In this document: positions 1 through 42,001 of the stretch, in pieces
How the letters are laid out: each line of letters begins with the position of its first letter
How positions within the stretch are numbered: position 1 is the stretch's first letter
Origin: an uncultured Burkholderiales bacterium
GTDB taxonomy: Bacteria; Pseudomonadota; Gammaproteobacteria; Burkholderiales; Burkholderiaceae_C
DNA: 42,001 bases
Assembly: GCA_903892175.1 (NCBI GenBank)
Contig: CAITHK010000083.1
Coordinates: forward strand, 1 to 42,001
Direction: 5' to 3'
Translations under genes and position numbers: made by a program
The notes under the pieces: generated by a model
What the model was told of the DNA's origin: nothing
Seen by the model: the letters and a program-made list of their open reading frames with translations, nothing else
Databases searched by the model: none

Positions 1-1123
1 CACTTTTGCTAGCCGCTTGCCTGAGGCCTTGAAAGCGCAAATTCGCCAGCACGGCTTGCGCAACAGCCACTTGCTGTCGATCGCGCCCACAGGCACGGTG
101 AGCCTGGCCTTTGCCGACAACGCATCGAACGGCATTGAGCCTGCTTTTTCTTGGGTTTACCGACGCAAGAAACGCGAATCCGATGGCAGCACCAGCGCGT
201 ACGCGGTGGAAGACCACGCTTGGCGGGTGTACCGAGAACTCGGTGGTGACGTCGATCACTTGCCCAGCTACTTTGTGTCGGCCTTGGAGATGGCGGCGTC
301 TGACCACCTTGCCATGATGCAAGCGGTCCAGCCTTTTGTGGACACTGCGATTTCAAAAACCGTCAACGTGCCCGCGGACTATCCCTACGCAGACTTCAAA
401 GACTTGTACCAACAAGCCTGGCAAGTCAAGCTCAAAGGCTTGGCCACTTACCGGCCCAACAGCATCCTGGGTTCGGTGTTGGATGTGCCGGCCTTGGCAG
501 AGGTGGGCACATCGGTTCCTGTACAAGCGGCCACCGATCCAATGCGCACCGTGATTGAAAGCCGCCCCAAGGGGGCCTTGCCCGCAGTGGCTGAAAAGGT
601 GGACTACTGGACCTACGAAGGCCAAAAAACCTTGTACCTGTTGGTCTCGTTCTTGCAAATTCCGAGCACCGATGGCAGTGACAGCTTGGAGCGTGCCATT
701 GAATTCTTCATGCCTGTTGGCCAAAGCGGTGAGTCGCAGCAATGGGTGACCTCAAGCATGCGCCTGTTGTCCTTGGCGGCGCGCGGCGGATTTTTGGAAC
801 GTGCCTTGAGTGACATGCGCAAAGTGGCCTGGGACCGGGGCCCCGTGCGCTTGGGGACCTACGCCAAATCCGACGGCACCCAAGTGCCTTTGTGGCACGA
901 CTCCGAAGTGGCTGCGGTGGCCTATGCGGTGCAAAACATCATCGAGACGCGGTGCAAGTTGTCATCACCAGGGGCTGATACGAAGGGGCAGGCCAGTTTG
1001 AATGTGCCCAGCCCGATGGTGATGGCCGGCAAAAAATGCATCGAATGCGGCGCCCATGCCGTGATCCGCAAAGACGGTTGCGAGTTTTGCACGCAGTGCG
1101 GCCATGTTGGGGCTTGTGGTTAA
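1..1123 (+). CDS. nrdJ: Adenosylcobalamin-dependent (class II) ribonucleotide reductase, C-terminal part (5' truncated)
   Basis: The reading frame is open to the left edge, so the gene begins outside the window; the track's ATG at 17 is internal. The product reduces ribonucleotides to deoxyribonucleotides in the cytoplasm using B12 and does not need oxygen. Seen here: the class II barrel motif SIAPTGTVSLAF followed by SNGIEPAFSWVYRRK, then ATYRPNSILGSVL, and a C-terminal tail with four cysteines in two pairs (KKCIECG and FCTQCGHVGACG). Such a tail is expected to be a zinc ribbon or the swinging thiol arm that re-reduces the active site. No partner small-subunit gene is visible, as expected for class II. 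Only 3 bases separate its stop from the histidine kinase start, so the two may share a transcript. The family call is firm; the symbol is by family, as nrdJ and nrdZ naming varies. Confidence 0.88.
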   Translation, partial: TFASRLPEALKAQIRQHGLRNSHLLSIAPTGTVSLAFADNASNGIEPAFSWVYRRKKRESDGSTSAYAVEDHAWRVYRELGGDVDHLPSYFVSALEMAASDHLAMMQAVQPFVDTAISKTVNVPADYPYADFKDLYQQAWQVKLKGLATYRPNSILGSVLDVPALAEVGTSVPVQAATDPMRTVIESRPKGALPAVAEKVDYWTYEGQKTLYLLVSFLQIPSTDGSDSLERAIEFFMPVGQSGESQQWVTSSMRLLSLAARGGFLERALSDMRKVAWDRGPVRLGTYAKSDGTQVPLWHDSEVAAVAYAVQNIIETRCKLSSPGADTKGQASLNVPSPMVMAGKKCIECGAHAVIRKDGCEFCTQCGHVGACG

Positions 1124-1126
1124 GTC

Positions 1127-3184
1127 ATGAAGGTCAATATACGTCGGTTCAAGCTTCAAGCCCATCCCTCGCAGGCGATAGGGTTTTTTGTGCTCATCAC
1201 CTTGCTGGCAATTGCGATGTCGGCCGCTGCTTTGCTGTGGGATTTGCGCAAACGTGAGTTGGAACATTCGCGGGTCGAAACCATCAGCATTGCGCGCATG
1301 TTCATGGAGCAAACTGAACAAAGCTTCAGTGGCCTAGACACCTTGCTGGTGGGTGTGCAAGAACGCATGCAAAACAACTACGGCAGCCAATTCCCGCTGG
1401 ACAGTTTGCCGATTCATTTGTTGCTCAACACCCGAGCTTCTGGGGTGCGGCAGGTCAAGTCTTTGTTTGTGGTGGATGCGCAGGGTCAGGTCATCAACTC
1501 GTCGAGAGAAATTGCTGCACCTGCCATGTCGGTCCGTGACCGTGCGTATTTCAAAGCGTTTGCTGAAAATCACCAGCAAGGCCTTTTCATTGGCAATCCG
1601 CTGCGCAACCGAATCGACAATAGCTGGACGTTGTACATGGCCCGAAGCATTTCGGGTTCAAACGGTGTGTTCAAAGGCGTGTTGGTGGCGGCAGTGGATA
1701 TCCCACGCTTTGAGCAGCTCTACAACTTCATGAAGCTCGATTATTTGCGACCCATCGCGATCTATTTGAGCGATGGCACCTTGGTGGCGAGTTTGCCCCA
1801 TCGAGAGAACATGATGGGAGAAAAAACACCCGAGCTTAGTGAGGCTGACATTCAGAGCGTGGGTGCCGACGTGACCATGGTTGAGCACCGCAGCGGCGAC
1901 GGCGCGGTGTACGACTTTGCCGTGGGACGGGTGCAGAAATTTCCCTTGCTGGTGAGTGTCAGCAACGATGAGGAGCAATCTTTGGCGTCGTGGCGTGAAA
2001 CCGCCGTGCCCATCAGCTTGGGTGCCTTGTTCGTGTGTGTCTTCATTGGCATCGTCGCTGCAGTTTTGGTGCATGAATTGAAACGAGAAGCGGTGTTGAG
2101 CGATAAGCTGCGCGATGCCACTGACCGCTACCACCACACGATTGACTCGGTCATGGACGCGGTGGTCGCGGTGGACGAGACACTCACCATATGCTTGTTC
2201 AATCCAGCCGCTGAGTTGATGTTTGGGTACGCGGCCCCAGACATTCTGGGGCAACAGCTGTCGGTGCTGATCCCCGAGCGTTCGCGCGCTAAGCACGATG
2301 TGCACGTGTCCCGGTTCATGCAGTCGCAGGTGTCCTCGCGCACCATGAGTTTGGCGCCCCAGTTGGAAATCACCGGGCTGCGCCGCGATGGCAGCGAGTT
2401 TCCGATCGAGTCGACGATTTCACAAACCTGGATCGGTCACCACAAGCAACTCACGGCGGTGCTGCGCGACGTGACACAGCGGCGACGCACCGAGGCCGAT
2501 TTGCACCATACCAACCAGCAATTGCGCGAGCTGTCGGCCAAACTGGAAGATGTGCGTGAACAAGAGCGCGCACGCATTGCCCGAGAACTGCACGACGAAT
2601 TGGGTCAGCAGTTGACCGGTCTGAAATTGGACCTGTCGTGGCTGGCCAATCGCCTCAAAGACGGCCGAGAAGCCAGCCCAGACAAGGTGCTGGAAATGCG
2701 CCAGTCCTTGGATGCAGCCATCACGGCGGTACGCCGCATCTCGACGGAACTGCGCCCCTTGATTTTGGATGACTTGGGCTTTGGCGAAGCCGTGACGTGG
2801 CAAGCCGCAGAAATTGAAAAACGCAGCGGCTTGAAGGTGCAGCTCGACCTGCCTGCCGCCCCTTGGGTGAAAGACGATGCCCTGGCGACCGCCTTGTTTC
2901 GGATTGTTCAAGAGTCCTTGACCAATGTGATCCGCCATGCCCATGCCAGCTGTGTGCTGGTTAGATTGGTCCATGCCGAGGCGGACTTGGTGCTGACGGT
3001 CACGGACAACGGCGTGGGCTTGCCCACGCCCCTCAAGGGCGGCGGCATTGGCTTGGTCAGCATGCGTGAACGCGTGGTGGCTCTTGGCGGCGTTTTTTCG
3101 ATTGCCAACAACAACGAGCACGGTTTGACGGTGAAGGTGGTGGTGCCTTGGCCGGTGCTTGATGCATTGGGAGACACGGCATGA
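1127..3184 (+). CDS. Membrane sensor histidine kinase (double Cache, PAS, HisKA_3, HATPase)
   Basis: This is a 685-residue NarX/FixL-like two-component kinase. The order is: a membrane helix at about residues 18-38; a periplasmic double-Cache-like sensor at about 45-285 (RSYFKAF-like block VRDRAYFKAFAEN, and RSISGSNGVFKGVLVAAVD); a second helix at about 292-314; a PAS domain at about 330-445 (NPAAELMFGYAAPDILGQ); the HisKA_3 dimerisation box RIARELHDELGQQ with phosphoacceptor His489; and a C-terminal ATPase with N-box Asn600 (ESLTNVIRHAH), DNGVGLP and GIGLVSMRERV. The stop overlaps the next gene's start by four bases (ATGA), which pairs it with that response regulator. The ligand cannot be read from sequence; Cache domains generally bind small organic molecules. 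Its position directly upstream of the mto cytochrome cluster makes control of that cluster a reasonable inference. Confidence 0.93.
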   Translation: MKVNIRRFKLQAHPSQAIGFFVLITLLAIAMSAAALLWDLRKRELEHSRVETISIARMFMEQTEQSFSGLDTLLVGVQERMQNNYGSQFPLDSLPIHLLLNTRASGVRQVKSLFVVDAQGQVINSSREIAAPAMSVRDRAYFKAFAENHQQGLFIGNPLRNRIDNSWTLYMARSISGSNGVFKGVLVAAVDIPRFEQLYNFMKLDYLRPIAIYLSDGTLVASLPHRENMMGEKTPELSEADIQSVGADVTMVEHRSGDGAVYDFAVGRVQKFPLLVSVSNDEEQSLASWRETAVPISLGALFVCVFIGIVAAVLVHELKREAVLSDKLRDATDRYHHTIDSVMDAVVAVDETLTICLFNPAAELMFGYAAPDILGQQLSVLIPERSRAKHDVHVSRFMQSQVSSRTMSLAPQLEITGLRRDGSEFPIESTISQTWIGHHKQLTAVLRDVTQRRRTEADLHHTNQQLRELSAKLEDVREQERARIARELHDELGQQLTGLKLDLSWLANRLKDGREASPDKVLEMRQSLDAAITAVRRISTELRPLILDDLGFGEAVTWQAAEIEKRSGLKVQLDLPAAPWVKDDALATALFRIVQESLTNVIRHAHASCVLVRLVHAEADLVLTVTDNGVGLPTPLKGGGIGLVSMRERVVALGGVFSIANNNEHGLTVKVVVPWPVLDALGDTA

Positions 3185-3828
3185 CTCTGGAAATTTTAGT
3201 GGCCGATGACCACGCCATCATTCGCGATGGCTTGAAAAAAATCTTGGCCGACACCCCCGACCTGTGCGTGGCGGGTGAGGCGTCCAACGGCCACATGGCC
3301 TTGGAGATGGTGCGCAGTCGAGATTGGGATGCGGTGGTGTTGGATCTGTCCATGCCTGGGCGCCACGGCTTGGAGTTGCTCAAACTCATCAAGACGGACA
3401 AGCCCAAACTGCCCGTGTTGATCTTCAGCATGCACCAAGAGGAGCAATACGCAGTGCGGGCGATCCGCGCTGGCGCCTCAGGTTATTTGTCCAAAGAAGG
3501 CGACAGCGACCTGATCGTGCCCGCCATTCGCAAGGTGGCCCAGGGCGGGCGGTTCATCAGTCCCAAAGTGGCCGAGTTGCTGGCCGAGGACACTTTGCTG
3601 CACACCAGCAACCCATCGCACACCTTGTTGACCGACCGCGAGTTTGAGGTGTTCAGCCGCCTGGTGCGCGGTGTGAGTTTGACTGAGATGGCCCACGAAC
3701 TGTCTTTGAGTGTGAAGACCGTCAGCACCCACAAGTCACACATCTTGCTCAAGATGAACATGAGCCACCAAGTGGAGTTGGTGCGCTACGCCATTGACCA
3801 CAAACTGTTCGATCCCGTGCGCGAGTAA
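3181..3828 (+). CDS. NarL/FixJ-family response regulator, partner of the upstream kinase
   Basis: This 215-residue regulator has a receiver domain at residues 1-120 with the acidic pair Asp9-Asp10, phosphoacceptor Asp55 (VVLDLSMPG) and the conserved Lys in GYLSKEG. A LuxR-type helix-turn-helix lies at about 148-210 (LTDREFEVFSRLVRG, then VKTVSTHKSHILLKM). The start overlaps the kinase stop by four bases, typical of translational coupling, so the two form one system. It ends 157 bases before mtoD. That gap holds a 9-base inverted repeat which could be its binding site; this is inference. The family and partner assignments are secure, the target genes are not. Confidence 0.93.
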   Translation: MTLEILVADDHAIIRDGLKKILADTPDLCVAGEASNGHMALEMVRSRDWDAVVLDLSMPGRHGLELLKLIKTDKPKLPVLIFSMHQEEQYAVRAIRAGASGYLSKEGDSDLIVPAIRKVAQGGRFISPKVAELLAEDTLLHTSNPSHTLLTDREFEVFSRLVRGVSLTEMAHELSLSVKTVSTHKSHILLKMNMSHQVELVRYAIDHKLFDPVRE

Positions 3829-3834
3829 TACCAA

Positions 3835-3858
3835 ACAACTCCTTGGCCTAGGAGTTGT
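3835..3858. promoter_or_regulatory. Perfect 9-base inverted repeat between the response regulator and mtoD
   Basis: The arms ACAACTCCT and AGGAGTTGT are exact reverse complements separated by six bases (TGGCCT). No run of T follows, which argues against a simple intrinsic terminator for the regulator gene. It could be an operator for the adjacent NarL-type regulator: a TATAGC element at 3884-3889 would put the centre of the repeat about 50 bases upstream of a start site. It could also be a weak, Rho-assisted terminator. The repeat is seen directly; the role is inferred. Confidence 0.4.
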
Positions 3859-3924
3859 CTGATGCCCAACTTCATCCCCCGCCTATAGCCGCCAGAGGGC
3901 TGAAAAACCAAAATTTCATCTAAG

Positions 3925-3962
3925 CACACAGATTTTGCAATTCAAAGCCTGTGTGGTTTTTT
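3925..3962 (+). terminator. Intrinsic-terminator-like hairpin in front of mtoD
   Basis: The arms CACACAG (3925-3931) and CTGTGTG (3949-3955) pair exactly. An inner helix TTTG/CAAA sits inside a 2x2 internal loop, and a G plus six T follow (3957-3962). This is the form of a Rho-independent terminator. It ends only 23 bases before the mtoD start, so either it ends the kinase/regulator transcript or it is an attenuator in the mto leader. A promoter between it and mtoD would leave almost no leader, and no clear -35/-10 pair is visible there. Confidence 0.55.
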
Positions 3963-3985
3963 CAACCTTTTGATGAGGTGACCAC

Positions 3986-4342
3986 ATGGCACACACAACA
4001 TATTCCGCCATCGCCGCCAGCTTGATTGGCGCAGCTTGCTTGTTCCTGGCTCCCGCTGCACAGGCCTTGGATGTCGAGGCCGCCAAGGCCTTGGCCAAGC
4101 AAAACAACTGCTTGAAATGCCACGCGATTGACAAAGAAAAAGACGGTCCGGCCTACCACAAGGTGGCCGAGAAATACAAAGGCAAGGCCAATGCAGAGGC
4201 CCGTTTGATCGAGCACATCACGTCCGGTGAAAAAGCCAAGTTCGCTGATGGCCACGAAGAAGAACACAAAATTGTCAAGACCTCGCCCCCCAAAGACATG
4301 GAGCAGATCAAGAACTTGGTGCAGTGGATCTTGGCTCAGTAA
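3986..4342 (+). CDS. mtoD: Periplasmic monoheme c-type cytochrome, MtoD-like
   Basis: A 118-residue precursor with a Sec signal peptide that ends in AQA at residues 25-27, leaving a mature protein of about 91 residues with one haem site, CLKCH (42-46). Size and a C-terminal helix (IKNLVQWILAQ) match small class I cytochromes c. In Sideroxydans lithotrophicus the same gene order mtoD-mtoA-mtoB-cymA is known, where MtoD carries electrons across the periplasm. The usual class I axial Met motif (PMPPN before the last helix) appears here as KTSPPK, without Met. His90, His94 or Met105 are candidate sixth ligands. A GAGGTG ribosome site lies about 6 bases upstream of the ATG. The cytochrome call is firm; the MtoD name rests on context. 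Confidence 0.85.
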   Translation: MAHTTYSAIAASLIGAACLFLAPAAQALDVEAAKALAKQNNCLKCHAIDKEKDGPAYHKVAEKYKGKANAEARLIEHITSGEKAKFADGHEEEHKIVKTSPPKDMEQIKNLVQWILAQ

Positions 4343-4359
4343 AGACATAGGGGACAACA

Positions 4360-5370
4360 ATGACAACACTTAGAAAACTCTTGACGTCTTGCCTGCTGGT
4401 CGCAGGCATGGGGGCTGGGGTCTTGTCCTGGGCCGCAGACAGCAACTTGCCCAACTTAGGTCAAGAAAACAACAAAGCGGCCATAGCCAAAGCGGCGTTG
4501 TCAAAAGATGCGGTGTGTACTGGGTGCCATGACGAAAGTGAAACAGCGCCGGTGTTGTCTCTCTACCAAACTAAGCACGGCGTGCGCGGCGACATACGCA
4601 CACCCACTTGCCAGTCCTGCCACGGTGCCAGTGACAAGCACGTCAAAGGTGACCCCAACGTCAAGGGACGTGCTGCGCCTGATGTGGTGTTTAAAAAAGG
4701 TGCGTTTGCCCAGTCTGGTGACAAAGAGCGTTCCGAGCAGTGCTTGACCTGCCACAAAGGCGCCAAGCGCAGCAACTGGGACGGTGCGCAACACCAAAAC
4801 AATGGCGTGGCTTGCAATAGCTGCCACCAAGTTCACAAGCCCACCGACAAGGTGCTGAACAAAAAAACACAAACCGAGGTGTGCTTCACCTGCCACAAAG
4901 AGCAACGGGCTGACAGCAAAAAAATCTCGCATCACCCTATTGAAGAGGGCAAAGTGGTGTGCTCAGACTGCCACAACCCACATGGTTCAACAGGCCCCAA
5001 GTTGTTGAAGAAAAACACGGTGACCGAAACCTGCTACCAGTGCCATGCTGAAAAACGCGGTCCGTTTTTGTTCGAACACCAGCCTGTGTCAGAAGACTGT
5101 GCCAATTGCCACAGCCCCCACGGTTCGAACATTGCGCCCTTGCTGAAATCGCGCCCACCGTTCATGTGCCAAGAGTGCCATGACGGAACACACGCCAGTG
5201 GCACCCCCGTTGGCCCCAATGCGTCAGGCTACCAAGGCGGCTTGACCAAAAACAACGCCAGCGGTGTGGCGCAGTACCCCAATAAAAACATTGTGGGGCG
5301 TGCCTGTATGAATTGCCACAGCCAAGTGCACGGATCGAACAGCCCTGCTGGTGGCTACCTCCAGCGCTGA
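4360..5370 (+). CDS. mtoA: Decaheme c-type cytochrome MtoA (MtrA/PioA/DmsE family)
   Basis: A 336-residue precursor with a signal peptide of about 26 residues (VLSWAA). It contains exactly ten CXXCH sites: CTGCH, CQSCH, CLTCH, CNSCH, CFTCH, CSDCH, CYQCH, CANCH, CQECH and CMNCH. The only other cysteine is in the signal peptide. Isolated histidines suited to bis-His ligation recur between them (TKHG, DKHV, AQHQ, QVHK, SHHP, NPHG, FEHQ, SPHG, GTHA, QVHG). This family sits inside an outer-membrane barrel and moves electrons between the cell surface and periplasm: inward in MtoA/PioA iron oxidisers, outward in MtrA metal reducers. Length matches MtrA/MtoA and not the longer PioA. It lies 17 bases after mtoD and directly before the barrel gene. 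Direction of flow cannot be proven from sequence. Confidence 0.95.
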   Translation: MTTLRKLLTSCLLVAGMGAGVLSWAADSNLPNLGQENNKAAIAKAALSKDAVCTGCHDESETAPVLSLYQTKHGVRGDIRTPTCQSCHGASDKHVKGDPNVKGRAAPDVVFKKGAFAQSGDKERSEQCLTCHKGAKRSNWDGAQHQNNGVACNSCHQVHKPTDKVLNKKTQTEVCFTCHKEQRADSKKISHHPIEEGKVVCSDCHNPHGSTGPKLLKKNTVTETCYQCHAEKRGPFLFEHQPVSEDCANCHSPHGSNIAPLLKSRPPFMCQECHDGTHASGTPVGPNASGYQGGLTKNNASGVAQYPNKNIVGRACMNCHSQVHGSNSPAGGYLQR

Positions 5371-5391
5371 TGTATGAAATTGGAGATCATG

Positions 5392-7764
5392 ATGAGCTCG
5401 CATAAAACCAATCTGAACCTCAGTGTCATGGCCTTGGCTGTGCTCACGGCCCTGACCGCCCTGTCGGCCCGCGCCGACGACGACGAAGCTGCAGCCTTGA
5501 AGAAACCCGAGAACACGATTGAATGGGGCGTGCTGGGTGTCTCCCAAAGTTCGGCCAAGTTCGGCGAATACTCTGGGCTGAACAAAAGCGGCGCATACGG
5601 CATCGGCAACCTCGATGTGCGCGGAGGCAGTGCGTACGATGAGAACGAAACCGGTGGCACCCAGCGCTGGTCCATCCGGGGCAGCAACTTGGGGCTTAGT
5701 TCGCGTGATGCGCAGGCCACAATCAGCGACCAAGGCTCTTGGAATCTGAACCTGCAATACGATGCGCTGCAGCACAACCTCACGGACAGCTACCAAACTC
5801 CCTACTCAGGTGGCAACGGGGGCAATGTTTTTTCTTTGCCGGGGTTTGGCCTGATAGCCAACACCAACAATCCCACGCTCACCGGCGGTATCTCGGCCGC
5901 TCAGCTGGCCGCGTTCAGAACGATGGACGTTGGCACCACGCGTAAAAACACCACCCTGAGTGGCGGCGTGGTGATCGATTCGCATCTCAATTACACCTTT
6001 GACTACAACCACCTCGATCAGTCAGGTGCGAAGTTGATGGCCTTTGGCATTGCAGGGGTTGGAGGCGCCACAGGGCAAGCGGTGTCGATCTTGCCCATGC
6101 CTATCAACTACCAAACCGACAACTACAACGTGGCCATGAACTGGCGTCAGGACGACGCCTACGCCTCCATGTCGATCGTGGGTTCTGTGTTCAGGGATGG
6201 CTACGACAGCGTGCAGTTTCAAAGTTGGGCTGGCGCCAGTACCACCCAGCTGATGCCTACGGCGCCGAACAACTCGTTCAACCAAGTCAATCTGTCGGGC
6301 GGCTACAAGCTCGCACCGCAGACCAAGCTGGCAGCCAATTTTTCTTATGGTGGCGGCTCGCAAAACGTACCCTTCGTATCGACCAATGGCTTGTTATTGA
6401 ACAACAACATTCCCAGCTCATTGAACGGTTCGATCATCAACACGCATGCCGATGCGAAATTGACCCATCAAGCCAGTCGTGAGTTGCTGATGTCGGTGGC
6501 CTATAAATACGACCAGCGCAACAACCTGACTACCTCGAACTTATACAACTTCAATGCGATCGATGGGGGTAACACGGCCAACTACCCCAATACCCCATTG
6601 AGTACCCGCAAAGAACAGCTGGAAGTCGCAGGGGATTACCGTTTGAAACAAGACCAGCATCTGCGCATGTCGGTCAGCCATGAAAATCTTGACCGCTGGT
6701 GCAACCAATTTGCGTCGGGTGGTGGTACGGCTTACACCGCCGGTGCCAACTGTGTGGTGGCTAAATCAAGCACTGACGACAAATTGGATGCCACTTACCG
6801 CATCAAAACTGCCGAAGACACACAGTTCAAAGTGGGCATGGGCTACAGCGATCGCAAAACCATTTCTGATCCCTATGCGTTGGCCAGCTTCATCAGTCAA
6901 AACGGTGCAGTGCCCGGTCCCGTGCCATCGTCCAACACCACAACCAAAGGACAAAACGCGGGTGACTATTACGGCTTTTATCCTGTGTTTTCTGCTTCTC
7001 GTCAGCAGCAATATGTCAAGGCCAGTGTCAATTGGCAGGCCAACGAGTTGTTGGAGTTGAGCGTCAGTGGCCGCTACAGCGATGACAAATACCCAGACAG
7101 CACCTATGGTGTACAAAACGGTAAGAGCTGGAGCTTGAACCTGGATGCCACCTACAACTACGCAGACAACGGTTCATTGAATGCCTTTGTCACCCAGCAG
7201 TCGCGTCAACGGGACATGACCAATTTGCAGCGCTACACCACCACAGCCAGTGCGGCCAGTGCCACTGCCCTCAACATTCCTGCAGTGGCCAGTTGGACCA
7301 ACAAGTTAACGGACGAAGATTTGACGGTGGGTTTCGGATTCAAGCAAGGCGGATTGATGGCCGGCAAATTTGAGTTGGCCGGGGACATGAGTTATTCCTT
7401 GGGCAACGCAGGCTACAACACACAGCTGAACTACCCCGGCGCCACCTTGGGCGTGCCCACGGGAAGCAACATCTTGACCTGCAGCAGCGCGCAAATTTTG
7501 TCATGCGGTCAGTTGCCAGATATTCGATCAAACACCACTCGTATCAAACTCACGGGCACCTACCAAGTCGACAAATCTTCCAAAGTGGTGCTGATGTATT
7601 TGCAGCAACGCTTGACCAGCAGCGACTACTACTACAACGGCTACCAAGGCCCGGCCAATGCCACGACCCAAGGTAACAACCCCAACACCTTGTTGCCCAC
7701 GTACCAGACCTCCGGCAGTTACTCTGTCAATGCGTTTGGGGCCAGTTTCATTCACAGTTTTTGA
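5392..7764 (+). CDS. mtoB: Outer-membrane beta-barrel MtoB (MtrB/PioB family)
   Basis: A protein of about 790 residues that forms the outer-membrane sheath around the decaheme cytochrome. It has a signal peptide (LNLSVMALAVLTALTALSARA), long stretches of alternating polar and aromatic residues typical of beta strands, and a C-terminal Phe (GASFIHSF) as recognised by the barrel-assembly machinery. The track starts at 5374, but the GGAG at 5382-5385 is best placed for the ATG at 5392; 5389 is also possible. It lacks the N-terminal CXXC found in MtrB of metal-reducing gammaproteobacteria. Its four cysteines lie in two pairs far from the N-terminus. This agrees with the MtoB/PioB side of the family. 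It follows mtoA immediately. Confidence 0.92.
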   Translation: MSSHKTNLNLSVMALAVLTALTALSARADDDEAAALKKPENTIEWGVLGVSQSSAKFGEYSGLNKSGAYGIGNLDVRGGSAYDENETGGTQRWSIRGSNLGLSSRDAQATISDQGSWNLNLQYDALQHNLTDSYQTPYSGGNGGNVFSLPGFGLIANTNNPTLTGGISAAQLAAFRTMDVGTTRKNTTLSGGVVIDSHLNYTFDYNHLDQSGAKLMAFGIAGVGGATGQAVSILPMPINYQTDNYNVAMNWRQDDAYASMSIVGSVFRDGYDSVQFQSWAGASTTQLMPTAPNNSFNQVNLSGGYKLAPQTKLAANFSYGGGSQNVPFVSTNGLLLNNNIPSSLNGSIINTHADAKLTHQASRELLMSVAYKYDQRNNLTTSNLYNFNAIDGGNTANYPNTPLSTRKEQLEVAGDYRLKQDQHLRMSVSHENLDRWCNQFASGGGTAYTAGANCVVAKSSTDDKLDATYRIKTAEDTQFKVGMGYSDRKTISDPYALASFISQNGAVPGPVPSSNTTTKGQNAGDYYGFYPVFSASRQQQYVKASVNWQANELLELSVSGRYSDDKYPDSTYGVQNGKSWSLNLDATYNYADNGSLNAFVTQQSRQRDMTNLQRYTTTASAASATALNIPAVASWTNKLTDEDLTVGFGFKQGGLMAGKFELAGDMSYSLGNAGYNTQLNYPGATLGVPTGSNILTCSSAQILSCGQLPDIRSNTTRIKLTGTYQVDKSSKVVLMYLQQRLTSSDYYYNGYQGPANATTQGNNPNTLLPTYQTSGSYSVNAFGASFIHSF

Positions 7765-7800
7765 TCCACACATTTCAACCCTTTGGGTGTGATGAGCTTT

Positions 7801-7829
7801 GAGGGGTGCTTTGAACCCCTCGCTTTTTT
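7801..7829 (+). terminator. Intrinsic terminator between mtoB and cymA
   Basis: Arms GAGGGGT (7801-7807) and ACCCCTC (7815-7821) surround a 7-base loop and are followed by GC and six T (7824-7829). This is a classical Rho-independent terminator inside what otherwise looks like one operon. Partial read-through would set a lower level of cymA and the downstream haem-lyase genes than of mtoDAB. Alternatively cymA may have its own promoter, though no clear one is seen in the 26 bases left before its start. Confidence 0.75.
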
Positions 7830-7855
7830 AATTGAACTGACCGGAGTACAACCTC

Positions 7856-8452
7856 ATGGACAACGAACAACCCGGGTTTTTCAAACGCGTGTGGCGCTTC
7901 TTGAAGAAACCAAGTGCCAAATATTCGCTGATCGGGATCGCCAGCACATCGTTTGTGGCGGGCATTATTTTTTGGGGTGGGTTCAACACCGCCATGGAGA
8001 TGACCAACACCTTGGAGTTTTGCACCACCTGTCACGAAATGCGTGACACGGTGTACCAAGAGTACAAAGAGACCATCCACTACAGCAACCGCACCGGTGT
8101 GCGCGCCATTTGCTCTGATTGTCATGTGCCCAAAGATTGGGTGCACAAAATGATCCGCAAGTCCAAGGCCAGTTTTGAGGTCTGGGGCAAGATCACCGGC
8201 AGCATCGACACCAAAGAAAAATTCGAAGCCAAGCGCATGGAGTTGGCAGGTCACGAGTGGCAACGCATGAAAGAAAGCAATTCACGCGAATGCCGCAATT
8301 GCCACAACTTTGATGCGATGAGCGCTGAATTGCAAAAACAAACGCCTTACAGAAAGCACATGAAAGCCAAAGAAGAAGGCAAAACATGCATCGACTGTCA
8401 CAAAGGCATTGCCCATCAATTGCCCAAAGAATACGAAGACCCTGACGAATGA
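7856..8452 (+). CDS. cymA: Tetraheme NapC/NirT-family cytochrome (CymA/MtoC-like)
   Basis: A 198-residue inner-membrane protein with a cytoplasmic N-terminus, one membrane anchor at about residues 23-45 and four haem sites in the periplasmic part: CTTCH (56-60), CSDCH (86-90), CRNCH (146-150) and CIDCH (178-182). NapC/CymA proteins exchange electrons between the quinone pool and periplasmic cytochromes. In the Mto pathway this member would pass electrons from MtoD to quinone. The length fits the short NapC/CymA type, not the pentaheme TorC type. A GGAG ribosome site lies about 10 bases before the ATG. Its stop overlaps the ccmF start (ATGATGG), which ties cytochrome synthesis to haem-attachment genes. 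Confidence 0.93.
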   Translation: MDNEQPGFFKRVWRFLKKPSAKYSLIGIASTSFVAGIIFWGGFNTAMEMTNTLEFCTTCHEMRDTVYQEYKETIHYSNRTGVRAICSDCHVPKDWVHKMIRKSKASFEVWGKITGSIDTKEKFEAKRMELAGHEWQRMKESNSRECRNCHNFDAMSAELQKQTPYRKHMKAKEEGKTCIDCHKGIAHQLPKEYEDPDE

Positions 8453-10377
8453 TGGTGCCTGAAATCGGGCAATTGGCCCTGGTGGTGGCGTTGTGTGTGG
8501 CTTTCATTCAAGGCACGCTGCCCTTGGTCGGTGCGCAGCAGGCTCGACCTGGCTGGGTGGCTTTGGCTCGCCCAGCCGCCCAAGCCCTGTTTGTCGCCAT
8601 GTCGGTGGCATTTGGTGTTTTGGTCTGGTCCTTCTACAGCAACGATTTTTCGGTCCAATATGTGGCCGAACATTCCAATGCCCAGTTGCCCGTGATCTAT
8701 CGCATCGGTGCTGTCTGGGGTGGCCATGAAGGCTCTTTGCTGCTGTGGGTCTACATGCTGGCGTGTTGGACCTTGGCGGTGGCACAGTTGTCGCGTCACC
8801 TGGACGATGAGATGGTGGCGCGCGTGTTGGGCGTGCTTGGCTTGGTGACCACCGGCTTGTTGTTGTTTGTGCTGTTCACCTCGAACCCGTTTGAGCGTTT
8901 GTGGCCCGCGCCTGGCAACGGGCGCGATCTCAACCCGCTGTTGCAAGACCCTGGCTTGGTGTTTCACCCGCCCATGCTCTACATGGGTTATGTGGGTTTT
9001 TCGGTGGCCTTTGCTTTTGCCATCGCCGCCTTGTTGTCGGGACAGTTGGACGCGGCCTGGGCCCGGTGGTCACGCCCTTGGACCACCGTGGCCTGGTCTT
9101 TTTTGACGGCGGGCATTGCACTGGGCTCGTGGTGGGCGTATGACGAGTTGGGCTGGGGGGGCTGGTGGTTTTGGGATCCGGTCGAAAACGCCTCCTTCAT
9201 GCCTTGGTTGGTGGGAACGGCCTTGCTGCATTCGTTGGCTGTGACAGACAAGCGCGGCAGTTTCAAAAACTGGACGGTGTTGCTGGCCATCAGCGCTTTT
9301 TCTTTGTCCCTGCTTGGGACATTCTTGGTGCGCTCGGGCGTGCTGACCTCGGTGCATGCCTTCGCCTCTGACCCGCGTCGTGGGGTGTTTATTTTGATTT
9401 TGCTGGCCTTGGTGGTCGGCGCATCGCTCACCTTGTTTGCCGCGCGGGCGCACCAGCACAGCCGTGGGGGATCGTTTGCACTGTTGTCGCGCGAAACACT
9501 GTTGCTGGTGGGTAATGTGTTTTTTGTGGTGGCAGCTTGCGCGGTGTTGCTGGGCACGGTGTACCCCTTGGTGATGGACGCGCTCAACTTGGGCAAGTTG
9601 TCGGTCGGCCCGCCTTACTTCAACACCGTCTTTGTGCCCATCATGTTGCCGGTTCTGGTCTTGATGGCGGTCGGCCCGTTGGCCCCCTGGAAGAATGCCT
9701 CGGCGCTTGTTTTGCTCAAGCACCTGCGCCTGGTGGCTGTGGCGGCTGTGATCGCCCCCCTGTGGGTGAGGTTGTCACTCGGTGAGGCCACGGTGATGAC
9801 CTATGTGGGCATCACGGTGGCTGCTTGGGTGGCCAGCTCGGTGCTCATGCAAGTGGTGCAGCGTGTGCGTGTGGGCATCCCGCCCGTGGCGTATTGGGGC
9901 ATGCAGTTGGCGCATGCGGGCATGGCCGTGTTTGTGGTGGGCGTCACTTTGGTGGGGGGCTACCAGCAAGAAAAAGATGTGCGGATGGAGCCGGGCGACA
10001 CCGCCACCTTGGGGGCTTACCAATTCAAACTGCTGGGCGTTGAGCCAGTCGATGGCCCCAATTACCAGGCCTCGCGTGCGACCTTTGAGGTCAGCCACAA
10101 CGCAGAAGTGCGTTTGACCTTGTTCCCTGAAAAACGGCGTTACTTTTCATCTGCCATGCCCATGACCGAGGCCGCGATTGATACTGGTGTAACGCGCGAC
10201 CTGTATGTGTCGCTGGGCGAGTTGCTGGATGGTTCGGCCTGGTCGGTGCGCGTGTTTGTCAAACCCTTTGTCGATTGGATTTGGGGCGGCTGCTTGCTGA
10301 TGGCCTTGGGGGGCTTGTTGGCGACCTTGGACCGCCGCTACCGTCGCCACACAGCCCGTGTGACGCATGAGGTGTGA
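8449..10377 (+). CDS. ccmF: Cytochrome c haem lyase subunit CcmF, copy 1 (mto-linked)
   Basis: A 642-residue polytopic inner-membrane protein that takes haem from CcmE and, with CcmH/CcmI, joins it to apocytochrome CXXCH cysteines. The tryptophan-rich haem-handling motif [19 protein letters not shown] is present. The histidines expected of a working CcmF are also present: [10 protein letters not shown] and [10 protein letters not shown] in the periplasmic loops, and ALLHSLAV and QLAHAGMA in helices. It overlaps the cymA stop by four bases and overlaps ccmH downstream. A paralogue of identical length lies at 14803. The set ccmF-ccmH-ccmI without other ccm genes resembles the layout of NrfE-F-G dedicated lyases, but the cytochromes here carry only standard CXXCH sites. 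Confidence 0.95.
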   Translation: MMVPEIGQLALVVALCVAFIQGTLPLVGAQQARPGWVALARPAAQALFVAMSVAFGVLVWSFYSNDFSVQYVAEHSNAQLPVIYRIGAVWGGHEGSLLLWVYMLACWTLAVAQLSRHLDDEMVARVLGVLGLVTTGLLLFVLFTSNPFERLWPAPGNGRDLNPLLQDPGLVFHPPMLYMGYVGFSVAFAFAIAALLSGQLDAAWARWSRPWTTVAWSFLTAGIALGSWWAYDELGWGGWWFWDPVENASFMPWLVGTALLHSLAVTDKRGSFKNWTVLLAISAFSLSLLGTFLVRSGVLTSVHAFASDPRRGVFILILLALVVGASLTLFAARAHQHSRGGSFALLSRETLLLVGNVFFVVAACAVLLGTVYPLVMDALNLGKLSVGPPYFNTVFVPIMLPVLVLMAVGPLAPWKNASALVLLKHLRLVAVAAVIAPLWVRLSLGEATVMTYVGITVAAWVASSVLMQVVQRVRVGIPPVAYWGMQLAHAGMAVFVVGVTLVGGYQQEKDVRMEPGDTATLGAYQFKLLGVEPVDGPNYQASRATFEVSHNAEVRLTLFPEKRRYFSSAMPMTEAAIDTGVTRDLYVSLGELLDGSAWSVRVFVKPFVDWIWGGCLLMALGGLLATLDRRYRRHTARVTHEV

Positions 10378-10378
10378 G

Positions 10379-10846
10379 ATGCACATGAAGACCCTGGCGG
10401 TGGTGGTGTGGTGTCTTTGCACCATGGCCTCGGCTTGGGCCAAAGAGGCTGTGCCTTTGGCCGAAGACCCGTTGGTGGAGCAGCGTTTGATCGTGATCTC
10501 TGAGGAGATGCGCTGTTTGGTGTGCCAAAACGAGTCTTTGGCTGGCTCGCGCGCCGAGTTGGCGCAAGACCTCAGGCGTGAGCTGCGCGCGTTGATCCAG
10601 AAAGGCAAAAGTGATGCGGACATCAAAGCATTCATGGTGGCGCGGTATGGCGACTTTGTCTTGTACCGCCCGCCTGTGAGCCAACGAACTTGGCTGCTTT
10701 GGCTGGGACCCTTTGCGTTGCTGCTGTGGGCCTTGGTGATGCTGTTGCGCCACCTGCGCACGCTCAAGCCCCTTGAAACGCCTCGCGAGTTGTCGGCCCA
10801 AGAGCAGCAGCGGGTGCAGGAATTGATGCAGAAAGATGCGCCATGA
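10379..10846 (+). CDS. ccmH: CcmH (CcmL-type) apocytochrome thioreductase, copy 1
   Basis: A short CcmH of about 155 residues. It has a signal sequence (TLAVVVWCLCTMASAWA), a periplasmic domain with the redox pair in MRCLVCQNES, and one C-terminal membrane helix (LLWLGPFALLLWALVMLL). CcmH keeps the apocytochrome haem-site cysteines reduced and belongs to the haem-lyase complex. The track starts at 10367, overlapping ccmF. The ATG at 10379 is preferred because AGGTG sits four bases ahead of it; 10385 is also possible. It overlaps ccmI by four bases. It keeps the same LRC/MRC core as copy 2 at 17303, so both copies look functional. Confidence 0.93.
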   Translation: MHMKTLAVVVWCLCTMASAWAKEAVPLAEDPLVEQRLIVISEEMRCLVCQNESLAGSRAELAQDLRRELRALIQKGKSDADIKAFMVARYGDFVLYRPPVSQRTWLLWLGPFALLLWALVMLLRHLRTLKPLETPRELSAQEQQRVQELMQKDAP

Positions 10847-12051
10847 TTGTTTTTGTTGTTGCCACGTTGGCCTTGTTCGCTGTGGTGCTGCTGCTGTTGT
10901 GCCGGCCTTTCATGGGCAAGCGCACATCGTTGGGCGTGAGACATGCACACGTCAATGCGCTGGCATACCAAGAACACAGGCGTCGCCTGGACATGGATTT
11001 GGCCGAGGGTTCGCTGTCGCCACACGACCATGCGCAGGCCCAGCGCGAGTTGGCCCAGCGCGTGCTCGACGAATCGCACGGTGACCCCTCGGCTGCTCAG
11101 GCCTCTTACCCCACGCCCACACGCACGCTGGTGGCTGTTGGCTTGTGGCTACCTGTGACGGCCGTGTGTTTGTACCTGTGGCTAGGAACACCCGAGGCCA
11201 TCGAGGGGCCTGCCGCAACCAATTCTGCAGCGGCCCAAGAGGTGGAGCAGATGGTGGCTGGCTTGGTGCAAAAGCTCAAGCTTGACCCCAACAACCCCAA
11301 AGGATGGGCCATGTTGGCGCGCTCCTACAAAGTGATGGGTCGCCCGCTGGATGCTGAAAAAGCCTATGCACGTGCAGCGCAGGTGATGCCCTTGGATGCC
11401 CAGATGTTGGCGGACTATGCTGATGTGGCGGCCACCAATGCCAATGGCAATTTCGCAGGTAAGCCCGCTGCCTTGATTCAGCAGGCGTTGGCGGCTGACC
11501 CCAACCATCCAATGGCGCTGTGGCTGGCTGGCACGGCGGCCTTTCGTGCTGAGCGTTACACCGAGGCGATTCAAACCTGGACCCGCTTGCAGGCGCTGTT
11601 GCCGCCAGATTCGGACGACGCACAAACATTGGTTGACGCGATCCAAGAGGCGCGTGACAGCGGCGGCACCTTGACTGCGCCCGTCTCGGCGCTCGCGCCC
11701 AAACCCGCCGTCAAGATCGAGGGTGCGGTGGAGTTGGACCGAGGGCTGCAGGGCAAGGTGCTGCCCTCGGATGTGTTGATGGTCATTGCCCGTCGACCTG
11801 GTGAGCGCATGCCGCTGGCGGTGTTTCGCTCCAAGGTGGCGGACTTTCCGCAAGCCTTTGTGATCGATGACAGCCTGCGCATGGGAGAAGGCGTGAGCTT
11901 GTCGGCCCATCCGAAGATCGAATTGGAGGCGCGTGTCTCCAAGTCAGGCCAAGCCAAACCCGAACCGGGGGATTTGTATTCAGCCACCACACCGACGGTC
12001 ACGTCGGCCAAGTCTAAGTTGAACTTGCGCCTGGATGCGGTTCGTCCTTGA
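10843..12051 (+). CDS. ccmI: CcmI-type TPR apocytochrome chaperone, copy 1
   Basis: A 402-residue protein with two N-terminal membrane helices (about 1-20 and 96-115) that flank a cytoplasmic loop. TPR repeats follow at about 130-265 (LDPNNPKGWAMLARSYKVMGRPLDAEKAYARAAQ), then a C-terminal periplasmic domain (DVLMVIARRPGERMPLAVFR). CcmI binds the C-terminal helix of apocytochromes and delivers them to CcmF-CcmH. The start overlaps the ccmH stop (ATGA). It is the last gene of the mto-linked transcript and faces a hemerythrin gene on the other strand. The paralogue at 17775 is longer, and the two differ most in the N-terminal loop. Confidence 0.92.
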   Translation: MIVFVVATLALFAVVLLLLCRPFMGKRTSLGVRHAHVNALAYQEHRRRLDMDLAEGSLSPHDHAQAQRELAQRVLDESHGDPSAAQASYPTPTRTLVAVGLWLPVTAVCLYLWLGTPEAIEGPAATNSAAAQEVEQMVAGLVQKLKLDPNNPKGWAMLARSYKVMGRPLDAEKAYARAAQVMPLDAQMLADYADVAATNANGNFAGKPAALIQQALAADPNHPMALWLAGTAAFRAERYTEAIQTWTRLQALLPPDSDDAQTLVDAIQEARDSGGTLTAPVSALAPKPAVKIEGAVELDRGLQGKVLPSDVLMVIARRPGERMPLAVFRSKVADFPQAFVIDDSLRMGEGVSLSAHPKIELEARVSKSGQAKPEPGDLYSATTPTVTSAKSKLNLRLDAVRP

Positions 12052-12055
12052 AGTG

Positions 12056-12074
12056 TCAGCGCCCGTCGCGCTGA
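12056..12074. terminator. Hairpin between convergent ccmI and hemerythrin genes
   Basis: Arms TCAGCGC and GCGCTGA pair exactly around a five-base loop, directly after the ccmI stop and 10 bases from the 3' end of the opposing hemerythrin gene. There is no T run on either side, so termination would probably need help from Rho. Confidence 0.4.
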
Positions 12075-12084
12075 GTGGACCTGT

Positions 12085-12624
12085 TCAGATGTGGGCGGCC
12101 AGATAGCTGGGACGGTGCATCATGTGCAAGGACAAATCTAGGGCTTGCATGTGGTTTGGGTTGCGACTCAGGATGCGATGCGCCAAGGGTAAAAACTCTC
12201 GCTCTTCAAAACGTGCGTGGTGTTGGTACTGCTCCACCAACTGGGTCAAGCAATCGGTGTTGAGTTGATGGTCGCTGCCTTTGGCTATTTTTTTCAACTC
12301 AGGTTCTATCGTGTGCCAAAGCGATTCGAGCCTGCGGTGTTGGCGCACCAACTCTTCCACCATGTCGTCCACGCGCGCCCGCTCTGAGCCGAGCGTTGCG
12401 CTTTGGCTGACGGCAGGAAACAAAGCGCGCTCCTCATCGCTGTGGTGGACTTGCACCGAGTTTTTGAAAAAGGCCAAGGCGTTGAGGGCTGTTTTTTTGG
12501 CCAATTCGGCAGGGGCCAACAGTGCTGGCAACTCGGCCAAGCGGTCGAGCTGGATCACGATGCCGAAATGCGAATGGGTGAAGTCTTCCAGTGGATGGCT
12601 GGATGCTTGGGTGCTTGTGTTCAT
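12085..12624 (-). CDS. Hemerythrin HHE-domain protein 2
   Basis: A 179-residue protein predicted to form a four-helix bundle that binds a di-iron centre. Visible ligand-type motifs are FTHSHFG, VQVHHSDEERALFP, LVRQHRRLE and YQHHARFEEREFLPLAHRI. No signal peptide or membrane segment is seen, so it should be cytoplasmic. The track extends to a TTG at 12645, but the ATG at 12624 has a good AAGGGG site six bases ahead, so that start is used. It lies 17 bases after another hemerythrin gene and is probably co-transcribed. Family members bind oxygen, nitric oxide or iron, or act as sensors; which applies here is unknown. Its place between two cytochrome-maturation sets is unusual. Confidence 0.85.
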   Translation of the reverse strand: MNTSTQASSHPLEDFTHSHFGIVIQLDRLAELPALLAPAELAKKTALNALAFFKNSVQVHHSDEERALFPAVSQSATLGSERARVDDMVEELVRQHRRLESLWHTIEPELKKIAKGSDHQLNTDCLTQLVEQYQHHARFEEREFLPLAHRILSRNPNHMQALDLSLHMMHRPSYLAAHI

Positions 12625-12641
12625 GGTTTGCCCCTTGTGTG

Positions 12642-13226
12642 TCAATGGCGCCCCAGTCCGATGGGTTCGGGTGCATTCATGGTGATGCGTGTGAACAATC
12701 GGTCGTACAAGGGCTCATGGGGGTATTTGCCGGTGAGCGGGTCGGCGTTGGTTTCAAACGCAGCATCCAAGGCCGCCCAGTCTTCGTCGGTCAAGACCTT
12801 GAGGGCTTCCGGAATCACCACGGTTTCTTCCATTTGCATGTGCTGCACATAGAAGTCTAAAAATGTGTTTGTGGCGTGTTCGAAGGCTGGGCGTCTGGAT
12901 TCACCCAGCAATTCCCAAGCCAGCAACAGGTGCTGGAGTTCTCGCACATTGGACTCACCCTTGGCATGGTCTTTTTCCAGTTGCTGGATCACCACCTGGC
13001 AGTGGGGTGAACGTTTGGCGACAGGAGGAAACAAGAGCGCAGACTCTTTGGTGTGGTGCAAGCGCTCTGGAAACTCGTCGATGTAGAACAGCATGGCGCG
13101 CAGCACATCGAAAAACATTTCAGGCTGGTCTTTGGGGCCTCGCTTGAGCATCATGCGCAAAGACTGCAGCATGGCAGACAAGGCAGCATGTTCTTCGCGG
13201 ATGATTCGAATACTGGGGTGGTTCAT
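12642..13226 (-). CDS. Hemerythrin HHE-domain protein 1
   Basis: A 194-residue hemerythrin-like protein. Helical segments carry the expected iron-binding residues: IIREEHAALSAML, ERLHHTKESALLFPPV, LEKDHAKGES and FYVQHMQMEETVVIPEAL. No export signal is seen. The ATG at 13226 has an AGGAGA ribosome site eight bases upstream. It is transcribed away from ccmC across a shared 180-base intergenic region and leads a two-gene unit with the next hemerythrin. The family is confident, the physiological role is not. Candidate roles are protecting against oxygen or NO, or handling iron in a cell that exchanges electrons with iron. Confidence 0.87.
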   Translation of the reverse strand: MNHPSIRIIREEHAALSAMLQSLRMMLKRGPKDQPEMFFDVLRAMLFYIDEFPERLHHTKESALLFPPVAKRSPHCQVVIQQLEKDHAKGESNVRELQHLLLAWELLGESRRPAFEHATNTFLDFYVQHMQMEETVVIPEALKVLTDEDWAALDAAFETNADPLTGKYPHEPLYDRLFTRITMNAPEPIGLGRH

Positions 13227-13289
13227 GAGTGTGTCTCCTGGTGTCTTTTTGGAAGTGATTTCAGAATCTCACGGACTGAAGCATTCCGA

Positions 13290-13365
13290 GTTGATCCAAG
13301 TCAACAGATGTCTTGGCAGGGTCATCCCTTTGTCTCGTGTTGGACAGGTGGCAAGTGCGTAAAAT
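13290..13365 (+). promoter_or_regulatory. Possible control region of the ccmC operon
   Basis: Between the divergent hemerythrin and ccmC genes there is a GTTGA/TCAAC inverted repeat with a six-base centre (13290-13305). Further on is a TAAAAT -10-like element (13360-13365), preceded at 16 bases by a weak TGTTGG. It is the only candidate promoter for ccmC that could be found here, and the match is modest. Confidence 0.25.
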
Positions 13366-13407
13366 CGGTTCACTGACACAGCGTTCACAGCGCGCAAAGA
13401 CACATCG

Positions 13408-14166
13408 GTGATACATCCCACGCGAACCGGCATCCACTGGTTTTATTACGCTGCTCCGCAGACTTTTTATGGCTTGGCAGCTCGCCTGTGGCCTGGGTGC
13501 GCCGTCTTGGCCAGCGCCTTGTTGGCGGCAGGCCTATGGCTGGGCTTCATGGTGGCGCCCACCGATTTCCAGCAAGGTGAGGGCTACCGCATCATCTTTG
13601 TCCATGTCCCCGCATCGTGGATGTCGATGGTGATTTACTTGGCCATGGCGTTTTGGAGCGTGCTGGGGCTGACCTTCAACACACGCTTGTCGGGCATGAT
13701 GACCCGCGCCTTGGCGCCCACTGGGGCCTTGTTTGCTTTTCTGTCGTTGTGGACCGGTGCGCTGTGGGGCAAGCCGATGTGGGGCGCTTGGTGGGTGTGG
13801 GATGCACGTTTGACCTCAGAGCTGATTCTTTTCTTTTTGTATTTGGGCTATATCGCCTTGACGTCGGCAATCGACGACACCCGTCGGGGCGACCGCGCCG
13901 GAGCGCTGGTGGCCATCGTGGGGGCGATCAATGTGCCGATCATTTATTTCTCGGTCAAATGGTGGAACACCTTGCACCAAGGCGCGTCAGTCTCCTTGAC
14001 CAAATCGCCTTCCATGGCCGCGGTCATGCTGTGGGCCATGTTGTTGATGGCTTTGGCTTTTTGGTTGTACACCCTGGCCTTGGTGCTCTACCGTGTGCGC
14101 ACCTTGATCTTGCAGCGTGAACGCCACGCCGCGTGGGTGCAAGACTTGCAGGAGGTGCAGCAATGA
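13408..14166 (+). CDS. ccmC: CcmC haem-handling protein
   Basis: A 252-residue inner-membrane protein with six predicted helices. It has the haem-handling motif WGAWWVWDARLTSELIL and flanking histidines (IIFVHVPASW, WWNTLHQGAS). CcmC loads haem onto CcmE. The only usable in-frame start is GTG at 13408: the frame is open back to 13363 but holds no ATG, GTG or TTG. It is the first gene of the second ccm operon and overlaps ccmD by four bases. In most System I operons ccmA and ccmB come directly before ccmC; here they are absent and the hemerythrin pair occupies that side. Confidence 0.95.
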   Translation: MIHPTRTGIHWFYYAAPQTFYGLAARLWPGCAVLASALLAAGLWLGFMVAPTDFQQGEGYRIIFVHVPASWMSMVIYLAMAFWSVLGLTFNTRLSGMMTRALAPTGALFAFLSLWTGALWGKPMWGAWWVWDARLTSELILFFLYLGYIALTSAIDDTRRGDRAGALVAIVGAINVPIIYFSVKWWNTLHQGASVSLTKSPSMAAVMLWAMLLMALAFWLYTLALVLYRVRTLILQRERHAAWVQDLQEVQQ

Positions 14167-14354
14167 CCTGGAACAGTTGGGCTGATTTTTGGGCCATGGG
14201 TGGCTATGCGGTGTATGTCTGGGCCAGCATGGGCATGACCTTTGGCTTGTTGGCCCTGGAAGTGTTGCAAGCGCGTTGGGCGCGGGCCCAAGTTCTGGCG
14301 CAGTTGCGCGCCGAACGTGTCTTGGCCGAATTACCCGCAGAGGATGTGCATTGA
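14163..14354 (+). CDS. ccmD: CcmD small membrane protein
   Basis: A 63-residue protein with one membrane helix ([21 protein letters not shown]) and a basic cytoplasmic tail, typical of CcmD. CcmD helps release haem-loaded CcmE from the CcmABC complex. The track extends it upstream to a GTG at 14133 inside ccmC, but the ATG at 14163 overlaps the ccmC stop by four bases as elsewhere in this operon. It overlaps ccmE by one base (TGATG). Confidence 0.88.
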
Positions 14355-14806
14355 TGAAACCCAGAACCAAACGCTTTGCTCTGATTGCCGCAGGCATCAT
14401 GGTGTTGGCCGCGGCAGCGGCTTTTGTGTTGAATGCTTTTCAAAGCAACTTGGTGTTCTTTTTCACGCCGACCCAAGTCAACCAGGGTGAAGCCCCCAAG
14501 GGCCGCATGTTTCGTGCCGGTGGCATGGTGAAAGAAGGCAGTTTGCAACGCGACGGCAACACGGTTCGGTTTGTCATCACCGACACCGCGAAAGACATGA
14601 CGGTCACCTTTGTGGGCTTGCTGCCCGACTTGTTCAAAGAGGGCCGTGGTGTGGTGGCGCAAGGCAAACTGGGTGATGACGGTGTGTTTGTGGCCAGCGA
14701 GGTGCTGGCCAAGCACGACGAAAACTACATGCCGCCTGAAGCCAAGCATGCCTTGGACCAAGCGGCTGCGGCGAAGGCTGCGCAATCGGTGAAAGAGACC
14801 CCATGA
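14354..14806 (+). CDS. ccmE: CcmE periplasmic haem chaperone
   Basis: A 150-residue protein with an N-terminal membrane anchor (about 9-29) and an OB-fold periplasmic domain. It ends with the haem-binding motif [12 protein letters not shown], where His121 is the covalent haem ligand and Tyr125 the axial ligand. CcmE carries haem from CcmC to CcmF. The track's longer frame from 14189 runs through ccmD; the ATG at 14354 is the family start. Only one ccmE is present in the window, so both CcmF copies would draw on it. Confidence 0.95.
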
Positions 14807-16731
14807 GCGCTGAGTTTGGACATTTCGCTTTGATTTTGGCGGCGGTGGTGGCCCTGCTGCAAGGTGTGCTTCCTTTGCTGGGTACGTATGTGCGCGGCAC
14901 GCAGATGCAAATCACCTTGCAAAGCTTGGCGCGCCCCACGGCAGCCCTGCAGTTTGTGTTGGTGGCTCTGGCTTTTGCGGCGCTGGCGGCGTGCTTTTTG
15001 AACAACGATTTTTCAGTGCAGTACGTGGCACAACATTCCAACTCTTTGCTGCCCAAGCCCTACCAGTTGGCTGCAGTGTGGGGTGGCCACGAAGGCTCAC
15101 TCTTGTTGTGGGTGTTGCTGCTGGCGCTGTGGTCGGTGGCGGTGGCGCTGTTCTCGCGCAGTTTGCCGCTGGACATGGTGGCTCGGGTGCTGAGCGTGTT
15201 GGGTTTGATTTCGGTGGGCTTTTTACTCTTTATCCTGACCACCTCGAACCCGTTTGAGCGCTTGTTGCCTGCCGCGTTGGATGGCCGTGACCTGAACCCC
15301 TTGTTGCAAGACCCCGGTTTGGTGATCCACCCGCCCATGCTCTATATGGGGTATGTCGGCATGTCGGTGGCGTTTGCCTTTGCGGTGGCTGCTTTGCTCA
15401 GTGGCCGCTTGGACGCTGCATGGGCACGTTGGTCACGCCCCTGGACCGTGATTGCCTGGACTTTTCTGACGTTTGGCATTGGTCTGGGCTCTTGGTGGGC
15501 GTATTACGAACTGGGCTGGGGCGGTTGGTGGTTTTGGGACCCGGTCGAAAACGCCTCGTTGATGCCTTGGTTGGTGGCCACCGCCTTGATCCATTCCCTC
15601 ATGGTGACCGAGAAGCGCGGCAGCTTCAAAGCCTGGACGGTGTTGTTGGCCATTGCCGCGTTTTCGCTCTCGCTGCTGGGCACGTTCTTGGTTCGCTCTG
15701 GGGTACTGACCTCGGTGCATGCCTTTGCGTCTGACCCCAGGCGCGGTGTTTTTGTGCTGATCTTTTTGGCGGTGGTGGTGGGATCTTCGTTGACCTTATT
15801 TGCCTGGCGCGCACCGCGTGTGACCTTGGGTGGCCGCATGAACTTGGTGTCGCGCGAGTCGTTCTTGCTGGCCAACAGTGTGTTGTTGGTGGTGGCCACG
15901 GCCGCGGTGCTGTTGGGCACGCTGTATCCCTTGATCATTGACGCCTTGAATTTGGGCAAGCTGTCAGTGGGCCCACCGTATTTCAATGCCGTGTTTGCGC
16001 CGCTGTTGGTGCCGGTGGTGTTTTTGATGATTCCGGGCTCGATCTCACGTTGGCGCGAGGCGCACCTGGCCGAGTTGGCGCATCAGCTGCGTTTCACCGC
16101 TGCCGGTGCCTTGGCGGTGGCCTTGGTCTGGCCTTACTTTTTGGGCGGCTGGTCGGTGGGCACGGTGTTGGGATTTTTCTTGGGCGCGTGGGTGGCCTTG
16201 GGGACGGCGCAGCAAGTGTTTGAGCGTGTGCGCAAGCCTGGTCGCGTGGGCCTGTCGTTTTGGGGGCAGCAAGTGGCCCACTTTGGCATGGCGGTGTTGG
16301 TGATGGGTGTCACCGGCGTCAAGTCTTATGAGGTTGAGCGGGATGTGCGCATGCACGTGGGCGATGTGGTGACGATTGCGCCCTACACCTTCCGTTTGGC
16401 CCAACTCAACGAGGTGCTCGGGCCCAACTACAAGGCCGTGCGCGCCGATGTGCAGGTGCTGCGCGATGGCCAGGTGGTCGAGCTGTTGCAACCCGAGAAG
16501 CGCCGCTATTTTTCGTCGGCCATGCCGATGACCGAGGCGGCCATCGATTCGGGCTTTATGCGTGATTTGTATGTGTCATTGGGTGACGCGCTGGACGATG
16601 CGCGCACCGAGTGGAGCATGCGTGTTTACTACAAGCCTTTCGTGCCCTGGCTATGGGGCGGGGTGTTGCTGATGGTGTTGGGCGGTGTGTTGGCCGCCTT
16701 GGACCGCAGATACCGCAAGGTCCAAGCATGA
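14803..16731 (+). CDS. ccmF: Cytochrome c haem lyase subunit CcmF, copy 2 (main operon)
   Basis: A 642-residue polytopic protein, paralogous to and the same length as the copy at 8449. It has the motif [19 protein letters not shown] and the same key histidines ([36 protein letters not shown]). It joins haem from CcmE to apocytochromes. It overlaps ccmE and ccmG by four bases each. Differences from copy 1 are spread through the helices and the C-terminal periplasmic domain, while the functional motifs are kept. That points to two working proteins, not one decaying copy. Confidence 0.95.
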
Positions 16732-17306
16732 AAAAATTTCTGATTCCTTTGGGGTTGTTTCTCGGCCTGGTGGTGTTTTTGGCCATTGGTTTGAACCGTG
16801 ACCCGCGCGAAATCCCATCGCCGTTGATCAACAAACCCGCGCCTGAATTCAGCTTGCCCACTTTGAACGGTGACACGCCTTTCTCGCCTGCCGACATGCG
16901 CGGCAAGGTGTGGATGTTCAATGTCTGGGCCACATGGTGTGTGGCGTGTCGCGAAGAGCACCCGGTGTTGGTGGCGTTTGCCCAAAAGTACAGCGTGCCC
17001 ATCGTGGGTTTGAGCTACAAAGAAATTCAGCCGCAAGACGAGGCCGCCAAGCAAAGCGTGGAAACAAAACTCCGCGTGGCGCGCGAACGCAGCCAAGTCT
17101 GGCTCCAGCGCCATGGCAACCCCTACGTCAACTCGGTGATGGACTTGGATGGCCGTGTGGGCATCAACTATGGGGTCTACGGTGTACCCGAGACCTACAT
17201 CATCGACAAAGAAGGTGTGATTCGCTTCAAGCATGTGGGCGCTGTGACCCCTGCCTTGCTGGCTGAAAAAATCATGCCGCTGATCGAAAAGCTGAATCAA
17301 TCATGA
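16728..17306 (+). CDS. ccmG: CcmG/DsbE thioredoxin-like protein
   Basis: A 192-residue membrane-anchored thiol-disulfide protein. It has an N-terminal helix at about 4-22 and a thioredoxin fold with the redox pair WATWCVACREEHP (Cys71, Cys74) and the cis-proline loop GVYGVPETYIID. CcmG reduces the cysteines of apocytochromes or CcmH before haem attachment. The track begins at 16611 inside ccmF; the ATG at 16728 overlapping the ccmF stop is the family start. There is no second ccmG in the mto-linked set, so this one presumably serves both. Confidence 0.95.
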   Translation: MKKFLIPLGLFLGLVVFLAIGLNRDPREIPSPLINKPAPEFSLPTLNGDTPFSPADMRGKVWMFNVWATWCVACREEHPVLVAFAQKYSVPIVGLSYKEIQPQDEAAKQSVETKLRVARERSQVWLQRHGNPYVNSVMDLDGRVGINYGVYGVPETYIIDKEGVIRFKHVGAVTPALLAEKIMPLIEKLNQS

Positions 17307-17773
17307 GCTTGCTGCAACGTTGTTGGCTTGGCTTGGCCTTTTGTGTGGCCGCCTTGAATGCGCACGCGCAAGCAGGGCCTGAGGGCGCGCCGCTGGCCCA
17401 AGACCCGGTGGTGGAAGCCCGCTTGGTGGTCTTGTCGCAAGAACTGCGCTGCTTGGTGTGTCAAAACGAATCCTTGGCCTCGTCGCAGGCCGAATTGGCC
17501 GATGACTTGCGCCGCGAAGTGCGCGAGCTGATTCGACAAGGCAAGACCGACCCAGAGGTGAAAGATTTTTTGGTGTCCCGCTACGGCGACTTTGTGCTCT
17601 ACCGCCCCGAGGTCAAACCTTTGACCTGGGTGCTGTGGTTTGGCCCATTTGTGTTGCTGCTGGTGGCGCTGGTTCTGCTCGGTCGGTATGTGCAAGAACG
17701 CCGCCTGCAGATCAAACCCCAGACCCTCAGCGACGAAGAACGCGCCCGTGCTGAGCAACTGTTGAAAGGCTGA
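17303..17773 (+). CDS. ccmH: CcmH (CcmL-type) apocytochrome thioreductase, copy 2
   Basis: A 156-residue protein with a signal peptide ending in NAHAQA, a periplasmic three-helix domain containing LRCLVCQNES, and a C-terminal membrane helix (VLWFGPFVLLLVALVLLG). It works with CcmG and CcmI to prepare apocytochromes for CcmF. It overlaps ccmG by four bases. It is very similar to the copy at 10379 through the redox core and differs in the signal peptide and tail. Confidence 0.94.
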   Translation: MSLLQRCWLGLAFCVAALNAHAQAGPEGAPLAQDPVVEARLVVLSQELRCLVCQNESLASSQAELADDLRREVRELIRQGKTDPEVKDFLVSRYGDFVLYRPEVKPLTWVLWFGPFVLLLVALVLLGRYVQERRLQIKPQTLSDEERARAEQLLKG

Positions 17774-17774
17774 T

Positions 17775-19112
17775 GTGACGCCCGCTCTTGTTTTCATCTT
17801 GGCTGCCACCGGCTTGACTTTGCTGGTTGTGGCGGTGTTGTGCGTGGCGCTGTGGCGCGGTGCTCTGGCGGGTGCCCGCGCAAGCTTGGGGGGCACACCT
17901 GCGGAGCAGCAAGACCTGCCGACGCAGGCCAATGCCGCGGTCTACCGTGACCAGTTGTTGGATTTGGAGCGCGAACACGCCCTGGGCCATCTGAGCGATG
18001 AAGAACTGCAAGTTGGCCGAGATGAGCTGACCCGCCGTTTGCTGGAAGACGTGGGCCCCGTGACGCTGATGCACGCCGACACCGTTGGCGATGTGCGGGG
18101 GAATGATGCCGTCACCTCGGCACAGGAGACCCGCCTGCGCAAGCCTTGGTGGCTGATGTTGGGGGTGATCTTTTGGGTGCCGGTCTTGTCGATGGGCATG
18201 TACAGCGTTTTGGGTGAGCCCCAGGCGCTCGATCCCTTGGCGGCTCAGCAAGGCATGGGCAACGAGGGTGAAATCACCCCTGAGAAGTTGGTGGCCATGG
18301 CCACTGCATTGACGCGACGTTTGCAAGATGAGCCCAACCAAGTCGATGGCTGGGTCATGTTGGGGCGGGTCCAGCGTGCCCTGGGTCGCTACGCTGAAGC
18401 CGATGAGGCCTTGCGCCGTGCGCTGGCGCTCAGCCAAGACGACAACGTGTGGATCGAACGTGCCGAGGTGTTGGCGCAAAAAAATGGCGGCAATTTCGCC
18501 GGTGAACCCTGGGCCATCATCCAGCGTGTCTTGACCGCTGACCCGCACCAACTCAACGCCTTGTTGTTGGCCGGCAGTGCGTCATATGCCGAAGACAACT
18601 TCCGGTCTGCTTTGCGTTTTTGGGAGCGTGCCCGTGAAGAGGTGTCGCCCGATTCACCCGACGCGCCTGAACTCGACCGCGCCATTGCCGAGGCGCGCAG
18701 CAAGTTGGGCTTGCCGCCCGCGCTGCCGCGTGCCGACAGCGTGAGCGAGCGCGATGCGGCCATTCAGGCCTCGAGCATCAGTGGCCGGGTGAGTTTGGTG
18801 AGCGAGTTGGCGGGCAAGGTGGCCCCCACCGACACCGTGTTTGTGTACGCCACTCCCGTGACGGGGTCGCGCATGCCGCTGGCCATTGTGCGCACCACGG
18901 CGGCCAAGTTGCCTTTTGACTTTGTGCTCGACGACAGCACGGCGATGAATCCAGCAGCCAAGCTGTCAGATGCGCAGGAGGTGACGGTGCGGGTGCGCAT
19001 TTCCAAGAGCGGTCAAGCCACCCAACAAGCCGGAGATTTGGGCGTGAGTGTGAGCCCCGTCAAACCCGGCAGCACCGGGCTGAATTTGATGGTGCGCGAC
19101 GCCTTGCGATGA
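17775..19112 (+). CDS. ccmI: CcmI-type TPR apocytochrome chaperone, copy 2
   Basis: A 445-residue protein. Membrane helices lie at about 3-28 and 120-140, with a cytoplasmic loop (AAVYRDQLLDLEREHALGHLSDEEL) between them. TPR repeats follow at about 160-300 and a C-terminal domain (DTVFVYATPVTGSRMPLAIVR). It starts with GTG one base after the ccmH stop. It guides apocytochromes to the lyase. It closes the main ccm operon and is followed by a strong palindromic terminator. Confidence 0.92.
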   Translation: MTPALVFILAATGLTLLVVAVLCVALWRGALAGARASLGGTPAEQQDLPTQANAAVYRDQLLDLEREHALGHLSDEELQVGRDELTRRLLEDVGPVTLMHADTVGDVRGNDAVTSAQETRLRKPWWLMLGVIFWVPVLSMGMYSVLGEPQALDPLAAQQGMGNEGEITPEKLVAMATALTRRLQDEPNQVDGWVMLGRVQRALGRYAEADEALRRALALSQDDNVWIERAEVLAQKNGGNFAGEPWAIIQRVLTADPHQLNALLLAGSASYAEDNFRSALRFWERAREEVSPDSPDAPELDRAIAEARSKLGLPPALPRADSVSERDAAIQASSISGRVSLVSELAGKVAPTDTVFVYATPVTGSRMPLAIVRTTAAKLPFDFVLDDSTAMNPAAKLSDAQEVTVRVRISKSGQATQQAGDLGVSVSPVKPGSTGLNLMVRDALR

Positions 19113-19141
19113 ATTGACTGCGACTTGACGTGGCCAAAACA

Positions 19142-19165
19142 AAAGCGGCTCCATGGAGCCGCTTT
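19142..19165. terminator. Perfect palindromic, probably bidirectional terminator
   Basis: The 12-base half AAAGCGGCTCCA is followed directly by its exact reverse complement. It lies between ccmI and a convergent response regulator gene. The plus strand carries CTTTGTGTT after it, and the minus strand reads TTTTGTTTTGG after it, so it can stop transcription from both sides. Confidence 0.8.
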
Positions 19166-19187
19166 GTGTTGGGGTGAGGGTTGGGGT

Positions 19188-19784
19188 TTACAACAAACCG
19201 TTCATGCGTGCAAAGTGCAGCGTCTGGGTGCGACTCTTGACATTCAAGCGACGGAACAAACGCCAGAGGTGAACTTTGACCGTGTGCTCGCTGATGTCGA
19301 GTTCGGTGGCAATGTCGCGGTTGCTCAAGCCCCGGTCGAGCATGATGATCAATTGTTTTTGACGCTTGGACAGCTTGGTGTCGCCCGCGACCACGATGTC
19401 TTCGTCAGGGGTGCCGTCCGCGGCAGCAAACAGCCCCTGGATGGCCGCAGAGATGTCGTTCGCAGGTGTTGATTTTTCAATGTAGAGATCGGCGCCCGCT
19501 TCGATGCAGGTTTCTTCGGCTTCGCCGGCGGGCATGGAGGAGATCACCACCAAGGGCACGTCGCCGTACATGCCTTTGACTTCGCTCACGGCGGTGGTGC
19601 CTTTGACACCGGGCAGCAGCAAGTCCAACACAAACAACTCGGGTGCCCCGTTTTTGATGATGGCGGCTTGTAGCTCGCTGAATTTTTCCAGCTCCACCAC
19701 TTTGGCGGCTGGCTTCATGCGGCGCAGCAGCATGGCGATGGCTTGGCGCACCAGGGGATGGTCATCGATGATGTACAAACTCAT
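19188..19784 (-). CDS. Orphan LuxR/NarL-family response regulator
   Basis: A 198-residue protein. The receiver domain has Asp7-Asp8, phosphoacceptor Asp54 (LFVLDLLLPGVKG) and the conserved Lys in LYIEKST. A LuxR-type helix-turn-helix sits at about 137-195 (KLSKRQKQLIIMLDRGLSNRDIA, then SEHTVKVHLWRLFRRL). An AGGAGAG site lies just before the ATG. It follows trpS by 16 bases on the same strand, so it may be the last gene of a housekeeping transcript. No kinase gene is adjacent. It faces the end of the ccm operon across a bidirectional terminator, so co-regulation with ccm is possible but unproven. Confidence 0.9.
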   Translation of the reverse strand: MSLYIIDDHPLVRQAIAMLLRRMKPAAKVVELEKFSELQAAIIKNGAPELFVLDLLLPGVKGTTAVSEVKGMYGDVPLVVISSMPAGEAEETCIEAGADLYIEKSTPANDISAAIQGLFAAADGTPDEDIVVAGDTKLSKRQKQLIIMLDRGLSNRDIATELDISEHTVKVHLWRLFRRLNVKSRTQTLHFARMNGLL

Positions 19785-19800
19785 ATTTTCTCTCCTGCTT

Positions 19801-20997
19801 TCAGTAATTCAGCCCGATGGCTTCGCGCACGTCGCGCATGGTTTCTCTGGCCGTGATACGTGCTTTTTCAGTACCTGCGTCCACGATATCACGAACTATT
19901 TTAGGGTTAGTCACGTAAGGTTCTGCGCGTTCGAGCATCGGTTGCTGTTCTTTCAAGATGGCATCGATGATGGGTTGCTTGCATTCCAAGCAACCAATGC
20001 CCGCACTGGTGCAGCCCTGCGACACCCATTGGCGTTGCCCCTCATTGCTGTAAACCAGGTGGAATTGCCACACCGGACATTTTTCAGGGTTGCCCACGTC
20101 GGTGCGTTTCATGCGTGCCGGGTCGGTCGGCATGCGTTTGACTTTGTGCTCGATGGTGGCCCGGTCTTCGCGAATGGCAATGGCGTTGTTGTAACTTTTG
20201 CTCATCTTGGCGCCATCCAAGCCCGGCAGTTTGCTGGCTTCGGTGAGCAAGATTTGGGGCTCCGGCAGCACGATCTTGCCGGTGCCCTTGAAGTAGCCCT
20301 CTAGGCGCTCGCGGTCTTCAGCCAACAACTCAGGCGCGCTGGCCAGGTAGCCTAAGGCCCCATCCAAGGCTTTGGCGTCGCCGCTTTCTTGGTATGACTT
20401 GCGGGACTTTTCCAAGCGCTTGACGCTGTCCTTGGGCAGTTTGGCCAGGCTGCTTTGGATTTTGTCCTCGGCGTTGATTTCGCGGCCGTACAGATGGTTG
20501 AAGCGGCGTGCCGCTTCGCGGGTCAACTCCACGTGGCTGGCTTGGTCTTCGCCCACGGGCACGTACTTGGCTTTGTAGATCAAGATGTCCGCCGCTTGCA
20601 GCAAGGGGTAGCCCAAGAAGCCGTAGGTGGTCAGATCTTTGTCTTTGAGCTTTTCTTGTTGGTCTTTATAAGTGGGCACACGTTCCAACCAGCCCAGCGG
20701 CGTGCCCATGGCCAAGAGGGTGAACAACTCGGCGTGTTCGGGAATGCGACTTTGCAAAAACAAGGTGCACTGGGCCGGGTCCAGGCCGGTGGCCAACCAA
20801 TCGATCACCATTTCGTAGACGTTTTTCTCGATCACCTCACGGCTGGCGTAGTGCGTGGTCAAGGCGTGCCAATCGGCGACGAAAAAATAGCAATCCATCA
20901 GGGACTGCAGTCGGACCCAGTTTTTCAAGGCGCCGTGGTAGTGGCCCAAATGCAAAGCACCCGTGGGGCGCATGCCGGAGAGAACGCGTTCTTTCAT
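19801..20997 (-). CDS. trpS: Tryptophan--tRNA ligase
   Basis: A 398-residue class I aminoacyl-tRNA synthetase that charges tRNA-Trp. The HIGH-type motif is GALHLGHYHGAL (residues 13-24) and the KMSKS loop is GAKMSKSYNNAI. It is longer than the roughly 330-residue E. coli type because of extra sequence in the C-terminal half. That half contains four cysteines spaced C-x21-C-x6-C-x2-C (EKCPVW, QGCTSAGIGCLECKQ). The Thermotoga maritima enzyme binds a [4Fe-4S] cluster with almost the same spacing (x22, x6, x2), so cluster binding is likely. It starts 4 bases after the M50 protease stop. Confidence 0.96.
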   Translation of the reverse strand: MKERVLSGMRPTGALHLGHYHGALKNWVRLQSLMDCYFFVADWHALTTHYASREVIEKNVYEMVIDWLATGLDPAQCTLFLQSRIPEHAELFTLLAMGTPLGWLERVPTYKDQQEKLKDKDLTTYGFLGYPLLQAADILIYKAKYVPVGEDQASHVELTREAARRFNHLYGREINAEDKIQSSLAKLPKDSVKRLEKSRKSYQESGDAKALDGALGYLASAPELLAEDRERLEGYFKGTGKIVLPEPQILLTEASKLPGLDGAKMSKSYNNAIAIREDRATIEHKVKRMPTDPARMKRTDVGNPEKCPVWQFHLVYSNEGQRQWVSQGCTSAGIGCLECKQPIIDAILKEQQPMLERAEPYVTNPKIVRDIVDAGTEKARITARETMRDVREAIGLNY

Positions 20998-21001
20998 GAG
21001 A

Positions 21002-21673
21002 TCAAGGCTTTAGTAAAAATTCAAGAGGACTCAGCAGGAGCGACATGGCGAACAGGGTCCATTTCATCAAGGGCCCCATCCAGTAATCGTTGAGTATGTG
21101 AAAGGCCACCAAGGCCAGCACGATGAACATGCCGTAAGGTTCCACCTTGGAAAGCCACACGGCCTGGCGCCACGGCAGCAAGCCCACCAGCACCCGACCA
21201 CCGTCGAGCGGGGGCAAGGGGAATAGGTTGAAAACAAACATCGAGACGTTGACCACCACGCCTGCCAAGGCCATTTTGACGAAATAAGCTTCGGTGACGC
21301 CCAAGATGTTGAGCAGGTAAAACGCCAACAGCCAAACGAGGGCTTGGATGAAGTTGATGGCGGGGCCTGCGAAAGAGACCCAAATCATGTCGCGCTTGGG
21401 GTGGTGGAGGCGGCCAAAATTCACCGGCACGGGACGCGCGTAGCCAAACAAAAAAGTGCCCCCCGTGACGACGTACAGCATGGCTGGAATCACGATCGTG
21501 CCCATGGGGTCGATGTGTGGCATGGGGTTCAAGGTGACCCGGCCCATCATCCATGCGGTGTTGTCGCCCAAGCGGTGGGCCACATAGCCATGGGCCGCTT
21601 CATGCAGGGTGATGGCAAAAATCACCGGCAAGGCGTAGATCAGGACGGTTTGAATCAGGTCAGAGAAATTCAC
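21002..21673 (-). CDS. Site-2 protease family (M50) membrane metalloprotease
   Basis: A 223-residue polytopic protein. The zinc-binding motif HEAAH sits in the first helix region (ITLHEAAHGYVAHRLGD), and the second ligand motif is NLFPLPPLDGGRVL. These are the signatures of intramembrane site-2 proteases of the short SpoIVFB/YwhC-like kind. The start is GTG at 21673; no better in-frame ATG lies near. The substrate is unknown. It sits between yciO and trpS in a same-strand run, a neighbourhood common in betaproteobacteria. Confidence 0.9.
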   Translation of the reverse strand: MNFSDLIQTVLIYALPVIFAITLHEAAHGYVAHRLGDNTAWMMGRVTLNPMPHIDPMGTIVIPAMLYVVTGGTFLFGYARPVPVNFGRLHHPKRDMIWVSFAGPAINFIQALVWLLAFYLLNILGVTEAYFVKMALAGVVVNVSMFVFNLFPLPPLDGGRVLVGLLPWRQAVWLSKVEPYGMFIVLALVAFHILNDYWMGPLMKWTLFAMSLLLSPLEFLLKP

Positions 21674-21703
21674 ACAAACATTGTCGCATCGAATACTTGC
21701 GTG

Positions 21704-22342
21704 TTAACCCATGCCCAAAGCATTCAAGGGTCCGCGACCCTGGCGAATCAGGGCGGGGTCACCGCCACCATCCATCGGTGTGAGGTCAACCACGGTGGTG
21801 GGCTCCAAGGGGCACGCTCCTGCATCGATCACTGCGGCCAGCTCGTGTTCAAAACGCTCGCGGATGGCCTGTGCATCGTTCATCGGATCGGTCTCGCCCG
21901 GCGCGATCAAGGTAGTGGCCAACAAGGGGGCGCCGTGGAGCTCAAGCAAGTCGAGCAGGCAGCGGTTTTGAGGCACCCGCAAGCCAATGGTTTTGCGTTG
22001 CGGATGGCTGACCCGACGGGGCACTTCTTTGGTGGCTTCCAATATGAAGGTGTACGCCCCGGGGGTGGCGGCTTTGAGCAAACGGTACTGGCGGTTGTCG
22101 ACCCGAGCGTAGTTGGCCAGTTCGGACAGGTCACGGCACATCAGGGTCAGGTGGTGTTTGTCGTCGACTTGGCGCATGCGTCGCATGTGTTCAACCGCGG
22201 CTTTGTCGTCGAGGTGGCAGACCAAGGCGTAACTCGAGTCGGTGGGCACGGCCACCAAACCACCGCGGGTCAGCAGGGCGACGGCTTGTTTGAGCAATCG
22301 CTGCTGCGGGTTCTCGGGGTGAACTTGGAGGAACTGTGCCAT
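21704..22342 (-). CDS. yciO: YciO-type Sua5/YrdC-family protein
   Basis: A 212-residue single-domain member of the Sua5/YciO/YrdC family, which includes enzymes making threonylcarbamoyl-AMP for tRNA t6A. The start MAQFLQVHPENPQQRLLKQA and the blocks VPTDSSYALVC, LTLMCRDLSELANYA, TPGAYTFILEATKEVPRR and RKTIGLRVP match E. coli YciO closely. YciO proteins are related to, but not the same as, the essential TsaC, so the t6A role is uncertain. The track starts at a TTG at 22387; the ATG at 22342 matches the family start and follows the EamA stop by one base. Confidence 0.9.
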   Translation of the reverse strand: MAQFLQVHPENPQQRLLKQAVALLTRGGLVAVPTDSSYALVCHLDDKAAVEHMRRMRQVDDKHHLTLMCRDLSELANYARVDNRQYRLLKAATPGAYTFILEATKEVPRRVSHPQRKTIGLRVPQNRCLLDLLELHGAPLLATTLIAPGETDPMNDAQAIRERFEHELAAVIDAGACPLEPTTVVDLTPMDGGGDPALIRQGRGPLNALGMG

Positions 22343-22343
22343 C

Positions 22344-23231
22344 TCAGGGTGCGCGGTCTTCGTGGTGGCTGAGCACGGCAGCGCCAATGCCGCACAGGGC
22401 GATCAGCAGCATGCCCATGCGGGCCCACAGGTCTGGCACGTGGGCAAACACCAGCCAGCCCGCGAAGGTGGCAAAGGCGATGCCACTGTATAGAAATGGG
22501 CTCACGCTCGCAGCGGGGGCACGCGAAAAAGCCAAGATCAAGAGGTAATGGCCCAAGGTCCCCGCACAACCCACCAGCACCATCAGCTCCCATTCGAAGT
22601 CGGTGAGATCGGTGGTCCACGCGCCCCACAGCACCAAGACCGAGGCGATGATGGCGCCGACCCACCCGGTGTACAGGTGCATGGTCACAGGGCTCTCGGT
22701 TTTGGCCATGTGGCTGGTCAAAATTTGGAACGCCGCGTTGGAGACCACCAGGCTCAACGGCAACCAAGCGTGGCTGGTGTCTAGGCTGCCACCTGGGCGC
22801 ACGATCAACAAGGCGCCCACCAAGCCGCCACTCACAAACAGCCAGCGCAGCGCTGACACCTGTTCTTTCATGACAAAACGTGCCAAGGCGGTCACCACCA
22901 AGGGCGTGAGCATGACAAAGGCGGTGAATTCGGCTACTGGCATGTAGCGCAAACTGGTAAAGCCCAGCACGCTGCACATCAGCAGCAAAAAGCCGCGCAG
23001 CATTTGGAGCCGAATGTTGTGGGTTTGAAACATGGTCATGCCGTTGCGGGGCCACATCACGGCTGTGCTGGCTACCGCTTGAAAGGCATAGCGAAACCAC
23101 AGCACCATCAGCAAGGGCACGCTGGCGATCAAAAACTTGTTGGTGGTGTCGAGCACCGCAAAGCAGGCCATGGCCAAGACGGCATAAGCGATACCCGCGA
23201 GTGCGAGAGGTTGCCGCGCGGTTGAACTCAT
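22344..23231 (-). CDS. EamA-family (DMT) transporter 1
   Basis: A 295-residue protein with ten predicted membrane helices in two EamA repeats, for example AGIAYAVLAMACFAVLDTTNKFLI at the start and LYSGIAFATFAGWLVFAHVPD in the second half. The motif RGFLLLMCSVLGFTSLRYMPVAEFTAF is typical of the family. Such carriers move metabolites, often amino acids or nucleoside derivatives; the substrate cannot be told. The track extends it upstream over the PHP gene; the ATG at 23231 overlaps the PHP stop by four bases and gives the usual length. It lies between the PHP gene and yciO in one apparent operon. Confidence 0.88.
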   Translation of the reverse strand: MSSTARQPLALAGIAYAVLAMACFAVLDTTNKFLIASVPLLMVLWFRYAFQAVASTAVMWPRNGMTMFQTHNIRLQMLRGFLLLMCSVLGFTSLRYMPVAEFTAFVMLTPLVVTALARFVMKEQVSALRWLFVSGGLVGALLIVRPGGSLDTSHAWLPLSLVVSNAAFQILTSHMAKTESPVTMHLYTGWVGAIIASVLVLWGAWTTDLTDFEWELMVLVGCAGTLGHYLLILAFSRAPAASVSPFLYSGIAFATFAGWLVFAHVPDLWARMGMLLIALCGIGAAVLSHHEDRAP

Positions 23232-24085
23232 TGAATGCGGTGAGCCAACAACTCCCACACGGGAGTGAGTTGGCCGGGCAACCAAGGCAAGGTGCCCAAA
23301 TCGATGCGGCTTTCGTCGGGGCTGTGAAAGTCGCTGCCTCGCGAGGCCACCAAATTGAACTCGCGCGCCATGTCGGCGTATTTCACGTACTCGGGCGGGG
23401 TGTGGCTGCCGGTGACAACTTCGACACCTTGTCCGCCATGGGTTTTGAACTCGCTGAACAAAGCAAACTCTTCGTTGGCTGTGAAGTTGTAGCGGCCTGG
23501 GTGGGCGATCACGGCCACGCCTTGGCCCTCGGTGATCCATTGCACCGCGTCTTTGAGGCTGGCCCAGCGGTGCGGCACGAAACCGGGTTTGCCCTGCGTC
23601 AGGTAATGGCGAAACACCTCGGAGGTGTCTTGGCAGACACCTGACTCCACCAAGTAGCGAGCAAAGTGGGTGCGTGAAATCAGCTCAGGGTTACCCACGT
23701 ACTTGAGCGCGCCTTCGTAGGCCCCGTGGATGCCCACCTGGGCCAAACCCTGGGACATTTCTTGTGCACGTTCGCTGCGCCCACCACGGGTGCGGCGCAG
23801 GCCCTCGACGATGCGTGGGTCTTGGGCATCAAATCCCAGTCCAACGATGTGCACGGTTTGACCTGCAAAGGTGACAGAAATCTCGGTGCCCGTGAGGTAC
23901 TTCATGCCGTGCGCTCTTGCAGCTGCGGCCGCACGCTGTTGTCCCCCGACTTCGTCGTGGTCGGTCAAGGCCCACAACTCGACGCCGTTGGCATGTGCCC
24001 GTGCGGCCAGGGCTTCGGGTGTGAGTGTGCCGTCCGACACCACGGAGTGGCAGTGCAAATCGGCGTTCAAGATGGAGGAGCTCAC
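23228..24085 (-). CDS. PHP-domain phosphoesterase (YciV/TrpH, RNase AM type)
   Basis: A 285-residue PHP-family metal-dependent phosphoesterase. Metal ligands are visible in ADLHCHSVVSDGTL, ALTDHDEVGG, GTEIS, VIAHPGRY and SRGSDFHSPDE. The E. coli relative YciV (RNase AM, earlier TrpH) removes 5' nucleotides from short RNAs and hydrolyses 3',5'-bisphosphonucleotides. It starts with GTG at 24085, overlapping the tatD stop. In E. coli yciV and yciO are also neighbours, which supports the identification; here an EamA gene sits between them. Confidence 0.9.
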   Translation of the reverse strand: MSSSILNADLHCHSVVSDGTLTPEALAARAHANGVELWALTDHDEVGGQQRAAAAARAHGMKYLTGTEISVTFAGQTVHIVGLGFDAQDPRIVEGLRRTRGGRSERAQEMSQGLAQVGIHGAYEGALKYVGNPELISRTHFARYLVESGVCQDTSEVFRHYLTQGKPGFVPHRWASLKDAVQWITEGQGVAVIAHPGRYNFTANEEFALFSEFKTHGGQGVEVVTGSHTPPEYVKYADMAREFNLVASRGSDFHSPDESRIDLGTLPWLPGQLTPVWELLAHRIQ

Positions 24086-24912
24086 AAGATGAATTGTAGG
24101 CGGGGTAGGGCCGCCAAGGCATTGGCCCGCGAGGCATGGGCCAACTCTGCCAAGGCGATGCCACGCAAGTCGGCCAGCACCTGCGCGATGCGGGGCAACT
24201 CGGCGGGGGTGTTGCGGCCTTGTGCTTGGCCGGCGCTGCGCTGCTTGGCAGTGGCGTAAAGCCAGTGGGGCGGAATGTCGGGTGCGTCGGTTTCAAGCAC
24301 GATGGCCGACAACGGCAACTCGGTGGCCAAGCGGCGCAGTTGCAAGGCACGCTCAAAGGTGAGTGCGCCGCCAAAGCCCAATTTGAAACCCAGAGCGAGG
24401 AAGGCTTTTGCTTGTTGCAAACTGCCATTGAAGGCGTGCGCAATGCCGCCTTGCACAGGGATGTCACGCAGGCCTTTGAGCAGCTTGTCCGCCGATCGGC
24501 GCACGTGCAAGATGACCGGCAACTGGTGCTGCTGGGCCAAGCGCAGTTGCGCCCGATACAAGTGTTCTTGTGTTGCCCATGCAGAGGGCGTGTTGAGTGT
24601 CGGCACAAAACCATCCAAGCCCACTTCACCCACCGCGACCAAGCGCGTGTCCGCGTGGTGCGCTTGCAATGCGTGGTCGAGGTGTTCTATATCTTCCAGC
24701 GAAGCTTGGGGGGTGTACAACGGATGGATGCCCAGGGCATAGGCATCGCGATGGGCATGCGCCAACTGGCGCACGGCCTGAAAGTTGGCCACTTCCACCG
24801 CAGGGATGACGCAACACCCGACACCTTGGGCGCGGGCCTGCTCACGCGCTGGCGTGCGGTCTGCGTCAAATTCCGCCGCGTCGAGGTGGCAGTGGGTGTC
24901 GATCCAAAACAT
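24082..24912 (-). CDS. tatD: TatD-family metal-dependent deoxyribonuclease
   Basis: A 276-residue TIM-barrel hydrolase. The family motifs in order are FWIDTHCHLD at the N-terminus, GIHPLY, AVGEVGLDGF, ILHVRRSADKLLKG, GIAHAFNGS and VLETDAPDIPP. TatD proteins are cytoplasmic 3'-5' nucleases linked to DNA repair and quality control. The track begins at 24939; the ATG at 24912 is chosen because the family starts two or three residues before the IDTHCH motif. It follows the dnaJ-like gene by 44 bases. Confidence 0.9.
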   Translation of the reverse strand: MFWIDTHCHLDAAEFDADRTPAREQARAQGVGCCVIPAVEVANFQAVRQLAHAHRDAYALGIHPLYTPQASLEDIEHLDHALQAHHADTRLVAVGEVGLDGFVPTLNTPSAWATQEHLYRAQLRLAQQHQLPVILHVRRSADKLLKGLRDIPVQGGIAHAFNGSLQQAKAFLALGFKLGFGGALTFERALQLRRLATELPLSAIVLETDAPDIPPHWLYATAKQRSAGQAQGRNTPAELPRIAQVLADLRGIALAELAHASRANALAALPRLQFIL

Positions 24913-24956
24913 GGTGCTCGAATTATCGAGCCCACCCATGGCGGGCCGAGGCCGCC

Positions 24957-25301
24957 TCAGAGATAGGCGTGCAAGCGACCGCGTCGGTCGTAGGTGGTCA
25001 ACACGCTAACGTAGGCTGCGGGTCGCTTCGGGGTGTCGGCCTGCACAGGTTTGTGCAGATGGGGGGCTGGGGCCTGGAGTTGGCGCAACCACTGATCGTA
25101 GGCATAGCGCCGTTCGGGGCAAGACAAGATGGCGTAGGCCGCATTGAGTTGGGCCATGTGATCGCCCGCGCCCGGGCGAGTGCGGGTGGCGTGGTCCGGG
25201 TGGTAACGCTTGGCCAAGGCGCGGTAGGCGGCGCGGATGACATCGGGCTCCGCCGTGGGGGCCACGCCTAGCAATGCGTAATGGTCTTTGAATCCGTCCA
25301 T
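24957..25301 (-). CDS. Small J-domain (DnaJ-like) protein
   Basis: A 114-residue protein with an N-terminal J domain: DHYALLGVAPTAEPDVIRAAY, the invariant HPD in AKRYHPDHATR, and LNAAYAILSCPERRYAYD. J domains stimulate the ATPase of a DnaK partner. No zinc-finger or substrate-binding C-terminal domain follows, only about 40 residues with VSVLTTYDRRGRLHAYL at the end. It is therefore a specialised co-chaperone of unknown client and not DnaJ itself. It is first in the minus-strand run leading to trpS. Confidence 0.87.
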   Translation of the reverse strand: MDGFKDHYALLGVAPTAEPDVIRAAYRALAKRYHPDHATRTRPGAGDHMAQLNAAYAILSCPERRYAYDQWLRQLQAPAPHLHKPVQADTPKRPAAYVSVLTTYDRRGRLHAYL

Positions 25302-25372
25302 GTGGCGGATTCTACATAAAACAATTAAAAAGTATTAAAAATATTAGAAATACTTTATTTAATAGTTACTTT
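25302..25372. promoter_or_regulatory. AT-rich spacer between lolD and the dnaJ-like gene
   Basis: About 70 bases of markedly AT-rich DNA in a GC-rich window. It contains the inverted repeat AAAGTATT (25329-25336) and AATACTTT (25349-25356). On the minus strand a TAGAAT element lies about 10 bases before the dnaJ-like start. It probably holds the promoter of the dnaJ-tatD run and may help end the lolCD transcript. The exact promoter is not resolved. Confidence 0.35.
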
Positions 25373-26074
25373 TTAGTCTTGCAATTGACCCTGTTGGAGG
25401 CTCAGTTGGCGATCGCACCGTGCTGCTAGGGCGGTGTCGTGGGTCACCAGCACAAAGGCCGTGCCTTGCTCGCGGGCCAGTTGCAACATCAGGGCAAACA
25501 CTTGGTCGGCGGTGCCACGGTCGAGGTTGCCGGTGGGTTCGTCGGCCAGTACACAGGCCGGGCGCGTGACCAGCGCGCGCGCAATGGCCACGCGCTGGCG
25601 CTCGCCGCCCGACAGCTCGGCAGGGCGGTGGTGCATGCGCTGGCCCAAGCCCACAGCGTGCAAGATGGCTTGGGCCTGAGCGCTGGCTGCCACGCGATCC
25701 ATGCGTCGAATCCAAAGCGGCATGGCCACGTTGTCGATGGCGCTGAATTCGGGCAGCAGGTGGTGGAACTGGTAGACAAAGCCCAGGTGTTGGTTGCGCA
25801 GCGCGCCCAACTTGCCCACGCTCAGCCCTTGCAAGGCTTGGCCAAGCCAAGCCACGTTGCCGGTGGTGGGCGCATCCAAGCCGCCGAGCAATTGCAGCAA
25901 GGTGCTTTTGCCAGAACCTGAGGTGCCCACGATGGCCACCGTCTCGCCGGTGTGCACGTCCAAGTTGACGCCTTGCAACACGGTGACATCCAAGGGGCCT
26001 TCGCGAAACCGCCGTCCCAAGTTGCGCGCCATCAACACCGGGGCCGTTGGCGATAGGTGGCTGGTTTCACTCAT
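25373..26074 (-). CDS. lolD: LolD lipoprotein-releasing ABC transporter ATPase
   Basis: A 233-residue ATP-binding subunit of the LolCDE complex, which extracts outer-membrane lipoproteins from the inner membrane and passes them to LolA. Walker A is GTSGSGKST (50-58), the signature is LSGGERQR (154-161), and Walker B is [11 protein letters not shown] (175-185). The Lol-type block [21 protein letters not shown] is also present. The track extends it into lolC; the ATG at 26074 overlaps the lolC end by eight bases and gives normal length. Confidence 0.95.
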
Positions 26075-27335
26075 AACGCAGCGCCTCGGCAGGGTTGATG
26101 CGGCTGGCGCGCCAACTCGGATAGAGCGTGGCCACCAAGGCCATGGCCAAGGACAGCAACACGACGGGCCAAATGTCGGCCGACTGAGGGTCGCTGGGCA
26201 TGCGGCTGATGAGGTAAATGTCGCGTGGCAAAAAGCTCGCACCCAGCGCGTTCTCGATGGCGGGCACGATGACGTCGATGTTGAACGCCACGCCCAGGCC
26301 CAACAGCAAGCCCGCCAAGGTCCCCAGCACGCCCACCGTGGCGCCTTGGACCACGAAAATAGCCATGATGCTGCGCGGGCTGGCGCCCAAGGTGCGCAAG
26401 ATGGCGATGTCGGCTCGCTTGTCGGTTACCGTCATCACCAAGGTGGTGACCAGGTTGAACGCTGCCACCGCCACGATCAGGGTGAGGATGATGAACATCA
26501 TGCGTTTCTCCACCTGCACGGCGGCAAACCAATTGCGGTTTTGTCGGGTCCAGTCGCGCACGATCACGTCTGGCCCCAGCTGGGCGGCCAAGTCGGAGGC
26601 CACGCTGCGGGCTTGTTGCGCGTCTTTGAGCTTGAGTCGCACGCCGCTGGGTGAGGTGAGGCGAAAGATGCGTTGTGCATCGTCGACGTGCAGCAACACC
26701 AAGGTGGCGTCGTACTCGTAGTGGCCCGAGTCAAACAGACCGGCCACGGTGAGTTGTTTCAAGCGCGGCATCACGCCCGCAGGGGTGACTTGTCCGCCGG
26801 GTGCCACCAGCGTCACCCGGTCGCCCACTTGCACGCCCAGTGCGCGTGCCAGCTCACCGCCTAGCACCACGTTGAAGCTGTCAGCTTGCAGCGCAGCACG
26901 CACAGCGGGGGGCAATTGCAGGGTGAAGTCGGTGACCTGGGTTTCGAGTTCGGGCGCGATGCCGCGGACCATGGCGCCGCGCATCTCGTCGCCCCGTGCC
27001 ATCAGCGCTTGTTGTGCCACAAAAGGCGCGGCGGCCAGCACCGAGGGGTTTTGCCGGGCTTGGCGCATCAAGCCCGCGACATCGGCAAAGCCTTCGCCGC
27101 CCGGGGCCAACAGTTCGATGTGGGCCACCACCGCCAGCATGCGGTCGCGCACCTCTTTTTGGAAACCGTTCATCACACTCAACACGATGATCAGCGCGGC
27201 CACGCCCAAGGCGATGCCCAGCATGGACACGCCCGAAATGAACGAGATGAAGCCATTGCGTCCGCTGGATCGACCCGCGCGGGTATAGCGCCAACCGATC
27301 AGCAGTTCATAGGGAATTCGCAAGGGGGCAGTCAT
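26067..27335 (-). CDS. lolC: LolC/LolE-type lipoprotein-releasing permease
   Basis: A 422-residue inner-membrane permease of the FtsX/LolCE type. One helix lies near the N-terminus ([28 protein letters not shown]), then a large periplasmic domain (about 50-270), then three C-terminal helices ([64 protein letters not shown]). It starts at an ATG at 27335 and overlaps lolD. Only one permease gene is present, as in many betaproteobacteria, where a single LolF-like protein may act as a homodimer; the choice between LolC and LolE is therefore nominal. Confidence 0.93.
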
Positions 27336-27371
27336 GACAGGCGCGATTGTGTCACCACATCACAGACAATC

Positions 27372-28406
27372 ATGCCCATGCCTTTTGTATCTCCTGTGTC
27401 GAACCTCGCCCTCACGGTCTTGCCCTATGCCTTGTGGACCGCGCAAGAGGCACCGCCGACCGCCTGGACCCAAGCCTTGCAAGCCGTCCCTTTGCCCAAT
27501 TTGCTGGCTTGGGTGACTCAGTCGCAGCGCCGCGTGGAGGCCCAAACCTCGACCACGGGTGGCGCGCCCGCCCGCTTGGCTTTGCCGCATGAACAGATTC
27601 AGGCCCAAGCCTTGGGTTGGCAGGTGGCTGAGGGGTGCTTGCCTTGGGCGGCTTTGCGCGCGGCCGAGCTTGGGCTTGAAGCGCAAGAGCTTGCATCCGA
27701 TTCGCCCGCTGCTTGGGGCTTCATCAGTTTGTGTCACTGGCAGGTGAGCCATGGCCAAGTCACCTTGGGTGACCCGGCCCACTTGGCGCTCGATGACAGC
27801 GAGGATGAGCGCTTGTTCCATGCCATGCGTGGGTTTTTTGCCGAAGACGGATTGACTCTGTACCGGGATGTGCCTGGACGATGGTTGGTGCGCGGGACGT
27901 GCTTGGTGGATCTGCCTACAGCCTCGTTGGACCGGGTGATCGGGCGCAACATCGACCCGTGGTTGGTGGGCGGCGATGCGCCCAGTGGCGCGGCCAAGTT
28001 GCTGCGGCGTTTGCAAAACGAAATGCAAATGCTGCTCTACACCCATGCGGTCAATGAGCACCGCACCCTGAGCATCAATTCGTTTTGGTTGCATGGCACG
28101 GGTGCTTTGCCGCCAACCCATGTTTCCTCGCCTGGATCTGTCAATGTGGTCAGCAGCCTGCGTGACAGCGCGTTGCAGCAAGACCTGATGACTTGGCTCG
28201 CTGCTTGGCAGCGGATCGATGCCGATGTGCTGGGGCCTTTGCGCACTGCGGCCGCCCAAGGCCAGCCCCAGCGCCTGATTTTATGTGGCGAGCACGAGCA
28301 CCATGTGTACGACAGCACCCGGTCGAACACTTGGCAACGTCTGCGTCGCCACTTCAACCCCTTGCGCTTAGACGCCGTGTTGGCGGTGACCGCCCCGAAA
28401 GAATGA
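27372..28406 (+). CDS. RpfE-like conserved protein (COG4255-type), recJ neighbour
   Basis: A 344-residue soluble protein with no signal peptide or membrane helix. It resembles the RpfE-type protein found next to recJ in Xanthomonas and many Burkholderiales, sometimes labelled as a cofactor-independent phosphoglycerate mutase-like or regulatory protein. Visible blocks are FISLCHWQVSHGQVTLGDP, YRDVPGRWLVRG, RNIDPWLVGG, LLRRLQNEMQMLLYTHAVNEHR and NSFWLHGTG. The biochemical function is not established. The long track frame from 26886 is a shadow of lolC upstream; the ATG at 27372 (or 27378) is the likely start. It ends 4 bases before recJ and diverges from lolC across 36 bases. Confidence 0.8.
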   Translation: MPMPFVSPVSNLALTVLPYALWTAQEAPPTAWTQALQAVPLPNLLAWVTQSQRRVEAQTSTTGGAPARLALPHEQIQAQALGWQVAEGCLPWAALRAAELGLEAQELASDSPAAWGFISLCHWQVSHGQVTLGDPAHLALDDSEDERLFHAMRGFFAEDGLTLYRDVPGRWLVRGTCLVDLPTASLDRVIGRNIDPWLVGGDAPSGAAKLLRRLQNEMQMLLYTHAVNEHRTLSINSFWLHGTGALPPTHVSSPGSVNVVSSLRDSALQQDLMTWLAAWQRIDADVLGPLRTAAAQGQPQRLILCGEHEHHVYDSTRSNTWQRLRRHFNPLRLDAVLAVTAPKE

Positions 28407-28410
28407 ACCC

Positions 28411-30138
28411 ATGCAATTGATCGAGCGTGATCGCCCGCCCCGCAGTGTGTGGGCTTTGGAGCAAGCGGGCCTGCACCCTTTGCTGGCGCAGTTGTACGCA
28501 GCCCGTGGCGTGAGCGATCCGCTCAGCATGGATGTGTCTCTGGCGCATTTGCTGCCGCCTGACGGGCTCAAAGGCATTGGCGCAGCGGCTGTGCTGCTGG
28601 CCGATGCCATGGCGGCTGACCAGCACCTGTGCATCGTGGCGGATTACGACTGCGATGGCGCCACCGCCTGCGCGGTGGCCCTGCGCGGTCTGCGCATGTT
28701 GGGCGCGCATCAGGTGTCTTACATCGTGCCCGACCGTGTGGTCGATGGCTATGGCCTGACCGCTGCGATTGCCCAACGCGTCAAAGCCAGTGGCGCTGAC
28801 GTGTTGATCACGGTGGACAACGGCATTGCCAGCGTGGAGGGTGTGGCCACCGCCAAGGCCTTGGGCCTGCAAGTGGTGGTGACCGACCACCACCTGCCCG
28901 CGGCAGAGTTGCCGCAAGCCGACGCCATCGTCAACCCCAACCAACCGGGCTGCAGCTTTGCCAGCAAATCTCTGGCCGGGGTGGGCGTGATGTTTTATGT
29001 GTTGTTGGCGCTGCGCGCAGAACTGCGTGCGCGTGGCCTGTTTACTGCAGACACTGCGGGCGCGCCGCTGGCGCAGCCCAAGCTCGACAGCCTGCTGCCC
29101 TTGGTGGCCTTGGGCACGGTGGCCGATGTGGTCAAGCTCGACGCCAACAACCGCCGTTTGGTGGCGCAAGGTTTGGCGCGGGTGCGCAAAGGCCATATGC
29201 CAGTGGGTATGACGGCCTTGTTTGTGGCAGCGGGCCGACAGAGTGCGCAATGCACCTCGCAAGACTTTGGTTTTGCCTTGGGGCCGCGCATCAACGCTGC
29301 CGGGCGCTTGTCGGACATGACCCTGGGCATTGAATGCCTGAGCACCGACGACACGGCTCGCGCCACCGAGCTGGCCACCCAGCTCGACCGCATCAACCGC
29401 GAGCGCCGTGACATCGAAGGCGACATGCGTGAACAAGCGCTGACTTTGGCGCAAGACATGTTCGACCCCGAGGAAGAACCCCCGTCGGCCTTGTGCGTGT
29501 TTGACCCCGACTTTCATGAAGGCGTGGTGGGCATCGTGGCCTCCAAGCTCAAAGACTTGCACCACCGGCCCACCTTTGTGTTTGCCCCCAGCCAAGCGAA
29601 CGGCAAAAGCCATGAGCTCAAGGGCTCGGGCCGTTCCATTCCAGGCTTTCATTTGCGCGATGCCCTGGACTTGGTAGTCAAGCGTCACCCCGGTGTGTTG
29701 CTGCGTTTCGGGGGCCATGCCATGGCCGCAGGCTGCACGCTGGACGAAGAACACTTGGCCATCTTTGAAGAAGCCTTGCAGCAGGTGGCCCAAGAGTGGC
29801 TCGATGCCGCCACCTTGCAACGCCGCCTGGACACCGACGGACCCTTGTTGCCCGAGTACTGCCGCCACGATGTGGCCAACACCCTGGCGCGTGAGGTGTG
29901 GGGCCAAGGTTTTGCGGCGCCCACCTTCAGCGAAGAAGTCGAGGTCTTGGGTCAGCGGCTGGTGGGCGAGAAACACTTGGCCTTGAAGTTGCGCCACCAA
30001 GGCCAACTGGTGGACGGCATATGGTTTGGCCGGGTTGACCCCTTGCCCTCTCTTGCCCATTTGGCTTTTCGCCTCGAAGCCGACGAGTGGCAAGGCAAAC
30101 AACGCGTGCGCTTTGTCGTTGAAGCCATGGCCGACTAA
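28411..30138 (+). CDS. recJ: Single-stranded-DNA-specific exonuclease RecJ
   Basis: A 575-residue DHH-family 5'-3' exonuclease that acts in recombination and mismatch repair. Catalytic motifs are DYDCDGATA (from residue 78), VDNG (135-138), TDHHLP (158-163), GLGTVADVV-like ALGTVADVV, and the DHHA1 block SGRSIPGFHL...GGHAMAAGCT. An OB-like C-terminal domain follows (EVEVLGQRLVGEKHLALKLRH). It starts 4 bases after the rpfE-like stop, so the two are probably translated from one transcript. Length is normal. Confidence 0.96.
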   Translation: MQLIERDRPPRSVWALEQAGLHPLLAQLYAARGVSDPLSMDVSLAHLLPPDGLKGIGAAAVLLADAMAADQHLCIVADYDCDGATACAVALRGLRMLGAHQVSYIVPDRVVDGYGLTAAIAQRVKASGADVLITVDNGIASVEGVATAKALGLQVVVTDHHLPAAELPQADAIVNPNQPGCSFASKSLAGVGVMFYVLLALRAELRARGLFTADTAGAPLAQPKLDSLLPLVALGTVADVVKLDANNRRLVAQGLARVRKGHMPVGMTALFVAAGRQSAQCTSQDFGFALGPRINAAGRLSDMTLGIECLSTDDTARATELATQLDRINRERRDIEGDMREQALTLAQDMFDPEEEPPSALCVFDPDFHEGVVGIVASKLKDLHHRPTFVFAPSQANGKSHELKGSGRSIPGFHLRDALDLVVKRHPGVLLRFGGHAMAAGCTLDEEHLAIFEEALQQVAQEWLDAATLQRRLDTDGPLLPEYCRHDVANTLAREVWGQGFAAPTFSEEVEVLGQRLVGEKHLALKLRHQGQLVDGIWFGRVDPLPSLAHLAFRLEADEWQGKQRVRFVVEAMAD

Positions 30139-30159
30139 CCCCACAACACCAACACACCC

Positions 30160-30918
30160 ATGGCCACGCGCAAAAAAACAAGCCTTCCCGACGTGAATTT
30201 TTCCGAGTACGGACCGGTGCGCTATTTGCATCTGGGTACCGAATGGATTCAAGGCTCGATGCTGATCGACAAGCCCTTTGACATCGAGCTCGACTACGTG
30301 CAACGCATGATGGCCTGGTTGCTGTTTGTCGAGCCCGACCGTGTGGCCCAACTCCATGCCATGCAACTGGGCTTGGGGTCGGCGGCGTTGACCAAGTTTT
30401 GTCACAAGCACTTGCGCATGAAGACCACGGCCATCGAGCTCAACCCACAGGTCATTGCCGCTTGTCGTTTGTGGTTCAAACTGCCCGCCGACACGGCCAA
30501 GCTCAACGTGGTGTTGGGAGATGCCGCTGAGGTGGCCCAACACGCCCACTGGCAAGGCCAGATCGATGCCCTGCAGGTGGATTTGTACGACCACGAAGCC
30601 GCCTCGCCCGTACTCGACAGCGCTGAGTTCTATGCCGACTGCCGCCGCTTGTTAACCGATGAGGGCTGCATGACGGTGAACTTGTTTGGCCGCAGTTCCA
30701 GCTATGCGCAAAGTGTGGAAAAAATGGCCCAAGCCTTTGGCGTGGATGCATTGTGGGCCTTCAAACCCACCCGCGAAGGCAACACCATCGTGTTGGCCCA
30801 GCGCACGCCTAAGCCCGTGAAGCGGGCCGAGTTGATGGCGCGAGCTGAAGCCATCCAAGCCCGCTGGCCGCTGCCCGCGACCAAATGGTTGCGGGTGTTC
30901 AAACCCTTGAGCCCCTGA
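30160..30918 (+). CDS. Spermidine-synthase-fold (SpeE-like) protein
   Basis: A 252-residue protein with the Rossmann-type aminopropyltransferase/methyltransferase fold. The glycine motif is MQLGLGSAALTKFC, the acidic residue at the end of strand 2 is in TTAIELNPQVIAACR, and later blocks are VVLGDAAEVA and DALQVDLYDHEAASPVL. It lacks the N-terminal beta domain and the clear polyamine gate residues of true spermidine synthases. A polyamine role is therefore not assured, and it may be a methyltransferase. It follows recJ by 21 bases on the same strand. Confidence 0.78.
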   Translation: MATRKKTSLPDVNFSEYGPVRYLHLGTEWIQGSMLIDKPFDIELDYVQRMMAWLLFVEPDRVAQLHAMQLGLGSAALTKFCHKHLRMKTTAIELNPQVIAACRLWFKLPADTAKLNVVLGDAAEVAQHAHWQGQIDALQVDLYDHEAASPVLDSAEFYADCRRLLTDEGCMTVNLFGRSSSYAQSVEKMAQAFGVDALWAFKPTREGNTIVLAQRTPKPVKRAELMARAEAIQARWPLPATKWLRVFKPLSP

Positions 30919-31049
30919 GCGCCAAGCTGCGCCGAATCAGGGTTTACCCGGTTTCCGGAGGCGACAGCACATAGGTGTAACCCACATCTGTTCTGGACAA
31001 GTCGACCCTCACAATTCGCGCCATGTTCGCTGTTCTTTGAGGAGAAGAA

Positions 31050-31535
31050 ATGATCAAAAGTCAAAAAGACTTTTTCTCCGGCCTGATGTTCACATTGGTC
31101 GGTGGTGGTTTTGCTTTGGGTGCCTTGAGTTACTCGGTGGGTACCGGTGCTCGCATGGGCCCGGGTTACTTTCCGTTGTTGTTGGGCATCGTGCTGGCCG
31201 TGTTGGGTGCTTTCATCATCTTTTATTCGCTGGTGGAGCATGCCGAAGACGGTGACAAGGTGGGCAAGTTCGCTTGGCGCCCCATCTTTTACATCTTGGG
31301 AGCCAACTTGGCGTTTGGTGTTTTGTTGGGCGGTCTGCCAAGCATTGGCCTTCCTGCCATGGGCTTGATCATGGCCATCTATGCGTTGGTCATCATCGCC
31401 AGCAAAGCGGGCGAAGAATTTGTCCTCAAAGATGTGTTGCTGCTTGCCACCATTTTGTCGGTTGGCAGTTACTTGGCGTTCATCGTTCTGCTGAAACTGC
31501 AGATGCCGGTGTGGCCTACCTTCATCACTGGTTGA
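31050..31535 (+). CDS. tctB: Tripartite tricarboxylate transporter small membrane subunit TctB
   Basis: A 161-residue protein with four predicted membrane helices. The TctB feature GARMGPGYFPLLLGIVLAVLGAFII lies in the first third. It pairs with TctA to form the membrane part of a secondary, cation-driven carrier for carboxylates. A strong GAGGAGAAG ribosome site precedes the ATG. It is 15 bases ahead of tctA. No TctC binding protein gene lies beside it. Confidence 0.92.
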   Translation: MIKSQKDFFSGLMFTLVGGGFALGALSYSVGTGARMGPGYFPLLLGIVLAVLGAFIIFYSLVEHAEDGDKVGKFAWRPIFYILGANLAFGVLLGGLPSIGLPAMGLIMAIYALVIIASKAGEEFVLKDVLLLATILSVGSYLAFIVLLKLQMPVWPTFITG

Positions 31536-31550
31536 GTCGGAGAATAAACA

Positions 31551-33062
31551 ATGGATTTGCTTTCAAACCTAGCTTTGGGTTTTGGCGTGGCCTTCACGCC
31601 CATCAACCTGCTGTACGCCTTGATCGGCTGTATCTTGGGTACCTTGATCGGTGTGTTGCCTGGCATCGGCCCAGTGGCCACCATCGCCATGTTGTTGCCC
31701 GCCACCTATGCGTTGCCCCCTGTGTCGGCGCTGATCATGTTGGCAGGTATTTACTACGGCGCGCAATACGGTGGTTCCACCACCGCGATTTTGGTCAACT
31801 TGCCCGGTGAGTCCTCATCGGTGGTGACCACCATCGACGGTTACCAAATGGCTCGCAAAGGCCGTGCGGGTCCCGCATTGGCTGCTGCTGGCTTGGGCTC
31901 GTTCTTCGCGGGCTCTGTGGGCACCTTGATCTTGGCCGCTTTTGCGCCGCCTTTGACCGAGTTGGCTTTCAAGTTCGGTCCTGCCGAGTACTATTCGCTC
32001 ATGATTTTGGGCTTGGTTGGCGCGGTGGTGTTGGCCTCGGGCTCTTTGCTCAAAGCCATTGCGATGATCGTGTTGGGTTTGCTGATGGGCCTGATTGGTA
32101 CCGACGTGAACTCTGGCGTGGCGCGTTTCAGCTTCGACATTCCTGAGTTGACCGACGGCGTGGGCTTTGTTGCCGTGGCCATGGGTGTGTTTGGTTACGG
32201 CGAGATCATCTCGAACCTGTCGCAACCCGAAGACGAGCGTGAGGTGTTCACCGCCAAGGTGGAAGGACTGTTCCCCACTAAGGAAGACTTCAAGAACATG
32301 ATTCCTGCGGTGCTGCGTGGCACGGCGCTGGGTTCTCTTCTGGGTGTGTTGCCCGGTGGCGGCGCGTTGTTGGCTGCGTTTGCGGCTTACACGATTGAAA
32401 AGAAAACCAAGCTGCGTCCTGGTGAAGTTCCTTTCGGTCAAGGCAACATCCGCGGTGTGGCAGCGCCTGAGTCGGCCAACAATGCCGGCGCACAAACCTC
32501 CTTCATTCCGTTGCTGACCTTGGGCATTCCACCCAACGCTGTGATGGCCTTGATGGTCGGTGCCATGACGATCCACAACATCCAGCCGGGTCCTCAGGTG
32601 ATGACCAGCAACCCTGAGTTGTTCTGGGGTTTGATCGCCTCAATGTGGATTGGTAACTTGATGCTGGTGATCTTGAACCTGCCCTTGATTGGCATGTGGA
32701 TCAAGCTGCTGTCTGTGCCTTACCGCTTTTTGTTCCCCGCCATTGTGCTGTTCTGCGCCATCGGTGTGTACTCGACCAACAACAACACCTTTGACATTTG
32801 GTTGGTGGCAGCCTTTGGCTTCATCGGCTACTTGTTTGTCAAGTTGGGTTGCGAGCCTGCACCTTTGTTGCTCGGGTTTATCTTGGGCCCAATGATGGAA
32901 GAGAACTTGCGTCGTGCGCTGTTGCTTTCACGCGGTGACTGGTCGGTGTTTGTAACCCGACCACTGTCGGGTGGCTTGTTGGGTGCTGCCCTGTTGCTGC
33001 TCATCATCGTGCTGCTGCCTTCGATCCGCTCCAAGCGCGAAGAAGCCTTCGTCGAAGAGTGA
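31551..33062 (+). CDS. tctA: Tripartite tricarboxylate transporter large permease TctA
   Basis: A 503-residue polytopic permease with the family glycine-rich blocks GTLIGVLPGIGPVATIAMLLP near the N-terminus, YYGAQYGGSTTAILVNLPGE, and the repeat LLGVLPGGGALLAAFAAYTIEK in the second half. It moves citrate or other small carboxylates with an extracytoplasmic TctC protein. The substrate is decided mostly by TctC, which is missing here, so it is unknown. It is followed by a strong terminator and then gamma-glutamyltransferase genes. Confidence 0.94.
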   Translation: MDLLSNLALGFGVAFTPINLLYALIGCILGTLIGVLPGIGPVATIAMLLPATYALPPVSALIMLAGIYYGAQYGGSTTAILVNLPGESSSVVTTIDGYQMARKGRAGPALAAAGLGSFFAGSVGTLILAAFAPPLTELAFKFGPAEYYSLMILGLVGAVVLASGSLLKAIAMIVLGLLMGLIGTDVNSGVARFSFDIPELTDGVGFVAVAMGVFGYGEIISNLSQPEDEREVFTAKVEGLFPTKEDFKNMIPAVLRGTALGSLLGVLPGGGALLAAFAAYTIEKKTKLRPGEVPFGQGNIRGVAAPESANNAGAQTSFIPLLTLGIPPNAVMALMVGAMTIHNIQPGPQVMTSNPELFWGLIASMWIGNLMLVILNLPLIGMWIKLLSVPYRFLFPAIVLFCAIGVYSTNNNTFDIWLVAAFGFIGYLFVKLGCEPAPLLLGFILGPMMEENLRRALLLSRGDWSVFVTRPLSGGLLGAALLLLIIVLLPSIRSKREEAFVEE

Positions 33063-33065
33063 TCA

Positions 33066-33114
33066 CAGGTGCTTGAACACCTGGTTTAGAAACGGCACCT
33101 TCGGGTGCCGTTTT
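33066..33114 (+). terminator. Tandem hairpins ending tctBA
   Basis: The first hairpin is CAGGTG/CACCTG (33066-33083). The second has arms AACGGCACC (33091-33099) and GGTGCCGTT (33104-33112) around a TTCG tetraloop, followed by T residues. The second is a strong intrinsic terminator, so the following gene probably has its own promoter or relies on read-through. Confidence 0.8.
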
Positions 33115-33130
33115 GCATAGGAATGAACCC

Positions 33131-34753
33131 ATGAACTTCAATTACAACAACCCTTACACCTCCACCCGATTGCCGGTCTTTGCCCGCAACGTGGTGTCGA
33201 CCTCTCACCCTTTAGCCGCTCAGGCAGGTTTGCGCATGCTCTGGCAAGGTGGCAATGCGGTCGATGCGGCCATTGCCGCAGCGGCCGCCATCACCTTGAC
33301 CGAGCCGGTGAGCAATGGCTTGGGCTCAGACGCGTTTTGTATTCTGTGGGATGGCAAAGAGATGCATGGCTTGAATGCCTCCGGTCGCGCCCCGCAGACC
33401 TGGACGCCTGAGTACTTCCAGCGCAAATATGGGGTGGACGCCAAAACGCCTCCCAAGCGTGGCTTTGACTCGGTCACGGTGCCTGGCGCCGTGGCCAGTT
33501 GGGTGGCGATGAGCGAGCGCTTTGGCAAGCTGCCCTTTGAAGACCTGCTGCAGCCCGCGATTGAGATTGCCGAGCGTGGTTACTTGCTGCCGGTGGTGGT
33601 GCAACAAAAGTGGGCCGCTGCCACGCCCGAGCTGCAAGGCTTGCCTGGCTTTGCCCAAAACTTTTTGCCTTGGGGCCGTGCGCCGCAGGTGGGCGAGTTG
33701 TTCAAGTTTCCCGCTGCAGCCAAAGGCCTGCGTGCCATTGCGCAAACCAAGGGTGCAGCTTTTTATGGCGGCGAGATTGCGCAAGCGATTGAAAAATTCG
33801 CCGCCGCCAACGGTGGCAGCATCACCGCCCGTGACTTTGCCGACTACAAAGCCGAATGGGTCACACCCATCGCGCAAAACTACCGTGGCTACACCTTGCA
33901 CGAGATTCCTCCCAATGGCCAAGGCATTGCGGCTTTGATCGCGCTGGGCATCTTGGAGCACTTTGACGTGGCCAGTTTGGCGGTGGACGGTGTGGACTCG
34001 CAGCATTTGCAAATCGAAGCCATCAAGCTCGCGTTTGCCGATGTGTACCGCTACGTGGCCGAGCCCAGCCAGATGGAGGTCACGCCGGCCCAAATGCTGG
34101 ACCCGGCGTATTTGAGGAGCCGCGCGCGTTTGATCGACATGAAAAAAGCGCAAGACTTTGGCGCTGGCAACCCGGTCAAAGGCGGCACCATTTACCTTAG
34201 CACCGCCGACGAAAACGGCATGATGGTCAGCTTCATTCAGAGCAACTACATGGGTTTTGGCTCGGGCTGTGTGGAGCCCAACTTTGGCATCAGCTTGCAA
34301 AACCGTGGCCACGGTTTCAGCCTGAACGCACAAGGCCTCAACCCTGCCAACTTGGTGGCGCCTGGCAAGCGGCCTTTCCACACCATCATCCCTGCCTTCT
34401 TGAGCAAAGACGGTCAACCGGTGATGAGCTATGGCGTGATGGGGGCCAACATGCAGCCGCAAGGCCACATGCAAACCTTGGTGCGCATGCTCGACTACGG
34501 ACAAAACCCCCAAGCCGCGTGTGACGCACCGCGCTGGCGCTACAACGCCGGGTTGGAGATCAACGTCGAGTCCAACCTGAACCCCGACACGGTGTCGGGG
34601 CTGCAGTCACGCGGTCACCGCGTGGATGTGATCAACGACAGCTACCAAGACTTTGGCGCCGGTCAGTTCATTTGGCGCGCCGGTGACCCCAAGGTCGAAG
34701 GTTATGTGGTGGCCAGCGACGCCCGTCGCGACGGGCTGGCCGCTGGTTTTTAA
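33131..34753 (+). CDS. Gamma-glutamyltransferase-family protein 1 (no signal peptide)
   Basis: A 540-residue Ntn-hydrolase of the gamma-glutamyltransferase family. N-terminal blocks are STSHPLAAQAGLRMLWQGGNAVDAAIAAA and ITLTEPVSNGLGSDAF. The likely self-processing site and nucleophile is Thr353 in KGGTIYLSTADENG. The usual SMSPT-type block is replaced by KRPFHTIIPAFL, as in YwrD-like members, so the reaction may differ from glutathione hydrolysis. No signal peptide is seen, which suggests a cytoplasmic location. The track starts at TTG 33113; the ATG at 33131 is used. It sits between tctBA and a second, exported family member. Confidence 0.88.
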   Translation: MNFNYNNPYTSTRLPVFARNVVSTSHPLAAQAGLRMLWQGGNAVDAAIAAAAAITLTEPVSNGLGSDAFCILWDGKEMHGLNASGRAPQTWTPEYFQRKYGVDAKTPPKRGFDSVTVPGAVASWVAMSERFGKLPFEDLLQPAIEIAERGYLLPVVVQQKWAAATPELQGLPGFAQNFLPWGRAPQVGELFKFPAAAKGLRAIAQTKGAAFYGGEIAQAIEKFAAANGGSITARDFADYKAEWVTPIAQNYRGYTLHEIPPNGQGIAALIALGILEHFDVASLAVDGVDSQHLQIEAIKLAFADVYRYVAEPSQMEVTPAQMLDPAYLRSRARLIDMKKAQDFGAGNPVKGGTIYLSTADENGMMVSFIQSNYMGFGSGCVEPNFGISLQNRGHGFSLNAQGLNPANLVAPGKRPFHTIIPAFLSKDGQPVMSYGVMGANMQPQGHMQTLVRMLDYGQNPQAACDAPRWRYNAGLEINVESNLNPDTVSGLQSRGHRVDVINDSYQDFGAGQFIWRAGDPKVEGYVVASDARRDGLAAGF

Positions 34754-34765
34754 GCCTAGCTGTCC

Positions 34766-36595
34766 ATGACCCGTCGCCAACTTAGGGTCTGGATGGGGGT
34801 CTGGCTGTGGGCGGTGTGCACGCTGGGGCAAGCGCTGGAGTTGACCAGCTCCGCCACCACGCTTGACCCGCACAGCGCTGCGCCCTTGCAGCCCGAAATG
34901 GCCACGGGTTGGCGCGCTCAAATCGAAGTGGTGAGTCCACACTGGGCCGTGGTTGCGGCCCATCCTTTGGCCACCCAAGCGGGCTACGACATCTTGCAAG
35001 CGGGTGGATCGGCGCTGGACGCTGCAGTGGCAGTGCAAATGGTGCTGGGCTTGGTCGAACCTCAGTCCAGCGGGCTAGGCGGTGGTGCGCTGTTGCTGCA
35101 CAGCCAGGGCACCCAGGTGCAAGCCTTTGATGGCCGCGAGACCGCGCCTGCCGCTGCGCGCGAGAACTTGCTGCTCAACGCCCAAGGCCAGCCCTTGCCC
35201 TTTTTCCAAGCGGTGGTGGGTGGCCGTGCGGTGGGCACGCCAGGTGTGCTGCGCATGTTGGCCTTGGCGCACCAACAACACGGCCAATTGCCATGGGCCA
35301 GCTTGTTTGAGCCGGCCATCCGCTTAGCGACCCAGGGCTTTGCCATCAGCCCCAGGTTGTACGCGCAGCTCAAGGCCGATCCCTACTTGCGGCTGGACCC
35401 AACGGCACGGGCTTATTTTTACCAAGTCGATGGCCAGCCGCACCCGGTGGGACATCGCCTGCGCAACCCGCCTTTGGCCCAGTTGCTCACGCGCATTGCC
35501 CAAGAGGGTGTGTCGGCGTTTTACAGCGGTGAGGTGGCACAAGCCATGGTGGACAAGGTGCAGCACCACCCCAGCAACCCGGGCCACCTGAGTTTGGACG
35601 ACTTGGCGCACTACCAACCGGTGCTGCGAGAGCCCTTGTGCTTTGTGCAGGGGGTGGCACAGCGTCGCTACCGGATATGTGGCTTCCCACCGCCGAGTTC
35701 TGGCACGGTGGCGATTGGCCAACTGTTGGGGTTGTTGCAGTACACAGCCTGGGGCCATGAGCCCTTGCGCGACGGCCTGCCCACGCCGGAAGGGTTGCAC
35801 GACTACAGCGAGGCGTCGCGTTTGGTTTATGCCGACCGTGCGCAGTACGTGGGCGACCCCGCTTTTGTGTCGGCGCCCGGTGGCGATTGGCAGTGGTTGC
35901 TCAACCCAGATTACCTGCGCGAGCGATCGCGCCTGATCGGCCCCACACGCAGGCCGCAGGTCACGCATGGCACGCCGGTGCGCGCAGAGCTGAGCCAGTT
36001 TGCGCCCAGCCTGCCTCAGCCAGAGTACGGCACTTCGCACCTGAGCATCGTCGATGGCCAAGGCCACGCGGTGGCCATGACCACCACCATCGAGAGTGCT
36101 TTTGGGGCGCGCCAGATGGTGCATGGTTTTTTGCTCAACAACGAGCTCACCGACTTCAGCTTTGTGCCGCGCAACGCTCAAGGCCAAGCCGTGGCCAACC
36201 GGGTGGAGTCGGGCAAACGTCCGCGTTCATCCATGTCACCGCTGCTGGTGTTTGATCCAGACAGCGGTGAATTGCTGATGAGCCTGGGCAGCCCGGGGGG
36301 CGAGATGATCATTCACTTCACCACCAAGGTTTTGCTGGGCCTGTTGCAGTGGGGGCTCACGCCGCAGCAGGCCTTGGACTTGCCCAACTTTGGCAATGTG
36401 GGTGGCGCCATGGTGTTGGAGACCCAACGCTTCAGCGCAGCAAGCTTGGGGGCATTGCGCGCACGCGGCGGTGAGGTGCAAACGCGCGACCTCACCAGTG
36501 GCGCTGGCGTGTTGATGCGGCAGGTGCGAGACGGCCGCTTGGTGTGGGTAGGGGCCAGTGACCCGCGCCGAGAAGGCCTTGTGATGGGGCAGTGA
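34766..36595 (+). CDS. ggt: Gamma-glutamyltransferase-family protein 2 (exported)
   Basis: A 609-residue gamma-glutamyltransferase with a signal peptide (WMGVWLWAVCTLGQALE), so it is expected in the periplasm. It keeps the classical motifs: VVAAHPLATQAGYDILQAGGSALDAAVAVQ, EPQSSGLGGGALLL, the processing nucleophile Thr423 in YGTSHLSIVDGQGHAVAMT, KRPRSSMSPLLVF and SLGSPGGEMII. It would cleave gamma-glutamyl bonds in glutathione or related compounds outside the cytoplasm. It starts 12 bases after the first family member, so the two are probably co-transcribed. It converges with an EamA gene with only 5 bases between the stops. Confidence 0.9.
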   Translation: MTRRQLRVWMGVWLWAVCTLGQALELTSSATTLDPHSAAPLQPEMATGWRAQIEVVSPHWAVVAAHPLATQAGYDILQAGGSALDAAVAVQMVLGLVEPQSSGLGGGALLLHSQGTQVQAFDGRETAPAAARENLLLNAQGQPLPFFQAVVGGRAVGTPGVLRMLALAHQQHGQLPWASLFEPAIRLATQGFAISPRLYAQLKADPYLRLDPTARAYFYQVDGQPHPVGHRLRNPPLAQLLTRIAQEGVSAFYSGEVAQAMVDKVQHHPSNPGHLSLDDLAHYQPVLREPLCFVQGVAQRRYRICGFPPPSSGTVAIGQLLGLLQYTAWGHEPLRDGLPTPEGLHDYSEASRLVYADRAQYVGDPAFVSAPGGDWQWLLNPDYLRERSRLIGPTRRPQVTHGTPVRAELSQFAPSLPQPEYGTSHLSIVDGQGHAVAMTTTIESAFGARQMVHGFLLNNELTDFSFVPRNAQGQAVANRVESGKRPRSSMSPLLVFDPDSGELLMSLGSPGGEMIIHFTTKVLLGLLQWGLTPQQALDLPNFGNVGGAMVLETQRFSAASLGALRARGGEVQTRDLTSGAGVLMRQVRDGRLVWVGASDPRREGLVMGQ

Positions 36596-36600
36596 AGGGA

Positions 36601-37542
36601 TCAGGGCTCGGGCGCCGCCACAGCTTTGCGCTGGCCTTCGCGCCGGGCAATCCACACCGTGGACAGCAAGATCACCGAAGCACCGATCCAAGTGGTTTCG
36701 CTGGGCACTTCGGTGAAGACCCACCAGCCCATGAGCGAGGACCAGAGCAAATCCAAGAACCGCATCGACTGGGTGGCTGAAATGTCGGCCACATGCAAGG
36801 CACGTGTCATGCAGTAGTGGGCCACGGTGCCCAATACGCCAGCCGCCAAAAAGTTGGCCCATTGCCAAGCGCTCGGGTTTTGCCAGTGCAGCACCGCCAT
36901 GGGCAAACTGAAGATGGCTACCGTGATGGCTTGCCACAGCACGATGACGCCGGGGCTTTCGTAGCGGGTCAAGGCTTTGGTGATCAAGAACGAGGCGGCA
37001 AACACGGGCGCCGAAGACAGCATGATCAGGTGGTATACCCCGCCGTCACTGGAGAGATGGGGCAACAGCACCACCACCACGCCTACAAAGCCAAACAAGG
37101 CCGCCAGCCACCGGTCATGGCGCATGCGCTCGCCCAAGAACCAAGCCGCACCGATCATGATGAAGATGGGGCCGGTGAAGCTAATGGCCGTCATGTCGGC
37201 CATGGGGATGTGGGGCAAGGCGATGAACCAAAGCATCAGACCTGCCGTGTGAACTCCGCCGCGCCAAAACTGGCCTTTGATGTCACGGGGCCAGAAAGTC
37301 GCTGCACCCGCGCGCAACACGACAGGCAACAGTACAAAGAGCCCACAGAGATAGCGCAAAAATTGTGTTTCGAATGCATCGAGTTCGAGCGTCATCTTGC
37401 GTGAGATGACGTTGAGCATGGAAAACATCATGCCCCCCAGCACCATCCAAAGCATGCCTTGCAAGGCCACGGGCAGCTTGCCGGCTGCGCGGTGGGTGCG
37501 GCGGTGGGCCAGGTGCAAACGCCGTTTTAAAAATTGAATCAT
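36601..37542 (-). CDS. EamA-family (DMT) transporter 2
   Basis: A 313-residue protein with ten predicted helices in two EamA repeats (LQGMLWMVLGGMMFSMLNVISRK at the start; FLAAGVLGTVAHYCMTRALHVAD late). The block HTAGLMLWFIALPHIPMADMTAISFTGPIF is typical of the family. The substrate is unknown. The track begins at 37632; the ATG at 37542 gives the usual length and removes a non-family N-terminus. It lies 52 bases after the Kef-type antiporter stop on the same strand. Confidence 0.87.
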   Translation of the reverse strand: MIQFLKRRLHLAHRRTHRAAGKLPVALQGMLWMVLGGMMFSMLNVISRKMTLELDAFETQFLRYLCGLFVLLPVVLRAGAATFWPRDIKGQFWRGGVHTAGLMLWFIALPHIPMADMTAISFTGPIFIMIGAAWFLGERMRHDRWLAALFGFVGVVVVLLPHLSSDGGVYHLIMLSSAPVFAASFLITKALTRYESPGVIVLWQAITVAIFSLPMAVLHWQNPSAWQWANFLAAGVLGTVAHYCMTRALHVADISATQSMRFLDLLWSSLMGWWVFTEVPSETTWIGASVILLSTVWIARREGQRKAVAAPEP

Positions 37543-37594
37543 GAAGAAAATGGGAATGGCGTGTTGGCTTGGAGGCCACAGACGCGGGTATCTG

Positions 37595-39352
37595 TTAAGG
37601 TGCCGCGTTGTCCTGCGGTGTGTGGGTGTCACGCATCAAGGCGTAGCGGCTCATCCGCTGAGCTTGCACCAAACGAAAGACCCGTTTGAGGGGCGTGCCA
37701 ATCAGCGCCAAGGTTTGGCTGGCCAACATCAGGCTGCCTTCGATCACTTCAGGCACCACCTCGGCGGCACCCGCGCTGCGCAGTTGTTCTAAATCTTTGT
37801 CGTCGTGGGTGCGCACCACCACGGGCACTTGGGGCGCGTGTTCTTTCACCCAAGCCAGCACCTTGAGGGCCGAGGCCGTGTCGGGGTAGGTCACCACCAC
37901 CGCAGCGGCACGCGCCAAACCCGCCGACATCAAACTGGTCAGTTGGGTGGCGTCACCAAACTCCACATGGTGTCCTTGCTCGCGCCCGCTTTGCACTTTG
38001 TCGGGGTCGCTGTCCAAGGCCACGTAGGCAACGCCCTCGAGACGCAGCAAGTCCACCAAGTTGTGGCCACTACGGCCGTAACCGCAGACGATGACGTGGT
38101 GGTAGGTTTTCAAGGTGCGCTGGGCCATGCCCGTGAGGGCCAGCGATTGCTCCAGCCAGTCGGTGCTGACCCAGCGGGTGACGATGCGCTCGGCGTTCAT
38201 GATCAGAAACGGTGTGGCAATCATGGACAGCACCATCGATGCCAAGATGGGGCTGACCCAGGCTACAGGCACCAAACCGTGGGTTTGACCCAGAGACAGC
38301 AGCACAAAACCAAACTCACCGGCTTGGGCCAAGTAAATGGCGGTGCGCAAGCTCACACCCGCTGCCCCACCCTGCATGCGTGCCAGCACAAACACCAGCG
38401 CGGCCTTGAGCAGCACGGGCAGCACGCTGAGCCCCAACACCCAGGCCCAGTTGTCGACCACCACCTCCCAGTCGAGCTTCATGCCGATGGTGATGAAAAA
38501 CAAACCCAAGAGCACGTCGTGGAAGGGGCGCATGTCGGCCTCCACCTTGTGTTTGAAATCGGTTTCGGCAATCAACATGCCCGCCAAAAATGCGCCCATG
38601 GCCAGAGACAAACCGGCCCACTCGGTCAACCATGCCAGGCCCAGCGTGATCAACAACAAATTGAGCATGAACAGCTCGTCGCTTTTGCGCCGCGCCACCA
38701 AATACAACCATTGGCGCATCACCCGTGGCCCGCCCCACAGCAGCGCACCTACCAGCACGCTGGCTTTGAGCATGGCCACCGACAGCGCCTGCCACAGGTT
38801 GTGTTCGCCCATGTCGGCCAAGGCCGGGATCAGCACCAGCAAAGGCACCACAGCCAAGTCTTGGAACAACAACACGCCCATCACGCGCTGGCCGTGGGGC
38901 GACTCCAGCTCCACACGGTCCGCCATGAGCTTGACCACGATGGCCGTGCTCGACATGGCCAAGGCACTGCCCACGGCCAATGCAGTTTGCCAGCCAACAT
39001 GCCAGGGCAGGGTGAGCTGGGCCATGCCCCACGCAATGCCCAGGTTCAGCAACAGGGTGCCCAGTAAGGTCAGCACCACTTGGCCCAGGCCTAGACCAAA
39101 CACCACGTGGCGCATTTGATTGAGCTTGGGCAGGTTGAACTCCAAGCCGATCACGAACATCAAAAACACCACGCCAAATTCGGCCAAATGTGCCACCGCG
39201 CTGGAGTCTTTGGCCAAAGCCAAAGCGTTGGGTCCAATCAACAAGCCCGCCAACAGATAACCCAACATGGCCGGCAAATGCAGCAAGCGGCAGCCCACCA
39301 CGCTGACGACTGCAGCGCAGAGGTAGAGCAGGGTGAGTTCGAGTGAGGACAC
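37595..39352 (-). CDS. Kef-type monovalent cation/proton antiporter (CPA2) with RCK domain
   Basis: A 585-residue protein. About twelve helices of a CPA2 exchanger (LPAMLGYLLAGLLIGPNALA; FLMFVIGLEFNLPKL; GVLLFQDLAVVPLLVLIPAL) are followed by a C-terminal RCK/TrkA-N nucleotide-binding domain. That domain starts at about residue 418 with HHVIVCGYGRSGHNLVDLLR and includes YVALDSDPDKV. KefB/KefC proteins export potassium in exchange for protons under electrophile stress and are gated by glutathione adducts. Whether this one has that gating is unknown. The start is GTG at 39352. Its closeness to gamma-glutamyltransferase genes is noted without a firm link. Confidence 0.92.
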   Translation of the reverse strand: MSSLELTLLYLCAAVVSVVGCRLLHLPAMLGYLLAGLLIGPNALALAKDSSAVAHLAEFGVVFLMFVIGLEFNLPKLNQMRHVVFGLGLGQVVLTLLGTLLLNLGIAWGMAQLTLPWHVGWQTALAVGSALAMSSTAIVVKLMADRVELESPHGQRVMGVLLFQDLAVVPLLVLIPALADMGEHNLWQALSVAMLKASVLVGALLWGGPRVMRQWLYLVARRKSDELFMLNLLLITLGLAWLTEWAGLSLAMGAFLAGMLIAETDFKHKVEADMRPFHDVLLGLFFITIGMKLDWEVVVDNWAWVLGLSVLPVLLKAALVFVLARMQGGAAGVSLRTAIYLAQAGEFGFVLLSLGQTHGLVPVAWVSPILASMVLSMIATPFLIMNAERIVTRWVSTDWLEQSLALTGMAQRTLKTYHHVIVCGYGRSGHNLVDLLRLEGVAYVALDSDPDKVQSGREQGHHVEFGDATQLTSLMSAGLARAAAVVVTYPDTASALKVLAWVKEHAPQVPVVVRTHDDKDLEQLRSAGAAEVVPEVIEGSLMLASQTLALIGTPLKRVFRLVQAQRMSRYALMRDTHTPQDNAAP

Positions 39353-39426
39353 TGGACAATGGTAGCAACCGCCCTGAGTTCAGAGGTGACAGGGTCTAGC
39401 CAGCCCAGCAATTTAAAATAGACGCC

Positions 39427-40335
39427 ATGCCACACTCCCTCAAACCGAGCTTGCCGGGGCTCTTGCTGGCATCTGCCGGTGCCATCGCGTTCAGCGGCAA
39501 AGCCATCATCGTCAAACTGTCTTACCGCCATGGGGTGGATGCGGTCACCATCATCATGTACCGCATGCTGTTTGCCTTGCCGTTTTTCTTGCTGTTGGGT
39601 TGGTGGTCGGAGTGCCAAGCCCATGCAAAGGCCAACCCACTGACCCGCACAGACGCTGGGCGGATTGCGGCTTTGGGTTTTGTGGGCTACTACCTGTCGA
39701 GTTACTTGGACTTTCTGGGGCTGCAATACGTCACGGCCAGCTTGGAGCGTTTGATCTTGTACCTCAACCCCACCTTGGTGATGTTGATCAGTTGGTTGCT
39801 TTATAAAAAAACCATCCAACCCATCCGCATGCTGGCCATGGCGGTGAGCTACAGCGGTGTGTTGCTGGTGTTTGCGCATGAGTTGTCGTTTGCCGGCCCG
39901 GATGTCTTGTTGGGTGCTTTGTTGGTGTTTGCCAGCGCGCTCACGTATGCGATGTATTTGATTTATAGCGGTCAGTGGGTGCAGCGCATTGGCGCCATGC
40001 GTTTGGTGGGTTGGGCCACCAGCGTGGCGTGTGTGTGTTGCATCTTGCAGTTTGTGGTGTTGCGCCCGTGGTCTGCCGCCGATGTGCCGGTTGACGTGTT
40101 GTGGTTGGCCGCTTTGAACGCCTGTGTGTGCACGGTGGCCCCGGTGTTGATGGTGATGATGGCCATTGAGCGCATTGGCCCCGCACTGACGGCACAAACT
40201 GGCATGATTGGCCCCATGGCCACCGTCGCCTTGGGCGTGATGGTGTTGGATGAACCACTCAACTTGTGGATTGGTTCAGGCACCTTGCTGGTGTTGAGTG
40301 GTGTGTTTATCGTTTCTAGATATGGAGCAAAGTGA
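39427..40335 (+). CDS. EamA-family (DMT) transporter 3
   Basis: A 302-residue carrier with ten predicted helices (LPGLLLASAGAIAFSGKAIIVKLSY; YYLSSYLDFLGLQYVTASLERLILYLNPTLVMLIS; MIGPMATVALGVMVLDEPLNLWI). Substrate unknown. A TAAAAT -10-like element at 39414-39419 ends only 7 bases before the ATG and no ribosome site is visible, so the message may be almost leaderless. It overlaps the SDR gene by one base, so they are translationally coupled. Confidence 0.9.
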   Translation: MPHSLKPSLPGLLLASAGAIAFSGKAIIVKLSYRHGVDAVTIIMYRMLFALPFFLLLGWWSECQAHAKANPLTRTDAGRIAALGFVGYYLSSYLDFLGLQYVTASLERLILYLNPTLVMLISWLLYKKTIQPIRMLAMAVSYSGVLLVFAHELSFAGPDVLLGALLVFASALTYAMYLIYSGQWVQRIGAMRLVGWATSVACVCCILQFVVLRPWSAADVPVDVLWLAALNACVCTVAPVLMVMMAIERIGPALTAQTGMIGPMATVALGVMVLDEPLNLWIGSGTLLVLSGVFIVSRYGAK

Positions 40336-41129
40336 TGGATTTAGGTCTCAAAGGTAAGTGGGCATTGGTGGGTGGCGCGAGCAAGGGCTTGGGGCTGGGT
40401 TGTGCACAATCGCTGGCGCGTGAAGGGGTGAATGTGGTGATCGTGGCGCGCGGCGCCGAGGCGCTGGAGGCGGCGGCGCTTGAGCTGCGCAAATTGGGCA
40501 CCACCATCTTGACTGTGGCGATGGACATCACCACGTCTGAAGGGCGTGAAGCCATTTGGTCGGTGCCTGGTGGCCCTGGCAAAAACTTTGACATTGTGGT
40601 GACCAACGCCGGCGGTCCACCCCCAGGCGACTTTCGCAACTGGGCACGTGACGATTGGCTCAAAGCCTTGGACGCCAACATGTTGACCCCGATTGAGCTG
40701 ATCAAAGCCACGGTGGACGGCATGGCCGAGCGTGGCTTTGGCCGCATTATCAACATCACCTCGGGCGCAGTGAAGGCGCCCATCGACGTGTTGGGCTTGT
40801 CCAACGGCGCGCGATCGGGGCTGACTGGGTTTGTGGCCGGGGTTGCACGTCAATCCAAATTGGCATCACGCAACGTCACCCTCAACAACTTGTTGCCGGG
40901 TGCCTACGACACCGACCGCATCCGCACCACCTTGAAGGGGGCGGCTGAGAAAACGGGCAAGTCGATCGAGGAAGTGGCCGATGCCCGCAAAAAAACCATC
41001 CCCAGCGGACGCTTTGGGCACCCCTCCGAGTTTGGCGACACCTGTGCGTTTTTGTGCTCGGCGCAAGCCAGCTACATCACGGGCCAAAACATCTTGACCG
41101 ACGGCGGAGCCTACGCAGGCACGTTCTGA
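40335..41129 (+). CDS. Atypical short-chain dehydrogenase/reductase (SDR)
   Basis: A 264-residue Rossmann-fold protein. The cofactor motif is GGASKGLGLG near the N-terminus, the structural motif is TNAGGPPPGDF, and the C-terminal end is ASYITGQNILTDGGAYAG. Ser is present in NITSGAVKAPIDV, but where classical enzymes have YxxxK this protein reads SNGAR, so both Tyr and Lys are replaced. This pattern is known from a BKR-like SDR subgroup whose activity is unclear. The track includes a GTG at 40332; the ATG at 40335 is used. It overlaps the EamA stop. Confidence 0.9.
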   Translation: MDLGLKGKWALVGGASKGLGLGCAQSLAREGVNVVIVARGAEALEAAALELRKLGTTILTVAMDITTSEGREAIWSVPGGPGKNFDIVVTNAGGPPPGDFRNWARDDWLKALDANMLTPIELIKATVDGMAERGFGRIINITSGAVKAPIDVLGLSNGARSGLTGFVAGVARQSKLASRNVTLNNLLPGAYDTDRIRTTLKGAAEKTGKSIEEVADARKKTIPSGRFGHPSEFGDTCAFLCSAQASYITGQNILTDGGAYAGTF

Positions 41130-41152
41130 TCAGACCCGTGTGCCGCTGACAC

Positions 41153-41183
41153 AGCGCGTCTTGGCAATCAGGACGCGCTTTTT
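41153..41183 (+). terminator. Intrinsic terminator after the SDR gene
   Basis: Arms AGCGCGTC (41153-41160) and GACGCGCT (41172-41179) enclose an 11-base loop and run into five T. It ends the EamA-SDR transcript and reaches the stop codon of the opposing EamA gene. Confidence 0.78.
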
Positions 41184-42001
41184 CATTGGCGCGAGGACAC
41201 CCAAATACCGGCCACGATCAAGCCAAAGGCGACCAGGTGGTACCACGCGGGGAGCTCCCCCAGTGCCAACACAGACAGCAAGGCAGCAAACAAGGGTGTG
41301 AGGTTGGCAAAGAATCCCGCGATGTTGGGGCCGGCTTGTTGCACCCCCAGACCCCAGCAGCGGTAGGCCAGGATGGCGGGTCCAACCGCCACAAACACCA
41401 AGGCAGCGGCCAGTGGCCAGCCCCAGATGATGTGGGGGTCTGTGAAGGCCCATTCGCCGGCCGTGAACAGCCCGGACCACAGCATTCCCAAGGCAATTTG
41501 GGCCATCAAAAAATTGGCCCAGTCATTGCGCACTTCGCCCGGTTCGGTGGTTTGAGACAACAACCAGCTGTAACCGGCCCAAGAGGCCGTGGCCATCAGG
41601 ACAAACACATCGCCCACCACCCATTGCACTTGCAGCAAGGCTTGCAAGTCGCCCCGTGAGAGCACTAGCAAGACGCCGCAGATGGACAGCAAGGCGCCCA
41701 ACAATTGCCGCTTGCGGATGCTTTGTTGGAAGAAGATGGCACCAATCCCCAGCATGAACACAGGGTTGCTCGACGCCACCAGGGTCACGTTGATGGGGGT
41801 GGAGGTTTGCAGCGCCAAATACTGCAAGCTGTTGTAAAAACCCACCCCCAGCAAGGACAGCAGGGCATAGCGCTTCCAGTGCGACCACAAGGGGCTGCTG
41901 CGGCGCAACATGGAGTGGGTGAAGGGCAACAACAGCAAACCGGCCAAGATCCAGCGCACCAAGTTGAGGGTCATCGGCGGAATCATCTCGTGAATCATGC
42001 G
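41183..42001 (-). CDS. EamA-family (DMT) transporter 4 (5' truncated by window edge)
   Basis: The frame stays open to the right edge, so the ATG at 41998 is probably internal and the first helix lies outside the window. The visible 272 residues hold about nine helices of an EamA carrier (LNLVRWILAGLLLLPFTHS; LQYLALQTSTPINVTLVASSNPVFMLGIGAIFF; AGPNIAGFFANLTPLFAALLSVLALGE). Substrate unknown. It converges with the SDR gene across a terminator. Confidence 0.88.
   Translation of the reverse strand, partial: RMIHEMIPPMTLNLVRWILAGLLLLPFTHSMLRRSSPLWSHWKRYALLSLLGVGFYNSLQYLALQTSTPINVTLVASSNPVFMLGIGAIFFQQSIRKRQLLGALLSICGVLLVLSRGDLQALLQVQWVVGDVFVLMATASWAGYSWLLSQTTEPGEVRNDWANFLMAQIALGMLWSGLFTAGEWAFTDPHIIWGWPLAAALVFVAVGPAILAYRCWGLGVQQAGPNIAGFFANLTPLFAALLSVLALGELPAWYHLVAFGLIVAGIWVSSRQ

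Follow-up and report, generated by a model that had tools for sequence, protein, structure and literature searches.

The window, that is, the whole 42,001-nucleotide stretch of DNA analysed here, carries a complete Mto-type outer-membrane electron conduit, an assignment that is well supported, in a freshwater, Comamonadaceae-related bacterium. We consider, with a probability of about 0.6, that this conduit is used for inward electron uptake supplementing heterotrophy, in a host that has a reaction centre and no detected RuBisCO. Gene identities and order, the fold of MtoB, a clade of MtoD-linked loci, a barrel lacking CXXC, the absence of any MtrC match, and the puf, bch and crt genes of the host all point in this direction. 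The parts of the system are already known; the host is the unexpected element, not being a classic iron-oxidising autotroph.

Gene content and affiliation of the conduit

Four intact genes lie on one strand between positions 3986 and 8452, with a terminator-like element before the last of them:

3986..4342, + strand: mtoD, 118 aa, periplasmic monoheme class I cytochrome c with one CLKCH, a predicted electron shuttle
4360..5370, + strand: mtoA, 336 aa, decaheme cytochrome of the MtrA/DmsE/PioA family with 10 CXXCH
5374..7764, + strand: mtoB, 796 aa, outer-membrane beta-barrel of the MtrB/PioB family with a C-terminal Phe, directly downstream of mtoA
7800..7822, + strand: terminator-like hairpin and T-run between mtoB and imoA (consensus scan)
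7856..8452, + strand: imoA/cymA-type tetraheme NapC/NirT inner-membrane quinone oxidoreductase, 198 aa, 4 CXXCH

The preliminary description had proposed this four-gene set, and all of its open reading frames are intact, with profile matches far beyond chance. Motif counts and profiles also bear out the monoheme cytochrome, the decaheme cytochrome with exactly ten CXXCH, the barrel ending in Phe and the tetraheme NapC protein. MtoD matches the Cytochrom_C profile (3.8e-09), and its best solved structure is MtoD of Sideroxydans lithotrophicus ES-1 (PDB 4XXL, E 9e-41), to which it is 63% identical over 115 columns. MtoA scores 290 bits against the DmsE-family decaheme profile TIGR03508 (cut-off 192), with Shewanella baltica MtrA (6R2Q_A) as its best solved structure (E 6e-67); its AlphaFold2 model, built without heme, had a mean pLDDT of 57 and was set aside. 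MtoB matches MtrB_PioB (PF11854, 4.5e-109) and TIGR03509 (401 bits, cut-off 240). Its best solved structure by sequence is MtrB (6R2Q_B, E 1.5e-16), which is also the top fold match of its AlphaFold2 model (mean pLDDT 79.8; E 1e-39, TM 0.89 on the target). ImoA matches NapC/NirT (PF03264, 6.5e-74) and reaches 295 bits against TIGR02161, slightly below the cut-off of 310.6. In a comparison made without ES-1 ImoA, it is 64-93% identical to the proteins of the other aligned loci, and its four heme motifs are all invariant. The earlier name cymA was right as to the NapC/NirT type, but imoA-type is the better label, the ES-1 orthologue now being called ImoA.

The hairpin preceding imoA may reduce read-through. 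A hairpin and T-run with different stem bases occupy the same mtoB-imoA position in locus L028, and in the consensus scan terminator-like sites were no commoner in the region than in shuffled sequence. No Rfam families were found in positions 1-20000 of the window.

The order mtoD-mtoA-mtoB-imoA recurs across many independent assemblies, including that of a sister species whose MtoA is 98% identical. In the MtoA tree, the window protein falls within a 62-row set (SH-aLRT 98) of mostly MtoD- and ImoA-linked loci with zero MtrC-linked rows, spanning Comamonadaceae, Gallionellaceae, Ferrovaceae, Rhodocyclaceae and others. ES-1 is represented in this tree by two proxies, L051 and L072, chosen because their MtoD is 81-86% identical to ES-1 MtoD, and both share a 38-row set (98) with the window MtoA. 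The MtoB tree shows the same grouping. Together with the structure matches, the two trees give good support to the earlier proposal, a porin-cytochrome conduit of the Mto type that has MtoD and, on the quinone side, a NapC/NirT protein as partners. As for a possible grouping with MtrAB or DmsEF sets, the window MtoA stands outside the sets holding MtrC-linked loci and S. baltica MtrA, in a tree where no locus was verified as DmsEF or PioAB.

The reported lack of OmcA/MtrC in the window was confirmed by a profile that does recognise MtrC in other loci, and it extends to the assembly of the host, where nothing exceeded the cut-off (best E 0.24). No match was found among 84 genus members either (the host genome and 83 congeners), in a scan whose built-in controls were silent. 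The same profile ruled out as MtrC the 8-heme proteins of 660-710 aa encoded near some relatives; most of those scanned combine a multiheme part with weak cytochrome b561 or formate-dehydrogenase-gamma-like parts and are probably MtoC-like inner-membrane proteins, while one, L186, is a different cytochrome.

Flanking regulatory and cytochrome maturation genes

The conduit genes are framed by a two-component system and by cytochrome c maturation (ccm) genes:

1127..3184, + strand: sensor histidine kinase, dCache-PAS-HisKA_3-HATPase (Pfam dCache_1, PAS, HisKA_3, HATPase_c)
3181..3828, + strand: LuxR/NarL-type response regulator (Pfam Response_reg and GerE), preceding mtoD
8449..12051, + strand: second ccmF-ccmH-ccmI set; ccmF 8449-10377, ccmH 10367-10846, ccmI 10843-12051 (Pfam CcmF_C, CcmH, Ig_CycH/TPR_CcmH)
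12085..13226, - strand: two hemerythrin-domain proteins (PF01814 in both) between the two ccm sets
13408..19112, + strand: genus-type ccm genes; ccmC 13408-14166, ccmE ~14354-14806, ccmF 14803-16731, ccmG/dsbE ~16725-17306, ccmH 17303-17773, ccmI 17775-19112

Many relatives (e.g., L026, L029, L031, L034-L036, L043, L046 and L048) have the same kinase-regulator pair directly 5' of mtoD, and in them the unit reads sensor, regulator, mtoDAB-imoA and then ccm genes. This conserved linkage makes the response regulator a candidate regulator of mto.

The mto cassette of the window sits inside a split ccm operon, together with a second, foreign-looking ccmF-H-I set whose ccmF (8449-10377) starts in overlap with the imoA stop. 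We identified ccmC by TIGR01191 and both ccmF copies by PF16327, whereas ccmE and dsbE were named from sequence and position alone. The downstream ccmF (14803-16731) groups with the genus copies, and the upstream one with L075 and one copy from congener G059. A recent duplication is ruled out, given 63% identity between the two and their separate clades. CcmF occurs in 76 of the 84 genus members and ResB in none, so System I is the maturation system of the whole genus; the adjacent ccm genes are thus not an mto-specific system, and the extra ccmF-H-I copy alone has the look of an import. Nor does the missing ccmAB indicate a broken system, as both genes were located on another contig, C110, whose end holds the first part of nrdJ; the last part of that gene opens the window. 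In the sister assembly (L024), which also has the hemerythrin genes, ccmA-ccmB-nrdJ-kinase-regulator-mto lie on a single contig.

Comparison with known conduits and features of the host

The locus reproduces mtoDAB-cymA/imoA of ES-1 (Slit_2498-2495, PMC12016527) in all four gene types and in their order, likewise with a NapC/NirT partner and no MtrC match; its sequences also agree with that operon, and the Sideroxydans order named in the preliminary description is upheld. ES-1 is a chemolithoautotroph which also has Cyc2, whereas the window host combines a reaction centre with the lack of any RuBisCO match. Moreover, a two-component system and ccm genes accompany the window operon, whereas in ES-1 imoA is followed by an extra monoheme gene, Slit_2494. 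PioABC of Rhodopseudomonas palustris TIE-1 is also an MtrA/MtrB-family conduit without MtrC in a type II reaction-centre phototroph. The window has MtoD and ImoA where TIE-1 has the HiPIP PioC, and in the flanks of the window mtoAB, occupied by the response regulator and mtoD on one side and imoA and ccmF on the other, pioC is absent. TIE-1 grows photoautotrophically on Fe(II), whereas the PioABC-type host trait, a reaction centre plus RuBisCO, is seen here only in its first half, pufL and pufM being present and the RuBisCO large subunit not found.

MtrCAB of Shewanella (S. baltica, 6R2Q) and a betaproteobacterial MtrCAB from the same family as the host (G740) share the decaheme and barrel core, and the MtoB model superposes on MtrB. 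The window differs from them in lacking MtrC/OmcA, in clade and in the N-terminus of its barrel: the CXXC scan found no N-terminal CXXC in the window MtoB or the barrels of its clade, in contrast to the scanned MtrC-linked gammaproteobacterial barrels, which have it. PMC12175506 cites Wee et al. 2014 for this motif of MtrB as a signature of metal-reducing Gammaproteobacteria. The mto sets of Ferrovaceae, Rhodocyclaceae and other freshwater Comamonadaceae metagenome-assembled genomes (MAGs; L026-L058) show the same clade and order, many with the kinase-regulator pair upstream and ccm downstream. Unlike them, the window has a duplicated ccmF-H-I, hemerythrin genes, and an arrangement in which nrdJ and the mto cassette lie between ccmAB and ccmC.

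The host genome encodes a type II reaction centre (pufL, pufM), with bchY, bchC and crt genes; a four-heme ORF directly 3' of pufM was read as pufC. The RuBisCO large subunit was not found in this 96.6% complete assembly, which makes lithoautotrophy unlikely and leaves no Calvin cycle for the conduit to supply. A heterotroph that supplements its growth with external electrons is the better fit. The genome is thus no simple match for the Fe(II)-oxidising lithotroph implied by the preliminary description. Within the genus, 12 of 84 members have the barrel gene, in the complete four-gene setting where contigs show it, and the sampled mto carriers include no closed genome. Form I RuBisCO occurs in none of the 12 and in 21 of the 72 other congeners (p 0.03), a weak negative association whose p takes no account of relatedness or incomplete genomes. 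Reaction-centre genes show no association with mto (8/12 vs 47/72, Fisher p 1.0).

Direction of electron flow and biological role

In the proposed mechanism, the ten-heme wire of MtoA would lie inside the MtoB barrel and carry electrons across the outer membrane, MtoD would ferry them over the periplasm as a soluble monoheme cytochrome, and the ImoA-type protein would exchange them with the quinone pool. The two-component system probably turns the conduit on, and the neighbouring ccm genes would mature its hemes. The likely use is uptake from Fe(II), Fe(II)-organic complexes, or reduced minerals or humics at an oxic-anoxic boundary, with the electrons supplementing respiration or perhaps light-driven flow during growth on organic carbon. 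A bolder version, somewhat unlikely in our view, is photo-litho-heterotrophy, in which Mto would feed electrons from Fe(II), minerals or humics to the quinone pool or, with MtoD and then the tetraheme PufC as carriers, directly to a reaction centre of the aerobic-anoxygenic type.

Two explanations would change the nature of the finding itself, and we give very little credence to either. A binning error, with the mto or photosynthesis contig coming from another organism, would turn the combination of mto and reaction centre without RuBisCO into an artefact. The assembly is indeed a MAG of 312 contigs with 6.6% contamination, but congener G056 carries both mto and reaction centre with the same relative pufL/pufM spacing, the near-identical sister contig shares the mto layout, the downstream ccmF ties the mto contig to the genus, and the mto-bearing congeners repeat the combination (reaction centre in eight of twelve, form I RuBisCO in none). 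Just as improbable is a DmsEF-like set, or one specific to another substrate, that would work with a surface reductase, e.g., a DMSO reductase: the NCBIfam profile matching MtoA is named "DmsE family", but that family, which we take to include MtrA, DmsE and MtoA alike, is not DmsE-specific. Furthermore, no molybdopterin reductase or DmsA/DmsB-type gene is among the identified neighbours, and both the linkage to MtoD and ImoA and the position of MtoA away from the Shewanella-type set speak against it.

Direction is harder to read. The earlier preference for inward flow was drawn from the missing MtrC; the absence holds, but the inference is weaker than stated (PMC10734462, PMC8805035, PMC9600427). 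Published trees do not separate MtoA and MtrA by direction (PMC10734462, PMC8805035), so direction is not encoded in the sequence, and since ES-1 ImoA moreover takes the place of CymA in Shewanella, oxidising quinol there (PMC9600427), MtrC absence is weak evidence for inward flow. MtrC also occurs in some Gallionella/Sideroxydans MAGs (PMC10734462). In favour of uptake, the Mto proteins of ES-1 showed enrichment on magnetite and largely escaped detection on dissolved Fe(II)-citrate (PMC12016527). The behaviour of ES-1 ImoA would suit an outward conduit, in which ImoA oxidises quinol and the electrons pass through MtoD and MtoAB to external acceptors, among them dissolved Fe(III) and humics, so that a heterotroph could dispose of them without oxygen; an organic-carbon lifestyle with surplus reductant is plausible, given that no RuBisCO was found. 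We nevertheless hold this to be unlikely, in view of the absent surface reductase, the barrel lacking CXXC, and nearest proxies that are Gallionellaceae-type mto sets. Less likely again is a reversible redox valve, with uptake or discharge set by the redox state outside and in the quinone pool, e.g., tracking light and oxygen in stratified lakes. Reversibility of Mtr/Mto has been discussed (PMC10734462, PMC8805035), a reaction centre could make the quinone pool respond to light, and the linked kinase has a dCache domain; nevertheless, no mto-only organism considered gave direct evidence of bidirectional use, and reaction-centre matches are missing from some of the congeners that carry mto.

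Discussion of Mto usually centres on chemolithoautotrophic Gallionellaceae and comparable iron oxidisers, and in the literature searched, which left most subscription journals outside its scope, we found no prior report of it in such lake bacteria. That 12 species out of 84 in a freshwater genus have the barrel gene, none of those 12 with form I RuBisCO, separates the conduit from autotrophy, and this distribution points to electron exchange with iron or humics as a possible trait of ordinary lake bacteria. The linkage between conduit, two-component system and heme-maturation genes, being conserved, also offers a way into the study of regulation and into transfer to other hosts. If electron uptake coupled to the reaction centre is true, light and external electrons would spare organic carbon in planktonic freshwater bacteria with no CO2 fixation by the Calvin cycle.

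Gene content and organization of the mto unit

The four genes of the mto set are all intact and lie exactly at the position given in the preliminary description, as an ORF check of the window confirmed, and the complete Mto-type conduit proposed in the preliminary description is genuine, its gene identities being supported by profile and structure matches and by MtoA and MtoB trees.

Features of the mto region and of other contigs
17-1123: nrdJ-type ribonucleotide reductase, last part, at the end of contig C83; the first part lies at the end of contig C110 (L162, 5524-6870)
Upstream of mtoD: dCache-PAS histidine kinase, then LuxR-type regulator
3986-4342: mtoD, one CXXCH; nearest solved structure 4XXL (MtoD of Sideroxydans lithotrophicus ES-1), E 9e-41, 63% identity
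4360-5370: mtoA, ten CXXCH; DmsE/MtrA family above cut-off; S. baltica MtrA (6R2Q_A), E 6e-67
5374-7764: mtoB, MtrB_PioB profile match, 4.5e-109
7856-8452: imoA, tetraheme NapC/NirT protein
8449-12051: first ccm set, ccmF-ccmH-ccmI
12085-13226, minus strand: two adjacent hemerythrin-domain genes, between the ccm sets
13408-19112: second ccm set, including ccmF-ccmH-ccmI
L239 (contig C281), 5000-24000: photosynthesis gene cluster, crtI/B/C/D/A, pufL/M, bchY/C

The predicted fold of MtoB (mean pLDDT 79.8) has as its top structure match the barrel of the S. baltica Mtr complex (6R2Q_B, E 1e-39; TM 0.73 by query and 0.89 by target), and all four heme motifs of the imoA product are invariant in an alignment of 18 sequences. 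C443 and C460 of MtoB are invariant in 38/38 aligned MtoB proteins and may form a disulfide bond restricted to the MtoB clade; MtrC-linked MtrB proteins have an N-terminal CXXC instead.

The genes from mtoD to imoA lie 17, 3, and 91 bp apart; the start of the following ccmF overlaps the imoA stop codon. A terminator-like hairpin occurs between mtoB and imoA (7800-7822), in a region with no overall enrichment of such sites. Since a hairpin with a T-run is found at the same position in the related locus L028 despite different stem bases, read-through from mtoB to imoA may be partial. The 157-bp mtoD leader (3828-3985) contains a near-perfect inverted repeat, ACAACTCCT...AGGAGTTGT, and a second hairpin that has a T-run behind it; these features, partly kept in locus L024, are a possible operator or attenuator.

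Downstream of imoA, the order is an extra ccmF-ccmH-ccmI, the two hemerythrin genes on the opposite strand, and ccmC-E-F-G-H-I. Hemerythrin relatives also occur near mto in L028, L037, and L038. The two ccmF copies are 63% identical and belong to different clades: the extra copy groups with the ccm genes of L075, an mto locus of another lineage, and with a copy from G059, a congener without mto, and the downstream copy groups with the remaining copies of the genus. From these groupings, the first set looks imported, and the second is of the genus type. The ccm system I is not specific to mto, as it is the sole cytochrome c maturation system detected across the genus (CcmF in 76/84 members; ResB in 0/84 by profile search).

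The last part of nrdJ opens the window, and the first part closes contig C110, which carries ccmAB. As L024 has ccmA-ccmB, an intact nrdJ, kinase, regulator, and mto on a single contig, C110 and C83 are probably adjacent in this genome. Further along, at 31050-36595, TctB-TctA transporter genes precede two different gamma-glutamyltranspeptidases in tandem.

The order kinase-regulator-mtoD-mtoA-mtoB-imoA is repeated in L026, L031, L034-L036, L043, and L046, and ccmABC-E-F-G-H-I, or its visible part, lies directly 3' of the mto set in L026, L031, L033, L035, L036, and L074. Given this conserved linkage, the unit exceeds what was first described: it comprises a sensor, the conduit, a quinone partner, and often a heme-maturation operon too. 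The window carries a modified version of this arrangement, with its extra ccm genes and the two hemerythrin genes.

Relationship to other conduits

In the tree of 134 MtoA-type proteins, the window falls in a 62-row set (SH-aLRT 98) from Comamonadaceae, Gallionellaceae, Ferrovaceae, Rhodocyclaceae, Methylophilaceae, and others, in which most loci have MtoD, many have a NapC/NirT gene, and none (0/62, within the available sequence around each) has an MtrC-type decaheme neighbor. Within it, the window shares a 38-row set (98) with L051 and L072, which represent ES-1 in the tree and whose MtoD are 81-86% identical to that of ES-1. Of the 12 MtrC-linked rows, ten form a set of their own alongside the S. 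baltica structure sequence, and two belong to another betaproteobacterial set. The grouping of MtoB is consistent with that of MtoA; the phylogenetic check suggested in the preliminary description places the window in an MtoD-linked set, apart from the MtrC-linked rows and from S. baltica MtrA. The deep branches of both trees deserve little trust, since the tree searches were quick and support was by SH-aLRT alone; in addition, the MtoB tree was built under a simpler model and joins some long branches.

L082, on a contig titled Desulfovibrionaceae, has the order mtoD-mtoA-NapC/NirT-mtoB and is placed inside the betaproteobacterial clade, likely owing to horizontal transfer or misbinning. L063, L069, and L091 each have two or three MtoA genes with barrels adjacent in one locus, which suggests local duplication or stacking of conduits.

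The window conduit is a further example of the known Mto type, with no new mechanism shown, lifted above the routine by its host and by the co-located maturation and signaling genes.

Direction of electron flow and the host

From homology and context, we infer that MtoAB would most likely form an outer-membrane wire, with MtoD as periplasmic carrier and ImoA as quinone contact, the scheme proposed for ES-1 (PMC5566968, PMC12016527). In ES-1, Mto proteins showed enrichment on magnetite and for the most part went undetected on dissolved Fe(II)-citrate; this pattern suggests that the donor is Fe(II) in solid or complexed form. MtoD was detected in none of the cultures (PMC12016527).

The preliminary description took the absence of OmcA/MtrC to favor inward flow. 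That absence is borne out and extends to the assembled genome (profile search, best E 0.24). The profile also matched in 0/84 genus members, a scan whose built-in controls were silent as well; the same profile scores MtrC of other loci, including that of G740 from the same family, far above cut-off. PMC12175506, citing Wee et al. 2014, gives an N-terminal CXXC as a signature of metal-reducing Gammaproteobacteria. This motif is present in the MtrC-linked gammaproteobacterial barrels scanned, whereas it is absent from the window MtoB and from the barrels of its clade. Nevertheless, a firm direction does not follow, because published trees do not separate MtoA from MtrA by direction (PMC10734462, PMC8805035), some MAGs of Gallionella and Sideroxydans carry MtrC (PMC10734462), and ImoA of ES-1 oxidizes quinol and substitutes for CymA in Shewanella (PMC9600427). 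We consider inward flow somewhat favored, with a probability of about 0.6.

The window makes up the whole of contig C83 (42,001 bp) of the host MAG (3.39 Mb, 96.6% complete, 6.6% contaminated). The nearest named record is L024, an uncultured Burkholderiales MAG whose MtoA is 98% identical; close loci mostly carry the titles of Comamonadaceae or Burkholderiales MAGs, with one Limnohabitans and one Ramlibacter. Profile search found no RuBisCO large subunit in this genome, which has pufL and pufM on a contig with crtI, crtB, crtC, crtD, crtA, bchY, and bchC; a four-CXXCH ORF directly 3' of pufM occupies the pufC position. The congener G056 has the same combination of mto and reaction centre, no RuBisCO match, and identical pufL-pufM spacing, which argues against a binning error.

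The barrel gene is found in 12/84 sampled species of the genus, the window's included. Reaction centres occur in 8/12 of these carriers and 47/72 other congeners, and hence are not tied to mto within the genus. Counting matches below 1e-80, form I RuBisCO is present in 0/12 carriers versus 21/72 others (Fisher p 0.03, uncorrected for relatedness); judged by gene content, the Mto hosts of this genus do not look like Calvin-cycle autotrophs. Imported electrons, possibly accepted from MtoD by PufC, would not be spent on CO2 fixation by the Calvin cycle, but would spare organic carbon via respiration, reverse electron flow, or the reaction centre.

Follow-up and report, generated by a model that had tools for sequence, protein, structure and literature searches.

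The window analysed here, a stretch of 42,001 nucleotides taken as a whole, carries at positions 3986 to 4342 a gene for a small cytochrome which an original prediction described as MtoD-like and devoid of the usual axial methionine motif. The questions raised by this locus are which residue holds the haem iron on the distal side, and whether a changed ligand tunes electron transfer between the cytochromes encoded next to it.

Identity and genomic context of the cytochrome

The gene and the segments of its product that are discussed below are as follows.

3986..4342, plus strand: mtoD, periplasmic monohaem class I cytochrome c, 118 aa with signal peptide (translation, 4XXL match, Pfam and Foldseek)
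4109..4123, plus strand: CLKCH haem attachment motif, residues 42-46, with Cys42 and Cys45 holding the haem and His46 as proximal ligand (sequence; family-invariant)
4265..4267, plus strand: codon of His94, the predicted distal haem ligand, which matches His95 in 4XXL and is invariant in 126/126 sequences
4277..4294, plus strand: KTSPPK loop, residues 98-103, following the ligand; its S-P-P is a clade-specific insertion and the loop is not the ligand site

The C-terminal half of the translated product reads DGHEEEHKIVKTSPPKDMEQIKNLVQWILAQ, and His90, His94, KTSPPK (98-103) and Met105 lie where the original prediction had placed them. Its closest solved relative by sequence, as found with phmmer, is MtoD of Sideroxydans lithotrophicus ES-1 (4XXL; E 8.8e-41 over residues 4-117), and the same entry is the top Foldseek match (E 4.9e-10, 68% identity, rmsd 2.2 Å) of a haem-free model built from the window protein together with nine relatives (mean pLDDT 78). 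The product scores 38.2 bits against PF00034 (Cytochrom_C; cut-off 21.3), carries an N-terminal CXXCH, and its model shows helices at residues 30-39 and 105-117, the latter C-terminal, as in a class I cytochrome c fold. The greatest similarity over the mature protein is to 4XXL, mtoAB and a NapC/NirT-family gene are linked, and both residues equivalent to the ligand histidines of 4XXL, His46 and His94, are present; the methionine in a PMP(P/A)N loop that marks His/Met cytochromes c551/c552 is missing along with its motif. The likeness to MtoD that had been proposed is confirmed by sequence and fold, and the protein is an MtoD ortholog encoded in an mtoD-mtoA-mtoB-cymA/imoA operon, both read directly from the data.

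The neighbouring genes are listed below.

1127..3184, plus strand: sensor histidine kinase, adjoining the mto operon and conserved in the neighbourhood
3181..3828, plus strand: NarL/GacA-type response regulator, directly upstream of mtoD
4360..5370, plus strand: mtoA, decahaem DmsE-family periplasmic/outer-membrane cytochrome (TIGR03508 290 bits, above cut-off)
5374..7764, plus strand: mtoB, MtrB/PioB-family outer-membrane porin (TIGR03509 401 bits and PF11854, both above cut-off)
7856..8452, plus strand: cymA/imoA, tetrahaem NapC/NirT-family inner-membrane cytochrome (PF03264 above cut-off; TIGR02161 295 bits, just below cut-off)
8449..12051, plus strand: ccmF-ccmH-ccmI, haem-attachment genes that follow the mto operon directly

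The genes mtoA, mtoB and cymA/imoA follow mtoD without interruption, and ccmF, ccmH and ccmI come next. This arrangement is widespread: mtoA, mtoB and a NapC-family gene lie near mtoD in 40 of the 45 relatives whose downstream sequence extends for 4.5 kb or more, and a NapC-family or MtoA-type gene adjoins in 18/20 regions from other families, an octahaem gene being adjacent in the remaining two (L148 and L160). It has already been published that in Betaproteobacteria mtoD is linked to mtrCAB and mtoAB clusters (PMC8805035), and MtoAB homologs of humic-lake bacteria have been described too (PMC6344600). The kinase and response regulator upstream of mtoD are kept in 49 of 71 relatives having at least 1 kb of upstream sequence each, which suggests that the pair at 1127-3828 is devoted to regulating this operon. 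Further downstream, a second ccmC...ccmF...ccmH/ccmI set is found at 13408-19112 of the window, and between the two sets there are two minus-strand ORFs (12085-13226) that appear, by eye, hemerythrin-like.

The distal haem ligand

According to the paper describing 4XXL, the haem iron is coordinated by two histidines, His47 and His95, absorbance above 600 nm is absent, the potential at pH 7 is +155 mV and the haem is the most exposed among the monohaem cytochromes compared (152 Å2) (PMC4412085); bis-His coordination was later upheld by NMR (PMC11511738). Our alignment shows that the ES-1 numbering is offset by one, so that His47 and His95 correspond to His46 and His94 of the window protein. In addition, a search of the 4XXL sequence for methionine after CXXCH found none over the matched range, and a Met ligand is therefore impossible in ES-1 MtoD within that range. 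The absence of the usual axial Met motif is real, and two of the checks that accompanied the original prediction, comparison with the known structure and alignment at the standard ligand position, point to His94; it is also, though, an already published defining property of the MtoD family, and not the surprise it had been taken for.

Conservation was evaluated in a set of distinct sequences, 109 at first, comprising those of the window, 4XXL and relatives; the addition of 17 from a further family of the order raised the total to 126. His94 is invariant in both sets (109/109 in the alignment, 126/126 distinct MtoD-family sequences). One of the two seed patterns contained the His94 motif and part of the sample is biased in this respect, but all of the 32 + 17 sequences collected without such seeding carry His94 as well; the distal His is fixed across the MtoD family in Burkholderiales-order genomes.

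His94 was one of three candidates that had been put forward, together with His90 and Met105, and it is the only one that stood. Coordination by His90 instead is very improbable: this residue lies in the same DGHEEEH loop and is kept in close relatives (87/109), but the ligand of 4XXL aligns with His94, and position 90 varies to Lys, Ser, Thr, Glu or Gly in 22/109 sequences; in the larger set His is kept in 91/126, with Lys, Ser or Thr taking its place in 33 sequences and Glu or Gly in another two, while position 94 never changes. Even less credit, hardly any in fact, can be given to Met105 providing an ordinary His/Met haem. Many close relatives share this methionine (64/109 and 65/126); however, the model places it in the C-terminal helix (105-117), the position is occupied elsewhere by Pro, Glu, Ala, Lys or Thr, and 31/109 family members have no Met at all after CXXCH, nor does 4XXL over the matched range. 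Both residues were thus rejected as ligands on the basis of conservation and 4XXL.

We are left with His94, and it is almost certain that the window encodes an ordinary MtoD ortholog with a bis-His haem on His46 and His94. The invariance of His94 and the match to 4XXL are direct observations, whereas the ligand set itself is carried over from the crystal structure. The protein would be a class I cytochrome c, periplasmic and monohaem, with the c551/c552 fold; His would take the place of the distal Met, and the iron would be held by His46 and His94. Judging by the likeness to the crystallised MtoD, its haem is expected to be low-spin and unusually exposed, at a potential of about +150 mV, which would be some 100 mV below that of mitochondrial cytochrome c; homology suggests a soluble periplasmic one-electron carrier. 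The lower potential anticipated relative to His/Met class I cytochromes fits the +155 mV published for MtoD (PMC4412085).

Position of the PMPPN-equivalent segment

No PMPPN motif was found in the translation of mtoD. Among CXXCH proteins of the fetched relatives, the score against the family profile separates cleanly the MtoD type (at least 70 bits) from c551-like proteins (below 70 bits): the PMP motif is present in none of the former and in 27/30 of the latter, the other three falling outside the simple pattern used. The absence of PMPPN in the window protein is therefore not due to chance. Paralogues of the c551-like type with PMP also occur in the window's own genome (e.g. G000 contig C197, L168).

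A joint alignment of the MtoD family with 28 c551-like paralogues was built in three MAFFT modes, which agreed. The ligand Met of the paralogues aligns with window position 93, one residue from His94, in 26/28 cases and with position 91 in 2/28. Since the paralogue Met aligns there, it is EEEHK (91-95) that corresponds to the PMPPN site; KTSPPK, the equivalent proposed originally, was ruled out by the three agreeing modes. Residues S, P and P at 100-102 are missing in about 28 to 31 of 109 relatives, and partly in ES-1 too; on the evidence of the alignment, SPP is a small insertion typical of the freshwater Comamonadaceae-like clade of the window, an unreported but minor feature. A useful annotation rule arises from the comparison, as DGxEExH alone would tell MtoD from c551-like His/Met paralogues.

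Redox partners and possible role

It had also been proposed that the changed ligand tunes electron transfer between MtoA and CymA, and this claim is not supported. MtoA spans +30 to -350 mV (PMC4412085/PMC13390432) and ImoA 0 to -400 mV (PMC13390432), so the +155 mV of MtoD exceeds the potentials of both partners, and in ES-1 NMR experiments MtoD interacts with neither MtoA nor ImoA (PMC13390432). PmcA, a His/Met monohaem cytochrome at -143 mV, interacts with both (PMC13390432); its potential indicates that the ligand alone does not set this value.

These data bear also on the broader idea that in the window organism it is MtoD that physiologically carries electrons between MtoA and CymA/ImoA, which we consider unlikely, albeit with some real chance of being correct. 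The tight operon of mtoD with mtoA, mtoB and a NapC-family gene argues for it, and in Shewanella MtoD could accept electrons from CymA and hand them to MtrA (PMC13390432). Moreover, the window cluster held no recognisable PmcA-like monohaem gene, and the PmcA pattern had no match in any fetched locus, weak evidence of absence given that the pattern comes from the published N-terminus only. Against it stand a potential far above that of ImoA and also above that of MtoA, and the missing interaction in ES-1 NMR. The near-universal gene neighbourhood implies that MtoD serves MtoA and NapC-family cytochromes somehow, in tension with the negative ES-1 NMR; the conflict is that linkage places MtoD with MtoA and CymA/ImoA, whereas potentials and NMR deny transfer between them.

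Two haem-copper oxidase subunits I are encoded in the window genome, as are photosynthetic reaction centre L/M proteins; both oxidases and reaction centre are candidate high-potential routes for MtoD electrons. Neither a RuBisCO large subunit nor a TIGR03507 outer-membrane decahaem cytochrome was found in this assembly, which is 97% complete with 6.6% contamination. Reaction centre L/M and the two oxidases are located on contigs C281, C308 and C147, with RuBisCO not detected, and this looks like an Mto system in an apparent photoheterotroph.

MtoD-like cytochromes in other loci

In two loci of other genomes (L141:2784-8786 and L144:7212-8734, in G056 and G186), an MtoD-like monohaem cytochrome is encoded between napB and napC, with napA upstream in L141. 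Its loop, GSEENHKIVKTMPPND, retains His94, has lost His90 and shows MPPN following His94. Close copies were restricted to one genus in the 61-genome sample of its family. This protein is different from NapO of Azospira suillum, a candidate discarded as NapO is dihaem (PMC5845722). MtoD-like genes inside nap operons are unreported, although minor in significance. MtoD-type bis-His monohaem cytochromes could conceivably be a general partner of NapC/NirT-family quinol dehydrogenases, employed in porin-cytochrome conduits and, within a single genus, as part of an operon for periplasmic nitrate reductase (napA...napB - mtoD-like - napC), with a His/Met ligand switch conceivable at His94-MPPN; we find this generalisation quite improbable.

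Tandem pairs of MtoD-type genes were observed in four further loci (L143, L146, L149 and L153), and in several cases mtoA or a NapC-family gene comes next. The second copies diverge, e.g. with CLRCH, DGHEE(T/I)H or DGHVELH.

Comparison with known systems

The window protein shares with ES-1 MtoD (4XXL) the fold, the haem motif, the DGHEEEH distal-ligand loop and both ligand histidines, as well as the clustering of its gene with mtoA, mtoB and a NapC/NirT-family gene. The post-ligand loop (KTSPPK) is two to three residues longer in the window protein, and the ES-1 cluster also holds pmcA, which was not recognised in that of the window using the N-terminus pattern.

Class I His/Met cytochromes c551/c552 resemble window MtoD in overall fold (Foldseek matches 351c, 2exv and 3zoy), CXXCH and GPxY motif; they differ in having a distal Met in PMPPN, a Trp over the haem and a less exposed haem (PMC4412085). 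The M61H mutant of Pseudomonas stutzeri ZoBell c551 (PDB 1FI3), with the same fold and its ligand Met changed to His, would be, judging by the entry title, an engineered counterpart of what MtoD shows in nature; unlike MtoD it is not a natural protein, and the remainder of its haem loop is c551-like.
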